Below are positions 1-64,000 of a DNA stretch of 64,000 bases, piece by piece (position 1 is the first letter of the stretch; every line of letters begins with the position of its first letter). The DNA lies in NCBI GenBank assembly GCA_014871385.1, contig CM026426.1, positions 24,021,437 through 24,085,436 of the forward strand, given 5' to 3'. This DNA is from Ceratodon purpureus. Its lineage: Eukaryota; Streptophyta; Bryopsida; Pseudoditrichales; Ditrichaceae. A program made the position numbers and the translations under genes. Below the pieces are notes generated by a model. The model ran no database searches. It was not told where the DNA came from and was given only the letters and a program-made list of their open reading frames with translations.

Positions 1-82
1 GAAACTATTGCTAGTGGCCGCTTTCATCGCATTCGAAAAATCTGCTGTCAGCTTCGTCCTAAAGGCCTCGGAGGTGTGCATG
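1..82 (-). CDS. Continuation of the ORF interrupted by hAT copy A (partial)
   Basis: Read on the minus strand, these bases continue the frame of the ORF at 16792-17368 once one copy of the 8-bp duplication TGTGCATG is removed. The junction reads ...PLPDMHT-SEAFRTKLTADF and stays open to the window edge. The hAT therefore landed inside an ORF that was intact at that point. The protein is not recognised and could be a host gene or part of another element. It runs off the window at base 1. Confidence 0.6.
75..82. repeat. 8-bp target-site duplication of hAT A, left copy
   Basis: TGTGCATG lies directly before CAGGGTTGT. The identical octamer follows the right end at 16792-16799. Eight-base duplications are the rule for hAT elements. 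Confidence 0.92.
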
Positions 83-107
83 CAGGGTTGTCACGGTCGT
101 CCGGGAC

Positions 108-420
108 GCTCGGGACGTGGGGACGTCCGCGGACGTCCGCCAGCGCCAGAGGACGTCCTGTGACTTAGAAAAAAAAATCACCCGCATAGGTTTCACCCCG
201 GGGTGAAACCACACCTTCTACGCGGGGGAGGGGTTGCGGGGGAGGGTGCGGCCGTCGCCGCGGAGCGGGGGGGGGGGGCCGTCGGCCAGGTCGGGAAGGG
301 GCCGTCCCCGGCGACGGCCCCTTGCCGTCGCCGCGGAGGGGGGGGCCGTCCCTGGCTTCGGCCCCTTGCCGTCGCCGCGGTGGGGGGGGCCGTCCCCGAC
401 GACGGTGAACGGCGGCGTTC
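108..420. repeat. hAT A left subterminal region: GGACGTCC motifs, 22-bp palindrome, GGCCGTC array
   Basis: Several GGACGTCC palindromes occur within the first ~70 bp of the element. A perfect 22-bp palindrome follows at 189-210 (half-site GGTTTCACCCC), then a GC-rich block with repeated GGCCGTC. In copy B the same region also holds the transposase TATA box, but here about 140 bp carrying that box are missing (the junction is near 412). Subterminal short repeats of this kind are where hAT transposases usually bind; that role is inferred. Confidence 0.7.
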
Positions 421-522
421 AGAAGTGTGTTGAATTGGAGCTTCTTCGGAGGCTCTAGTTCTCTTGAGGACGTGGTACCCCGATTTTTTGAAGTTTTTCC
501 GGGCGATCTATCAAGTGCACCA

Positions 523-3506
523 ATGGCGTCTAAAAGTTACTCCCCATGGTATACCGAAGTCCATATGATCAATGCGGAGAAGAAGAAGACTGAGATGGTT
601 CAATGTATGCTATGCAAGAACACTTTCGCAAAGATGATTGAGCGGATGCTCAGTCATTTGGGCTATGACAAAGTTCTAGGGCTACGGACTAGTGGAGTAG
701 GTCGTTGCACTAATTTGTCACCCGCTATACTGTCCTTGTTCAAGAATTGCGGTGGCAAATTCCCCAACGATTCCAGAATATTCATGTCGGAGCAGAGTAC
801 TTCCCCCGTGACTCGTGGCAATATATCCACGAGAGTGAACACTCCCATGGATGTGGACTCATGTGCTGGATCCCGGGTATCAACTCCGAAGAATGAACCT
901 GTTTTATTTGGTGAGGGTGTACCTTTCATTTCCACTCTTCCGGGGGAAGGTAGTAGACCATTTCCTCCTTTGAAGGCAAAGAGGCAATCTACCCTTCAAG
1001 AGGGCTTCGAAGAGACTCAGAGGCGGGAATGCAACAAAGCATGGGCCACATGTTTTTACGAGAACAGTATCTCGTATAACGTGGCTCGGAGTGCCTCTTT
1101 CAAGGACGCGGTGTTGAAGACGTCCAACATGAAGAGATCATACACACCTCCATCTTTCCACCATCTCCGAACAAATTTACTAGCCCAAGCAAGGACTGAT
1201 TTGGAGACTTCCTTGAATGATAGGATTTTTTCAAGTGTTAGGAAGTACGGGGGAACGTTGGCCCAGGATGGGTAGACTTCTGTAAGCAGTCGCCCTCTAA
1301 TAAACGCAATGCTCGTATCTCCTGCTGGTGAGTTATTCTTGGGAGCCGTTGACACGAGTGGGAAAGAGAAGGATGCCGTTTTCGTAGCGACCGTCATTGA
1401 GAAGTTTATCCAACAAGTTGGAGAACAGAACATCATTCAAGTATGCTACGATAATGCTCCGGTGATGCTTAATGCCAGAAAGTTGGTCCAAGCACTCTAT
1501 CCATCCATATTTGTCCAAGGATGTGCTGCCCATACGATGGACCTTTTGTTGGAGGATTGGAGTAAGATGAAGTGGGTGAACGAGCTCCTAGATCGGGCTA
1601 AGAACTTGGTTAAGTTCATAAAGATAAGGCAAATGCCACTCTCGGTATTTCAAAAGCACGAGGCAAAACTTAGCTTGCTGATGCCTGGTCAGACTAGGTT
1701 TGCATCGCACTACATTATGATTTCGCGTTTATTGAAGGTTCGAGGAGCATTGGAGCAGAGCGTTGTGGATCCTGACTGGAGAAACTACGAAACGAAGAAG
1801 ACCTTATCTGCCCGTGACAAAGCGAAGATCTCACGCGATGTTAAGAGGGTTGTCTTGGATGACGTTTTCCGGGAGCAATGTGCAAACTTCAAGTGGATGA
1901 CGAGTCCCATTGTATATGCCCTACGAGAGTTTGATGCAAAGGAATCGGCATTGGGTAAAGCCTACGTCGTTCTCCGCAACCTTGAGAAGCATGTCCTCTC
2001 TTTACGCCATGAGCCCTTCAAATTAGACTCTGACAATGCTGATTTCTGCAAGGACTCATTTTATGAGCGTAAAGCCATGATTAAATCACCCTTACAGTGT
2101 GCTGCTGCGCTTCTAAACCCTTATCTTATTGACAATGAGGACCTTAACAATGATACTGATGCGATGGCATCGGCGAAGGAGGTCTTGTTGTCGATGGCTC
2201 CTCCGACACTGAAGGAAGTAGTCATAGAAGAGTTCTTTGCATTTCGTGAAGCTTATCCTCCGTTTCGTGACGTACGTGACTCCTCTAAGTCACAACTGCC
2301 GCCTTCTGGTTGGTGGGATATATACGGATCCGCTGGTAAATTCATTTCCCCAATTGCAAAAAGGATTTTAGCTCAGCCCTATCTTCTTCTTCATGCGAGC
2401 GGAATTGGAGTAGCTACTCCTTTGTCCACGACAGGAAGCGAAACCGTTTACTTCCGGAGAGGGCTAATGACCTCGTGTTTGTGTATACGAATTCCAAGAT
2501 AATTTCCTAGTACATGTTGAGTGCCTTAGGCAGGTTCTACGGGGAGTTGGAGGGGAAGGAGGATCCGAAGGCCGTGGAAACCGACGACGTTGACTACTCT
2601 AGTGAGTCTGATGTTGATCTACCCTTCGACGATCTATCAATGGCCCCCCCCATTGAGGCCCCAGTCGATGACCTCGAGGTGTCTCCGAAAGGAAAATCCC
2701 GTTGTTCTCCTGCGCCGATGGAGCGTGCTTTCGAGTATGATGATGTCGAAGAAGAAGGTACCAACGAGGAGGATACGATTCATCTTGCCTCGTTTTTGAA
2801 TGGAGACTGTTTATTAAACAGTGATAAGATTCTCCGGGGAGGATCCTCTCATACTACCGTGGATTTGGTCGTACCAAAGAAAGAGGGAGACCCCACCATT
2901 GATACTTGTAAGGTTGTTTCTCCAAACTTCAACCGCCTGAAGGACGATATGGTTCCACCCACTACAAAGGAGGATGTGCCCATACCCGTAACTAGTGCAT
3001 CTCGGACATTGTTTGGAACTGCAAAGACTAGGGTCCAAGTTGGTGGGTTCGAATCCTCCACGAGGTTGGTTGAGTTGTCTAAAAAAATGAAGGCAGATGC
3101 TAAGGCTGCTGAAGTAGCGGAGAAATGTAGGAAGAGATTGGTTCGAACCCGACAAGCGGACCTCGGCATCCTCTCTACTGATGACGGACTTCCAATTGGG
3201 CATCTCTTTGGGCCGAAGTTGGCTTTGGGAAAACCGGACATATTTCCTGAAAAACCCCCTGCTAGAGCCACGTCCAAGCGAAAGGCTGTAGACAAGACTC
3301 AGAAGGTGTTGGCTTTCAATCTTGGGAAGCCAAAAACTCCTTTGGATGACCCGAATGGCCCAAAGAAATTCCTGAACCCATTCGAGTCAAAGAAGAAGAC
3401 TAAGGCGAGGGTGAAGAAGGTACGCGAGAGCGATGGCGATGACGAATACGATTCTTCCGGTCCTAGTGGGGCCGAAGTGAAGGACGACAGCGATTATGTG
3501 GCCTGA
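523..3506 (+). pseudogene. hAT transposase with acidic C-terminal extension, copy A (broken)
   Basis: The start chosen is the ATG at 523 (MASKSYSPWY), also used by copy B. Residues 28-62 have BED zinc-finger spacing (C28, C31, H45, C62). Next comes a DUF659-type RNase H-like core with the motifs DGWTS and YDNAPVMLNA, then the C-terminal hAT dimerisation motif CERNWSSYSFVHDRKRNR, which is out of frame here but visible in copy B. About 300 further residues are acidic and lysine-rich, an unusual tail for hATs. Against copy B this gene has a TGG-to-TAG stop at 1273, a 1-nt loss near 2380 and a CAG-to-TAG stop near 2508. Its promoter is deleted. It would cut and paste the element in the nucleus if intact, but this copy cannot make the full protein. 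Confidence 0.88.
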
Positions 3507-3869
3507 TTGGGCACGATAGTTAGAAGGCGACATTTCCACTGCACCACCTTAGAATGCCACTCTTTTATGAATGTCCATTTCTAGAAACATGATTATCATA
3601 TTATATCTCATTTAAGCGGTGGTGCTTGCCTCTTCAATATTGTCCTCCACGTTGTGTACTTATTTTTACTTTGATTGTACTTCTCGCAATTTCTTTCTCG
3701 TAATGAATGTACAAAATCTACATATGAAGTTCAATGCATCTAAGTACTAACAATTCTTTCAACACAAATGCAACTCCGAGAAAACATAAATGAAATTGTA
3801 TTAAAACCAGAGGTAATTTTTGCAAGTACATATAGAAGTAGTGTAAAGTCCATACACCCGGCTCCGCAA

Positions 3870-3901
<32 letters not shown>

Positions 3902-3984
3902 CTGCTCTAAATACGACTATCACCCAGTGTATTCTCTCATTAACCGTAGTAATGCGGGTACCATGTCCAACGAAAATACTGTAC
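3507..3984. other. Convergent 3' intergenic region with (AT)14
   Basis: This is the space between the convergent transposase and RING genes. It is AT-rich, with an alternating AT run at 3873-3901 that is much shorter in copy B (near 30181). Nothing coding is seen. Confidence 0.6.
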
Positions 3985-6900
3985 TCAACGTCCATTGTTT
4001 GCATTTGACCTCCGAGTTTGGCGTCGCTGGCTTGGATGTGTAATCGTACCCCCCGATCGATATTCTTCTCCCACGCTATCCAAAGAACGAGGATTATCTT
4101 CCCCCCATTCGGGATCATCTTCATAAGGGTTGTCTCGATTGCGCTTCTTGGAATTCTTCCCGTTCCACAACTCCTTTGCCTTCTCAATCTTGGCTACTGT
4201 TTCTTGCACAATCTTCTTAATCCTATTGCGTGACCAACGAGAGGAATTATCCTCCGCACGAAGTGCCCTTCTCTAGTCCCAAACTATTTTCTGAAGAGCA
4301 TCGTCAGACTTCTTAATGATCACCCAGTAGTCTAGGTCCAAATATTTGAAGGATTCCTCTGTAAAAGTGCGACGATGCTGAATGGCTTCTTCTAGTTTGG
4401 CCAATACAAGTGCCCTCCCAACCGGGGTTCTGTCATACATCTTGTACTCATCAAGTTGGCCATAGTCCCGTTCTACTTCTCTTCTCTTACCGTCGGCATC
4501 TACCACAACTTCCGGTTTTGGAAACCGGAAGAAGCGATTGCCATGTATACTCCAATGTCCACCGAAGTTCCTACAAAAAAATTCTTGGTCCTTGGCATCC
4601 GGAATTTCACGTGCCCTCATCTCCACCTCATAGTCGTGTGTCATCCATGAAAGATCGTCCATTCCGGCATCGTTAGCCGTAGATAGTTGGTGAGTCATTG
4701 TCTCCGGGTTCCAAGCCAGTGATTTGCCCCAATCATAATAATTCAGTTCTTTCTTAGGTAGTTGGTCTAGTGGTAAATTCCACCGATCAAACTCATGCCC
4801 AGGCGGCATCACGTGTTGTAGTCCCAGCATCTCGTAAAAACGTGAACTAATTGGGGAGCGACACATAACACACTGTTTGTTGTTTAAAGCAGCCTTCGCG
4901 ATGCAGGTTATGTGGAACTTGTGATTACAATTTCCCATCTCAAAGGCCCCTTCCGGCCCAAAATATTGTTGACAGATGGGACACGTTTCCTTCGAATATT
5001 CCTCCGACAGTTTGCGGGTATAGATAACCACACGTTTCGATTCATCCAAATGAGATGATAGTACATCGTACGGCATCCACCCCTCCTCGACCTCTAGCGC
5101 CCAGTCAATGACCCCTTCTTTATTTTTGGAACTATGTAATGTGCGCTCCATCATTTCTCCTACATCGCGCCATATCGTGATTTTTGTAGCATCCTCGCCG
5201 CCCTTGGCTGCTGCCTCGTTATACTTTTGTAAAGATGATTGGATAGCTTCTTCGACATCCATAGAAGTAATTGCACATTTCTTCATATCCTGTTGTGCTC
5301 TAGAGACTATTGTCTCCGTATCTCGTAGTTTGTGGACCCAAGCAAGCCATGATAATGCCCTTATGGAACATGGTGTATCGTCTACCATCTGTATTGTGGT
5401 CTTCAGCTTCTTGAGTACTGTACGGGCCTCGTCTCTTTCCCTTCTAGCCACCTCCAAATTCCGTAAATGAATGTCTAATTCCTTTGAATCATCCATTGGC
5501 CCTTTTCCTCTATCCTCATGTCTTGGTGATGCTTGGCTAGAGCCAATGTCCAATGTAACTGGACCAGATGTCATTTTAGACTTCTGAGACGCCATCCCTT
5601 GTGTGGCCCCATCTCCACTTTTATTTGAAAATTTAGAAAGGCCAAGGTCATCAGAATCCTCACCATCGCTCAGTACTTCAATGATACGATCCTTTCCTTC
5701 CACCTTCACCACTTCCTTCTTCACCGCAGGCTTCACTTCTTTTATTTTGTTTTTTTCCTTAACTATCGGGTGGAATTTTTCGCACTCTTCCAATTGTGCA
5801 CTCTAATTCATCTTCACTATGTCCAAGCTTTTTTTCAAACTCTTGATTAGTTGCGTTGCCTCCATTAAATCCTTACTCAGGGCCACGTTCTCTTCGCCTA
5901 ATTTCACACGGTCTTCCAGAAGAGGCTTAATGGAAGATACCAAAGAGTCAAAGCCAAGGGCACCCTATATCATGCCCGGAGTGATACTTCCAAATGCATG
6001 AGCCATATTTATGAGATCTGGTGCCATAGCGCCTAATACGGAAGCCCCTTCCTTGAGGGTGTGTGCAATCTTCAACACATTATGAATTTGTTGCACTTCC
6101 TCCGTGGTTTTTCCTGCAGCGTCTCCCTCCGTGGTATTCTCTAAGCCCCCACGCTGTTCATCAGAGGACACCTCCGTCAATTTGATGCTAAAATCTAGTA
6201 ACTCCTTCAATGATTCGTTGTTTGGCATCGACTTCACCAGCTCCATAATCTCCGAAATGGAATGAACTGCATCCTTTGTGCTATCCTCTTCGGTACGCAC
6301 TTGAAGTATTGCCAAGGAACTTGGACCATCATCCACTGAACGAGGGTTGGAGCATCCGGCTTCCGCAGCCGTAAGATGTGTTGAACAGTCATTGTCCACC
6401 TCCACTTGCACCTCATCTACGGCTGCCATGCCCTTTGTATCGTTGGAAGATTTCACCGTGATTCCCAGGTCTGCTCTAGGAATAGTAGGGACATTAGTTT
6501 TTGTGGCAACGGGGAACATCGTAGCGATCACATTGGCAATGGCAACGGGCTTCTTTTCCTCTGGACGATGCGGAGTTTCATTCTGTACTTTTTTTACTTC
6601 ATTCTTCGGAAAGCTCTTTAGATGTGGCCACTGCCGCTTTCGGAACTCCGCTACAACCTTCTTTGCTTGCAAAGGATCGATCAGATATAAATCCGGAATG
6701 TCTCTTACCATCCATCCAATTTGCAACGGCGTGTCTTTCGTAGTGGGGTACGTACACCAACTAATCTTCCGCTTCAATATTAGCTCCGCATATACCATAC
6801 TGCAAATGGTATAATTGAAATGGCCTTTGCTGGGCTTTCGTTGCCCAAACATAGTAGTCCAGACCTCATATGCTCGATGCAAGAAATGGTCATCGATGCA

Positions 6901-7131
6901 TGACCAGGGCTTGCAGGTAAAACTCTGTGTGTTCATCTCGTGTTCTTCTCGGGGCCACTACTTGTCAATGTGATACATCTTCACATACTTCTTGCACTCC
7001 TTGAAAGTCCAGAAAATCTCCCCTACAGATTCCCAGCCTTCTTCTGCTACAATGTTTTTGTTGTCTAGGATCTCCCAAGAAAAGTTGTGGCACGTTCCCT
7101 TCGGCTTGTTCCTCTTCCCGGATCCGCCATA
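3985..7131 (-). pseudogene. RING-H2 (putative E3 ubiquitin ligase) cargo gene of hAT A (broken)
   Basis: The likely start is the ATG at 7131 (MADP), as in copy B, and the stop is at 3985, giving a protein of about 1,000 residues. The N-terminal domain contains CKKYVKMYHIDK and SMVYAELILKRKISW, shared with the element's third gene. The middle is charged and probably coiled-coil. A clear RING-H2 lies at 4858-4987, with spacing C-x2-C-x14-C-x-H-x2-H-x2-C-x10-C-x2-C. The tail is lysine-rich and acidic. RING-H2 domains normally recruit an E2 for ubiquitin transfer; the substrate is unknown. In-frame stops relative to copy B, several of them TGG-to-TAG, occur near 4273, 5803, 5965 and 6960, and there is an indel close to the start. 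Regulation is probably from the TATA palindrome at 7368-7393. Confidence 0.75.
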
Positions 7132-7235
7132 GTAACCTCGTTTTAAACAAAAACGTAATGGTTTTGTTTTAAAGAAAACAAGGAGTTGATAAATGACGGT
7201 TTACAAAATAACGAATACAGAAAATTCAAAAACTC

Positions 7236-7247
7236 CCCCCCCCCCCC
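7236..7247. repeat. Poly-C tract in the RING gene leader
   Basis: Twelve C on the plus strand would read as poly-G in the RING mRNA leader, between TATA box and start codon. Copy B has 22 C at the matching place (34401-34422), and the kinase gene leader has a comparable run. Confidence 0.7.
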
Positions 7248-7367
7248 ACAATAAAAAGGGACTTCCATCTCCTCACCCCCACGTACCAACAAGCTCCCAA
7301 GTGAATTGGGAAACTGTAGCAATAGGAGAGGGACAATTGAGGAGAGTGAAGTGAGGAAGTGGGGGAC

Positions 7368-7393
7368 GGCCGTCGCCATATATGGCGACGGCC
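7368..7393 (-). promoter_or_regulatory. TATA box at the centre of a 26-bp perfect palindrome (RING gene promoter)
   Basis: The perfect arms GGCCGTCGCCATA and TATGGCGACGGCC meet at CATATATG. The TATA element lies about 240 bp upstream of the minus-strand ATG and directly downstream (in gene sense) of the GGCCGTC array. The same plan is seen at the other three promoters of the element. Promoter function is inferred from position. Confidence 0.65.
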
Positions 7394-7395
7394 CC

Positions 7396-7915
7396 CAACC
7401 CTACGGCCGTCCCCCCGAGCCTAGGGCCGTCGCCTCCCGATCCTACGGCCGCGGCCAATGGCCGTCGTCCCAAACCTGACGACGGCCGTTGGGGGCCGTC
7501 GGGTCGGGGGCCACGGTGACGGCCGGGGAGGCCCGTGCCTCCGCGGCCGTCCGATCGGGCCGTCTCCTCGGCGACGGCCGTCCGATGAAGGCCGTCGCCG
7601 AGGGGACGGCCTTGGAGACGGCCCCCAAGAGGGCGGCTTGCGGCCCTCCGATCGCGGCCGTCGCCGTCCGATGGCGGCCGACCGCGCGGGGACGGCTGCG
7701 GGGACGGCCGCGTAGACGGCCTTGGAGACGGCCGCGGGGACGGCCCCGTCGGCGACAGCCCGCGGCCGTCTGATCGGGGTCGTCTCCAAGGCGACGGCCG
7801 TTCGATCACGGCCACGGTCGAAGGGCCGTCCCCACACACGGCCCCTCGCGGAGACGGCCCACGGCCGTGGAGACGGTCCCCGACCGTGGGGACGAGGCCG
7901 TCGCGGCCGCGGGAA
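7396..7915. repeat. CpG-rich GACGGCCGTC array upstream of the RING gene
   Basis: About 520 bp are built from many degenerate copies of ACGGCCGTC and its near neighbours GGGGACGGCC and GATCGGGCCGTC. Open frames through it on both strands are low-complexity artefacts. It matches 34555-35000 in copy B. Confidence 0.75.
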
Positions 7916-9095
7916 ATTTCCCTCCCCCCCCTTTTTTTAAATACAAATGATAAAAACATATAATGCTACATCTTTCAACCACATATTACACTAAACCTGT
8001 TAATTTCTTTCACCAATTAAAATGAGAACAGCAGTTAATGTAAACATGAATTAAATTACTTCATGGTATGCAAAGCATCTAAATTCTTCAACGAGTCATT
8101 ATTCCGTACGCTCCACCGAAGTTAATGTATGTGTCATTTATTCGAATCATTATTTCTGTTGTTTCTATCGTACGCATTTCATGCTGTCTACCATCGCACT
8201 CCAGAAGTTCCTTGCAGAAATCGAACTCATCTAAACTTGTTTCAGAAATTGTAATCTAAATAGTTCTCCGTCTTCTTATTCTCCGCTTTGAATTTTTGTT
8301 TTTTTAAATACATAAGTACTTCTATTATACTTTCATTAAACGGCTTCATATTCTCAATTTAATTCGAGTTACCATCTCTTTATGTACTTTTAACGTTCCT
8401 CCCTCTATACAATTTCCACTTTCGAATATGGTTTTCATTTACTTCTTCTTTATTTTCCTCTATGTTTATTCCCCTCTAGTTTATGCCCTTTTTTTAACGT
8501 CTAATTTGTCTAATTTACAACTCCAACCCTTGAAGCTCCATAAATGTCATTTCGTGAATTTCTTCCTTTCATATCATTTCGAACGTTCGTATTTCGATTT
8601 ATTTCCTCCATGACCCATGTTAAAGTATATTTTACTAATTCGACCACTATTCCACCATTTTACTAATTCTACCCTACTGCTTTAGTTTTGAATTATATTC
8701 TACTAGATGTACCCTACTACTTTGGTTTTTATTGAGTACTGTACCCCTCTTTCATATATACGTTTTGAACTCTCCATGTATCACTACATCATGGCCGACT
8801 TCTATTTCTTATAATAATTATAATTTCGATACTTTCCCTCTCAAACTATTCTTTTTTCGTCTATTATTTTGATGGTTCACTCATTTGTTTACTTATGAAT
8901 ATACTTCTACTTCACAGCTTTCCCCAAGTGTATCGATACGTTATTTCTTAATATTACACCCGTCGTCGTTATAGTTCTAATATTCATATCCGTCCTCAAA
9001 CCTCTTGTTCTTTGTGTTGTTCATTAATTTAATTAATTACTATTCCGAAACAATACCACCCTACCAAACATCGTTCATCAGTATTTTTAGTATTC

Positions 9096-9236
<141 letters not shown>

Positions 9237-9539
9237 CTAAAATTATGTCCCGTCAATATACGTTTTTGTGTAATAATTTTATTTCCGTACTTGTAGCTCC
9301 AAGTATTTCACGTCCTGACTTTTTAATTTTTCCTTGGTACAGTATAGTCTATGTGTCTCTATGAATTATCGTGCTTGTTAAATTCTCTCATTGTGTCATT
9401 AGTAAGTGATTACTTTTGTACGTATATACTATACATTGTACAAGTTAGAATCCAATTCCATATTTATATTTACGTTAAAGTGTATATGAATAAACATATA
9501 TTCCTATAGTATATAATGTAAATGTGTTACCTAATTTAT

Positions 9540-10000
9540 TTATTTTATTTCATATAAGTTACAAGGTACAACTCAATTCTGGGCGTGGGAAACTAGAATT
9601 GTTTATAAAAACAATGATTTCAATTTTAGTCGTTCACAAATTGGCATTATTCAGTGACGGTTGAATGTTTTCTGTTTTTGTTTTGTTTTTTACTATTATC
9701 TCTTCCTCATCTCATAATGTGAGCTAGTGATTTTTTTTTTTTTTTAATGATAACACAGTACTACGGTATGGAAGTGTGTAAAATAAAAGACATTAAAGTG
9801 CAAGGAGAGTTTTTATATTTCATATAACTCTAAACCAGGCATGAGAAATTAGAATTGGACCATTTGTTATGTAAACAATGATTTGAGTTTTATTCCTCCC
9901 ATGAATTGCATAATCCCAAGAGAATTGAATGTTTGTTTTGGTTTTTTTTAATTTATTATTATCTCCCGTTTCTCTCATAATCTAAACTACTGTTTATGTT
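9540..10000. repeat. Diverged tandem duplication, period about 270 bp
   Basis: Units at about 9540-9745 and 9815-10000 share blocks such as AACTAGAATTG-like, AAACAATGATTT, TTGAATGTTT and CTCATAATNT in the same order. Copy B has one unit at about 36825-36990. Confidence 0.6.
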
Positions 10001-10789
10001 TTTATTTTTGATTCTACCATAATACTAAAGAACAAGAGTATGTAAAATTAAAGAAATAAAACTGGGGTAAATCATTCCATTAAAAATTAGAGTCAAAGAA
10101 TCTATATAAATATTTTCATTGTATACCACTATTCGAGAAGAAATTGGATCTATATTTCTAAGAGATTTATGAAACCGTAAACCGGTGAAATATAAATGCA
10201 AATCTCTTAACCATTTAAACGTAAGGTGCACCGCATGGAAAACCAAGTGTGTACATCAATTTATGCGTTGAACTACTTCTAGTGCATTCTCTCCGCGATG
10301 TTCCTCTTATCATCTCGTTGTTGACATTTACTCTTTTGATTCGTAAGTATAAAATGTTAATTCATTACCGTATGCTAAAACATGAATAACTTCGTTTCTT
10401 TAAATGACAATTGGTAAAAACTGTTTTAGTGTACCCACAATGTTTACGGTTCTTTCCATTCAATAGGATATATATTCTTCTTCATAAACGTGTTCACATT
10501 ATTTGTAGATCCTAGGGGGTTATCCACCCCCAAAGAACCAAAATATCACATAGTTCATTTGATCCCAATTTCAAACGTCGACCCCACCTCCCCGATCACA
10601 GGATCTTCAGGACATTCTCCACAATATCCGGGATATGTCTGAATTTTCCATTTTTAGGAGATATGCTGTCCAAACAATCCCAAGTGGGATTGTTTGGGAC
10701 AAGAAGGAGGGGGGAGAGTAGGGGAGGAGAGGGGGGAGGAGAGGAGAGAAAACACAAGGGGAGGGGAGTTCCTTCGAACCTCCCCCCCC

Positions 10790-11460
10790 CCCCCCGGCCG
10801 TCCCCGGCGACGGCCACGGCCGACCCCGCGTGGACGGCCGTCGCCCACGGCCGTCGGATCTTCTCCGACGAGAAGATCCTACGGCCGTGGCCGACACCGC
10901 GGTCGCAGCCCCCCGACCCCGGGGTCGGCCGCGGCCGTCCCCGCGGGGTCGGACAAGGCCGTCCCCGGCGACGGCCACGAACGACCCCGTGGTCGGAAGG
11001 TCCGTCCGCGTGGACGGCCGTGGCCGACCTCGCGGTCGGAAGGGCCGTCCGCGTGGACGGCCGTGGCCGACGACGCCGCTGCAGCCTCCGACCGCGGGGT
11101 GGAGCACGGCCGTCCCCGCGGGGTGGAGCACGGCCGTCTCCGGGGACGGCCACGGCCCACCCCGCGGTCGGAAGGGCCGTCCGCGTGGACGGCCGTGGCC
11201 GACCACGCCGCTGCAGCCTCCAACCGCGGGGTGCAGCACGGCCGTCCCCGCGATTGGTTGCGGCCGCCCCCGGGGACGGCCATCCACGTGGTCGGCCGTC
11301 TCGACCGCGGGGTGGCGGTCCACCCTTTGGGGAGCGGTCGCGGCCACACGACCGGTCGCGGGCGCGATCCTGGACGGCCGCGACCGGTCCCGCGACGGAC
11401 CAGTTACGGCCGTTGGATTCTTCATTCCCCGAGATCCAACAGCCGTAGGGGGGCCGTCGT
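10790..11460. repeat. CpG-rich GACGGCCGTC array upstream of the third gene
   Basis: About 670 bp of dense ACGGCCGTC and GTGGACGGCCGTGGCC repeats with longer internal units, for example near-duplicate blocks around 11000-11090 and 11160-11230. Long ORFs through it are repeat artefacts. The array and the TATA box after it are absent from copy B (breakpoint near 37690). Confidence 0.75.
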
Positions 11461-11486
11461 TTGACCTAACTGGCTGTCTAGGGGTT

Positions 11487-11509
11487 CGGGCCAGCATAAA
11501 AGGCTGGCC
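11487..11509 (+). promoter_or_regulatory. TATA box inside an inverted repeat (third gene promoter)
   Basis: The arms GGGCCAGC (11487-11494) and GCTGGCCC (11502-11509) flank ATAAAAG exactly. It lies about 340 bp before the ATG at 11846 and just after the GGCCGTC array. Copy B has lost this stretch. Confidence 0.65.
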
Positions 11510-11845
11510 CTGCTTCCTTTTTCTTCATTTGGGTGCTCGTGCTACATGCGCTGGATTTACTTCAGCTCAGTTGCGTTCCTCCAAGCTTATTCTACTTCCC
11601 CACGGGTTATCGTGGGATTGTGTTTAGGGTTGTCAGCACCGTATGTTGGTTATTATGAAACCAACAATATAGTGCTTCATACGTACGGTTTTTTGGCAGG
11701 AGTTCTGGGTTTTGTTTTAGTCCTTATGCACTAGATATATACGAGATGAAATCAACTTTTATACAGTGGGGAGAAGTTACTCGCATTGTTACAAGGTTGG
11801 TTCGATACACCGTATTCACAACTACTCGCTTACCGGACTTTCGCC

Positions 11846-13198
11846 ATGCCTCGTAACGACCGGGGAGGACCCTCCACTCCTAAAAGGAAACACCCCTTGG
11901 ATCCATACGCTACGAATGACCCTGATTGTGTAGCAAAGATTGGATGGGAGGGGGAACCATCACCATGGCGAATGGTAACTTGCAAGGAATATGTCAAGAT
12001 GAAGCACCTCATGAAGTTGATCCCAGTACATCTACGTACCGAGGCTGCGGAGAAACAGGCAACACGGGGAGAGATCAGGATCGACAATTGTGAAAGTAAT
12101 CATTTCAAAATTCGATACAACGAGGTTTTTTGAGCAGCACGAATCCAGAACTCCCGACCTCATATCATGTTGTATTCGAATATGGCAATGGTGTGGGCGG
12201 AGATAGTCTTACACAAGAGGGTTGTTTGGACCACAGTCTCGGGCCTGAGGACAGATAGAATGAACAGAGACAGCATGGATCTTGTAACAGACTGGAGTGG
12301 ACATAGCGATTGTCCCCCATTACATATTTCAAACCGTCGGAGTCCACCGGCACAAGATGCAGGAATACAAACTCTAGCCATCGAATATAATGATGAGGAA
12401 CAGGAGAGACGTCGTTTAAGCTATGATGATGAAGACAACTATCGAGGGCGTCGCTCAAACAAAAATCCCAGGAATCACAGAGGGCATCGTGGCAGAGAGT
12501 CATCGCGTACCAACCATGAGGAGTATGGACAAAGCTCTGCCCACGGGGGACACCGTTCGCTAGATCGTCAGGACATGGGACCCCACGAACAAGGCTATGG
12601 CCACGGGAAACCGGAAGGAGCTGATTTACCCTTTGACTTTGCGGATGGTGCGTATGGACCCTATGGGGGACGACCGTGGCCAGATTATGCAACGGGATCA
12701 AGATACTTTAGTAACTATGACGACGGCTGGTCGGAAATACCGAGTCCTCCAAGGAGTGCTAGTCCGCGCCATCGAACACCTCCGAGAGAGGTACCTCACG
12801 GTTATTCCCCAGATCGCGAAGAAGATACGCAGAGACTGGGATGTGATGATTACGCAACTCCCCCTCCATACCGCGGATATGGTGGTCATGGTACCCCATC
12901 TGCCCTATTTGCAGAAGATGATTACAGATCATCTTTGCGGACTCCGCCTGGAATATTTCCTCCACCTCTAGGTTATCACACCGACGGTACTGATCACAAT
13001 AGCGGGGACAACCCCAACGTACTACATCCCGATGACAGAGTACCACCTCCTCCTTTTGGATACCCTCCCGGTCGAGTTGTAAGAGATAGCTATTTTGAGG
13101 AAGAACTAGAGTTGGAGCGAACAAGGCAAAATTACGTACTACAGATGGAGAATCATGCGTTTCACCTTAGACGGGATAATCGAAGTAATGCATGGTAG
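11846..13198 (+). pseudogene. Third hAT cargo gene: R/G/H/P-rich protein sharing an N-terminal domain with the RING protein, copy A
   Basis: The start is taken at ATG 11846 (MPRNDRGG), conserved in copy B. Residues ~50-70 read CKEYVKMKHLMKL and later MAMVWAEIVLHKRVVW. These align with CKKYVKMYHIDKL and SMVYAELILKRKISW of the RING protein, so the two are probably old paralogues. The rest is low-complexity, rich in R, G, H, Y and P, with acidic patches, like a nucleic-acid-binding or disordered protein. One in-frame TGA lies near 12131, where copy B has GAA. The 3' end lacks about 160 bp present in copy B, so the C-terminus is altered. No enzymatic motif is seen and the function is unknown. Confidence 0.6.
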
Positions 13199-14123
13199 TA
13201 CTTTCTACAGCATCGGAGCGTACCGAGACTTTAACGTGGACCTCGCATATTACAAATTTACAACGGAAAGTAAAAGATGCAAGCATAGTATGTACGTAGT
13301 TTGCAGTTTTGTAGATGGAGGTTTAAAATGTACGGAGTCAAGAATACTGGCACGTGCCACATTTTGCAAGTAGAATAGATATAATTAGTGTTTTAGAGTG
13401 TAGTTGTGTTGTCTTTTATATTGTAGTTGTCTTCACATTTGAAAGGAATTTACCTTTTTAATATTCTTGTAGCCGTATTCTAAGTGCACATTACTATCAA
13501 TATCACTATTTTTAAAATGACAACTTCCTATTGACATGGGTTACGACTTACGAGCACTAGAATATTATGAATCTCAAGACAAGTATGCAAAATAATTTTC
13601 AATTATTTTTTTTGCTAAATTAATAAGAATATCGTGAATGATATTCTTTGAGGGATGCATATTTATATCTAAGGTATTTGTTTGTACCGGGGATTATGAG
13701 CAATCATGTTTTGCGGCCCTTACGCTTTCGTCTTCACGAAAAGAACTTCAGTATACGCTTGCCAATATTTCTAAGAGTAAAATTTACAAAGCATAACGGT
13801 TACAATTCACATATCGCATAATTTTCATAATTAGAATTGAGAGTATCGACTTTTAGCTAGATGTGTGGAGCCAATCCGTTTTCCTCATAATACAAGGGGT
13901 AGAAATAGACCAATCTCAGTACAGAGACCATATTTGAACCAAATGCAAGTAAACTTTATAAACAAAATTTTGACCGGTGTACAAAAATTGAGATTCCAAC
14001 ATCTCATAATAATATAGAGTGTAAATATGACTATTCACTACTGAGAGCTATGCCCGCCGTCCGGTAAGAAAAAAAACATTATGCTTTTATAGGAATACGG
14101 AAAGGTAGATATGTATCTCCATA
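13199..14123. other. Convergent 3' spacer of hAT A
   Basis: AT-rich sequence between the convergent third and kinase-like genes, colinear with 39456-40384 in copy B. It holds the 3' untranslated parts of both genes; nothing else is seen. Confidence 0.55.
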
Positions 14124-15601
14124 TTAGTAACCCACGCGGTAGTGCTCGATGGGAGTGGGCGAGTTGTGTGTATCTCTGAAACGGTTAATAAGATGTCCGA
14201 GTCCACCAATCGTTCCTCTGTTGTTTTGGCAAACTCTCTCAAGGTAACCTTCGAAAACCATTGCCAGTTCTCCGATATTCTGGAAATGGCGTGTTTCTAC
14301 TGGCTCGGCTTCGTGGTATGCCGTGCACATGTTGCCCCTGTTGATCTTCGCCGCAATCTTCGCAGCTGCGAAATCCTCCGATGCAACCGTCAAATCTGGA
14401 ATGATTTGAATATCTTGGTTTTCCTTGTGTACGTATACCACGCGAGGATCCACCCAGTATCGCCTCCTCATAGTCTCCTCCTTCTGATGGACACTCTCAA
14501 AAACCCAAGGCGACCTTCTGTTCTCTAGTGTCTTCGTCATCAAGCCCCAATCACAAACCCCGATGTAGATCTTGGACTCATCTTCCGGAAAGTGAAGTAG
14601 GATGTTGTCCGGTGACAAGTCATTGTGGAGGTAACCGTATTTGTGCACAGCATCTATGATGTTACACAATGCCCAAGCAAGCTCTGTACGCTTACTTCGG
14701 AAAAGTTGGAGACGCTTCCCTAGAATCGGACTGTCGTCTGCATTCTCTCTGAAGATGTAGTCGATGGGGAGGTCAACCGGGGCCTCGTTGTCTCTCTGTA
14801 GCATGGCTTGAAGGGTCCCACCGTTCCACCAGAACATGAATCCCACATGTTCCAATTGATGAATGGCCATGAAGCGGATGACACCAGGATGGGGAATCCT
14901 TATCGCAAGAGATTCATTGTTGTCGTCCACACGTGCCAAATCCGGCCTCATAGACCAATTGAGCGGCCGTTTCTCAGCAAACTCCCAGTACGGTGGGATT
15001 TCCGGGTTTCCTTCAATACGAACCCTACGTATGGTAGCATAACCACCTCTCTGGACTTCCTTGTCCAAGTAATAGAAAATTGCAAAGTCTGCCAAGATAG
15101 TCAAATGTCGTTTACGTAAGTCAGCCGCCGTCTCCATCCCAATCGGAGAATTCCACCAAGTAATAGACGCCCGTCGATGCTTTCTTGAGCTATGGGGCGC
15201 CATTAGTCTCGTGAAGCAATCTGCCTTTGCAATAGTAGCCTTGAAGGCCTGGACTCCCCCCCTTTTTGCGCCTTTGCATACTTAGTAATAACCTCTTTAG
15301 CATTCCATAACCCATCGTGTGCACGTTGTGACACGAAATGATCGTAACCGGGCTTCTGTGTATCCGAATGCCAGCACGGATCCATCAAACGATCCCTAAT
15401 CTTTGTCTCCATCTCTGACTTGAATTTCCTGGGCCTATCTTCCTCATACCGAACGTAACGACTATTCAATGAAACAAGGGTATTCTCCTGGTAAAATTCC
15501 ACGATGAATGCCACAATATTATCCCTGCAACGTAAGCTCGGCATGTCATCGAATTTGTTCGCCCATTCCCCCACATTCTTCTGCTTCTTGTTCTTCGGCA
15601 T
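14124..15601 (-). pseudogene. Protein-kinase-like cargo gene of hAT A (one frameshift)
   Basis: The start is ATG 15601 (MPKNKKQKN) and the stop is at 14124, about 490 residues. The first ~110 residues are a separate basic domain. Then come a Gly-rich-loop-like GGYATIRRVRI, a region with HPGVIRFMAIHQ and FWWNGGTLQAML, the catalytic-loop motif HNDLSPDNILLHF (H-x-D-x4-N present) and DWG in place of DFG. This is the order of a eukaryotic-type protein kinase fold. The usual VAIK lysine and APE motif are not obvious, so activity is uncertain. A frame change in a C-rich run near 15255 separates the two halves here; copy B reads through that part. Its promoter is the TATA inverted repeat at 15859-15885. 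It could act on host or transposase regulation, but that is speculation. Confidence 0.7.
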
Positions 15602-15732
15602 CGTGGAAAGCCTTCAAGGCTTCAAGAAATCGTAACCGCAACTCCAAAGAAACCCTCAATTCCCACAATGATTAATAAGAGCAATACAAATCCAAAGGGT
15701 TTTGAAAAAAACCGTTTAAAAATTTGAAAAGT

Positions 15733-15744
15733 CCCCCCCCCCCC
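15733..15744. repeat. Poly-C tract in the kinase-like gene leader
   Basis: Twelve C on the plus strand would read as poly-G in the mRNA leader. In copy B the run is 30 C (59424-59453). Confidence 0.7.
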
Positions 15745-15858
15745 AAATGAAGGACCCCTTTCCTCCCAGTGAGAACGACCAACGGAGAAGGATCGAATCC
15801 CCCACCAGTAGCAATCAGCCTCACTCGAAAAGGGAGAAAAAGGTAAAAAATGAAGAGG

Positions 15859-15885
15859 CGGCTTCCCCTTATATAGGAGAAGCCG
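15859..15885 (-). promoter_or_regulatory. TATA box inside an inverted repeat (kinase-like gene promoter)
   Basis: The arms CGGCTTC and GAAGCCG flank a core containing TTATATA. The array of GGCCGTC repeats lies immediately upstream in gene sense. Copy B keeps the same layout at 59573-59599 with one arm mismatch. Confidence 0.6.
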
Positions 15886-15887
15886 AC

Positions 15888-16791
15888 CTCGCGGCCGTCC
15901 CCACGGCCGTCCCCACGGCCGTCCCCGCGGCCGTCCGATCTACGCCCCCGCGGCCGTCCGATCGGGCGCGACTCCGCCCGAAGGCGCCGGCCGTCCGATC
16001 GAACGGCCGCGTCGGGCGATGGCGCCGCGTGGCCGTCCGACCGACGTGGCCATCTCCGCGGTCGGCCGCGTCTCCACGCGGTCGGCCACGCGGACGGCCG
16101 TGTCTCCCCGCGATCGCCCACGCGGACGGCCGCGGGATCGGACGGCCCTCCGCGGCCGCCATGGTCGGCCTGAAGGGCCGTCCGATCCAGTGGCCGTCCC
16201 CGCGGCCGACCGCGGAGACGGCCGCCCGATCGGACGGCCCATCCTGGCCGACCATGGCTTCCGCGGGCCGTCCGATCCCGCGGCCGTCGCCGTTGCCGAC
16301 CGCGGGGATGGCCACGGGGACGGCCGCCGGATAGGACGGCCCGCGGTTGGCCGCGCCGATCGAGCGGACCCTGATGGCCCGCGCCGGGGTCGATCCGGGC
16401 CGTCGAATCCCGCGGCCGTCCCCGAGGCCGTCCCCGCGGTCGGCCACGGCGTCGGCCGTGGGATCCGACGGCCCAGGAGGGCCGCCCACATCCGACGGCC
16501 CGCGATGTGCCAGCACGGCCGCATCTTGGCCGTCGGATCGACGTGCGGCCGTCCCCAACGACCCCGCGGCCGTCTCCGCGGCCGTCACCGCAAACGGACG
16601 GCCGAGATGGGGCGTGGTGGCGGGATCGGCCGATCGGACCGTTGGGGAATGTTTTTAGCCCTCCGGGGTCGCAAAATTATTACCGCGACGTAATTCTCGA
16701 GCGTCGGGGACGCCACGTCCGGGACGGAGGACGTCCGGGTCGGACGTCTTGACATCCGGAGCCGGGTCGGACGTCTATTTGAACAACCCTG
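15888..16791. repeat. hAT A right subterminal array and right end
   Basis: About 750 bp of GGCCGTC/GATCGGACGGCC repeats are followed by ~140 bp rich in GGACGTCC-type motifs, ending ACAACCCTG at 16791. The same order in copy B (59600-60380) shows that the arrays belong to the element. Confidence 0.75.
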
Positions 16792-16799
16792 TGTGCATG
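16792..16799. repeat. 8-bp target-site duplication of hAT A, right copy
   Basis: TGTGCATG directly follows ACAACCCTG and matches 75-82 exactly. Confidence 0.92.
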
Positions 16800-17368
16800 T
16801 CTGGCAAAGGCCACTCCACGTCGTTGAAACCAGGGAGCGGGATTGGATCTATCCTCCCGTACAACGTAGGCTCTTCCGGGGGAAAATATACGCCACCAAG
16901 GAAGAATGTACCCGTGTCTAACAAGTCTGTATGGCTTCGACCATTCTGCGTCGCCTCCCCAATCTCTACATGGAGCACAACAATGGGACTGATGATAGAC
17001 GTGGGGTGCACCCAATCATCAAAGTGCGAGGAGTATACGTAGTTTGCCGTGCATTGCCTACTTCCTGCCACAGCGAGATCCAAGCTTAATTGGTGAGGCT
17101 GATACGCATGCCGCACAAGCATCTTATCCAGGTTGCTTGCTCCACGCTCACCAAGTATCCATGAGAAATCCACGATCTGAGCCTTGAAGGCCCCTCGAAA
17201 ATTATCTCGACCATGCCGCCTTGCCTCTCTACCCCAAGGCCCTTCCGACTTTGGTTGCAGCAGAACCCACAAATCCTGGTCTAGCCTCATTGGGATCCAA
17301 TTGCCATGGACATCTTGATCGTTGTGCAAAATTACGCTCTGAACTATCGATTTTGGCCGTCTAGCCAT
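16792..17368 (-). CDS. Unrecognised ORF disrupted by hAT A (N-terminal part)
   Basis: It starts at ATG 17368 (MARRPKSIVQ) and is open to the insertion site after ...PLPDMHT; the continuation is at 1-82. About 190 residues lie before the break. The composition is that of an ordinary soluble protein, with no signal peptide or membrane segment. No family is recognised, and it may belong to the host or to an older element. Inside the hAT the frame ends within a few codons. Confidence 0.5.
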
Positions 17369-18339
17369 GCTTCCCGAAACCCCAAGGTATTGGGAGACAC
17401 AGTAATGAACTATAACATCTTCCTTTCATACCAACCAAGGCGAGGGAACATGCTGCCAGCACAGCGAAAATCACATTTGCATAGTATGAGCACTTGAGGA
17501 GAGCAAAATCCTGAGTTCGTAATCAAAGATGAAGTTTGAGGAATTCATGCCTAGTCACAACGTTGCCCCGAGGAGGCAGAAAAGCTTGGATCATGTCAAG
17601 ACACGGAATTGATCGATATGAAAAAAAAGTTACCGGGTTTTGTAGCTCGCTGGCAGCGAACGGCACATTGAGTTGACAGCGAAGAAAGCCGCACTTCCAC
17701 CTTGATTCAGCAAGTAACTACTCAAGCACAATTCGCTACATGAACAACACCCACAACCCCAAAACACCTGATCAACTCCCAGCAAGTGCCAACTCTTGCT
17801 GCCAGCACCGAATTTTCACAATCACGTGTTTCTCTCTTCGCACTAACCCGCACCCACTCTCCCAAATCAGCTGGAATCCTCTCAGCCCCAACTCCCGCTA
17901 GCTCCAACCAATTTCCCAAGTGCGTCGCTTCTCTTGTAGCGCCGAGCACCTGCTCGCTGCACTCACTCTCCCTACGGATTTCAAAAACTTCGGCACTCAC
18001 TCATCGTCGGTGGAGGAGGTAGGTGGGCGGACTCATAATTTCCTCGGTCTTAATGCTAGCAAAAAGTTTGCTGACATGAGCAGGCCGGCTCGGGATCCGG
18101 TCCTTGCTCCGCCAGTCCGCTGTGAGCCTGCCACTGTAGATAAGCCCTCCACACGCCTCGCGGGGAGGTCATTGGTTCGAGCCCTTGTAACCGTTGCTGG
18201 CACCACGGTGGCATAGCCGGTGCCATGTCAAAAAGTACGCGGGCAGCGGCCTCTTTTTTCTCTCACGTGCCGCTTACACGGCCTTTCGGAGACCCCATTT
18301 TGCACCTAATGGATGGTTTACTAAAAATATATGAAAAAA
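17369..18339. other. Upstream region of the disrupted ORF; no supported gene
   Basis: Moderately GC-balanced sequence with only short ORFs. A GGTTCGAGCCC block at about 18175 resembles a pol III B box, but no cloverleaf or A box at proper spacing was found. Confidence 0.4.
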
Positions 18340-19060
18340 TACAAGGTAGGTCGAACCACCCTAAATGAACATCATGCATATAACAAGAAATGAACCCAAC
18401 GGATAACTTGGGCAAACTTATATTATATATATGTGTGGAAATACAATTTAGGTCGACACTCCTTAATTGTGGAATCCGTGACGGGCCCTTTCAGATCTGT
18501 ACAAACATTCAAGTTGTCTCGACCAACATAGTTTCCTACAGTTTCAAAAATATGATATACAATCAAAGAACATACGGACTGCAGTATAGTCCCATGCCAA
18601 CAAATGTATGTTATCGGCTCTACTTCAGAAATCCAAACTAGGAACTTCAACGTTAGATGTCGTTTAAGTCGCTTTGAACTAACCGGCTGGTATGTGGCAA
18701 TACATATGATATAGAATCAACGCTTTAGGGTACTAAGTAAAAATCTACAAGAAGAACTATAGGTGACCTGTTGGTATTCTGCACTCGTAAAGTACGAACT
18801 TCAACGCCAAATGTAGTTTAGGTCGCCTCGACCTAAACTGCGGTCTATAATGTGGTACACATGATAAATAAAGAATGGACTTAAGTAGTGTTCCCTCCAA
18901 CAAAGTATATGTAATTTGCTAGTATTCAAAACATAAATACTATCAACTAATACGCTATATCTCATTTAGGTTGACTCGAGCTAAATATCTACTTTTGTCT
19001 AGAAAACATAATGTTGGATGAATGGACAAACGAAATTCAGTTCAGTCGTCTCAAAACAAA
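18340..19060. repeat. Eroded palindrome cluster of the TTTAGGTCG/TTTAGCTCG type
   Basis: Diverged short palindromes recur at about 18346, 18446, 18662, 18813-18838 (the best: TTTAGGTCG and CGACCTAAA arms), 18964-18986 and 19035. They look like older relatives of the clean palindromes at 22018-22285 and 61638-62310. Confidence 0.55.
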
Positions 19061-19299
19061 TATAAGTGATCTGACCAAATTCAGAACTTCAAGACTACTA
19101 ACTTGAAAGCTACATGTTTATTCAGAATCCGGAGAAACAAATCTCTTCAAGAAGGCCTTTATAATGTCTAGTTGTTTGAGTGGAACCTTCAGCGTTGGAT
19201 CCTTGCCACGCCCCCGCTCGGTGACATTTGTCTTAACTTTTCATTTCCAAGCTGTTATGACTGCATCAGTACTCTGCCACGACTTAGGTACATCCTTCT

Positions 19300-21924
19300 C
19301 TACTGTCCAACGAAGTCTTCCATCCAGCCGGTATAGAATTTCAGAACATTTTCATCTCGGGAAATTGGACGGTAAAACTCTACTTGGATCGTGTTCGGGA
19401 GGTCAGGGTTTGAATTAGGGTCAGTCAAGGCTCTCACAAGCCAAAAAGGATGAACGTCTTCAGCGCAGGGTCGTAACGCTAAGAAGTACCCTGCAAAAAG
19501 GTCTTGCGCAACACGGAATGACGGTCTTGGGCGATCTCGTTTGTGACCAACAAAGTGATCATCCTCTGCGAACTCCTGGCACAAAGTTCCATCCTCCTGG
19601 AACTCATCTTGGACGGAGTGAGCGAGCCAACTGGATGGCCAAAACCCGTGCTCCAAAGTAGGGACTACATCAAAGAGGATGACAAGAGCGTCTTTAACAA
19701 CGTTCGAGTAGTATGAGAGTGGCTCATAGATTCTTCTGTACTCGAGTGAATCAGAAGATAGCCTCTCCCAATGATCTACAAAACCCGACAAGCCCTTAAT
19801 CACATCAGGCAGGTGCCGCATCTCGTACGGGGCCATAAATATCAACCTTCTGAATCCTCCTTCCACAACTTGATGCCACAACCATCTCCTTTTGGCAACC
19901 AGCCGTCGTCATGACAGAAGATTTTATACTTCATGACTGGGCATCCTGAAGAATCTACATAGAATTTGAACTGATGAGCTTTAGTGTGACCCATTAACAT
20001 GTCGTTGCCATCACGCATCCACTCCTCAATGAATTTCTTGAAATCAGGGACCTCCTGAATGAGATGAGGAATTGTTGGTACAACTTCATTTTTCATGAAG
20101 GACTTCATGGGGAGAGGAACTGCGGAGAAGTCCTCCCTTTGCAAAGCCATGCTCCATTGTCCGAAAAGGGCATCAATATCGTCATGAGTATGGCCGACCA
20201 GCATGAAATTCACGTACACTTCGCGAAACACCGGCTTCGCGACTATTAGGGACCAGAATGAAAAAACAAATCTATTCTTGTTATCGCTGACAGCCTTATC
20301 CATTTGGACGTTAAGAATGGGAGGCAAAGGTTTTCCAGCAACAAGAACCTCAGGAGGAGGGCCAAGAGGATCCAAACACATCTCTGAACCATGCAAAAGT
20401 ACGGCATACAATGGGTGAGACGGATTATCTTGAAAGAGTTCCCTGGAGGTGGATTTTGGAAGTGACTCAAGATCCCGAAGGAGCTTTGCAAACGATCCAA
20501 CCGTGTAATTAGCGTTGTGTGAGTAAATGTCAAGACCATAATGGGCATAACGCTCATCCACATGCACATGAGCAAGCATTCCCGTGACAGCAAGAGGAAG
20601 CTTCATGAGACCGTCTAAGTGTTTGACCTTGTGGGATAAGGCCGGCGACGCTGTTTAGGAGTGGTCGATTTTGTCATGCATAATTGTAAGAACTTCGTGA
20701 GGAGTAGCCTTTGACCTGAATCAATTTAGGTAGTACAAGTACCTATGTGCCATTGCAGAGTCATTGTGCAGCCTCAATTTCCTAGACCATAACAGAGACG
20801 CCTGAGAGCCTGTTGAGGTCAACTTCTTCTGGGACTGGAACCCATCACATTTCGAGCAACGAGCAAAGTTGTCTCCTGCTCGTTTGGCGTAATAGTCTGG
20901 ATAGCTAAGCCTCTTGATCTTGCTCAAGTTAGAAGCGGACATAGGAGGCAATCCACAGTCCGCAAGATGTTCATCGAGGATCGGAATTTGTTCCTTTCAT
21001 TTGAAACTGGAAGGTAGAACTTTAGCAACAACTGTCTCCCCTGTGGGCAGAAGAGGACTCTTGTAGGGCATGTGGTTGGCATGCCTGTCAAGGATGGCCC
21101 CAAGGACGGCAGTTGCTACCATTGTATGATTTCTAGGTTTAAATAACCTTGTATTACCGTGGAAATTGAGCTTCGAAACCAGCAGCAGCATACTTAGCAT
21201 ATCTATAAAATGTACTAAAGCTCACTCCCATGATCTTCATCCACGCGAAGGGGCAAACATCTATGCCCTCTAGAGTCACCACACTCTTCCCCACTGAATC
21301 CTTGTGAATCTGTCTATGCACGTCAAGTTTTATTTGGTTTCGGAACTGCACTGTGGTCTTATCGTACATACGCGACCGTAGAGTAGAGATTTTATCTTTG
21401 GGATAGTGTTGGACGCACAGCTGAGCGCAGCATGTGTTTGCCGCTACAGAGTTAATTGATGGCTAGGTCATCAGAAACTCAGCGTGACATGATATAGGTG
21501 GGGGGGTATTCCTAGAGGAAATATCATACGATCGTGTATGATCACCCAGGGATCGGTTACGCTCCGCAACCCAACGGTTATAAACATCACGTTGACTATG
21601 GTGCTGCAGACTAACTCCATCCAGATAGACGTGGCTGATAGGCCACGTTTTGAAAGAGTACCTCCAATCATCCTCTGACTCTTCTTCGACTAACGAACGT
21701 GATACCTAGAGGATGACAAAGGAATCACCAAGGGGGCCAACCGTGTCAGATACCAAGCTGGACCGTGGGTTCTGGATCAAATCCTCTGCTAATGGGATAT
21801 TGTCGTCACTGTAAATTGTACGAGTCTTGTTTTGCCACAATCTTGAGGAGACAACCACAAAGTCTGGAAGCTCTGGGTTTAAGGGTGCTTCAACAGGTAC
21901 CTCGTCATCTGAGGAGTAATCCAT
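19300..21924 (-). pseudogene. DUF7869-like transposase gene (broken and/or multi-exon)
   Basis: A series of minus-strand coding blocks starts with an acidic exon at 21924 (MDYSSDDEVP) and ends near 19300. The blocks at 21200-20721 include a C-x2-C zinc-like ARCSKCDGF. The core at 20690-19842 contains IMHDKIDHS, then MLAHVHVDERYAHYGLDIY, a QMDKAVSDNKNRF motif and VGHTHDDIDALFG. That set of D and HTHxDID motifs is typical of DUF7869-type transposase-like proteins found in repetitive families. An in-frame TAA follows IMHDKIDHS near 20655, and other blocks are separated by frame changes or introns that I cannot settle. Palindrome clusters flank it (18340-19060 and 22018-22285). Confidence 0.6.
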
Positions 21925-22017
21925 TGTACTTGGAATGCAACAAACCCAATCATATGAGAATATATTATACTCCTTGAAGAGAATTCATCTGCCAGTCAGA
22001 GACCATAGTCCAGGCGC

Positions 22018-22285
22018 AATTTAGCTCAACTCGAGCTAAATTGTGCCTGGACTATGGGCAGTCCAATTTAGCTCGACTCGAGCTAAACTGCGCTGCTCTT
22101 TGGATGCAGCAATTTAGCTCGAGTCGAGCTATACTGAACTACCCATAGTCGAGGCACACTTTAGCTCAAGTTGAGCTAAGCTGTGCTTGATCCACAGGGC
22201 CACGCAGTTTAGCTCGAGTCGAACTAAACTGCGTGGCATCCACAGGTCCGCGCAGTTTAGCTCAAGTCGAGCTAAACTGCACTCC
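22018..22285. repeat. Cluster of six TTTAGCTC...GAGCTAAA palindromes
   Basis: Six copies of a ~21-bp palindrome centred on CTCGAGTCGAG-like sequence lie upstream of the DUF7869-like gene. The arms extend differently in each copy yet still pair: the first has about 24-bp arms (CATAGTCCAGGC on one side, GCCTGGACTATG on the other), and the fifth has CCACGCAG with CTGCGTGG. Such covariation suggests a selected or regenerated hairpin. Confidence 0.85.
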
Positions 22286-22890
22286 GCAAAAAGCGGCGCG
22301 TTAATAGGTGCTCACATCGTCGGAATTCAGAGTCGCAGACTCAGAGTACGCTAACCCTAAACCTCTCTCAAATGTTTCCCAGTATTAAAGAAAGACACTA
22401 CTAATACACCAAGAATTGCAACAATCGCAAGCATAGAACAACCAAAAATCAATGATACATGTTGATGATTAAAGAAAAATGAAGAGAAGATGTACAAGAG
22501 AAGCGGCGCAATATAGCTTCCGCCCAGAAAACAACGACCTCCAAGAGAGCGCTGAGAGCTCCTACACGCGAGAGAAGCAAGTGAGTAGAGAAAAGACTTC
22601 GAGCGGGGACGATTCCAGAGGTCATTCTCTAACGTGTGACCGTTTTTCATGTCGCTTTATTTTTGAATATACGCGGGAATAATGCTGGGCCATTCGTCCC
22701 TCCACATTTGGTGGTATGAGCGAGCGCAGGAAATATAACATTCCCTATTCCTAATTGCAGATGCAAAATATTTGGTGCATTAATTGTATCAAGTGGGAAG
22801 GGTTGGACACGTCATAGCGCCAGACAGAAAGTTGACTTTGAACCCCGAACTTATCCTCTTCTACCAGGGAACAGGGTTCATAGTTCATCG
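22286..22890. other. Spacer with one weak minus-strand ORF (22357-22650)
   Basis: The ORF would give 97 residues with a hydrophobic stretch (LLLYIFSSFFF and IVAILGVLVVSFF). Nothing supports its expression and it may be chance or a lone exon. Outside it, no feature is seen. Confidence 0.25.
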
Positions 22891-22945
22891 TTAAGGGTTT
22901 AGGGTATGAGGTCTACGGTTCAGGGTTTAGGGTATAGGGTTTAGG
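22891..22945. repeat. Degenerate TTTAGGG (plant telomere-type) interstitial repeat
   Basis: Five GGGTTTAGG-type units occur within about 55 bp, broken by short substitutions. TTTAGGG is the usual plant-lineage telomere repeat. An interstitial scar or chance enrichment are both possible. Confidence 0.5.
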
Positions 22946-25900
22946 ATTTTATAGGATCATTAAATTTATCGTACAGGGAATAAAATTAATTTGAAAATTG
23001 CTTGAACCTATTTGAATTTCGAGAGTAAGGTTCGTATAGAAATGCACATTGTTAAAGACGTACATAACTCGATGTACTAGTGGATGCATTTTTTCTCAAA
23101 TTCAGTATTTAATATGATATGGGAATTCAAATTATTACATGTGAGATAATGAATGATTCTTGAGATAGGGAGGTAGATATATATTTTTAAATCTACAAAT
23201 AAAAATTTATGTAAAAATTTAGTTGGATATAATTATCATGTATCTATATTCATGACATATGTTTATTAAGTTCTTTATGTATTTCAAAGAGTATTCGTTT
23301 TGCCATGAATGGTGTAAGTTTATTTATTTTTTGTTTTTTAGAATATTAATATGTTAATATACACATATCTAATCTAAATTTGATTCAGATTAGATACAAA
23401 GAGAAATATCCCTTGAAATTTTGAAATTGGTGAAGTTTTGCTATGATTAGTAATATACGTTGTTTATATATTTTGGGCACTTGTTTTTCCTTACGTTATT
23501 TTATTCTAGGTGTTTGACATCCTTTTTGGAGTGGACTAGGTAGAACATGCGGAAAATTGATTCCGAGCCAAAAAAATAATTATGAAAATAAGGAAAATTG
23601 TCACGTACAAGCATGTACATAGATACTGCAGTTTAAAATTTTAATTTTCATTATAGATTAATAATTTTAGTTATATCAGAATGACTGAATGGTAATATTA
23701 ATATTTGTAAGAATTGCGAGTTAAATATTCCTGTCACTTTTTTATTTTTTTTATTTGTATTAACCTGATTCATCATTTGGATAGTGAGAAAGTGAATATA
23801 ACTTTTTTTTAGAAAGTTACTTTAAAGATAGATAGTGCGGTTCAGGCTCTATATTGTTAACCCTATATGGTTTGGTAAACCTGCTCTTTCTTACCTTAAG
23901 TAGAATTCACCATGATGGCTCCAATAACTCTCATGGGATTGGAGAACCATGTCCCTCAATGTGTAGTGTGAATGGGGAGCACGGTTGCCAACCCAATGTG
24001 AGTTCCAATGAAAACTACCAAGATAGGGAATTTTTTATTTTTTTTATTTGGATGAAAAGTATTGGGAATTTTTTACAATGCTTCAAATCATGCTTGCATT
24101 ATGTGAAGTTGGTATTGCATTTTGATTGTATTTATTTTGGTGTGCATTTTGTCTGTGATACTTTGGTCTGCATTATGTATGTGTTTTTTTAAAATGAGAT
24201 GAAAATTGGAATGATATAAATTCTTGAATTTTCATTATTTTAAGACCTTAGAACTAATACGAATCTTAGTTTCGGATGTACGTTATCAAATAATTGTATT
24301 GTTTTCAAGACTTCGTATTAATTAATCTCGAATGGTGTAGTTTTATTTTTATTTTTGATATTTAAAATTTTTGAATGTTCGTGGTAGTTAGCATATGTGT
24401 AGAGATTTGGATTCCTATAAATTTATGAATCTACATTAGTTTTTGACTTTTGAACTTCTATGAATCAAAGATAGAGAAGTATGTTTTTAATGTTTTTATT
24501 ATTTTTTAGCCTCTCCATTACTAAATATATAGTAAACCATGAAAATATTAGAATACAAAATATACAAATATGAAAGCATCAAATGAAAGAATTCTTTAAT
24601 TTAAATCTATTATTTTTAATCATCTACTTCGTACATGTACATGAATATAATTGAATATTCTTTTAAAATTTGTATATAGTATAATATACTTTGTTAATAT
24701 CGTTCGGTTATTATTTGAATATATAATTGTAAATAATTATATTAGTAACGTAGTTTACTATAATATAATTTTATATTATAGAAAAATCATAATACTAATT
24801 TGTATTTTAAGAACATAACGATAATGTTTGCTTAAATATGATTCCATATTAGAGTATAGTAAATTCAATGTCATTGCTAATAGTATATTCATATTTGATG
24901 CCATAGTTTTATTACTAATAGTGTAATCATATATGGTGCTATATTAACTTCATATTAATCATCTTTTCCGGAATATTATGTCTATCAAATACGTAGAGGT
25001 TCCATATTCAATTAAGAGTAAATATTTAACATATATAAATTAACCAAATTTCAATTTAAATAATTTTCTTAAGCCTTTCAGTAATACATGAATATTAGTT
25101 GGGGTACAACATTGATTGATTTGTTTAAGTTTAAGATATTTCACATGCCAGTTGAACTAATTGTTATTTATTAGGATAAAATAATGTGATTGGATTTTAG
25201 AATTGAATAATGAGATTGTATGCTTGCATAAGCATCTAGAGCCTTACTCGATATCATATATTAATACAACAATCATTATGATCATTGATTTACGACTAAT
25301 AATTTGCTATAATAAATGAATTGAATTCTATGATTTAATACTATTATTTTTAACAATGTACTTCGTATGTATACTTGAATATACTTGAATATAATTTTAA
25401 ATTTGTATATACTTAAATATAGTTTATTATTCTTGAACTATTATTAATTGAATGTAAAATTGTAAATGAATATATTAGTACCTTAGTATACTATAATATA
25501 TTATTATATTATACATAAATTATGATAGTAACACGTATTTTAAGAAAATGATGATAACATTTACGTAAATATGTTTCCAATTAGAGTATTGTAAATTTAT
25601 TTTCATTGCTGATAGTGTATTCATATTTGATGCTTTTGTTATATAATTACAAATTATTATTTAGACTCTAATCTTGTGTATTCAAATTAAATTTGTCTTC
25701 GAACAAATATTAACTTCATATATCTGAAAGGATTATTGTGTTAATGAAATTTGTAGACGTCTCATATTCAATTAATATTAAAAAATTTAAAATATATACA
25801 TGAACCAAATATTCTACTTTCTTATTAGAAAGTAATAAATTTGTACAAATGTTTGCTTCTCATGAATATTAAATAAAAGTAGAATATTTGTTTCTTATGA

Positions 25901-26104
25901 ATATATAATAAAATTACAATTTTTTTACTTTCAAATTAGGAGTGAATTTGTACGAAATTATTTGCTTCTCATGGATATTTAATAAAAGTAGAATATTTGC
26001 TACTTATGAATACTTAATAAAAGTAAAAATGTATTACTTTCTAATAAGAAAATTTATTTAGCCTTTTCTATAAATCATTAGTTCTAGTAGTTTAATTTAC
26101 TAGC
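22946..26104. other. AT-rich non-coding region with a diverged tandem duplication
   Basis: No supported gene. Blocks at about 24605-24905 and 25335-25635 align over ~300 bp (shared TACTTCGTA, TATACTATAATATA, GTATTTTAAGAA and TCATATTTGATGC in order), giving a period near 730 bp. From 25830 to 26060 a short unit around TTTGCTTCTCATG-ATATT repeats, bounded by inverted CTTATTAGAAAGTAAT at 25840 and 26031. Confidence 0.5.
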
Positions 26105-26297
26105 TAGAAAAAAAAGTTCAATTTCTATACGCGGAGATAGGTCCTTGGATCTCGCGGTGACGGGGGTCCATCTCCTGGCGGCGCGGTCACTTGGCCCCGC
26201 GAGGGCAAGGAATAGCCCCCCGCACTCCTTGTCTACGCAAGTGTTTTTTTTTCAATTTGTGTGTCTATGGTGTTTTTGCGCTTGTTTTGGTGGTGGC
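26105..26297. other. Left flank of hAT B (probable leader of the gene that resumes at 60381)
   Basis: GC-richer than the preceding DNA. It ends with GTGGTGGC, the target duplication shared with 60381-60388. Before the hAT arrived it was continuous with the leader at 60381-61575. Confidence 0.45.
26290..26297. repeat. 8-bp target duplication of hAT B, left copy
   Basis: GTGGTGGC, identical to 60381-60388, lying directly outside the element ends. Confidence 0.92.
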
Positions 26298-26631
26298 CAA
26301 GGTTGTCACGGACGTCCGCCAGCGCCCAAGGACGTCTTGTGACTTAGAAAAAATAAATCACTCGAACAGGTTTCACCTCGGGGTGAAACCAGATCTTGAT
26401 CGCAATGGAGGGGTTGCGAGGGGAGGGAGCGGCCGTCGGCGCGGAGGGGGGGCCGTCCCCGGCGACGGCCCCTTGCCGTCGCCGTGGAGGGGGAGGCTTG
26501 CTGCGGCCGCGTGGTAGGGGGCCGTCGCCAGCGTTGGCCGTGACGGCCGATGATCCGATGGCCCTCCGCTTGACTTACGGCCGCGACGGCCATCCTCCCT
26601 TGATTTTTAGGGCGTACCCCCTGCCATTTCT

Positions 26632-26658
26632 TAGGAGGGGTATAAAAGACCCCTCCTA
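26632..26658 (+). promoter_or_regulatory. TATA box inside an inverted repeat (hAT transposase promoter)
   Basis: The arms TAGGAGGGG (26632-26640) and CCCCTCCTA (26650-26658) flank TATAAAAGA. It follows the left GGCCGTC array (26420-26550) and precedes the ATG at 26853 by about 200 bp. Copy A lacks this stretch. Confidence 0.7.
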
Positions 26659-26852
26659 GAAGTTGGCATTACACTTCTGAATTGTACCCCATGTGCTACT
26701 AGTTGCACTAACATACGTGTGTTTCTCTTGCATGGTGAACGGCGGCGTTCAGAAGTGTGTTGAATTGGAGCTTCTTCGGAGGCTCTAGTTCTCTTGAAGA
26801 CTTGTTACCCAAATTTTTTGAAGTTTTTCCGGGCCATCTATCAAGTGCAGCA

Positions 26853-29834
26853 ATGGCGTCTAGAAATGACTCACCATGGTATACCGAAGTTCATGTGATC
26901 GATGCGAAGAAGAAGAAGACTGAGATGGTTCACTGTATGCTATGCAAGAACACTTTTGCAAAAAGGATTGAGCGGATGCTCAGTAATTTGGGCTATGACA
27001 AAGTTGTAGGGGTACGGACTAGTGGTGTAGGTTGTTGCACTAATTTGTCACCCGCTATACAGTCCTTGTTCGGGAATTGCAGTGGCAAAGTCCCCAACGA
27101 CTCCAGAATATTCATGTCAGAGCAGAGTAGATCCCCTGTGACTCGTGGCAATATATCCCAGGAGTGAACACTTCCATGTTCATGGATGTGGACTCATGCG
27201 CTGGATCTACCATGGCAACTGCGAAGAATGAACCCATCTTGTTGGGTTAGGGTGTACCTTCCATTTTCACTCTTCCGGGAGAAGGTAGTGGACAATTTCC
27301 TCCATTGAAGGCAAAGAGGCAATCTACCCTTCAAGAGGGCTTTCACGAGACTTAGAGGCGAGAATGCGACAAAGCTTGGGCCACGTATTTTTACGAGAAT
27401 AGTATCCCGTTTAACGTGGCTCGGAGTGCCTCATTCAAGGACGCGGTGTTGAAGACGTCCAACATGAAGAGATCATACACACCTCCATCTTTCCACCATC
27501 TCCGAACAAATTTACTAACCCAAGCAAGGACTGATTTGGAGACTTCCTTGAATGATAGGATTTTTTCCACTGTTAGGAAGTACGGCGGAACTTTGGCCCT
27601 CGATGGATGGACTTCTGTAAGCAGTCGCCCTCTAATAAATGCAATGCTGGTCTCTCCCGCTGGTGAGCTATTCTTAGGAGCTGTTGACACGAGTGGGAAA
27701 GAGAAGGACGCCGTCTACGTAGGGATCGTCATTGAGAAGTTTATCCAACAAGTTGGAGACCAGAACATCATTCAAGTATGCTATGATAATGCTCCGGTAA
27801 TGCTTAATGCCGGAAAGATGGTCAAATCACTCTATCCATCCATATTGGTCCAAGGATGTGCTGCCCATGCGATGGGTCTTTTGCTGGAGGATTGGATAAG
27901 ATGAAGTGGGTCAAGGAGCTCCTAGATTGGGCTAAGAACTTGGTTAAGTTCATAAAGATAAGGCAAATGCCACTTTCACTATTTCGAAAGCACGAGGCAA
28001 AACTTAGCTTGCATGCCTGGCCAGACTAGGTTTGCATCGCACTACATTATGATTTCGTGTCTACTGAAGGTTCGAGGAGCATTGGAGCAGAGCGTTGTGG
28101 ATCTTGAGTGTAGAAACTACAAAACGAAGACCTTATCTGCCCGTGACAAAGCGAAGATCTCACGCGATGTCAAGAGGGTTGTCTTCGATGACGTTTTCTG
28201 GGAGCAATGTACAAACTTCAAGTGGATGACGAGTCCCATTGTATACGCCCTACAAGAGTTTGATGCAAAGGAATCGGCATTGGGTAAAGCGTACGTCGTT
28301 CTTCGCAACCTTGAGAAGCATGTTCGCTCCTTACGCCATGAGCCCTTCAAATTGGACTTGACAATGCTGATTTGTGCGAGGACTCATTTTATGAGCGTAA
28401 AGCCATGGTCACATCACCCTTACAGTGTGCTACTGCGCTTCTGAACCCTTATCTAATTGACGATGAGGACCTTCACAATGATACTGATGCTATGGCATCA
28501 ACGAAGGAGGTCTTATTGTCGATGGCTCCTCCTACATTGAAGGAAGTGGTCATTGAAGAGTTCTTCGCATTTCGTGAAGCTTATCCTCCGTTTCGTGATG
28601 TACGTGACTCCTCTAAGTCACAATTGCCGCCTTCTGGTTGGTGGGATATATACGGATCTGCTGGTAAATTCATTTCCCCAATCGCAAAGAGGATTTTAGC
28701 TCAGCCGTTGTCTTCTTCTTCATGCGAGCGGAATTGGAGTAGCTACTCCTTTGTCCACGACAGGAAGCGGAACCGTTTACTTCCAGAAAGGGCTAATGAC
28801 CTCGTGTTTGTGTATACGAATTCCAAGATGATTTCCCAGTCCAAGTTGAGTGGATTAGGGAGGTTCTATGGGGAGTTGGAGGGGAAGGAGGACCCGAAGG
28901 CCGTAGGGACCAAGGACGTTGACTACTCTAGTGAGTCTGATGTTGATGTACCCTTCAACGCTCTATCAATTGACCCCCCTATTGACAATCCAGTTACTGA
29001 CCTCGAGGTTTCACCAAAAGGGAAATTCCATTGTTCTCTTGCGCCGATGGAGCGTGTTTTCGAGTATGATGATGTCGAAGAAGAAGGTACCAACGAGGAG
29101 GATACAATTCCTTTTGCTTCTCTTCTGAATGGAGACAATTTACTAAACAGTGATAAGATTCTGCGGGGAGGATCATCTCATACTACACGGGCTTTGGTCG
29201 TACCAAAGAAAGAGGAAGACCCCACAGTCGATACTTTTAAGGTTGTTTCTCCAGACTTCAACTGCATAAAGGAGGAAATGGTTCCACCCTCTACAAAGGA
29301 AGAGGTGCCTGTACCCGTAACTAGTGCGTCTCGGACATTGTTTGGAACCGCAAAGACTAGGGTCCAAGTTGGTGGGTTCGAATCGTACGGGAGGTTGGTT
29401 GCCTTGTCTAAAAAAATGAAGGAAGATGCTAAGGGTGGTGAAGTAGCGGAGAAATGTAGGAAGAGATTGGCCCGAACCCGATAAGCCGACCCGGACATTC
29501 TCTCTACTAATGAAGGACTTCCAATTAGGCATCTCTTTGGGCCAAAGTTGGCTTTGGGAAAACCGGACATATTTCCCGAAAGCCCCGTGCTAGAACCATG
29601 CCCAAGCGGAAGGCAGAAGATAAGGCTCAGAAGGTGTTGGCTTTCAATCCTGGGAAGCCAAAAACTCCTTTGGATGTTGCGAATGGCCGAAAGAAATTCA
29701 TGAACTAATTTGACTCAAACAAGAAGACTAAGGGGAGGGTGAAGAAGGTACGCGAGAGCGATGGCGATGACGATGACGATTCTTCCGGCCCTAGTGGGGC
29801 CGAAGTGAAGGACGACAGCAATTATGTGGCATGA
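26853..29834 (+). pseudogene. hAT transposase, copy B (several breaks)
   Basis: The start is ATG 26853 (MASRNDSPWY) and the stop TGA at 29832. It has the same domains as copy A: BED-like C-x2-C finger, DUF659-type core (DGWTSVSS, YDNAPVMLNAG) and, intact here, the dimerisation region around 28700-28830 (CERNWSSYSFVHDRKRNR), then the long acidic/lysine-rich tail. Relative to copy A there are frame changes near 27160, 27895, 28010 and 28355, and stops near 27250, 27355 (CAG to TAG), 29482 and 29706. Unlike A it keeps its promoter. Where one copy is broken the other is usually open, so the ancestral protein can be inferred, but neither gene is functional. Confidence 0.88.
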
Positions 29835-30274
29835 TTGCGCATGTTAGTTAGAAGGAAGCATTTCCAGTACACCACCCTAGAATGTACCTCTTTTATGAAT
29901 GTCCATTTCTAGAAACCATGATCATAATTATATCTCATGTAAGCGGTCGTGCTTGCCTCTTCAGTATTGTCCTTATTTTACTTTGATGGTACTTCACGCA
30001 ATTTTTTTCTCGTAATGAATGTACAAAATCTACATATGAAGTACAATGCATTTAAGTATTAACAATTCTTTCAACACAAATGCAACTCAAAAACATAAAT
30101 GAAATCGTATTAAAACTAGAAGTAATTTTTGCAAGTACATTGAGAGGTTGAGTAAGGTCCATACATTCGGCTACGCAACCAATATATATACTGCTCCAAA
30201 TACGACTATCACCTGTATTATCACATTAAACGAAGTAATGCGGGTATGATGTCCAACGTATATACCCTACTCAA
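29835..30274. other. Convergent 3' spacer of hAT B
   Basis: Counterpart of 3507-3984. AT-rich, with no gene. Confidence 0.55.
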
Positions 30275-33200
30275 CGTTCACTATTTGCATTTGACCTCCG
30301 AGTAAAGCGTCGCTAGCTTGGTCGTGTAATCGTACCTTTCGATCGATATTCTTCCTCCACTACTACCTTTTCTCGGCGATTATCTTCCCGCCATTCAGGG
30401 TCATCTTCATAAGGGCCGTCCCGATTGCGCTTTTTGGAATTCTTCGCGTCCCACAACTCCTTTGCCTTCTCAATCTTGGCTACTGTTTCTTGCACAATCT
30501 TCTCAATACTAGCGCGTGACCAATGAGACGAATTACCTTCATCACGAAGTGACCTTCTCCAGTCGGAAACTATTTTCTGAAGAGCATCGTTAGACTTCTT
30601 AATGATCACCCAGTAGTCTAGGTCCGAATATTTGAAGGATTCTTCTGTAAAAGTGCGACGATGGCGAATAGCTTCTTCCAGTTCTGTCAATACAAGTGCC
30701 CTCTCGACCGGGGTTTTGTCGTACATCTTGTACTCATCAAGTTGCCCATACTCCCGCTCTACTTCTCTTCTCTTACCGTCGGCATCTACCACAACTTCCG
30801 GTTTTGGAAACCGGAAGGAGCGATTACCATGTACACTCCAATGTCCACCGAAGTTCCTACAAAAAAATTCTCGCTCCTTAGCATCCGGAATTTCACCTGC
30901 TCTCATCTCCACCTCATAGTCGTGTGTCATCCATGAAAGATCGTCCAATTCGGCATTGCCCGCCGAAGAGAGTTGGTGAGTCATTGTCTCCGGGTTCCAA
31001 GTAAGTGATTTGCCCCAATCAAAATAATTCACCTCTTTCTTAGGTAGTTGGTCTAGTGGTAAATTCCACCAATCAAACTCATGCCCAGGCGGCATCACGT
31101 GTTGTAGTCCCAGCATCTCGTAAAAACGTGAACTAATTGGGGAGCGACACATAACACACTGTTTGTTGTTTAAAGCAGCCTTCGCAATGCAGGTTATGTG
31201 GAACTTGTGATTACAATTTCCCATCTCAAAGGCCCCTTCCGGCCCAAAATATTGTTGACAGATGGGACACGTTTCCTTCGAATATTCCTCCGACGGTTTG
31301 CGGGTATGGATAACCACACGTTTCGATTCATCCAAATGAGATGATAGTACATCGTACGGCATCCACCCCTCCTCGACCTCTAGCGCCCAGTCAATGACCC
31401 CTTCTTTATTTTTTGAACTATGTAATGTGCGCTCCATCATTTCTCCTACATCGCGCCATATCGTGATTTTTGTAGCATCCTCGCCGCCCTTGGCTGCTGC
31501 CTCGTTATACTTCTGTAAAGATGATTGGATAGCTTCTTCGACATCCATGGAAGTAATTGCACATTTCATCATGTCCTGTTGTGCTTTAGAGACTATTGTC
31601 TCCTTATCTCGCAGTTTGTGGACCCAACTAAGCGAGGATAATGCCTTTGTGGAACATGGTGTATCGTCTACCATCTGTATTGTGGTCTTCAGCTTCTTGA
31701 GTACTGTACGGGCCTCGTCTCTTTGCCTTCTAGCCCCTAATCGGCCAAGGATGTTTTTGCTCAAAACTGCCACCAAACAGTCCCTTTTGAAAGCAAGCTG
31801 GATAGTGCAAAATTGAAACCAATTTTGGTATTTCCAACCGTAAGATCTTGTATCTTACTTCTATGTCTATGTGCATGTCAAATCTCACACTCTCATTCCT
31901 TACCATTTGAGAGATCATAACATTCAAAGTTGTAAAAAGAGGACAGCAGTATTTTACCCTGCAAAAAGAGGACAGCAGTATTTTGGGGTCCAAAAAAACT
32001 ATTTTTTAAAGTAGATTTGGATGGCGTTTCTTTAGATTCTTGTCTCTAGGTGAGTAACGTACATGTCCACAAAATCTCATACCCGTGCAAGGTGTAGAAC
32101 CTTGAGAAAATCATCAATTTCCACAAGGGGGTATGCTGAAATTCACATACAAAGGCCGTTTTTTTACAATAAAAATAGCACATGATAAATTCTTGGATTG
32201 AAAATCCAAACGGTGGAAACATGCTCTAGTGGCTCTTCTACATATGGGAATTTTTTTTTTTGGAAAAAAATAAAATCTCGATTTTTGGTGGAATTTCAAA
32301 GTTTCGTCTTTAGGCAGATTTGGGCAGTTTTGGGCAGTTTCGGGCAGTTTCGGGCAGAAATTGCTGCATTCACAGTGGCTGAGAGCCTGCTCGTGGAAGC
32401 GCGTTTTATGCTAAGAGGAGCATAACTTTTGCTCACTTCATCCAAAAAAAATAAAAAAAATATCCCCATAAACCTTTTGAAAAAACCTTTTTCCACAAAA
32501 AAATTTAAAAAAATTCAAGTAAATTTGAATTTTTAGGAACCTGCCCAAATTTCAAAAACGCCCATTCTAGGACTTTGGCCAATTAGGGGCTAGCCACCTC
32601 CAAATCCCGTAAAAGAATGTCTACTTCTTCTGAATCATCCATTGGCCCGTTTCCTCTGTCGTCATGTATTGGTGTTGCTTGGCTAGAGCCAATGTCGAAT
32701 GGAACTGGACCACATGTCCTTTTAGACTTTTGAGACGCCATCCCTTGTGTGGCCCCATCTCCACTTTTATTTGAGAATTTAGAAAGGCCGAGATCATCGA
32801 AATCCTCATCATCGCTTAGTACTTGAATGACACGATCCTTTTCTTCCACCTTCACCGCTTCCTTCTTCACCTTAGGCCTCACTTCTTCTATTTTTCTTTT
32901 CTCCTTATCTTTCAGGTGGTACTTCTCGCACTCTTCCAATTGTACACTCCAATTCTTCTTCACCTTATCCAACCTTTCTGTCAATTTCTGGATTGTCTGC
33001 GTTTCCTCCATTAAATCCTTACTCAGCGCCACGTTCTCTTCGCCTAATTGCACACGGTCTTCCAGAAGAGGCTTAATGGAAGATACCAAAGTCTCAAAGC
33101 CGAGGGCACCGTGTATCATGCCCGGAGTGATACTTCCAAATGCATGAGCCATGTTCAAAAGATTTGGTGCCATAGCGCCTAATACGGATGCCCCTTCTTT

Positions 33201-34302
33201 TAGGGTTTGTGCAATCTTCAAAACATTATGAATTTGTTGCACTTCCTCCGTGGTTTTTCCTGCATCGCCTCCCTCAGTGGTATTCTCTAAGCCTCCACGC
33301 CATTCATCTGAGCACACCTCTGTCCATTTGATGCTAAAATCTAGTAACTCCTTCAATGATTCGTTGATCGGCATCAACTTCATCATCTCCATAATGTCTG
33401 AAATGGAATGAACTGCATCCTTTGGACTATCCTCTTCGGTAGGCACTTGTACTATTGCCAAGGAACTTGGACCATCGTCCACTGAACGAGGGTCGGAGCA
33501 TCCAGCTGCCGCAACCTTAAGATGTGTCAAACAGTCATTGTCCACCTCAACTTCCACCTCATTAATGGCTACCTTGCCCTTTGTATCATTGGAAGATTTC
33601 ACCGTGATTCCCAAGTGTGCTCTAGGAATAACATGGACATTGGTTTCCGTGGCAGTAGTGAACATCGTTGCAATCACATTGGCAATGGCAACGGGCTTCC
33701 TTTCCTCTGGATGGTGTGAAATTTCGTTCTCTAAATTCCGGACTTCATACTTTGAGAAACTCTTCAGAGGTGGCCACTGCCCCTTTCGGAACTCCGCTAC
33801 GACCTTCTTCGCTTGCAAAGGATCGATCAGATATAAATCCGGAATATCTCTTACCATCCATCCAATTTACAGCGGCCTGTCTTTCGTAGTGGGGTACGTA
33901 CACCAACTAATCGACCGCTTCAATATTAGCTCGGCATATACCATACTCAAAATGGTATAATTGAAATGGCCTTTGGTAGGCTTACGTTGCCCAAACAGAG
34001 CAGTCCAGACCTCATATGCGCGATGCAAGAAATGGTCATCCATGCATGACTCGGGCTTGCAGCTAAAACTCCGTGTGTTCAAATCGTGTTGTTTTCGGGG
34101 CCATAACTTATCAATGTGATACATCTTCACATACGTCTTGCACTCCTTCTACGTCCAGTACATGCCCCCCACGGATTCTCAGCCTTCTTCCGCTAAGATG
34201 TTTTTGTTGTCTAGGATATCCCATGAAAAGTTGTGGCATGCTCCCTTTGGCCTGTTCCTCTTCCCGGTTCCTCCAATCTCATCATGTTGCGGATCCGCCA
34301 TA
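30275..34302 (-). pseudogene. RING-H2 cargo gene of hAT B (interrupted by an 856-bp element)
   Basis: The start is ATG 34302 (MADPQHDEIGGTGKR). The RING-H2 at about 31141-31270 has all eight ligands, C-P-I-C to C-V-M-C. The gene is split by the element at 31734-32589. Stops occur near 34190, 34155 and 33868 in the N-terminal part, and a CAG-to-TAG change near 30315 shortens the C-terminus compared with copy A. The block around the RING (31087-31560) is nearly identical to copy A (about six differences in ~470 bp by eye), while flanking parts differ far more. Promoter remnant near 34552-34565. Confidence 0.75.
31734..32589. mobile_element. 856-bp non-autonomous TIR element, target duplication CTAG
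   Basis: Ends CCCCTAATCGGCCAAG and complement of CCCCTAATTGGCCAAAG form the terminal inverted repeats. The 4-bp CTAG is present on both sides (31730-31733 and 32590-32593) but once in copy A (near 5450), which shows the empty site. It has no coding capacity. Internal repeats are TGCAAAAAGAGGACAGCAG twice (31939 and 31963 region) and four GGGCAGTTT units near 32323-32358. A 4-bp duplication would fit Ginger-, Sola1- or Academ-like families; the family is undecided. Confidence 0.85.
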
Positions 34303-34400
34303 GTAACCTCGTTTTAAACAAAAACGTAATGGTTTGGTTTAAAGAAAACAAGGAGTTGATAATTGACGGTTTACAAAGTAAACGAATACAAAAAACTCAA

Positions 34401-34422
34401 CCCCCCCCCCCCCCCCCCCCCA
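34401..34422. repeat. Poly-C (22) in the RING gene leader, copy B
   Basis: Counterpart of the 12-C run in copy A. Confidence 0.8.
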
Positions 34423-34544
34423 ACAATAAAAATGGACCCCCATCTCCTCACCCCGTAGGCCCAACAAGCTTCCAAGTAAATTGGGAAACTGTAGCAAGCA
34501 CAGGGGAACTATTGAGGAGAATGAAGTGAGGAAGAGGTAGACGG

Positions 34545-35000
34545 CAGTCGCCATATATGGCAACGACCCCCAACCCTACGGCCGTCCCCTCAAGCCTACG
34601 GCCGTCGGCCCCCGACCCTACGGCCGCGACCAATGGCCGTCGTCCCGAACCTGACGACGGCCGTTGGGGGCCGTCGGGTCGGGGGACATGGAGACGGCCG
34701 CGGAGGTCCGTGCCTCCGCGGTCGTCCAATCGGGCCCTCTCCTTGCTGACGGTCGTCGCCCAGGGGACGGTTGTGGAGACCGCCCCCCATGGGACGGCTA
34801 GCGGTCGTCCGATCGTGGCCGTCTCCACGGCCGTCGTCGTTTGATGGCGCCCTTCGCGCGGAGACGGCCCCGTCGGCGACGTCCACGATCACGGCCGTTG
34901 GCGAGGGGTCGTCTCCGCGGAGTGCCCCTCGTGGAGACAGCCCACGGCCGCGACCTTGCTCCCACCGCGTGGACGGCCGCGGGAACAAGGCCATCCCGGC
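34545..35000. repeat. RING promoter remnant and GGCCGTC array, copy B
   Basis: The TATA palindrome is partly eroded (GTCGCCATATATGGCAAC), followed by about 440 bp of ACGGCCGTC-type repeats, matching 7368-7915 of copy A. Confidence 0.65.
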
Positions 35001-37956
35001 CGCGGGAAATTCTCCCCTCGTTTTTTGAAAAATATTTGAAAATTTAAATAATGCTACAACTTTCCACCACATATTGAACCAAAACTGTTAATTTCTTCCA
35101 CCAATTCAAATCAGAATAGCAGTTACTATTAACATGAATTTAAAGACTTCATGGTATACAAACCGTTGACTTTCTTCAATGAGTCATTATTCTGTACACT
35201 CCTACTTGCTTAATGTATGTTTCATTTATTGGAATCATTCGTTTGGTTATTTTTTTGCTTATATTTCTAACTGTCTACCAAACCACTCCATAACTTCTCT
35301 GCTAAAATCCAACCCATTTAAACTCGTTTTAGAATTTTAAGTCTTAATAGTCGTCCATCTTCATATTCCCCGCTTTGATTTGTTTTTATTTTAAAAACAG
35401 AATACTTCTACTTCTCTTTCACTATACCGCTTCATCTTCTCAATTTAATTCGGGTTACCTTCTTTTTCCTGTATTTTTAACGTTCCTCTATCTATACACT
35501 TTCCACTCTCGAACCCGTTATTCATTTACTTATTCTACATATTCCTCCATGTTTTTTCTCCTCTATTTTATGTTTTTTTTTAATACGTGTAATTCTACTA
35601 ATCTACCACTCTAACCCTTGAATTTTCTGAAATATTAATGTTCGATTCCTTTCTTTTCTTTCATTTCAAACGTTCCTATTTCAATTTATTTCCTCCATGA
35701 CCCATGTCTAATTATATTTTACTAATTCTAGCACTCTTCCACCATACCCATTCTCCATGTACTGAAATTCCTTAGATCTTAAATATGTATTTATATTTGG
35801 TTCTTTCACATGCTCCTCCATCATTCGAGCTTGATTTTTCTTATTTCTTTTTCCTTCCTTTGTCCATTCACTACTCTCCTATCTTGATTTTAATTTTTTT
35901 AAGGTGATATTCATCCCCCTCGTTACCGTCATGGCCTTTCGAACATTTTATTATCATTATTTTTAAATCCGTTCATTGTGTCATTGCAAACCTCTACTTT
36001 TGCCACTCTTTCAATATACTCCTTTAGTTACCTATAAAATGCGAACCCTCAAGCAACCACTCTTTATTTTGGTATTTCAACATTCCTTTACAATTTGTTG
36101 CACTCCATTTGTTAAATTTTATACCTCCAATTGCATCACTCTATTACCCTATTCCTTTAGTTTTTATTGACTATCATACCCCTCTTTCATATGTATATTT
36201 CAAACTTCCATGTATCACTACATCATGGCCGTCGTCTGTTTATTTTAATAGTTATAATTTCGCTAATTTCCTCTCTTATAATATTTCGATGGTTCCCTCA
36301 TTTGTTTGCTTATGAATATACTTCTACTTCACAGTCTCCCCCATTGTAGCAAATTGTAGTTTTTTAATATTACTCCGGTCGTCGTTATAGTTCTTAAATT
36401 TATATAGATCCTCAACCTTCTTATTCCCTCTTTTGTTGATTAAATTATGTACTTACTATTTTGAAACAATACCACCCCACCAAACATTTTTCATCATAAT
36501 TCTTACTATCTTAATAATATATTTATTCCTAAAATTATGCTCCATCACTAAACGTTCTCGTGTAATTATTTCATTTTCATACCTGTAGTTCCAAGTATTT
36601 CACGTCGTACCTCTTTGATTTATCCTTGGTACACTATATGTCTCTATGACTTCTCGTATTTGTTTAATTTTCTCATTGTGTACTAGTATGTCATTACTCT
36701 TGTACGTATATACTATACAAATTGTAATCCAATTTTATATTTTTATTTACCTTTGAGTGAATATGTAAATACATATCTTCCAATAGTATATATTGTACAT
36801 GTCTATTTTAATTTTTTTTATATTTCATATAACTCAAAACTAGGCGTGAAAAACTAGAATTGGTTATAAAAACAATGATTTGAATTTTTTTCCTTCCCAA
36901 ATTTCTATTATTCCAAGACAATTGAATGTTTTTTTATTTTTTGTTTTTTATTTTTTTTAATTATCTCCCTTTCATCTCATAATCTAAACTACTATTTATG
37001 TTTTTTTAATTTTATCAAAATACTAGATTATAGGAGTTTGTAAAATAAAAGAAATAAAAGTGCGAGAAAACATTCTATAAAAAATTAGAGTACAAGAATC
37101 TATATATAAATTTTAAATGTGTACCACTGATGAGAATAAGCTTGAAATATTTTTCTCTGAGATTTACGAAAACGGTAAAATTTTAATGCAAAACTCTTGA
37201 CTATGTAAACATAGTTTGCAGTGCAAGAAAAAACAAGTGTGTACATGAATTTATGTGGTGAATTACATTTGATGCATTTTGTCCGCGATGTTCCTTTTTT
37301 CATCTTGTTGTTGACATTTACTCTTCTGATTAGTTATTATAAAATGTTAATTTATTACCATATGCTAAAACATGAGTAAGTGTGTTTCTTTATAAGAAAG
37401 TCCTTACAAAATGTTTTTGTATACCCACAATGTTTACGGTTCTTTACATTCAATAGAATATATATTCTTCTTCATAAACGTGTTCACATTATTTGTAAAT
37501 CCTAGGGGGTTATCAACCCTCAATGAACCAAAATATCACATAGTTGATTAGATCCCAATTTTAAACATCGACCCCACCTCCCTGATCACAGGATCTTTTG
37601 TACATTCCTCACAACATCCGGGATATGTTTGAATTTTCCTTTTTGGGGCTAATACCGTGTCCAAACAATCCCAAGTTGGATTGCCTATGACAAGTTGGAT
37701 TTCTACTCCCCCACGGGGTATCGTGGGATTGTTTTCCTGGTTATTAGCACTGTTTGTTGGTTATTATGAAACCAACAAAGTAGTGCTTCATACCTACGGT
37801 TTCTAGGTAGGAGTTTGGGGTTTTGTTTTGGTCCTTATGCATTAGATATATACGAGTTTAAATCAAATTTTTTACAGTAAAGAGAAGTTAGAGCCGTTGT
37901 TAGAAGGTTGGTTCAATACACGGTATTTACAGGTACTCGCTTACCCAACTTTCGCC
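35001..37956. other. AT-rich internal spacer of hAT B
   Basis: Colinear with 7916-10690 and 11590-11845 of copy A. The ~870-bp array-plus-TATA segment of copy A is missing at about 37690-37705. Nothing coding is supported. Confidence 0.55.
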
Positions 37957-39455
37957 ATGCCTCGTAACGACCGAGGAGGATCGTCGACTCCAAAAATGAA
38001 ACACCTCTTGGATCCATACGCTACAAATGATCCTGATTTGCGTAGCAGAGTTTGGATGGGAACAGGAACCATCACCATGGAGGATGGTTACTTGCAGGGA
38101 ATATGTGAAGATGAAGCACCTTCTGAAGTTGATCCCAGTACATCTACGTAACGAGGCTGCGGAGAAGCAGGCAAAACGGGGTGAGATCAGGGTCGACAAT
38201 TGTGAAAGTAATCATTTCACTATTAGATATTACAAGATATTTGAAGCAGCACAAATCCAAAACTCCTGACCTCTGATTATGTTGTATTCGAATATGGCAA
38301 TGGTGTGGGCGGAAATAGTTTTACAGAAGAAGGTCGACTAGCGCACAATCTTGGGCCTGAGGACAGATAGAATTAACAGAGAACACATGGATATTGACAC
38401 GGCGTGGGTTGGACATAGCGATTGTCCTCCACTTCATATTTCAAACCGTCGAAGTCCACCAACACAAGATGCTGGAATACAAACTCTACCTATCGAATAT
38501 GATTTCGAAGAACAGCACATACGTCGTTCAAGCGATGATAATGATGACAACTATCAACGACGTTGCTCAAACAAAAATCCCAGGAATTGCGGTGGGCATC
38601 GTGGCAGAGAGTTATCACGTATTAACCATCAGGAGTGTGGACAATATTCTGCCCACAGGGGACACCGTTTGCAAGAACGTCACGACGTAGGACGCCACGA
38701 ACAAGGCCATGGCTACACGGAACCGGAAGGAGCGCCCATAACCTTCGACTTCACGTTGGATGTGTATGGCCCGTATCGGGGACGACCTTGGCTGGATTAT
38801 GCAACGGGATCAAGATCCTATACAGACGGCTGGTCGGAAATACTGAGTCCTCCAAGGAGTGCTAATCCGCGCCATCAAACACCTGCGAGAGAGGTACCTC
38901 ACAGTTATTCCCCAGATCGCGAAGAAATTACGCAACGACAGGGGCGTGATGATTACGCAACTCCCCGTCCATACCGAGGATATGGTGGTCATGCTACCCT
39001 GCCATTTGGCCTTTTTGCGGAAGATGATATGGTGGTCATCTTCTCAGACTCCGCCTCGTATATTTACTCCACCTCTAGGTTATCACAACAACGGTACTCA
39101 TCACAATAGCGGAGAAAGCCGCAACGTACTTCATCCTGATGACAGAGTACCACCTCCTCCTTTTGAATACCCTCCAAGTCGAGTTGTAAGAGATTGCTAT
39201 TTTGCGGAAGAATCAAAGTTGGAGCGGACAAGGCAAAATTATGTACTATAGATGGAGAATCATGCGTTTCACCTTAGACGGGATAATTGAAGATTGATGG
39301 AGGAGAGAGAGAGACTTTTGAGAGCCTCGACAAATTCTATAGGGAACGGGCCACAAGAAACGTACGATCGAGGATGTCCAAGCGAACTCCCCAATGATGG
39401 GAACTGGGTTCATCCATATGACTACAATGGACTAGGGTGGACGGGAGACTATTAG
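37957..39455 (+). pseudogene. Third hAT cargo gene (R/G/H/P-rich), copy B (broken)
   Basis: The start is ATG 37957 (MPRNDRGGSS) and the likely native stop is at 39453 (...GWTGDY). It has the same domain layout as copy A and retains about 160 bp of 3' coding sequence that A lost. Stops include TGA after IQNS near 38269 and TAG where A has TGG (near 38339), and there are frame changes near 38035 and 39030. The promoter and array upstream are deleted, so it is unlikely to be expressed as in copy A. Confidence 0.55.
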
Positions 39456-40384
39456 AATGGGGTGCATGGTAGTACTTTCTACAGTATCGGAGCGTACTGA
39501 GTCTTCAATGTGAACATCACATAGTACAGATTAAGGTTACGGATGCAAGCATAATGTGTATTTAGTTTGAAGCTTCGTAGGTTGAGGTATAAGATGTATG
39601 GACTTAAGTAAATTGGCACGTGCCACATATTTCAAATGGAATAGATAGAATTAGTGGAATAGAGTGTAGTTGTGTTGTCTTCTATATTGTAGTTGTCTTG
39701 ACATTTTAAATGAATATTTCTTTTTAATCTTCTCTTGACGGTCTTTTAATTGCACGTTGTTATCAATATCATTATTTTTTAAATGACAACTTACCATTGA
39801 CATGGATTACGACTAGTTGAATATTCTAAATCTCAAGACACGTAAACACAATAATTTTCAAATATATATTTTCTAAATTAATAAGAATATCATGAATGAT
39901 CCTTATCGAGAGATGCATATTTATATAAGAAGCTATTACTTGGTACCGGGGATTATGAGTAATCATGTTATGAGGCCCGTATGCTTTTGTCTTCATAAAA
40001 ATAACTTTAGTATAGTTTTGCCAATATTTCTAAGACTAAAATCTACGAAGCATATTGGTTAGAATTCACATATCACATCATTTTCATAATTAGAATTGAG
40101 ACTATTGACTTTTAGCTAGATGTGTGGAGCAAATCCTTTTTCTAAAGAATACAAGAGGCAGAAATAGACCAATCTCAGTACACTAGGCCAGATTTGAACC
40201 AAATGCAAATAAACTTTATGAACAAAATATTGACCGATTTACAAAAATTGAGATTTCAACATCTCATCACAGTTTAGAATCTAGATATAACTATTCACTA
40301 CTGAGATCTATGTCCGCCGTCCGGTAAGAAAAAAAAACATTATGAAATTATAGAAATTCAAAAAGGTAGATATGCCTCTCCATA
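39456..40384. other. Convergent 3' spacer of hAT B
   Basis: Counterpart of 13199-14123. AT-rich, no gene seen. Confidence 0.5.
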
Positions 40385-41570
40385 TCAGTACCCCACACGG
40401 TAGAGCTCGTTGGGAGTGGGCCAGTTGTGTGTATCTCTGAAACGGTTAATAAGATGTCCGAGTCCACCCACCGTTGTTCTCTTGTTTTGGCAAACTCTAT
40501 CGAGATAACCTTCAAAAACTGTACCGAGGTCTCCAATCCTCTCGAAATGGCGTGTTTCTACTGGCTCCGCTTCGTGGTATGCCGTGCACATATTGCCGCC
40601 GTTGATCTTTGCCGCAATCTTCGCGGTTGCGAAATCCTCGGATGCAGCCGTCAAATCTGGAACGATTCTAATATCTTGGCTTTCCTTGTGTACGTATACC
40701 ACGCGAGGATCCACCCAGTATCGCCTCCTCATAGTCTCCTCCATCTCATAGGCACTCTCAAAAACCCAAGGCGACCTTCTGTTCTCCTCTATCTTTGTCA
40801 TCAAGCCCCAATCACAAACCCTGATGTAGATCTTGGACTCATCTTCCAGAAAGTGAAGTAGGATGTTGTCCGGTGACAAGTCATTGTGGAGATAACCATA
40901 TTTGTGCACAGCATCTATGATGTTACACAGTGCCCAAGCAAGCCCTGTACCGCTTACTTCGGAAAAGTTGGAGACGCCTTCCTTGAATCAGGCTGTCCTC
41001 TGGATTCCTATTGAAGGTGTAGTGGATGTGGAGGTTATCCGGGGCCTCATTGTCCCTCTGTAGCATGGCTCGGAGGGTCCCACCGTTCCACCAATACATG
41101 AATCCGACATGTTCTCTCTGATGAATGGCCATGAAGCGGATGACACCAGGATGGGGAATCCTTATCGCAAGAGATTCATTGTTGTGGTCCACAGGTGCCA
41201 AATCCGGCCTCATAGACCACTTGAGCGGCCGTTTCTCAGCAAACTCTCAGAATGGTGGGATTTCCTGGTTTCCCTCGATACGTACCCTACGTATGGTAGC
41301 ATAACCACCTTTTTGAATTTCTCTGTCCAAGTAATGGATAATTGCGTAGTCTGACAAGATAGTCAAATTCCGTCTACGTAAGTCGGTCGCCGTCTCCCTT
41401 CCAATCGGAGAATCCCACCATTTAACAGAGCAACGTCGATGCTTTCTCGAGCTCAGGGGCGCCATTAGTCTCTGGAAGCAATCTGCCTTTGAAATAACAT
41501 CCTTGAAGGACTCATCTCCCACCGTATACTCCCTTGCATACTTAGACACAACGTCACGAGCATTGCATAA
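40385..41570 (-). pseudogene. Kinase-like cargo gene of hAT B, C-terminal part
   Basis: Contains LHNDLSPDNILLHF and CDWGLM at about 40800-40880 and the N-lobe region up to 41570, where the TAA-flanked element splits it. It reads through the region frameshifted in copy A (YAREYTVGDESFKDVISKAD), showing that the two ORFs of copy A are one gene. A frame change lies near 40950 and a TAG near 41248. The N-terminal part resumes at 58996-59286. Confidence 0.7.
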
Positions 41571-41933
41571 TTGTGGGATCTGAGATACTCAGAATAAACC
41601 GGAAAAGCCCTAACCGGAGTTAGGATTCGATTAATTTTTCATTTTTTTGGTTAATTAGGTAAAAACTAGCTAGACACTAGCCGCATTAAGAGTTAACACA
41701 AACCGGATGCTCCTGAATCCTTAAAATAGTTAACGCAAGAAGTGTTCTCGGAACCTTGATCCCGGAACTTGGAAGAGAAAAGTCGGAACGGGTTGACGAT
41801 CCGAGAACTGACCGTTACCGTAACCGCGTTTGGGATCCGAAAGGACGCGGAAGTCATCATGACTCGGATAATGCTGAGCTCGGTACGGTGGCGGCTGCAA
41901 TTACGCGCCGCCGCAGCGTTGATGATTCCCTCA

Positions 41934-41941
41934 GTATATAG
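41934..41941 (+). promoter_or_regulatory. TATA box of the nested TAA element
   Basis: GTATATAGG lies about 160 bp upstream of ATG 42094, in a GC-richer leader. Confidence 0.45.
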
Positions 41942-42093
41942 GCGGGAGCGTTAGGGTTTGGAGTTCCTTTTTGCGGACTGGGAGTAGAGAGTGAAAGAGC
42001 GGTGAGGTGTTTTTGTCTTTTCCGATTCACTGGCAGTTGGATTGCGAGGTTTCTTGCTATCGGCTTGTAAAGGGAGAGAAGTGAGACGTAGCT

Positions 42094-43155
42094 ATGTCGC
42101 CCATTCAGTGTAGAGTTCTCAGCCCCGCTGTTCTGAAGAGAGAGGGTGAAATGAACGAGTTAATTGACGATCTCACCCGGATGAGGTGCGAGGGTTTGCT
42201 TTCGCGACCTTGGTTGCTGAGGGACGATGGGATGGTGACGGAAATCCTCGAAGGGCGGGATAATAGGTGGCACAATACGATCCGAGGCAAGCCTACTCAG
42301 CGGAGTGCGGAAGTATGGGCAGAAGTTTACAACTTCGAACAAATCAGACACCTTTGGGCAACCCGGACGGATAAGTACATGCAAGATAGGTTCCACAGAA
42401 AGATCCATAAGAACAATGGATACGTGATAGACGCCTGCAAGGATAGGAGACAGAGACAGGTGCTAGCCTTCCTCGTTCCGATTCTGTATCAGTTGAAACC
42501 GGAAGAGGTCACCATCACCGTCGGAAACACCATCTTCGGAGCCTATACGGGTCAGCATCCAGTGAATTGGACTGCACTCATAGCGGAAACCGTGCAGAAG
42601 TTGGTACCCGCGATCAGAAAGAAGCCGACTCCGATCACCCCTTTTCTCTATCACCTCTACCATTCCGGTAGCCTGCTGTTGGATCACGAGGAGGAGAAGT
42701 ATTCGATGGCGAAGAATCTTCTCACCTTCCAGGAGGTTCCGGCAGGGTTTGATGTCGAACCTCACGAGGACGACTCGGATACGGCGTCCACGGAAGGGGG
42801 AGACAATACGGTGATCATTCCGAATCCCAGTGCGACGAAGGCCCATTCCAAGTCACGATCACAACGAGCCACGTCGCAGCACGCGGAACCCTCCATGGCC
42901 CGAGATGATACGGCACGGAAGGAGGTCAGTTCCGAGCGAGGATTTCCGGTTGATCCATTCCGGGCACTAAGAGAAGAAACTCATCGAGCCCAGGCCACTT
43001 ACGATTGGATTGAGTCACTGTTCCGGAGAGTCTGCATATCGTTGGGGCGCTGTTTACCGGAGGAGGTGATCCGGGAGGTGGAGCTTTTGAAATATGCCCC
43101 AAAGTTACGGAGCGAGAAGAAGCAACTAGACTTCAGATCAAGGAACTTACCTTAG
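42094..43155 (+). CDS. Plant-transposon/gag-like protein of the nested element
   Basis: A 353-residue ORF starting MSPIQCRVLS. The middle (FEQIRHLWATRTDKYMQDRF, QVLAFLVPILYQLKPEE, TVGNTIFGAYTGQHPVNW, TPFLYHLYHSG) resembles the helical 'putative plant transposon protein' family found beside plant mobile elements. The C-terminus is a charged, Ser-rich linker. No transposase or polymerase motif is visible, so the element probably depended on a partner. A structural (gag-like) role is only a guess, and the remains are treated as a fossil. Confidence 0.5.
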   Translation: MSPIQCRVLSPAVLKREGEMNELIDDLTRMRCEGLLSRPWLLRDDGMVTEILEGRDNRWHNTIRGKPTQRSAEVWAEVYNFEQIRHLWATRTDKYMQDRFHRKIHKNNGYVIDACKDRRQRQVLAFLVPILYQLKPEEVTITVGNTIFGAYTGQHPVNWTALIAETVQKLVPAIRKKPTPITPFLYHLYHSGSLLLDHEEEKYSMAKNLLTFQEVPAGFDVEPHEDDSDTASTEGGDNTVIIPNPSATKAHSKSRSQRATSQHAEPSMARDDTARKEVSSERGFPVDPFRALREETHRAQATYDWIESLFRRVCISLGRCLPEEVIREVELLKYAPKLRSEKKQLDFRSRNLP

Positions 43156-43960
43156 AACTGGCAACGAAGAGCGAGGAGATCCGTAAGTTCCATGCCGAGC
43201 AGGAGGAGACTTTGGATGAGATCCAGAAGTTGGTGGGAGTTCCGGGTGATGTAGTCAACAAGGCCAAGTTGTTCGACGAGAATGTGCTGTAGCCAGCTCA
43301 ATTGGAGAATAGAGAGAGGATTATCATGATCCTTTCGAGGTGCGAGCACTCGATGAACAAGATCCTGAAGTTGATACGGAAGTTGCTCAATCCAGGAACC
43401 GGAAGTCCCAGCGTCGGAACAAGACTTCCCGGATCTCCCTCTCGGACAGTGGTAGGGGAATCTCGTAGGGCGGAGTTCAGGACCCCAATGGTGCGACATC
43501 TCCGGTTTGAGGAACAAATGGCTGTTGACTCAGACATTTTCGCACCGGCTCGAACGATCGCGGATCTGATCCGAGAAGTTCAGGCCAAGGAGGCATCACC
43601 CGGAGCCAGTACGGCTCAGCAAGGCTGCACGATTCCCACCGGGCAGGCAGAAGTGACGGGAACAACAATCACTGTCAGGCGATCCGAGGAGCAAACGGTA
43701 TTGGAAGAAGTGACTCGGTCCGTGCAGCCGGTTGTTCCCCCAACGCTAGGTTCATCGGATTTTTTTTCCTGGTTCACCAAGGAGAGGTAGCCGGAAATGA
43801 ATGGAGGAGATCCATTTCACCGCCCGGACGTACCGGAGTGACCCTAGAGGGAACACTTACCCCTTCACCCACGGCTTGGACCGATACCGTGACTCCTACC
43901 CCAACTGTAACACCCGTGGCAAAATCTCCCGCTGACTCTTCCGGTGCTGGGGAAAGTTCG
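43156..43960 (+). other. Downstream coding remains of the nested element
   Basis: Coding-like sequence with charged and Pro/Thr/Ser-rich stretches continues after the ORF at 42094-43155 up to the MULE insertion. More appears on the far side (57698-58040, charged and Lys/Ser-rich). It looks broken and no domain is recognised. Confidence 0.4.
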
Positions 43961-44090
43961 TATGTGAGCGGAGAGCGTAGAGCGGAGAGCGGTGAGCACA
44001 GAATGGAGAGCACAGAATTGACAATTAGCAAAATTTTCAAAAGCAAAGTAGACCCTATAACCGTGGAAAATTACTAAATTAAGGCTTGAT
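43961..44090. repeat. MULE left terminal inverted repeat
   Basis: Pairs with 57490-57697; the best-conserved part is the first ~65 bp, rich in GAGCGGAGAGCG. The inner boundary is approximate. Confidence 0.75.
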
Positions 44091-44199
44091 TTTGACACTT
44101 TTTTTAGGAAAAGAGTATATTACCGTGGAAATCAGGGTTATCTCTGGTAAGAATTTGTTACGTTTGTTCTCTAAGATACAAATTAGGGCTGATGTCATG

Positions 44200-44217
44200 A
44201 TGACGTCATGTATATAT
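44200..44217 (+). promoter_or_regulatory. ATGACGTCAT (CRE/bZIP-type) site next to a TATA box
   Basis: The 10-bp palindrome ATGACGTCAT at 44200-44209 is followed at once by TATATAT (44211-44217), a plausible promoter for the cargo ORFs at 44719 and 45481. ACGT-core palindromes are bZIP binding sites in plants; use here is inferred. Confidence 0.4.
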
Positions 44218-44357
44218 TTTGTTAGATTTATCATGGGTTTAGGCAAGATACAATGATCTGGCGTTAAGTTTTAGATCAAACAAATAATTCTTTCATAGGA
44301 TTATGTAAATGCACATGGAAAGAAACAAATTTCACAGAACATAAAGGAGGCAAGGTT

Positions 44358-45385
44358 TGAAGACTTCCTGGAATATTTCAAAATTCGGGTATAGTATCTT
44401 AACTACTGAAACCAAGATATACCTTGTAAGAGTCCTTGTCTTCATCGAAGATTACTCTCTCTTCCTAGGCAGCAAAGCTTCTTCATTTGAGTGATACAAG
44501 TAGGAGATTTTCATCATGAAACAACACTTGGTAAGCTGGGTTCCACAGAAGGAGGCCACTCTTGGTTTCTTGAGCTTGTTTCTAGGTGGCGTATTTGGAT
44601 AGTGACACAGTCCTTGGCATTCCTCTCTGTATGCGAAGGTAGCCTACGAGTTCGGGAGGGTCAATCTGCAAGCTTGCGTGGAACGTTTTAAGACTACAAC
44701 AATTTACTGTCTTGCGCGATGCCGAAGGTGTGTTATGCGAGATCGAGGAGGACGAGAGTGGCTGTAGGTTTGGCCCGAAAGGCACCGGCGAGTTATGAGG
44801 AGCTGCGGCCCTGGCTGCTGGAGGTGGAGCGCGCCACGGAACGAGGCATGGACCTGCCACCGTTTAGGCACATCGGAAGGCTACATGTTGGTGAAGGTGA
44901 ATGGCGTTGGACAATGCTTTGTACCAATGAGCTTCTCCTTATTATGGAGTTGTCCCTAATCTCGTATCCCTTGCCATCCACCGTCGATGAGAATCCAGTT
45001 GTTCAGCTGCCCAAAGTGATCATATCGGATGGCGAAACCTGCTGGTTTGATATCAACAACAGTTGGACTGTATATCCCCCGAAGGATTATTTCTGTGAAG
45101 ACTAGTGGGGTGTTCGAATACATTCCTTTAGATTTGGTCCCTTATTGGATCTAGATACGAGTATTCCAGCATGATGTTTTTAGATAATATAGATAATTCT
45201 AGGAATAAGAGAACTCGAAACAACCAAAAAGAAATGGTCTTAAAAGTTCGTGGAATATTTCAGAGTTCGTGTACGATAATGGAGTACCTGAAACCAAGAT
45301 GTATACCAAGTCAGAGTGCTTGTCTTGGTCGAAGAATTCTCCGTCTTTAGATAAGAGCATTCCTAGCTTAAGTGTCAAGCAACGA
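44358..45385 (+). repeat. Duplicated ~130-bp leader blocks (44358-44490 and 45240-45385)
   Basis: Both blocks share TGGAATATTTCA, CTGAAACCAAGAT, CCTTGTCTT/GCTTGTCTT and TCGAAGA in the same order, each upstream of an ORF. Confidence 0.6.
44719..45105 (+). CDS. MULE cargo ORF, unrecognised (128 aa)
   Basis: Starts MPKVCYARSRRTRV and ends PPKDYFCED. It has a basic N-terminus, then a region with EWRWTMLCTNELLL and TWFDINNSW-like sequence. No family is recognised. A leader block upstream (44358-44490) is repeated before the next ORF (45240-45385), suggesting that the two ORFs arose by local duplication or belong to one spliced gene. Confidence 0.4.
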   Translation: MPKVCYARSRRTRVAVGLARKAPASYEELRPWLLEVERATERGMDLPPFRHIGRLHVGEGEWRWTMLCTNELLLIMELSLISYPLPSTVDENPVVQLPKVIISDGETCWFDINNSWTVYPPKDYFCED

Positions 45386-45480
45386 TCTATATAAACCTTA
45401 GCAGACGTCCTTGAAGTTGTATAAGCTCAATCATTTCTGTAGAACTTAAGCGTGTACTTGCTAGGGAGTTGTTTGAAGGT

Positions 45481-45993
45481 ATGGGCGATTCATTTGAGGT
45501 CGTTGCTTGTGAAACGGTTTTACAGGATTTGCTTAAGCGGATGGCGGATGGGCCTAACCCCTGGGATCATATAGGTAGTAGTGCGACGCAGGGTTGGACT
45601 CCTCCGACGGTAATCACGTTTGAAGACGTCGAGAACGCTCGTGCTGTGTCGAAGAGTTGGAGGCGTGAGATTGACAGCAGTCCTGAATACGCATGCCTTC
45701 GGCTGGCGAGGTGGGATTACTTTTCGTACGAGGGTCGCCATTGGAGTCCGAAGGACGAATACGAAGTCAATTGGTTCAACATCAACTGGAGAGTTTTTAG
45801 GAGTTCTTGGACACTTGCAAATCCAATTAACAACGAGAGGTTGGAGACAGCGTCCCTTGGAGAACTTAGTTGCGTTGAGTTAGATCAGTTGAGGTCATTG
45901 CTATCTGCCAATGGAAATGAGGTCTTGGAGGTGCCGGAAGGAGAGAAAATGTCTCCGAGGAATGGTATCTGGATCTCTCCCAAGAATAGGTAA
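45481..45993 (+). CDS. F-box-like protein in the MULE (about 170 aa)
   Basis: The start is taken at ATG 45481 (MGDSFEVVACETVL), since the frame opens only slightly earlier at a non-ATG codon. Residues ~45-80 read ENARAVSKSWRREIDSSPEYACLRLARWDY, split here as ENARAVSKSWRREI and SSPEYACLRLARWDY. This resembles the second half of an F-box (ARxVCKSWRxxI). F-box proteins link targets to SCF ubiquitin ligases. The leucine-rich first half is weak, so the call is tentative. It ends in a Ser/Pro-rich tail. Confidence 0.4.
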   Translation: MGDSFEVVACETVLQDLLKRMADGPNPWDHIGSSATQGWTPPTVITFEDVENARAVSKSWRREIDSSPEYACLRLARWDYFSYEGRHWSPKDEYEVNWFNINWRVFRSSWTLANPINNERLETASLGELSCVELDQLRSLLSANGNEVLEVPEGEKMSPRNGIWISPKNR

Positions 45994-46288
45994 CATGGCT
46001 ATGGAAACGTGAGCATTTTAGTTGTTCATGTTAGTATTCTCTAGTGTTCTGAACAGAATTTGCAGACTAAAATATCTTCATCACTGAAGTGGTTTTCCCT
46101 TCAAGCATATGAGAAATGAGAGCTAAAAAGACTTGCAATTGTAGACCTTTACATACACGAATACAAACGGGAATTGAGAATGATGAATATTGTAGCTGGT
46201 TTGCAATAAAGTAGACAATGGAGTATGTAATAAACTTCAATGAAATCAAATCAAATCAAATGAAAACAATGGTAGACCGGGGCCTCTT
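45994..46288. other. Short convergent spacer
   Basis: AT-rich, between the F-box-like ORF and the methyltransferase gene. It includes ATCAAATCAAATCAAAT near 46245. Confidence 0.4.
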
Positions 46289-49200
46289 TCAAACTGAGAA
46301 CATGCTACAATCGCTACTTCCACTCTCAGAACCCGATGACTCGGAATCTCCTTCTACAGCCTCTTCATCGACAAATAGAAGGGCCCTAGGATCAAAACTA
46401 GTGGGCCGACTAGGAACATATCTAAGTGCACCACATTGAAGCGCTTGTGCTAAGCCCTCTGCATAGTCCGGAAGTATAAAAGGCTGAATCGGTCTGGAAT
46501 GAAGACGCCACGATGGAGTGGACCCGGCTCTATGCCCACTTCGCGGTGTTGTCACAACTACTCTGCAATAGAAAGCCAGAAGTGTTTAGATCGAATAGGT
46601 AAGTTTGCGTACAGAAACAATCTTAGATGAATTGCACGAAACAAACAAAATCTAGAGTAAGACTTACAATACTTAGTGGGTCTTTGTTTCTTTGCTGGTG
46701 CTTCCTCTGCTGTTGCCGGTCTAGGATGTTAAGGGGGGCCCATGGGAGATTTTGCGGCCATATACGGCTTGAGAATGGACTTGAATATGGCTTCGTCATC
46801 CTCAAAAGCTATAATATGACGACCAATAGCCTGGCAAGCCTTGACAGAGGCCCCTGCAACTCATACCATGATGAAGAAGTGAGAAACTGAGGAAGGAATG
46901 AGAGGAATATTTATGTAGGGACATGTAAGAATGGTTACATGTTCCTGCCTTCCAGTCGAGGACTATGTCGCCGGGCTTCGAGAGCTCTCCAATTATGCTC
47001 TCCATCATCTTAGGGGCTTTCTCCCTTGGCCCTCTCCATGGAACATCCCCATTCATTTGCTGAGAATCAACGTCGATAAAGTTGAAAATCGCAACACTCT
47101 CGGTAATGTTGAGGTCGCCATGTATGACATCGGATTTCTTCGTTTGAAAGGAGAACTTAGATGGCGGCTCGCCACCACGAACGAAGACGCGGATCCAGAA
47201 CCGATTAGTCTGCAATCAACCAAATTATGTCAGAATGAATAAACGGAAGGGATAGTACTAAGTAAAGTGAAGGAAAGGAAAGGATGAAATTACCAGGTTG
47301 TCGGGGTTCGTAGGAGAAGTCAGGCCGAGCACATTGAAGCCCCACCAGTCTTTGTAAAGGACGAACTTAGTGGCGCTAGCTTCTTTCGAGAATCTCCGTA
47401 GCCAACGCTTGATCATTGTTGTAGATGATGCACAGAGCGCCATCATTTTGCAAGTACAGACTTGCGAAATAGAAAATGTCGTACACATAATCCTTTTCAC
47501 GGGAGTTCCAAGGAGGAATCACTGTAGGGGGATCGGAAACGAGAGGGACAAGAAGATTCTCAGGGATGTCTACGATGATCAAGTCGACTCCCAGATGATT
47601 CTCATCCTGGCACCGCTCAGGAACTTGGTTATGGCGCCCACGTCCAAACTGGAGAAACAACGCTATAGGGTTAGACTATATGAAATTAATTGAAGTTTAC
47701 GTAATATCTTATTATTGAAGAAGAGAATCATACCTTGCGCACGAACTCTAGAGTTTTCACCCAATCCGGATGGCCACCCTTGTCTTTGAGCTCCATGTTA
47801 CAAACCAGTAACGAGGTCACGGATGACTTGATGATAGAAACACAAGTGGAATGGGGAGTTCCTGCGGAGGAGGTGCTTGCCGGGAGAAGTCTGGCCTTCC
47901 TTTGCTCCAGAAGACCTCTGGTGATAGCGGATGCACTTACCGATGAAGGCGCAGGAGTAGGGGACGGATTGGAAACGACAATAACAGGAGAGGGAACGGC
48001 AGCCCCCTTCTCCGGTGCGGAGGACTCTGCACCAGTCTCCTGAGAGCCCTGGGACTTAGCACCCAATTTTCGCAGTCTCCGCGCTCTTCCTTTCTTTGGT
48101 GGAGGTGCAGATGATTGTTCCTGCAGGCCTTCGGCCTCCTCCGAACCGTCTCCAGAATCCTCGATGGCTAATGATCCTCCGTCAAGCTCAGATTTGAGCT
48201 CCGCTTCGGACTCAATAACGAAACCTCGAATGCAATCCAGGTACCAACAACCAGCACCTAGGTGGGGCGATTTGTACCTCTTCAACTGTAGAGGAGTGTA
48301 GATACACTGATCAGAGCCTTTCTCAATCCACGCTGAAAAGTACCGGGGGAGCTTCTCGAGTGTAATTGCACCTTTCGGAAGCAGCTCTCTCTTGAAGTAC
48401 CTAATGAAGTTCACTTGCCATTGATCAGAATCATGTGATTGACATCGTATACAAGCGAAAAGAAAATAAGATAGGAAGACGTGGTTCATAAGTGTCATAC
48501 CGGTATGTCACACGCTTGACAACATTTGCAGCTCCAGGAAAAGTAGAAAAATCAGACTTCTTATCAAAAGCCTTCTCTGCGCGGGTACCAAGAAATGAGG
48601 GGAAGGCCTTTTCCCAAAGGAGAATACGCCAACTCTCCACATATGCGTCCGGCCGCATAACTCCCGGGAAGGACTTCCACTTGATGACAAGGTTCTCCGT
48701 CTTGCAGATGTCATCAAACTCCCGGGTAACAGCATCTTCTATCTGCGACAGAAAGGTAAAGTCGTTGAGATAAATATTGACATGGTGCAAAGAAGAAGTG
48801 GTTTTAGTTTTTTTTACGAAGTTTGAAGGAACTATACCCCAGCCCAAAATGTTGCCTTGTTCAACCAAGGGTCGAAGTCGGCCTCCTTAAAGTCCTGGGG
48901 CAAAAATCTGTAAGATTGTCGTGCACTTGGTGAAGAGTTCCACCACCTCAGCCAACGCGCTTTAAACTTTGCATCAACAGCTGCAGGAACAATCTTCTGA
49001 AGCTTCTCCACTGTCATCTCCGGCTTGGAGAATTCACTGTAATGCCGATTGATCTGGGATGTGAACATTACATGAACGGAAAGATTAGATTTTAAACTAG
49101 TAAATGGAAACTACAGTAGAAATGTCAAGAAACTCACCTCTGCAAGGAAGTCATCACCGTTTTTGGGATTGGCAATGGCCAGGTACTTGGTGAAGTCCTT

Positions 49201-51752
49201 CTTCTTAATGGTGTCGACCATGCTGGTTGAAGCGGCAGACATGGCATCCCAAACACCTGACGCAGTTTGCTCTGGAATGGGTGTTTTCTCCTTGTAGATC
49301 CTGGCAGCTTCGTCAGAAGCAGCATTTATTTCTCTCTGGGAAATAAAATTATCAACTTGTGAGTGTCAGGAGCAAGACAGTTCATGTCATTTAGACGCGT
49401 GAGGGAGGGGGGAGTTAGTGCTTACACGATAGAGAAATGCGATGAAGACTTTTGTTGGCAAAGTAAACCATCCAGGAATTGATGGTTTGTGATTCAAAGA
49501 TATTTGATACTCGTCCGCTGTGAGCAGATCCTTGAATTCCTCCAATTTCATCACACCGAAAGAGCGAATACGAAAGAGTTTTGCTGGAAGATTACTCTTG
49601 ACGTGATCATTCTCTGTAGACCTGCTCGAAAAGATGGTAGTTAATTAAAGGCGAGAAGTGCAAGTTCAAGCAGTTAGCAAGAAGTTTGGACAATAAATAG
49701 TGATACAATTCTTACCAGTTAATGTCGTGCATGGCATGAAGAAGGTTTCCCACATGACCGCGTGGGTCAATAACAATGCAATGCACGGAGATGTGCCACG
49801 CTGGATCTTCGCTGTGATGATTGTTGATATGTCTGTACCATGCGGCAAGGCGATGGTTACCTTCCCAGACATAGAACATCTTCCCAGAGAACTCCTTCCA
49901 GTCCGGGTCGGCCAAGAGCTCATCTTCGAAAGCATCATTGACTTCTTGCCAACAAGGGCTCTAGTCAGCCTTGATCTCCTCAGTGACATCGGCTGTCTTC
50001 TCTTCGTGGTTGTACATGGAAATGTACATGACACGGTCTCCATCTCTAAATCCATTGACAAACTCTCGCTCCAAATGTTGAACTCCCATCTCTCCTACTG
50101 GTCGCACTCTTGCCATTGAGAGCATCCTGCAAACAGGAACTAGGATACGGGACTTCGTCTTTGGGAGTATTTGGAGGTCGTTGATGACGCCAATGGAGTC
50201 TTGCTTGTGCTGTATCCGATGTTCCAAATCACTCTCCACTGCATTCGTCAATTCACTAGGACAAGAGGGCGCTGGCAACTGATCCTGTGTTTGAGTTACC
50301 TGTCAAAGGTCATACGTATTTAGACTTGATTCGAAGGCAAGGATCGTGAGCAAATCAAATAGTTAAAAGAATAATAAAAGAATTGCTTCTTAGACTGATA
50401 CATCTCTTTTGAGAACCAAATAAAGTAGTAATTAGTAGAGAAGAGGCCACTATGTGCGTGGTGCACGACTATAATAATCCCTAGCCTGTCTGCAGTTCCA
50501 GTGACGGCGCCTCTTCCAAAATCGCCTCGTCTGCTGGACAGGGCATGGCAATATCGCTGGGAGGGCGAAGACAACATGGGCTGGCCTCCTCACTCTAATA
50601 GGCGAGGAAGGAGAAGGTGGAGACATAGGCGGAGTACCAAGTCGCGGAGAAGTGGGCACATAGCCCGGGATGTAGGCTCGTAGACAGGGGACGTAGGCAT
50701 GCACTGAGGGGAGTGGACCTCAAGAGGTCCACTACCTAAACCTACAGGGTTGCCTAAATCACACCTACAAAAATGGGGCTGATCAAATGAATCCGAGAGG
50801 TCGGAAACATTGATCACTGAGATTGGGGAACTGATGGACAAGGGTGCATCTGAGAATACCTGGAGAAGAGGAACAAAGTCAATGACAGTTTACCATCTAA
50901 GGTTTTAGAACACAATAAGAAAGAAATATGGATGTTCAATAAACTACGCAATGTTAAAAAGAAAAGGCAAAGATGATTAGATTACCTCAGTTTCTGCTGG
51001 AGTTGGGCCATCGAAATCACTTGCAATAAATTGGTCAGTGACCTCCTACAACACAAAGAGTATGCAAATCATAAGCAATCAGCAAAAAGAAGATGAAAGA
51101 TGTAAATAAAATAATCCATTCCCATAAGAGTATCAACTATTCTCTTAAGAGCTCTAAATCGCACAAGGGAGCTCTAATTTGCACTCGCATCTGCAGCCAC
51201 CAAGGCCGCGGCCATGGCTGCCGCAGCCTCCACTGCTTCCTTCCACAATGTCTCCCCCACATTCCCCCCCGCCATGTCGGGGGATGTCGGCTCCAAATGC
51301 GCCACTTGCTGCCCCTCACACCCTGGAACCGAGGCTTCCATATACGCAAGGGGGCTCGCATCTGCAGCCACCAAGGCCGCGGCCATGGCTGCCGCAGCCT
51401 CCATTGCTTTGTTTCACAATGTCTCCCCCACATTTACCCCCACCATGTGGGGGGATGTCGGCTCTGAATGCGCCACTTGCTGCCCCTCACACCCCGGAAC
51501 CTTAATTTGGTGTGCTGACAACATTACACACCCCGGAACGATTTTACGAATGCTACAAAAATATTTAGCCAATGGCAATCCAGCTCCCCGTCTCTTCAAT
51601 GGTGCACTCAAAATGTTGTCATTTGACTTCGCTTTTCTACGCGATTCTCTCCTCTTCCTCGCTCTCCTATTGGTAAAATCTGTACCATACGATTTTCTTC
51701 TACGATGGGGAGTGACAGAAGTGGAGGGAGCTGACCCTCCACTCTCCTTCAT
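46289..51752 (-). CDS. ParB-like domain / beta-class DNA amino-methyltransferase fusion (multi-exon MULE cargo)
   Basis: About 12 exons on the minus strand with good GT-AG borders: for example 49716 donor, 49623 acceptor, 49427 donor, 47651 acceptor, 47295 donor, 47208 acceptor, 46939 donor and 46853 acceptor, all keeping frame. The N-terminus (from ATG 51752) is basic, then has two 57-residue repeats ending AAAAMAAALVAADAS and a Pro-rich linker. At 50299-49716 is a ParB-like region with FVNGFRDGDRV and the GNHRLAAW box. At 47651-46660 is a methyltransferase in beta-class order: a motif IV-like VDIPEN (DPPxN expected), a target-recognition stretch, then KPGDIVLDWKAGT and, after splicing, AFEDDEA. 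It is predicted to methylate adenine or N4-cytosine in DNA, but motif IV has changed. There are in-frame stops near 49966 (TAG), 51413 (TGA) and 46730 (TAA), and a frame change near 47390, so it is probably decayed. Confidence 0.65.
51187..51510 (-). repeat. Two 171-bp tandem coding repeats
   Basis: Units start at 51187 and 51358 and are nearly identical. Each encodes GCEGQQVAH, NVGETL and EAAAAMAAALVAADAS. An Ala-rich coding repeat in the N-terminal part of the methyltransferase gene. Confidence 0.8.
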
Positions 51753-51810
51753 GTGTTTAACTATCGATACAGCTCACCTTAGAACATGGCTCTCCTTTTA
51801 ACATCCCTTC

Positions 51811-51822
51811 ATCTTATATATC
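51811..51822 (-). promoter_or_regulatory. TATA box of the ParB-methyltransferase gene
   Basis: On the minus strand GATATATAAG lies about 60 bp upstream of ATG 51752. It faces away from the transposase gene, which starts near 52338. Confidence 0.5.
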
Positions 51823-52337
51823 CCAAACCCCCAACCCCTCTAACTCAGCCCTAAATACTTACCTTATGCTTAACTTACTTAAATTATTTGAAACTATAAT
51901 TAAATGCATTTTGAATTAAAGTTGATGAGATCAATCTATTATTATGAGAGAGAATCTGAAGTCCACCAAAGAATAAAAGATTTGAATTAAGCACTGGAAT
52001 ACTTGTATCAAATATGGAAGCAACTGACGGCTCACTCTAATCTCACCAAACTTCACATCGAATAGAATCGGTCTCACGATTCAATTACTAAAGGCGTAGT
52101 TCTAAAAACTCCTACCCAGTACAGTTGGGCCTGCAAAAAGCAACATTCTTATTAGTTAGCGCCGTCTCTCTTAATTCATACATTCGTTAGATGGACACAT
52201 GGGCATTCCAACCTGAATAAAACGATCAACAGCAATGCATCATTCCTTTCACTTTGCTCTCGCGATACTGCGTCGTTAGTACTCTCACTCTCCTCCCTTC
52301 TTTCACTAGTATCACTGAGTTGCCTGCGAACTTGGGG
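51823..52337. other. Divergent promoter region between methyltransferase and transposase genes
   Basis: About 0.5 kb of AT-rich sequence separates the two divergent genes and probably holds both sets of control sites. No specific transposase promoter is assigned. Confidence 0.4.
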
Positions 52338-53453
52338 ATGGTCTGTCCGTACGCCCAAGGCATGGGCATCCCTCTTAGGTTTTGCGTAGATGACGATGGT
52401 CTAGCTACAATTTCCTCTCTTCGCCTAAGTCTCGGATTCCATTTCCGTGAGGATACCATCAGTATAGAAGAGGAAATCTTTGATGACGTTACTGCAGAGG
52501 TTACCCACACCCTCGGGCAACTTTCCACGAGAGATGAGAACAATATGTTGCAGTGGAGACTCTTCCCTCGATCCTATAGAGTCTATGGTCTTACTGATTC
52601 TCTGATGGCTGCATCAACTGAGATCCTCACCCCGCGTCGCTCATCTACATGCACAATTCACACTCCCTTACCTCGTGATGTCAAGGTCAAAGTCGAGCCT
52701 GGTACTGAAACTTCAGACGTAGAGAAACCTCCCCTTCCGACAGTCATTTCTCTCTCCTCTGATGACGAAGTCAGTCCCGTCAAGTCGGTGCCTAAGGTCC
52801 ACGCAGATGCTCCTCCTTCCAATGTCTCTCCTCCATTGTCCCAGGTCACAGTTAGCATTGTCCCCCTCCTTCAACAGCTTGCTAAGGCGCGTGGGTCAAA
52901 AAACATTTTGAAAAAGATAGACTATTCCACTATTAGACACGAGAGAGTTGAGTACTTGCCTGCGAAGTTTGATGGTCTGGTTCTTTTTGAGTTGCCCCCA
53001 GCTGCTGCAGGTTCCTCTAAGCTCGCCGCCAAGTCAATGCAGGGAATGGACAAACGATACGACGGACACTTGTGGACCAAGACCATCACAACAAACATCA
53101 AAAACGACTTCGGACTCTCTTTTCGAAGTTCCACCTGCGTCGGATGGCTGCGCTGCACCATCGAGGAGTATGACTTCTTGAAGTGTGTTCCCAAGATCTT
53201 TGATGTTAACGAGACTGAGTTTGAAGGGTGTACCCTGCAAACTTTTCTCATGGATCAGCCTCCTCCATCTGATTCCACGCTAGTGTGCAAGGTATGTAAA
53301 GAACCTCCATCATGTGTAGCTACATGTGAGGCTAAGATTTATTACGTAGTGGGCAAAGCAAATCAGACTAGAGCTTGTATTTACATAGGAACACATGATC
53401 ATCCAGTGAAAGTTGGAGACTATAGAGACTCTAAAGCAGAAATTAGTAGCTGA
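52338..53453 (+). CDS. MULE transposase, N-terminal part with GCM/WRKY-type zinc domain
   Basis: The first ATG is 52338 (MVCPYAQGMG); the frame is open from 52254 but begins with a TTG. It has an acidic N-terminus, a Ser/Pro linker with SDVEKPP, then CVGWLRCTIEEYDF, C-x2-C in CKVCKEPPSC and IGTHDHPVKVGDYRDS. This Cys/His arrangement resembles the GCM/WRKY zinc finger that precedes the DDE core in many Mutator-like transposases and would bind the terminal repeats. It is in frame with the core at 53472 but separated by a TGA and a TAG within 21 nt, which may be a short intron or real stops. Confidence 0.65.
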   Translation: MVCPYAQGMGIPLRFCVDDDGLATISSLRLSLGFHFREDTISIEEEIFDDVTAEVTHTLGQLSTRDENNMLQWRLFPRSYRVYGLTDSLMAASTEILTPRRSSTCTIHTPLPRDVKVKVEPGTETSDVEKPPLPTVISLSSDDEVSPVKSVPKVHADAPPSNVSPPLSQVTVSIVPLLQQLAKARGSKNILKKIDYSTIRHERVEYLPAKFDGLVLFELPPAAAGSSKLAAKSMQGMDKRYDGHLWTKTITTNIKNDFGLSFRSSTCVGWLRCTIEEYDFLKCVPKIFDVNETEFEGCTLQTFLMDQPPPSDSTLVCKVCKEPPSCVATCEAKIYYVVGKANQTRACIYIGTHDHPVKVGDYRDSKAEISS

Positions 53454-53471
53454 ATAGAATAGCAGGTAGAG

Positions 53472-54413
53472 ATGAACAACAAAGCAACCAAGAGCGCCGT
53501 TGTCTTGGAGGCGAGCAAACTACTCATCGGGAGCTACCTGCTACAGCTCGAGGATGCACCACCGAGGAAGCTGACGATGGAGGAGCTGGTTCCTGTTCTG
53601 GATCGTTGCAAAGACATGGCGTCACCAAACATCCGCAACAAAGTCGCGACCTTCAAAAGATACAGAAGGTACGGAATCATGGACGGTATCACCAAGCTCC
53701 GTGGAAACAGTCTCTGGGCGTATGTCCAAGAGAATAGGTTTCCTGGTCAGGGATCTATGCGTGACAAAGTCTTCGTCTTCAAGATGTCGGAGGTCGGGCC
53801 GGGAAGTGGTGTCGACTTGGTCAGCCGAATGCAAGCTGGTGAAGATTTAGAAAACGCATGGATCATGTTCGACCATGTAAAACGCGTGAAAGATTGGTCG
53901 ACGATGGCGTGCCATGTGTACGATGCCACCTACTGCCGCGTGATGACAATCGCCACTTGCGACATGCAGTCCGAGGACACGGAGGCCCAGCTCGTCTTCT
54001 GGAAAAACCTGAACCTGGTCATGGAGATCAATGGCGTTGCAGCGCCGAACTTCAAGGGGTTCATGGCAGATAACGCACAGGCGAATTGGAATGCAGTGCG
54101 AATCCTTTACGGCAATGGCAACAAAGAGGACCTAATGGAGGACCGGGAGAGGTCGTGCTTGTTCCACTGGACTCAGAACATGGTCGCGTATACGCAGAAG
54201 CACTTCCCCGAAGAACTCTGGGAACAGCACAAGAAGATGTGCACTCAGTACAAGAATGCGACCAGCATGGCAGAGGCGGACACTCTGTACCACGCGTTGC
54301 GAGCATGGTGGGCATCCAACGGGGTCGTTGGCGAGAGCAGACTCATCAAACTCGATCAGTGGCTCTCATTCTGGCACCACCGCTTCCGCTAGTAGGGGGG
54401 ATTCATGACCGAG
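53472..54413 (+). pseudogene. MULE transposase catalytic core (RNase H-like), with a TAG-TAG pair
   Basis: From ATG 53472. D151 in VYDATYCRV, D200 in KGFMADNAQANWNAVR and the following CLFHWTQNM with WEQHKKMC (glutamate, then histidine nearby) match the D-D-E layout of Mutator-like transposases. The ORF reaches HHRFR, then TAG TAG GGG GGA TTC ATG ACC GAG, ending at a GTATGA donor (54414). Related proteins usually have Q-W-G-G there, so the two stops look like CAG and TGG turned into TAG. The intron at 54414-54519 keeps frame into the next exon. Confidence 0.7.
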
Positions 54414-54519
54414 GTATGATCTCTCCACTCTGTTTTCATGTTTATGATACTGGTTTCCTAGCCCTGACCTACAAAACTGTAATCGGTGAATCTAACAGCA
54501 CCTACTGTCAAATCTGCAG

Positions 54520-56012
54520 AAATTCACGAAAGAAGAACTCACAGAGATGCCGACCTGTAACCTCGCCGAAACAGTTCACAACAAGTTGCTCCAAGCTTCA
54601 GGAAACAATGGGAACGACCTCTACGTTGCTACCGTGGACGATTTCGTTCGGGCTTTTCTACACGTTGTCAACTACTACCAGTTCCTCAAAGGTGACAACG
54701 GCGGTACAGGACCGTCGAAGAAGAAACTCAGGCTTCGGATGGCGGAACGCAACGCGAAGAAATGGGGAAATCCTACACTGCTCGATAAGCCCATGCTCGA
54801 TATGCCAGGCGCGGATGAGTTCTGCACCCGTCAGCCTATCATGCCTGGAGCGGAAGTGTTTGGTTCACAAAAGCAAAAAGCCGACGTCCCCATCGGAGCT
54901 GACGAGGAGTCTCATCGCCCGGACAAGACAAACTTCTCACGCCCAAGAGGCCCAAGACGTGCCGTCAGGGCTTGCCCTATGCAGATGCCCGTCATTGTGG
55001 AAGACGACTCCGAACACGACACCGAGGTACAATGTACCCAACCTCCTGCCCAGGAAGTTGATTCCCCTTTACCTTCACCTGTGAACAAGGGCGGCATTCG
55101 CCATGTCAACGCGGTTGAAGAAACGAAGGTCGACGTGAAGGAGTGGCACATTTCCAGACTTCACAAACTTTCTGCGAAGTGCTGCTGGGCCCAAAGAGCT
55201 GAAACGAAGAAGAAGTGCACTGAGAGAATCGTCAGGGGGCCCCATTGCACAGCTGCCCCGACCTACACTGGGCTTTGGACTAACTACCGCAGGAACACAG
55301 TCGAGAAGACAGAGTTCTTCTTCTGCTCTGATGATATTGAGCGCTGCGTGAAAGGCTCTAAGCGGAAGTGGGTAGCACACTACTCAAAGGACGAGGAATT
55401 CCCCTCCATTCCAGAGGTGTGGCCAGTGAAACTTGGTACTAACCTAAAACTCACTGAGATTCTTGCCCTCGAAGCAGCGGGCTTTCACTTCCGCCGAAGA
55501 AGCGGGTCTCCCCAAGACGCCTCTTCTCCTCTGCCCCGCCCCCTGCAAATCTTAGCTCGGTGCCAGTCCTTGCAGACGCTGACCACTACCCTGACAAGAG
55601 AGACGGCAAGATGGTGAAGCGCACTGCCACTCGTCCCAATCCGGCGCAGCGACTCTCCATGGACTCCTCCGAGTTGCTTAAAGCGCGCCTCCGTTCCGTC
55701 ACCATGATACCTGAGTCGGGCCACGGTTGCATCATTGGGCTGGATTCGGGCGTCGCTCCACACATCACACGGTACCAGATTACAATCACTTCTTACCCTG
55801 GTTGCACTTGCCCAGCATTCAAGAAGACGATGACTACGTTCCGTGGCAAGACTCAGTTCTCGTATTGTAAGCACCTATACTACATACTCTTGAAGGTCTG
55901 CAACCGTGATCCCGAAGCGGAGCTTTTCATCCATGCGCCTACCTTCAGCTTCAACGAGGTCAAGCTACTCTTAGAGAGTGGAATCTTGCGCCACCCCTTG
56001 GCGAAGAAGTAG
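54520..56012 (+). pseudogene. MULE transposase C-terminal part with SWIM zinc finger
   Basis: After the acceptor TCTGCAG at 54519 the frame reads KFTKEELTEMPTCNLAETVHN, a typical post-core helix of MULE proteins, then a Pro/charged linker and a Cys-rich stretch (CCWAQRAETKKKC...). The last 150 residues (55560-56012) contain the SWIM finger C-T-C-P-A-F...Y-C-K-H-L-Y-Y at 55806-55880. Two frames overlap between 55560 and 55617, so a frame change or an unseen intron lies there. SWIM fingers are usual in Mutator transposases. Confidence 0.7.
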
Positions 56013-56263
56013 GTAGCACTCCTTCTTTAGTACTGCCATTTCCACAATGGCCATTTGTCACGTAGTGAATGATTTTAGTAATATCCCATGTAGTAAGTCC
56101 GCAATACGGAAGCTATATTGACTTTTTCATTATAAAGGCTTTGTCGTTCACATTGATTGCATTCTATTTCAAAACATTCTATCTTGAACAAGTGCACTAT
56201 ATACTTCGTATCCCCTGACATGTACCTTTTATTACAGCAAACATATACTTGTTATTAGATGTC

Positions 56264-56716
56264 TTAATCTTCGAACCTAACACGTTTAGGGTTGCCCACT
56301 ACACTATCAGCAGGACTGCCAGCCGCTGACTGTACTACAGGACAAACTACATTCGCATTCGCTTTCGTTCCCACACTTAGAGCGTGTCCTTGGAATGAAC
56401 GTTTCAGCAATGGCCCACCTCCCCGCCTCCGATTTACTGATTCCCTGGAATAGGTTCCCCTTGGGATCTTTCCAACCTTCGAGTATGCATGTGGTTGCAA
56501 AGGCACATCTGCGTCCTTCTCTAGCACTATGATTTCATCCGAATTTTCTGAACGTGGAGGGTCAGCTCTTACATCCGGTTGTACGTCAACATCCGTTGTC
56601 GAAGTACGCCCTTGGCTGTTGGCCATCACCTCTTCTTCGTCCTCCACCTCAACATATGGTTGAAATGGACAAACATCGTCAGCAAGTGAAACAACAATAT
56701 CTCTGACGTCTTCCAT
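56264..56716 (-). CDS. Small acidic MULE ORF (150 aa), unrecognised
   Basis: From ATG 56716 (MEDVRDIVVSLADD). Acidic first half (VEVEDEEEV), then a basic RRRGGG patch and the C-terminus KRVRFED. No domain is seen. It lies between the transposase 3' end and the right terminal repeat, transcribed towards the transposase. It is complete and unbroken, and could be an accessory protein or chance. Confidence 0.4.
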   Translation of the reverse strand: MEDVRDIVVSLADDVCPFQPYVEVEDEEEVMANSQGRTSTTDVDVQPDVRADPPRSENSDEIIVLEKDADVPLQPHAYSKVGKIPRGTYSRESVNRRRGGGPLLKRSFQGHALSVGTKANANVVCPVVQSAAGSPADSVVGNPKRVRFED

Positions 56717-56948
56717 AGCTGCTGTCCCGCACTACGGAAAAGAGCTTCACATAACACCAACACAAAAGAGGAAGAGACATTCCATAATCCTATCTTAAAT
56801 ATCCGTGAAGATGATGCTTGGCGCCCTTGAAAATCGGCTTTTCATTCATTTAAAAGTTGTCATCCTCCTAAACCGAATGGAAAAAGATGAAGGTTTAGCA
56901 AAGGTCATTTAGCATTTAAAATTTTAAAAAAAAATTAAAAAATGAAAG

Positions 56949-56988
<40 letters not shown>

Positions 56989-57489
56989 ATTTATAAAAAA
57001 TGAAATTAAAAAGATTAAAGTAAAGAAAAGCAATATTTAATATGAAGGTTTAAAAGAATATGAAGGAGATTAACAAATTGAATGTGAAAATAAAATGATT
57101 GTGAAAATAAAATGAAGGAGAAAATTAAATGAAAGGAGGCTTTTGACCCCTCTAACAAGATACATAGAATAAAGAAAATTAATAAAAAATACAAGACAAT
57201 TATTGAAAAAAAAAAAAAAAAAAAAAAAAGAAAAGGAGAAAGACATGTAGACTATGGTGGATGAATTCTAGCAATGTTAAGAAAATGTTACGAAATTAAA
57301 TGTTACTTGATCCCTGTTCAGAGGTTCAATACCAATACATTTTAAGTAGTAATTTGCATATAAATTTAAGGAGATAAGGGGAATTACTGTATGCCTGAAC
57401 TAGTTAGAAGGAGCTGGAGCATAGTAATTGGTGCACGTTAAAAAATTAATCACCAAGAAAAGAGGAAATGAACTACAAATTCAATGAAA
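56717..57489. other. AT-rich MULE spacer with poly-A tracts
   Basis: Contains A39 (56949-56987) and A24 (57206-57229) and many GAAGGA/AAATGAAGG units. No gene seen. Confidence 0.5.
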
Positions 57490-57697
57490 ATACTGTAATT
57501 AGTCCACGGTTATAGGGTCAATTAAATTACTAAAATTAGCAACTTTCCAAAAATACACTAAGAATATTCGAATCTTCTAATTTTATAATTTATTTTTAGT
57601 AAAAAAGTGCTATTTTTAGGTTCTGTTCCCCATTCTGTGCTCTCCGCTCTCCAAATCTGTGCTCACCGCTCTCCGCTCTGCCCTCTCCGCTCACGTA
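57490..57697. repeat. MULE right terminal inverted repeat
   Basis: Complement of the left repeat, with insertions making it longer. Contains TGTGCTCACCGCTCTCCGC and CCACGGTTATAGGGTC. Confidence 0.75.
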
Positions 57698-58992
57698 CAA
57701 GCTTCGCCCTTCAGGTGCTCGGATGATTCTGAGGAAGAGGAAGGATCCGGAGGAGAAGGGACCAATTACACTTTCCGGGTCCGACTCGGATACTCACGCG
57801 AGCTCCCTAGTAGGGACAGCCGGAATTGAGACTCGGACCCCGACATCCGAAACCCCTCCCTCGAGGATGGTTCCCAAGTCTCCCAAGTCTCCGAAGACCC
57901 GGGTCGTTACCCGGTCTTCCCTGGATATCAAGTCGAAGGAGTCGAAGGAGGAACGGAGCGCTAGGCGTCAAGCGGAGCGGGCAGCGAAGGCAGGAGGATC
58001 CGAGCCCCGGACGACCCGGTCAAAGGAGAAGGACTGAGAGCAGGAGAGCCAGAAGAAGTCGAAGACGGAATAGATTCCTGGCACTGGAACTGTCAGTCAC
58101 TTTCTGGATTTATAGGAGTAGGTTTCGGATCGGGGAGATCGAGATTAACCATAAAGTAGGATTCAAGGTAGATAATTAGGTATTAGGTTTTTTGATTGAA
58201 CTTCCGGCGCCGCCGCTTTTGTGGAAGCCCTTGCTTACTTAAACAGGGAAGGCAATGCAGGCCGGGTCTTCGTTTTGCATCTTTTCTCCCTATATTCCTT
58301 ATCAGTAAAGTATTCGCGTTTTGCAAGTATTGTGCATGGTTTCCAGTTAAGTGTGAATGATCTGAAAGGGATAAGAGTTCCGCTGTAGCTCGGATAGGAA
58401 GGTGATGGAAGTTGTGACGAGACCCAAATCGGAATGGTACTGGGATTGAGCGGAAAGATTTAGCGGGTTGTCGTAGGAGTTGAAGCCTCACTGTTCCGTC
58501 CCCAATCCAACCTCACGCGGAATAGCCGTCGCTAGGGTCAAAGCGGATCGAGGGGTACTTGATCGGGCTCCCTGAACTTCTGAAGAGGTTCCGCACTCTG
58601 TGAGAGGGGGATTCAGAAAGTGGTATGGGTCGCCTAGGGATAATCGAATCTTGGTTCTTCCAGATCCGTTTGTCGTTGTAGTCTCACGGATCGGAAGTGG
58701 TCGCCTGTGTGACCTTCTGACCAGAGTGTTCTAAGTCAGTTGTGAGGTAGTATCCTTTCCGAGACGTTGGTGTTTGTGGACGAAACACTTGATTGTAACA
58801 GAGAAGAGAGTCGAAGAGTAACGTTCCGAAAATACTATCCGAGCAGTGGCAAGGCTCGGAATGATTGTGAGTAACTACTTGGTGAAGCACTATTGAATCC
58901 CTCGACGATACTCGGAACCTAGTGACAATACGGAAGTTTACGCTCATTTTGAGTGCTATCCGGATGTTAGTTGCGTTTCCGTGTTCCGACAA
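57698..58992. other. Right part of the TAA element
   Basis: Begins with charged coding remains to about 58040, then ~950 bp of non-coding sequence rich in TCCGAG/CGGAAC motifs up to the right end at 58992. No other gene seen. Confidence 0.45.
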
Positions 58993-58995
58993 TAA

Positions 58996-59286
58996 CGCAT
59001 CATGTGCACGCTGTGCCACGAAATGAAGGTAACCGGGCTTCTGTCTCTCCGAATCCCATTGCGGATGCTTCAAATGATCCATAATCTTTTGCTCCATCTC
59101 TGATTTGAATTTCTTGGGCCCATCTTCCTCATACCAAACGCAACAACTGTTCAAGGAAACAAGGGTGTTCCGCTCCTAAAAATCCATGATGAATACTGTA
59201 ACAAAATCCTTGCAACATAAGTTCGGTTTGTCATCGTATTTGTCCGCCCATTCCCCCACATTCTTCTGCTTCTTGTTCTTTGGCAT
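58996..59286 (-). pseudogene. Kinase-like cargo gene of hAT B, N-terminal part
   Basis: The start is ATG 59286 (MPKNKKQKNVGEWAD). It matches the first ~95 residues of the copy A protein, with one in-frame stop near 59177. It is separated from its C-terminal part (40385-41570) by the 17.4-kb insertion. Confidence 0.7.
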
Positions 59287-59422
59287 CGTAGAAGGCCTTC
59301 AAGGCTTCAAGCAATCGAATACGCAACTCCAAATGAACCCTCAATTCCCCCAAAGAATAATCAGAGCAATTGAAATCCAAAAGGTTTTGAAAAAAACCGT
59401 TTAAAAATTTGAAAAGTCCCCC

Positions 59423-59423
<1 letters not shown>

Positions 59424-59453
<30 letters not shown>
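59424..59453. repeat. Poly-C (30) in the kinase-like gene leader, copy B
   Basis: Expanded from the 12-C run of copy A; read as poly-G in the mRNA leader. Confidence 0.9.
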
Positions 59454-59572
59454 ACAGATAAAGTAACCCCTTTCCTCTCAGTGAGAATACCCAATGGAGA
59501 AGAAGCAAATCCCCCACGAGTAGCAAGCAGCCTTACGCAAAATTGGGAGAGAAAAGGTAAAAAATGAGGAGG

Positions 59573-59599
59573 CGGCATCCCCTTATATAGGAGAAGCCG
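59573..59599 (-). promoter_or_regulatory. TATA box inside an inverted repeat (kinase-like gene promoter, copy B)
   Basis: CGGCATC and GAAGCCG arms (one mismatch) flank TTATATA; the GGCCGTC array follows upstream in gene sense. Confidence 0.55.
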
Positions 59600-60380
59600 A
59601 CCTCGCGGCCGTCCCCACGGCTATCCCCGCGATCGTAGGATCTACAGCCCGCGCAGCCGTCCGATCGGGCGCGACTCCGCCCGGAGGTGCCGGCTGTCCG
59701 ATCAAACGGCCACGTCAGGCGATGGAGCCGCGTGGCCGTCGCCCAACGCAGCCGTCTCCGCGGTCGGCGGCGTCTCCACGCGGTCGGCCACGCAAACGGC
59801 CGCCCGATCGGACGGCCCGATCGGACGGCCCTATGCGGCCGACCATGGCGGCCGCGGGCCGTCGGATCCCGTGGCCGTCCCCGTGGCCGATCGCGGGGAT
59901 GGCCTCAGGGACGGCCGCGGGATACGACGGCCCGCGGTCGGCCGCGGCGATCGGGCGGTCCCTGATGGCCCGCGGCAAGAACGATCCTGGCCGTTGGATC
60001 TCGCGGCCGTCCCCGTGGTCGTCCCCGCGGTTGGCAAGGGGGACGGCCGTGGGATCGGATGCCGAGGCGGGCCGCCCACATGCAACGGCCCGCGATGGGC
60101 CAAAACGGCTGCATCGTGGCCGTTGGATCGAAGGGCGGCCGTCGCCGGCGACCCCGCCGCCGTCTCCGCGGTCACCCCCGCGATTTGATGGCCGAGATGC
60201 GGCGTGGTGGCGGGATCGGCCGATCGGACGATCGGGAATTGTTTTACCCCCCCGGGGTTGCAAAATTATTACCGCGACGTAATTATGGAGCGTCGGGGAC
60301 GCCACTTCCAGGACGAGGGATGTCCGGGTAGGACGTCCGGACGTTCGGAGCCGGGTCGAACGTCTATTTTGAAAACCCTG
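59600..60380. repeat. hAT B right subterminal array and right end
   Basis: GGCCGTC/GATCGGACGGCC repeats to about 60240, then GGACGTCC-type motifs to AAAACCCTG at 60380; counterpart of 15888-16791. Confidence 0.7.
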
Positions 60381-60388
60381 GTGGTGGC
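60381..60388. repeat. 8-bp target duplication of hAT B, right copy
   Basis: GTGGTGGC, identical to 26290-26297. Confidence 0.92.
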
Positions 60389-61575
60389 GGGAATGAGTTT
60401 CCAGTGTGTTTTAGTGTATACTCTAGAGGGTGTGCGCCTTAATTTGTTTGCTTCCTCTAGAGGGTCTGTGCGTTGTTTGTTTGACGCAGTTTTGGTTTAC
60501 GATTTTGGGCGTTTCCTTGCGGGTTTGAAGTGTATTGGTGCGGAGGTTGTTCTAGGTGTTCTGTGCTGGGTTTTGTTCTCGTTTGAGGTGTTTTAGGGAT
60601 CTTTTTAGGTGTTTTTGTGCTGGATTGTTCCTGGGTCTTTAGGGTTTAGGTGTTTCTGTGTTTTATTGTTCCTCTACGGACTTCCTCGTTGGTCTACGAA
60701 GGTGTTCAATTTGGCTTAAGGTTTCAAGAGGCGCGGAACACGCTACTGAAGAAGTTTCAAGCGTGTATCGAATTCGACATTACTCGTTTTTTTTTTTTTT
60801 TTCAATTCAATTCTACTGATTTTTGCAATGTAGGGTCTCCTTAATTAAGCTTGTTTGTTATCCTCTTTTCCAATTCTAATTCTTTGGAATGTTATCGCTA
60901 GTTTCAAATTCTGCATATACATGCGTATAGTAGCACGCATGTTGTGGTTCTAATCCTTGCTTATTTGATTTACTGTTTGAATTCTGTATGATTTGAGAAC
61001 TCCAAAATCAATGTTTCGGCGGTTGAATTACTGTTCGAATTTTGTCGAATTCTGTGTGATTTTGTGAATTGCGTCTGTGGGTGTGTGTCTTTGTCTGTCT
61101 GCCTATGTGTCTGTCTCTATCCGGTTCTTTGTTTTGTGTCTGTGTTTTTGTGTCTGTCTCTGTGAATCAATCTCTGAATTGTATTAGTATTGTGTATGTG
61201 TGTGTTAGTATGTGAATTAATGTCTGGTTATCTTCATGTCTGTGTCAGTGCATGTGTGTATTATAAAATGCTTGCAATAGCATATTTCTTTTCTAATGTA
61301 TTACATATCAACGTCATTTGCATTGCGTTTTAGCCTTCGAACTATGTTTTTTTGGATATCTATCTAGGTACAATCGCATTAGTATCTGATATGGGGCTTT
61401 TTGAAAGCACCGTATTTGTTTTTCTTCCGCCTTTTACGGAAACACTGTAATGGGATGTGATACATTTTTTTTCATTCTATGGATTCGTGTTCTGACCTTT
61501 GAAATGCCATTCTTTCTGCAGGCAGAACACATTTCAGCAGCTTTATAAAGGAGGAATCTGAGTAAAAAACTGAAA
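60389..61575 (+). other. Leader and probable first intron of the downstream gene
   Basis: T- and GT-rich sequence with TGTCTGTCTG-like simple repeats (61075-61260) and a T run near 60787. A strong acceptor TTTCTGCAG at 61513-61521 precedes a short exon that reaches the ATG at 61576. No coding region is seen before it. Confidence 0.45.
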
Positions 61576-63793
61576 ATGACCGATAGGTACTACTTATTTC
61601 TGCAAATTGCGTGATCAAACCCTAAAAAATCAAGAACAATTTAGCTCGAGTCGGGCTAAACTACTTGCAGAAGACAACTATCGTTTGACATTTTAGCTCG
61701 ACTTGAGCTAAACTCACATCCACCATGTACAAATAAAGATTAAAATCCTAAAATTACTTGAAATTGAATTCAATAATTGCTACAGTTTAGCTCAACTCGA
61801 GCTAAACTGTAACCAAATACTATTGTGTACACTGCATTTTAGCTTGATTCGAGCTAAACTATCAAGTACAAAGTAGTATTTGGCTACAGTTTAGCTTGAG
61901 TCGAGCTAAACTGTAGCAATTATCAACAATCCATGTCTTGATATAGAAATTCAACTAGACTGCTGGAGCAAGATTCAAAGACCCTTATGTCGGACATCCT
62001 TCCAGTTTAGCTCGAGTCGAGCTGAACTGTAGGTGCATCTCCCAAAACCTCCCCGGGAGATCCACCTACAGTTTAGTTCGACTCGAGCTAAACTGTGAGT
62101 GCTCCCTTCTGAAGTCCCAGCAGTTTAGCTCGAGTCGAGCTAAACTACAAAGGGATCATGGTGGAAGCTCTGTAATTTAGCTCGACTTGAGCTAAACTGC
62201 ACAACTCCCACCATGATCCCTTTGCAGTTTAGTTCGACTCAAGCTAAACTGCTGAGACGTCATGTTTTATATTTCTTAATTAAACCACCATTTAGCTCGA
62301 ATCAAGCTAAATGGCTTCGAATTTGTCTAATGTTAAACGTCTCCTCCTTGCAGTGAGGAGAAATCCAGGGTACTTGCGGCGCTACAGCATTTCTTCAAGC
62401 CTGTTCCGAATTCAGATTCGGATTATGATGACGAGGATGACTTTACGACGTTTGAGGCGTGGACATTCAAAGACCCCTCGATGGTGAAAATTGGACATTG
62501 CAATGGGTTGCGGACACCTCGTATCTAACCTTTGCTACCATTTACAAGGGTGAAGTCAAAGAACCCCAGGTCATCGACATGGAAACGAAGGTCACTGAGT
62601 TTGACAATAAGGGGAAAGAGCTCATAAAGATCCTGTGCTCATCTATGGGGAATAATCCATACCTCTGCACCATAGTAGTGGACGTAGCAGAGAACCTCTT
62701 TGACCCGATTTTCTTAATGGAAAGTCAATCGCCTTCTTGCTTCGATGAGATAGAGAAGACATTGAGGCAAGAGGTACTAGACAAGAAATGGGCAACAAAA
62801 GATGGACATACTCTTTAGGCAAAGCCGCTAGCTTGGAAACTGAGGAATGTCGTCAACAGCCTTACGCTCGCCGCATTAGAGGCAAAGGTCAGGCTAACTT
62901 AGGGCAAATCTCCGATGGACGTGTCTGGAGTGACAGAAACCGGGAGCCAAATGAAAAGCCAACAGAACGGACGCAATAAGGGCAGAGCACTGGTTACTTC
63001 GCAAAGCCGGGCCGCTTCTGCAACTCCCACACCCCTCTCACGAGCGAAGAAGAAAGGCCTTGAGAAGAAGACTGACAAGCCGAAGCCCAAAAAGGACATG
63101 CTCTTATTTGCGGAGGACCTAGCAACAAGTCTAAACTCTGTTCTCGTGGCACTTCCAAAGGAGAACAAGGTTGGAGAGGTCCTGGACTTCGATAGTGCCA
63201 ATCGAATTTACCAGAGTTTCTTTGCTGATTGCCAGGAGGAGTTCGTCTTCAAAAAGGATGGGCAACCAAAGAAGAGTCTTGTGAACGTGACGAGGTGTAA
63301 GAACGCACCGGCCCATTGGACTATCCGTGCATATGAGAAGCGGGGCATGGAGGAGATGAAAATTTACTTGATCAACATGCCGGATAGGACACACAAGCAA
63401 ACCTTGGGTGTGATGCCAGACACGCAGCTCAAACCCCGAGAAGAAAGTGATCTAAAGGGCTGTACTTTCTGGATCATCAACGGACAATACAGCGTTGCGG
63501 CGTCCAAATCACTCATCAAGGATAACGCAACTGAGGAGTTGGTCAGGGACTTCAGGAAGTGGAACGCCTACGTGGTTTGGACCCATGATCATGATAAGCT
63601 CCGGAAGATCTCAGTGTTTTATAATCGAGTGAACCATCTGGCACCCTTTAAGCCAACTTGGGCAAGCAATATCATTGCCGCCAAGATAGTGTGGGCGAAG
63701 TATGGTAAGCCGCAACCGAAACATGCCGCCGCAGGTGCAACCGAATCTAGGACTACAGCGGCGAGAAGAAATCCAGCCTTGAAGACTTACGAC
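61576..63793 (+). pseudogene. Two-exon (or longer) gene with introns full of palindromes; possible ParB-like domain
   Basis: Exon 1 is ATG ACC GAT AG (61576-61586) with donor GTACTA. Intron 61587-62353 ends CTCCTTGCAG. Exon 2 gives an acidic stretch (NSDSDYDDEDDFTTFEAW). The frame then changes near 62460 to one that stays coding to a GTAAGT donor at 63794. In this frame two TAG stops lie at 62816 and near 62901. The C-terminal region has FWIINGQYSVAAS and VVWTHDHDKLRKISVFYNRVNHL. The first resembles the ParB/sulfiredoxin G-x-H/R box, with Tyr in place of His. The function is unknown and the gene probably belongs to a mobile family. It continues past the window end. Confidence 0.45.
61638..62310. 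repeat. Cluster of TTTAGCTC...GAGCTAAA palindromes in intron 1
   Basis: About ten copies of the ~21-bp palindrome, several nested in larger fold-backs. 61770-61830 pairs with 61865-61920, and 62119-62165 pairs with 62208-62255 (shared AAAGGGATCATGGTGG and its complement). Confidence 0.85.
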
Positions 63794-63823
63794 GTAAGTT
63801 CTATGACTCATTAGCATGTGTAT

Positions 63824-63980
63824 TTTAGCTCAACTGGAGCTAAACTGCTGAAGGTTTAGCTCGACTCGAGCTAAATTGCTTGGATTTTAGCTCAAGTGAA
63901 GCTAAATGTATATGATCTTGTTTGTTTACAATGATCTGGTATATCTTATGCACTTTAGCTCGAGTCGAGCTAAAGTGTAA
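63824..63980. repeat. Further TTTAGCTC...GAGCTAAA palindromes in the next intron
   Basis: Four more palindromes follow the GTAAGT donor at 63794, at about 63826, 63854, 63885 and 63955. They continue towards the window end. Confidence 0.8.
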
Positions 63981-64000
63981 TTTGCATGAAAGCATCATCT

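Follow-up and report, generated by a model that had tools for sequence, protein, structure and literature searches.

Organization of the element

The window (the whole 64,000-nucleotide stretch of the Ceratodon purpureus genome that was analyzed) contains one dead copy of a DNA transposon with two genes. The genes, one ParB/methylase-like and the other a transposase, lie head to head, and both are broken. Similarity to the related copies C3 and C1 stops at position 43949, and there is an inverted repeat at each end. The features are:

43939–43948, no strand: target-site duplication, left copy, 9 of 10 positions identical to the right copy
43949–57709, no strand: whole transposable element, dead copy, 13,761 bp
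43949–44002, plus strand: left terminal inverted repeat arm, 54 nt, 87% complementary to 57656–57709
46289–46560, minus strand: exon 13, acidic C-terminus
46668–46853, minus strand: exon 12, AFEDDEA, stop after GPP
46939–47209, minus strand: exon 11, methyltransferase motif I (KPGDIVLDWKAGT)
47294–47648, minus strand: exon 10, methyltransferase motif IV position (VDIPEN), frameshift near 47390–47380
47734–48400, minus strand: exon 9, middle region and low-complexity linker
48501–48742, minus strand: exon 8
48838–49053, minus strand: exon 7
49138–49335, minus strand: exon 6
49426–49621, minus strand: exon 5
49716–50299, minus strand: exon 4, ParB/sulfiredoxin-type domain with EGNHRLAAW, in-frame TAG at 49963–49961
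50453–50859, minus strand: exon 3, Pol II CTD-like heptads, frameshifted in this copy
50986–51045, minus strand: exon 2, GT-AG, phase 0
51414–51752, minus strand: exon 1 region (ATG, then KESGG), homologous to 5555–5780 of locus L031
52272–56009, plus strand: Mutator-like transposase pseudogene in two exons, located by tblastn with the C3 transposase
57656–57709, minus strand: right terminal inverted repeat arm, pairing with the left arm
57710–57719, no strand: target-site duplication, right copy

A 10-bp target-site duplication borders all three copies examined at both ends; it is perfect in C3 and C1, which also end in terminal inverted repeats of the same kind. The proposal of the sequence-only reading that the gene is carried by a transposon is thus strongly supported – by the inverted repeats, the duplications in three of three copies and the divergent transposase. 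An F-box-like ORF (45469–45993) was considered as a third gene of the element and dropped, as the stretch 45313–45981 is absent from the C3 and C1 copies.

The window transposase has in-frame stops near 53450–53465 and 54390 and a frameshift near 55480. It carries C..H and SWIM-like C.C..C.H motifs, which would fit a Mutator-type enzyme. No Pfam or NCBIfam transposase profile matched the C3 transposase, and that of the C12 relative gave just one unrelated, subthreshold Pfam hit. The 10-bp duplications fall within the 8–11 bp given for Mutator-like elements in PMC6446971, and the terminal inverted repeats (54-nt arms, 87% complementary) also fit. The earlier assignment to a plant-type Mutator element therefore holds for duplication length, termini and motifs; because the transposase matches no Pfam family, the element is called only Mutator-like. 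Relatives of the transposase in the 362-Mb genome include at least 62 scored matches of 96–100% identity on at least 14 contigs, lower bounds from the best 62 of 2,787 candidates. The transposon is read as recently active and present in high copy number.

The second gene occupies 46289–51752 on the minus strand and encodes, over many exons, a ParB/sulfiredoxin-type domain followed by a conserved middle region and a beta-class N6/N4 methyltransferase-like domain. All four motifs named from the sequence (GNHRLAAW, VDIPEN, KPGDIVLDWKAGT and AFEDDEA) are found on this strand in the order claimed, and the GT-AG pairs at 47294/47209 and 46939/46853 are at most one base from the earlier figures (47295/47208 and 46939/46853). 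In the window the gene is a pseudogene, with the TAG at 49963–49961, the frameshift near 47390–47380, the exon 12 stop after GPP and an altered donor at 46939; a tandem duplication (repeat D3) is inserted in the exon 1 region at 51184–51501. L002 and L017 are intact at the sites of the lesions in exons 10 and 12, as L032 and L033 are at that in exon 4. An assembly error may lie behind the window lesions.

Exon 3 encodes 3–5 Pol II CTD-like heptads in six sibling copies, and in the copies inspected its frame runs on to a stop codon. Five of seven copies have the phase-0 GT that would link it with exon 4; L033 and L077 read ATG instead. The view that this is one gene probably stands for exons 4–13, with their conserved frames and phases; exons 1–3 may well encode a separate product.

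Domains of the second protein

Sequence searches of Pfam, PHROG and PDB gave nothing significant for the ParB half, whose best weak match was to DndB (PF14072, E 0.011, below the cut-off). Pfam ParB_N (PF02195) matched none of the nine alignment members and was absent from the one scan of the window part and from the genome scan; nor did the window ParB part match any phage record. An initial structure prediction based on nine close relatives had a pLDDT of 38.7, too low to be used. For a medium-confidence model of the ParB part, built from nine in-genome sequences, 28 of the first 30 aligned rows are chains of ParB, Noc, KorB, sulfiredoxin or proteins related to them, and the predicted fold is of the ParB/Srx type with a G-x-H-R motif. 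The description as ParB-like thus survives at the level of predicted fold and not at that of profile or sequence. In its predicted fold and G-N-H-R motif the moss domain resembles the ParB/Noc/sulfiredoxin superfamily, while it differs in lacking a PF02195 match and, in the model, in an insertion of about 45 residues, partly helical, ahead of the GNHR strand.

The methylase half is identified by profile. The window copy matches PF01555 with an E value of 8.1e-7 and 29.6 bits (Pfam cut-off 26.7), the C3 copy also scores 29.6 bits, and PHROG methyltransferase families were hit by the window part at best at 1.5e-9. The profile match is shared with the beta-class enzymes CcrM and DpnA, CcrM aligning over profile positions 18–235. 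Unlike these, the moss domain is joined to ParB-like and middle regions, contains introns and is borne on a transposon. In beta-class methyltransferases motif IV precedes motif I, and this order is found here: exon 10 has D[IV]PEN and exon 11 GDIV..AGTG.

The usual catalytic motif IV is of the DPPY/SPPY type, and that of CcrM and DpnA is of the DPPY type. The VDIPEN reported for the window is present, and D[IV]PEN occupies this position in all 46 loci read (44 distinct copies, window included; in L014, DIPEN lies behind a stop). D[IV]PEN is a fixed trait of the lineage, not DPPY. Siblings with an intact DPPY, which the sequence-only reading asked to be looked for, were not seen among the loci read, where the nearest forms are DQPY and DQPF: the eight loci fetched from at least 32 PF01555 matches (best 150 of 773 candidates scored) have DQPF (five), DQPY (one), DTPF (one) and DVPED (one). 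None of these 32 listed places is within 20 kb of the 50 scored places of the gene. Fixation of D[IV]PEN argues against ordinary catalysis; methylation by this lineage is doubtful, and by the DQPF/DQPY families plausible.

Copies elsewhere in the genome

The gene was mapped at 33 loci (32 copies), lower bounds from the best 50 of 5,610 candidates. Eighteen loci are open to the last exon, although exon 4 is covered in just two of these and L009 is without one splice dinucleotide. Two others are missing exons (L024 and L030), and 13 have stops, a frameshift or truncation. All 17 splice dinucleotides are kept in 28 of the 31 sibling loci in which exons 5–13 could be mapped from the window's exon borders, so the gene structure goes beyond chance. 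Exon structure is also kept between subfamilies that are 68% identical. Between these subfamilies dN/dS is 0.06–0.10 in the ParB and middle parts and 0.34–0.36 in the methylase part (0.06–0.36 overall, exons 4–12 compared), and it is higher in close pairs. Between subfamilies, the second protein is under purifying selection.

The gene and the transposase are divergent in all nine neighboring pairs found and in three of three further transposase copies checked. The same arrangement occurs in a diverged family with a transposase 36–44% identical; at two other loci it was not repeated. Both related and more diverged families of elements in the genome have this pair of genes.

Possible role of the protein

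The explanation we favor, at about even odds as a whole, is that the gene encodes an accessory protein that recognizes the DNA of its own element. DNA binding would come from the ParB-like and middle parts, and the methylase fold would act mainly as a SAM/DNA-binding module, since motif IV has turned into D[IV]PEN throughout the lineage. Bound to the element, the protein could help transposition or prevent silencing, as VANC does for VANDAL elements. The variable, recombining versions of the protein beside a nearly uniform transposase suggest that specificity may shift by exchange of modules, and the DQPF/DQPY sibling families may still methylate DNA. A broader idea, offered tentatively, is that the transposon has its own epigenetic identity system – the ParB-fold/methylase protein would read or write a mark on the element's DNA, recombining modules would diversify specificity beside a transposase that hardly varies, and in some lineages the methylase would be a non-catalytic reader. 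The locus may also be linked to transcription, through the Pol II CTD-like heptads encoded immediately upstream.

It is possible, though rather unlikely, that D[IV]PEN is a working variant and that the protein methylates DNA at adenine-N6 or cytosine-N4, marking the element or its ends for self-recognition or protection from silencing; the sequence-only reading had proposed methylation of the ends or of host chromatin. The matches to PF01555 and to CcrM/DpnA, the retained motif I glycines, dN/dS below 1, DQPF/DQPY in related families and the retrotransposons reported to bear DNA methyltransferases (PMC5890265) are consistent with such activity; against it, the motif IV aromatic residue is replaced by Glu in 46 of 46 lineage loci, and the methylase part is less constrained between subfamilies than the ParB and middle parts. 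Division of the locus into two or three adjacent genes, a CTD-heptad protein from exons 1–3 and perhaps ParB and methyltransferase as separate transcripts, is improbable in full: exon 3 with its stop and the ATG in place of the joining GT in two of seven copies would fit it, whereas in both subfamilies the frame, phase and GT-AG sites of exons 4–13 are preserved, and the ParB and methyltransferase blocks are not separated by anything in L032 and L034, which are open.

Still less probable is that the element captured a bacterial-type gene on a single occasion and simply carries it as passive cargo. Mutator-like elements are described as tending to pick up host gene fragments (PMC6446971) and dN/dS rises in close pairs, but the divergent linkage (nine neighboring pairs, three of three further copies and the family with a 36–44% identical transposase), dN/dS of 0.06–0.36 over exons 4–12 between subfamilies and the 18 open loci of 33 speak against it. 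Bacterial contamination or an integrated virus, suggested by the bacterial type of the domains, can hardly be entertained given nine introns in exons 4–13, the inverted repeats with 10-bp duplications, transposase matches on at least 14 contigs and the lack of any confirmed relative in prokaryote or viral contigs. A close bacterial or viral source was sought with methyltransferase and ParB alignments in prokaryote genome and viral contigs, and none was confirmed; phage and plasmid records gave distant methylase matches only, at less than 60% identity.

Proteins combining ParB-like and methylase domains exist in phages and plasmids. The domain pairing is similar, though the contig scans confirmed no prokaryotic or viral relative of the moss fusion. 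For the favored reading, an accessory protein that recognizes its own element, the nearest likeness is to VANDAL transposons, a MULE clade (PMC6446971), which have a gene additional to the transposase, VANC, whose product acts sequence-specifically on the element's own silencing in Arabidopsis (PMC5735166, PMC10398659). The likeness is one of described behavior; the moss protein has a methylase and a ParB-like domain, neither of which the cited accounts, as far as drawn on here, mention for VANC. DNA methyltransferase genes are described in other eukaryotic mobile elements – DIRS retrotransposons with Dam-like adenine methylases and DNMT-bearing retrotransposons of dinoflagellates and charophytes (PMC5890265) – but those are retroelements with Dam-like or C5 enzymes, while the moss element is a DNA transposon with a PF01555-type domain. 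Fungal DNA transposons reported to encode TET/JBP dioxygenases (PMC12730594) likewise carry a DNA-modification gene, with an unrelated enzyme and in another host group. No DNA transposon with a gene for a ParB fold plus a PF01555-type methylase turned up in the literature searches.

Transposons carrying DNA-modifying or anti-silencing genes are known. If the moss protein acts on DNA, bacterial-type methylation, or binding derived from it, would have entered a land plant by way of a mobile element. Should this be true, a high-copy, recently active element would allow a direct test of the ways in which transposons of this kind mark or shield themselves.

The element and its two genes

The four motifs from which a ParB-like/methyltransferase gene had been read in the sequence alone all lie in a single exon layout. 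Exons 4-13 can be placed from 50299 to 46289 on the minus strand, with GT-AG borders and consistent phases throughout.

Features of the element (window coordinates)
43949-44002 and 57656-57709, inverted arms, the element ends; similarity to the sibling element on contig C3 stops at 43949
51752-50453, minus strand, exons 1-3, upstream of exon 4
50453-50859, heptads (YMPTSPV) just upstream of the ParB exon
Exon 4, minus strand, GNHRLAAW box
Exon 10, minus strand, VDIPEN
Exon 11, minus strand, KPGDIVLDWKAGT
Exon 12, minus strand, AFEDDEA

In the gene, exon 4 contains a TAG, exon 10 is frameshifted, exon 12 has a stop and the donor after exon 11 is altered; the plus-strand transposase also contains in-frame stops and a frameshift. 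With lesions in both genes, the entire element in the window is a dead copy.

The C3 copy spans 16,825 bp between perfect 10-bp duplications, GCTCCTTGTG. A third copy, on C1, has TTCTGAATAT at both flanks and lies in sequence whose translation resembles a retrotransposon. The flanks of the window element, TTCCGGTGCT and TTCAGGTGCT, are identical at 9 of 10 positions. Mutator-like elements have target-site duplications of 8-11 bp and terminal inverted repeats, according to the available part of a review (PMC6446971). The earlier assignment to a plant-type Mutator fits in duplication length and inverted repeats, but the C3 transposase matched nothing in Pfam or NCBIfam and its first exon matched no PDB sequence. 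Its motifs are C..H and a SWIM-like C.C..C.H, and the element is best called Mutator-like, short of a proven Mutator-like element (MULE).

The left end of the element contains an ORF (44719-45105); the region around it is 92% identical in the C3 and C1 copies, and L070 has a comparable ORF. The stretch 45313-45993 is missing from the C3 and C1 copies and was probably inserted later or captured as a fragment. An ORF within it (45469-45993) resembles an F-box, at a Pfam E-value of 0.061 that falls short of the cut-off. Beside the element on C9, 200 bp (L036 1-200, C9:15692860-15693059) are 79.5% identical to a transposase gene of the element's family, possibly a nested insertion.

The window (G000:C6:24021437-24085436, in a genome of 362 Mb and 151 contigs) is probably on a sex chromosome, since contig C6 is 110,524,308 bp and the U and V chromosomes of Ceratodon purpureus are given as 110.5 and 112.2 Mb in the part available of PMC9273592. 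In 2-kb steps across the window, 24001-26000 is strongly AT-rich (GC 21.7%); the others are mostly ~37-60% GC, though 8001-10000 has 28% and 36001-38000 has 31%. A long C homopolymer adjoins GC-rich sequence at 59425-59455.

Sibling copies and pairing with the transposase

A genome search with the read-through protein gave at least 272 matches (50 of 5,610 candidates scored). Two subfamilies with ~68% protein identity over exons 5-13 share one exon structure. Mapping covered 33 loci, representing 32 copies. Exons 5-13 are complete in 31 loci, and in 28 of these every one of the 17 splice dinucleotides is intact. Of the 33 loci, 18 have no internal stop up to the last exon; the fetched stretch included exon 4 at three loci, two of which belong to these 18. 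Divergence between the C3 and C9 copies over exons 5-13 is only dS 0.014, which points to recent movement. Exon 1 of the C3 transposase found at least 62 matches (62 of 2,787 candidates scored) at 96-100% identity, 51 of the 62 without an internal stop; these are the closest candidates and carry little information on older copies.

Comparison of the 62 transposase places with 50 gene places gave nine neighbouring pairs within 22 kb, all on opposite strands as in the window. As a control against a selected sample, three transposase copies lacking a listed neighbouring gene were chosen, and all three had the divergent gene; pairing was checked at 12 of the 62 places. A genome scan with PF01555, the N6/N4 DNA methyltransferase family, found 32 matches, all of them more than 20 kb from any of the 50 gene places. 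Eight of these were fetched as a wider family, four with their upstream stretch, and all four have an upstream exon with a ParB-like DGNHR box. A transposase was sought at three of these. At the C12 locus a transposase relative (36% and 44% identity over two long pieces) is head to head with the gene. The gene-transposase pair is conserved, but the divergent arrangement is not universal: the transposase relative at C1:5958254 is on the same strand as the gene, and the 6 kb fetched at C8:9595672 showed no transposase.

Exon 3 heptads, selection and mosaicism

Exon 3 codes for a tandem array of Y-x-P-[TS]-S-P-x heptads – five in L032, L034 and L076, four in L033 and L077, three in L078, and remnants in the window – that strikingly resemble the tail of RNA polymerase II. 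As in the window, they lie just upstream of the ParB exon in L032 (178-627), L076 (about 6442), L077 and L078. The likely phase-0 donor through which exon 3 would join exon 4 is GTGAG in four of seven copies (L032, L034, L078 and the window), GTCAG in L076, and ATGAG in L033 and L077; this lack of uniformity speaks for a putative separate upstream product, or for alternative splicing. Between exons 1 and 2, L077 and L078 contain long arrays of repeats, visible on either strand as repetitive open reading frames.

Comparison of the subfamilies gives a dN/dS of 0.10 for exon 4 and 0.07-0.09 for exons 5-8, with higher values further along: 0.18-0.24 for exon 9, 0.34-0.36 for exons 10-12 and 0.44-0.48 for exon 13. 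L033 against L002 gives 0.06 over exons 5-8. Ratios are higher in closer pairs (L002/L017, 0.21-0.37 by segment; L011/L002, 0.20-0.31; L033/L002, 0.65 over their nearly identical methyltransferase parts). Synonymous divergence is above dS 2 for the middle exons and falls to 0.6 for the methylase part and 0.3 for the last exon. Over the transposase half and left end, the window and C3 elements share 92% identity, against 70% over the gene, and a nearly uniform transposase is linked to differing gene versions. These sequence patterns are most simply read as elements having repeatedly exchanged segments of the gene.

Motif IV and the role of the gene product

The methyltransferase identity proposed earlier held up, as the methylase part passes the PF01555 cut-off. 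A profile of seven in-genome sequences matched DpnA-type enzymes (4.3e-10) and CcrM (3.3e-7, over positions 18-235). The catalytic site of such enzymes is a DPPY-type motif IV. A sibling with an intact DPPY was sought, and all 46 loci of the window gene's lineage (44 distinct copies, window included) have D[IV]PEN instead (DIPEN 43, DVPEN 3); L014 has a stop just ahead of it. The eight wider-family loci have DQPF (5), DQPY (1), DTPF (1) or DVPED (1). The nearest to DPPY, DQPYN, is on C8 (L058, L066, L074; C8:9594500-9608000), next to protein-kinase-like sequence, and the 6 kb fetched there showed no transposase; this copy could be a relic or have been domesticated as a gene.

The main rival explanation, an active methylase with which the element marks itself, is plausible for the DQPF/DQPY families, and eukaryotic elements bearing other DNA-modification genes are known (PMC5890265; PMC12730594, as far as their available text goes). 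In the D[IV]PEN lineage methylation appears doubtful, mainly because the aromatic residue is lost lineage-wide while the protein is still constrained. No report of a ParB-like/methylase gene paired with a transposase was found in the literature searched, mostly without subscription papers, and the word "methyltransferase" does not occur in the main text, as far as available, of the review on MULEs (PMC6446971).

The favoured mechanism is that the gene product would be an accessory DNA-binding protein that recognises the element and may help it to move or remain active. Its nearest functional model, by analogy and from partly available sources, would be the anti-silencing VANC proteins of Arabidopsis VANDAL elements.
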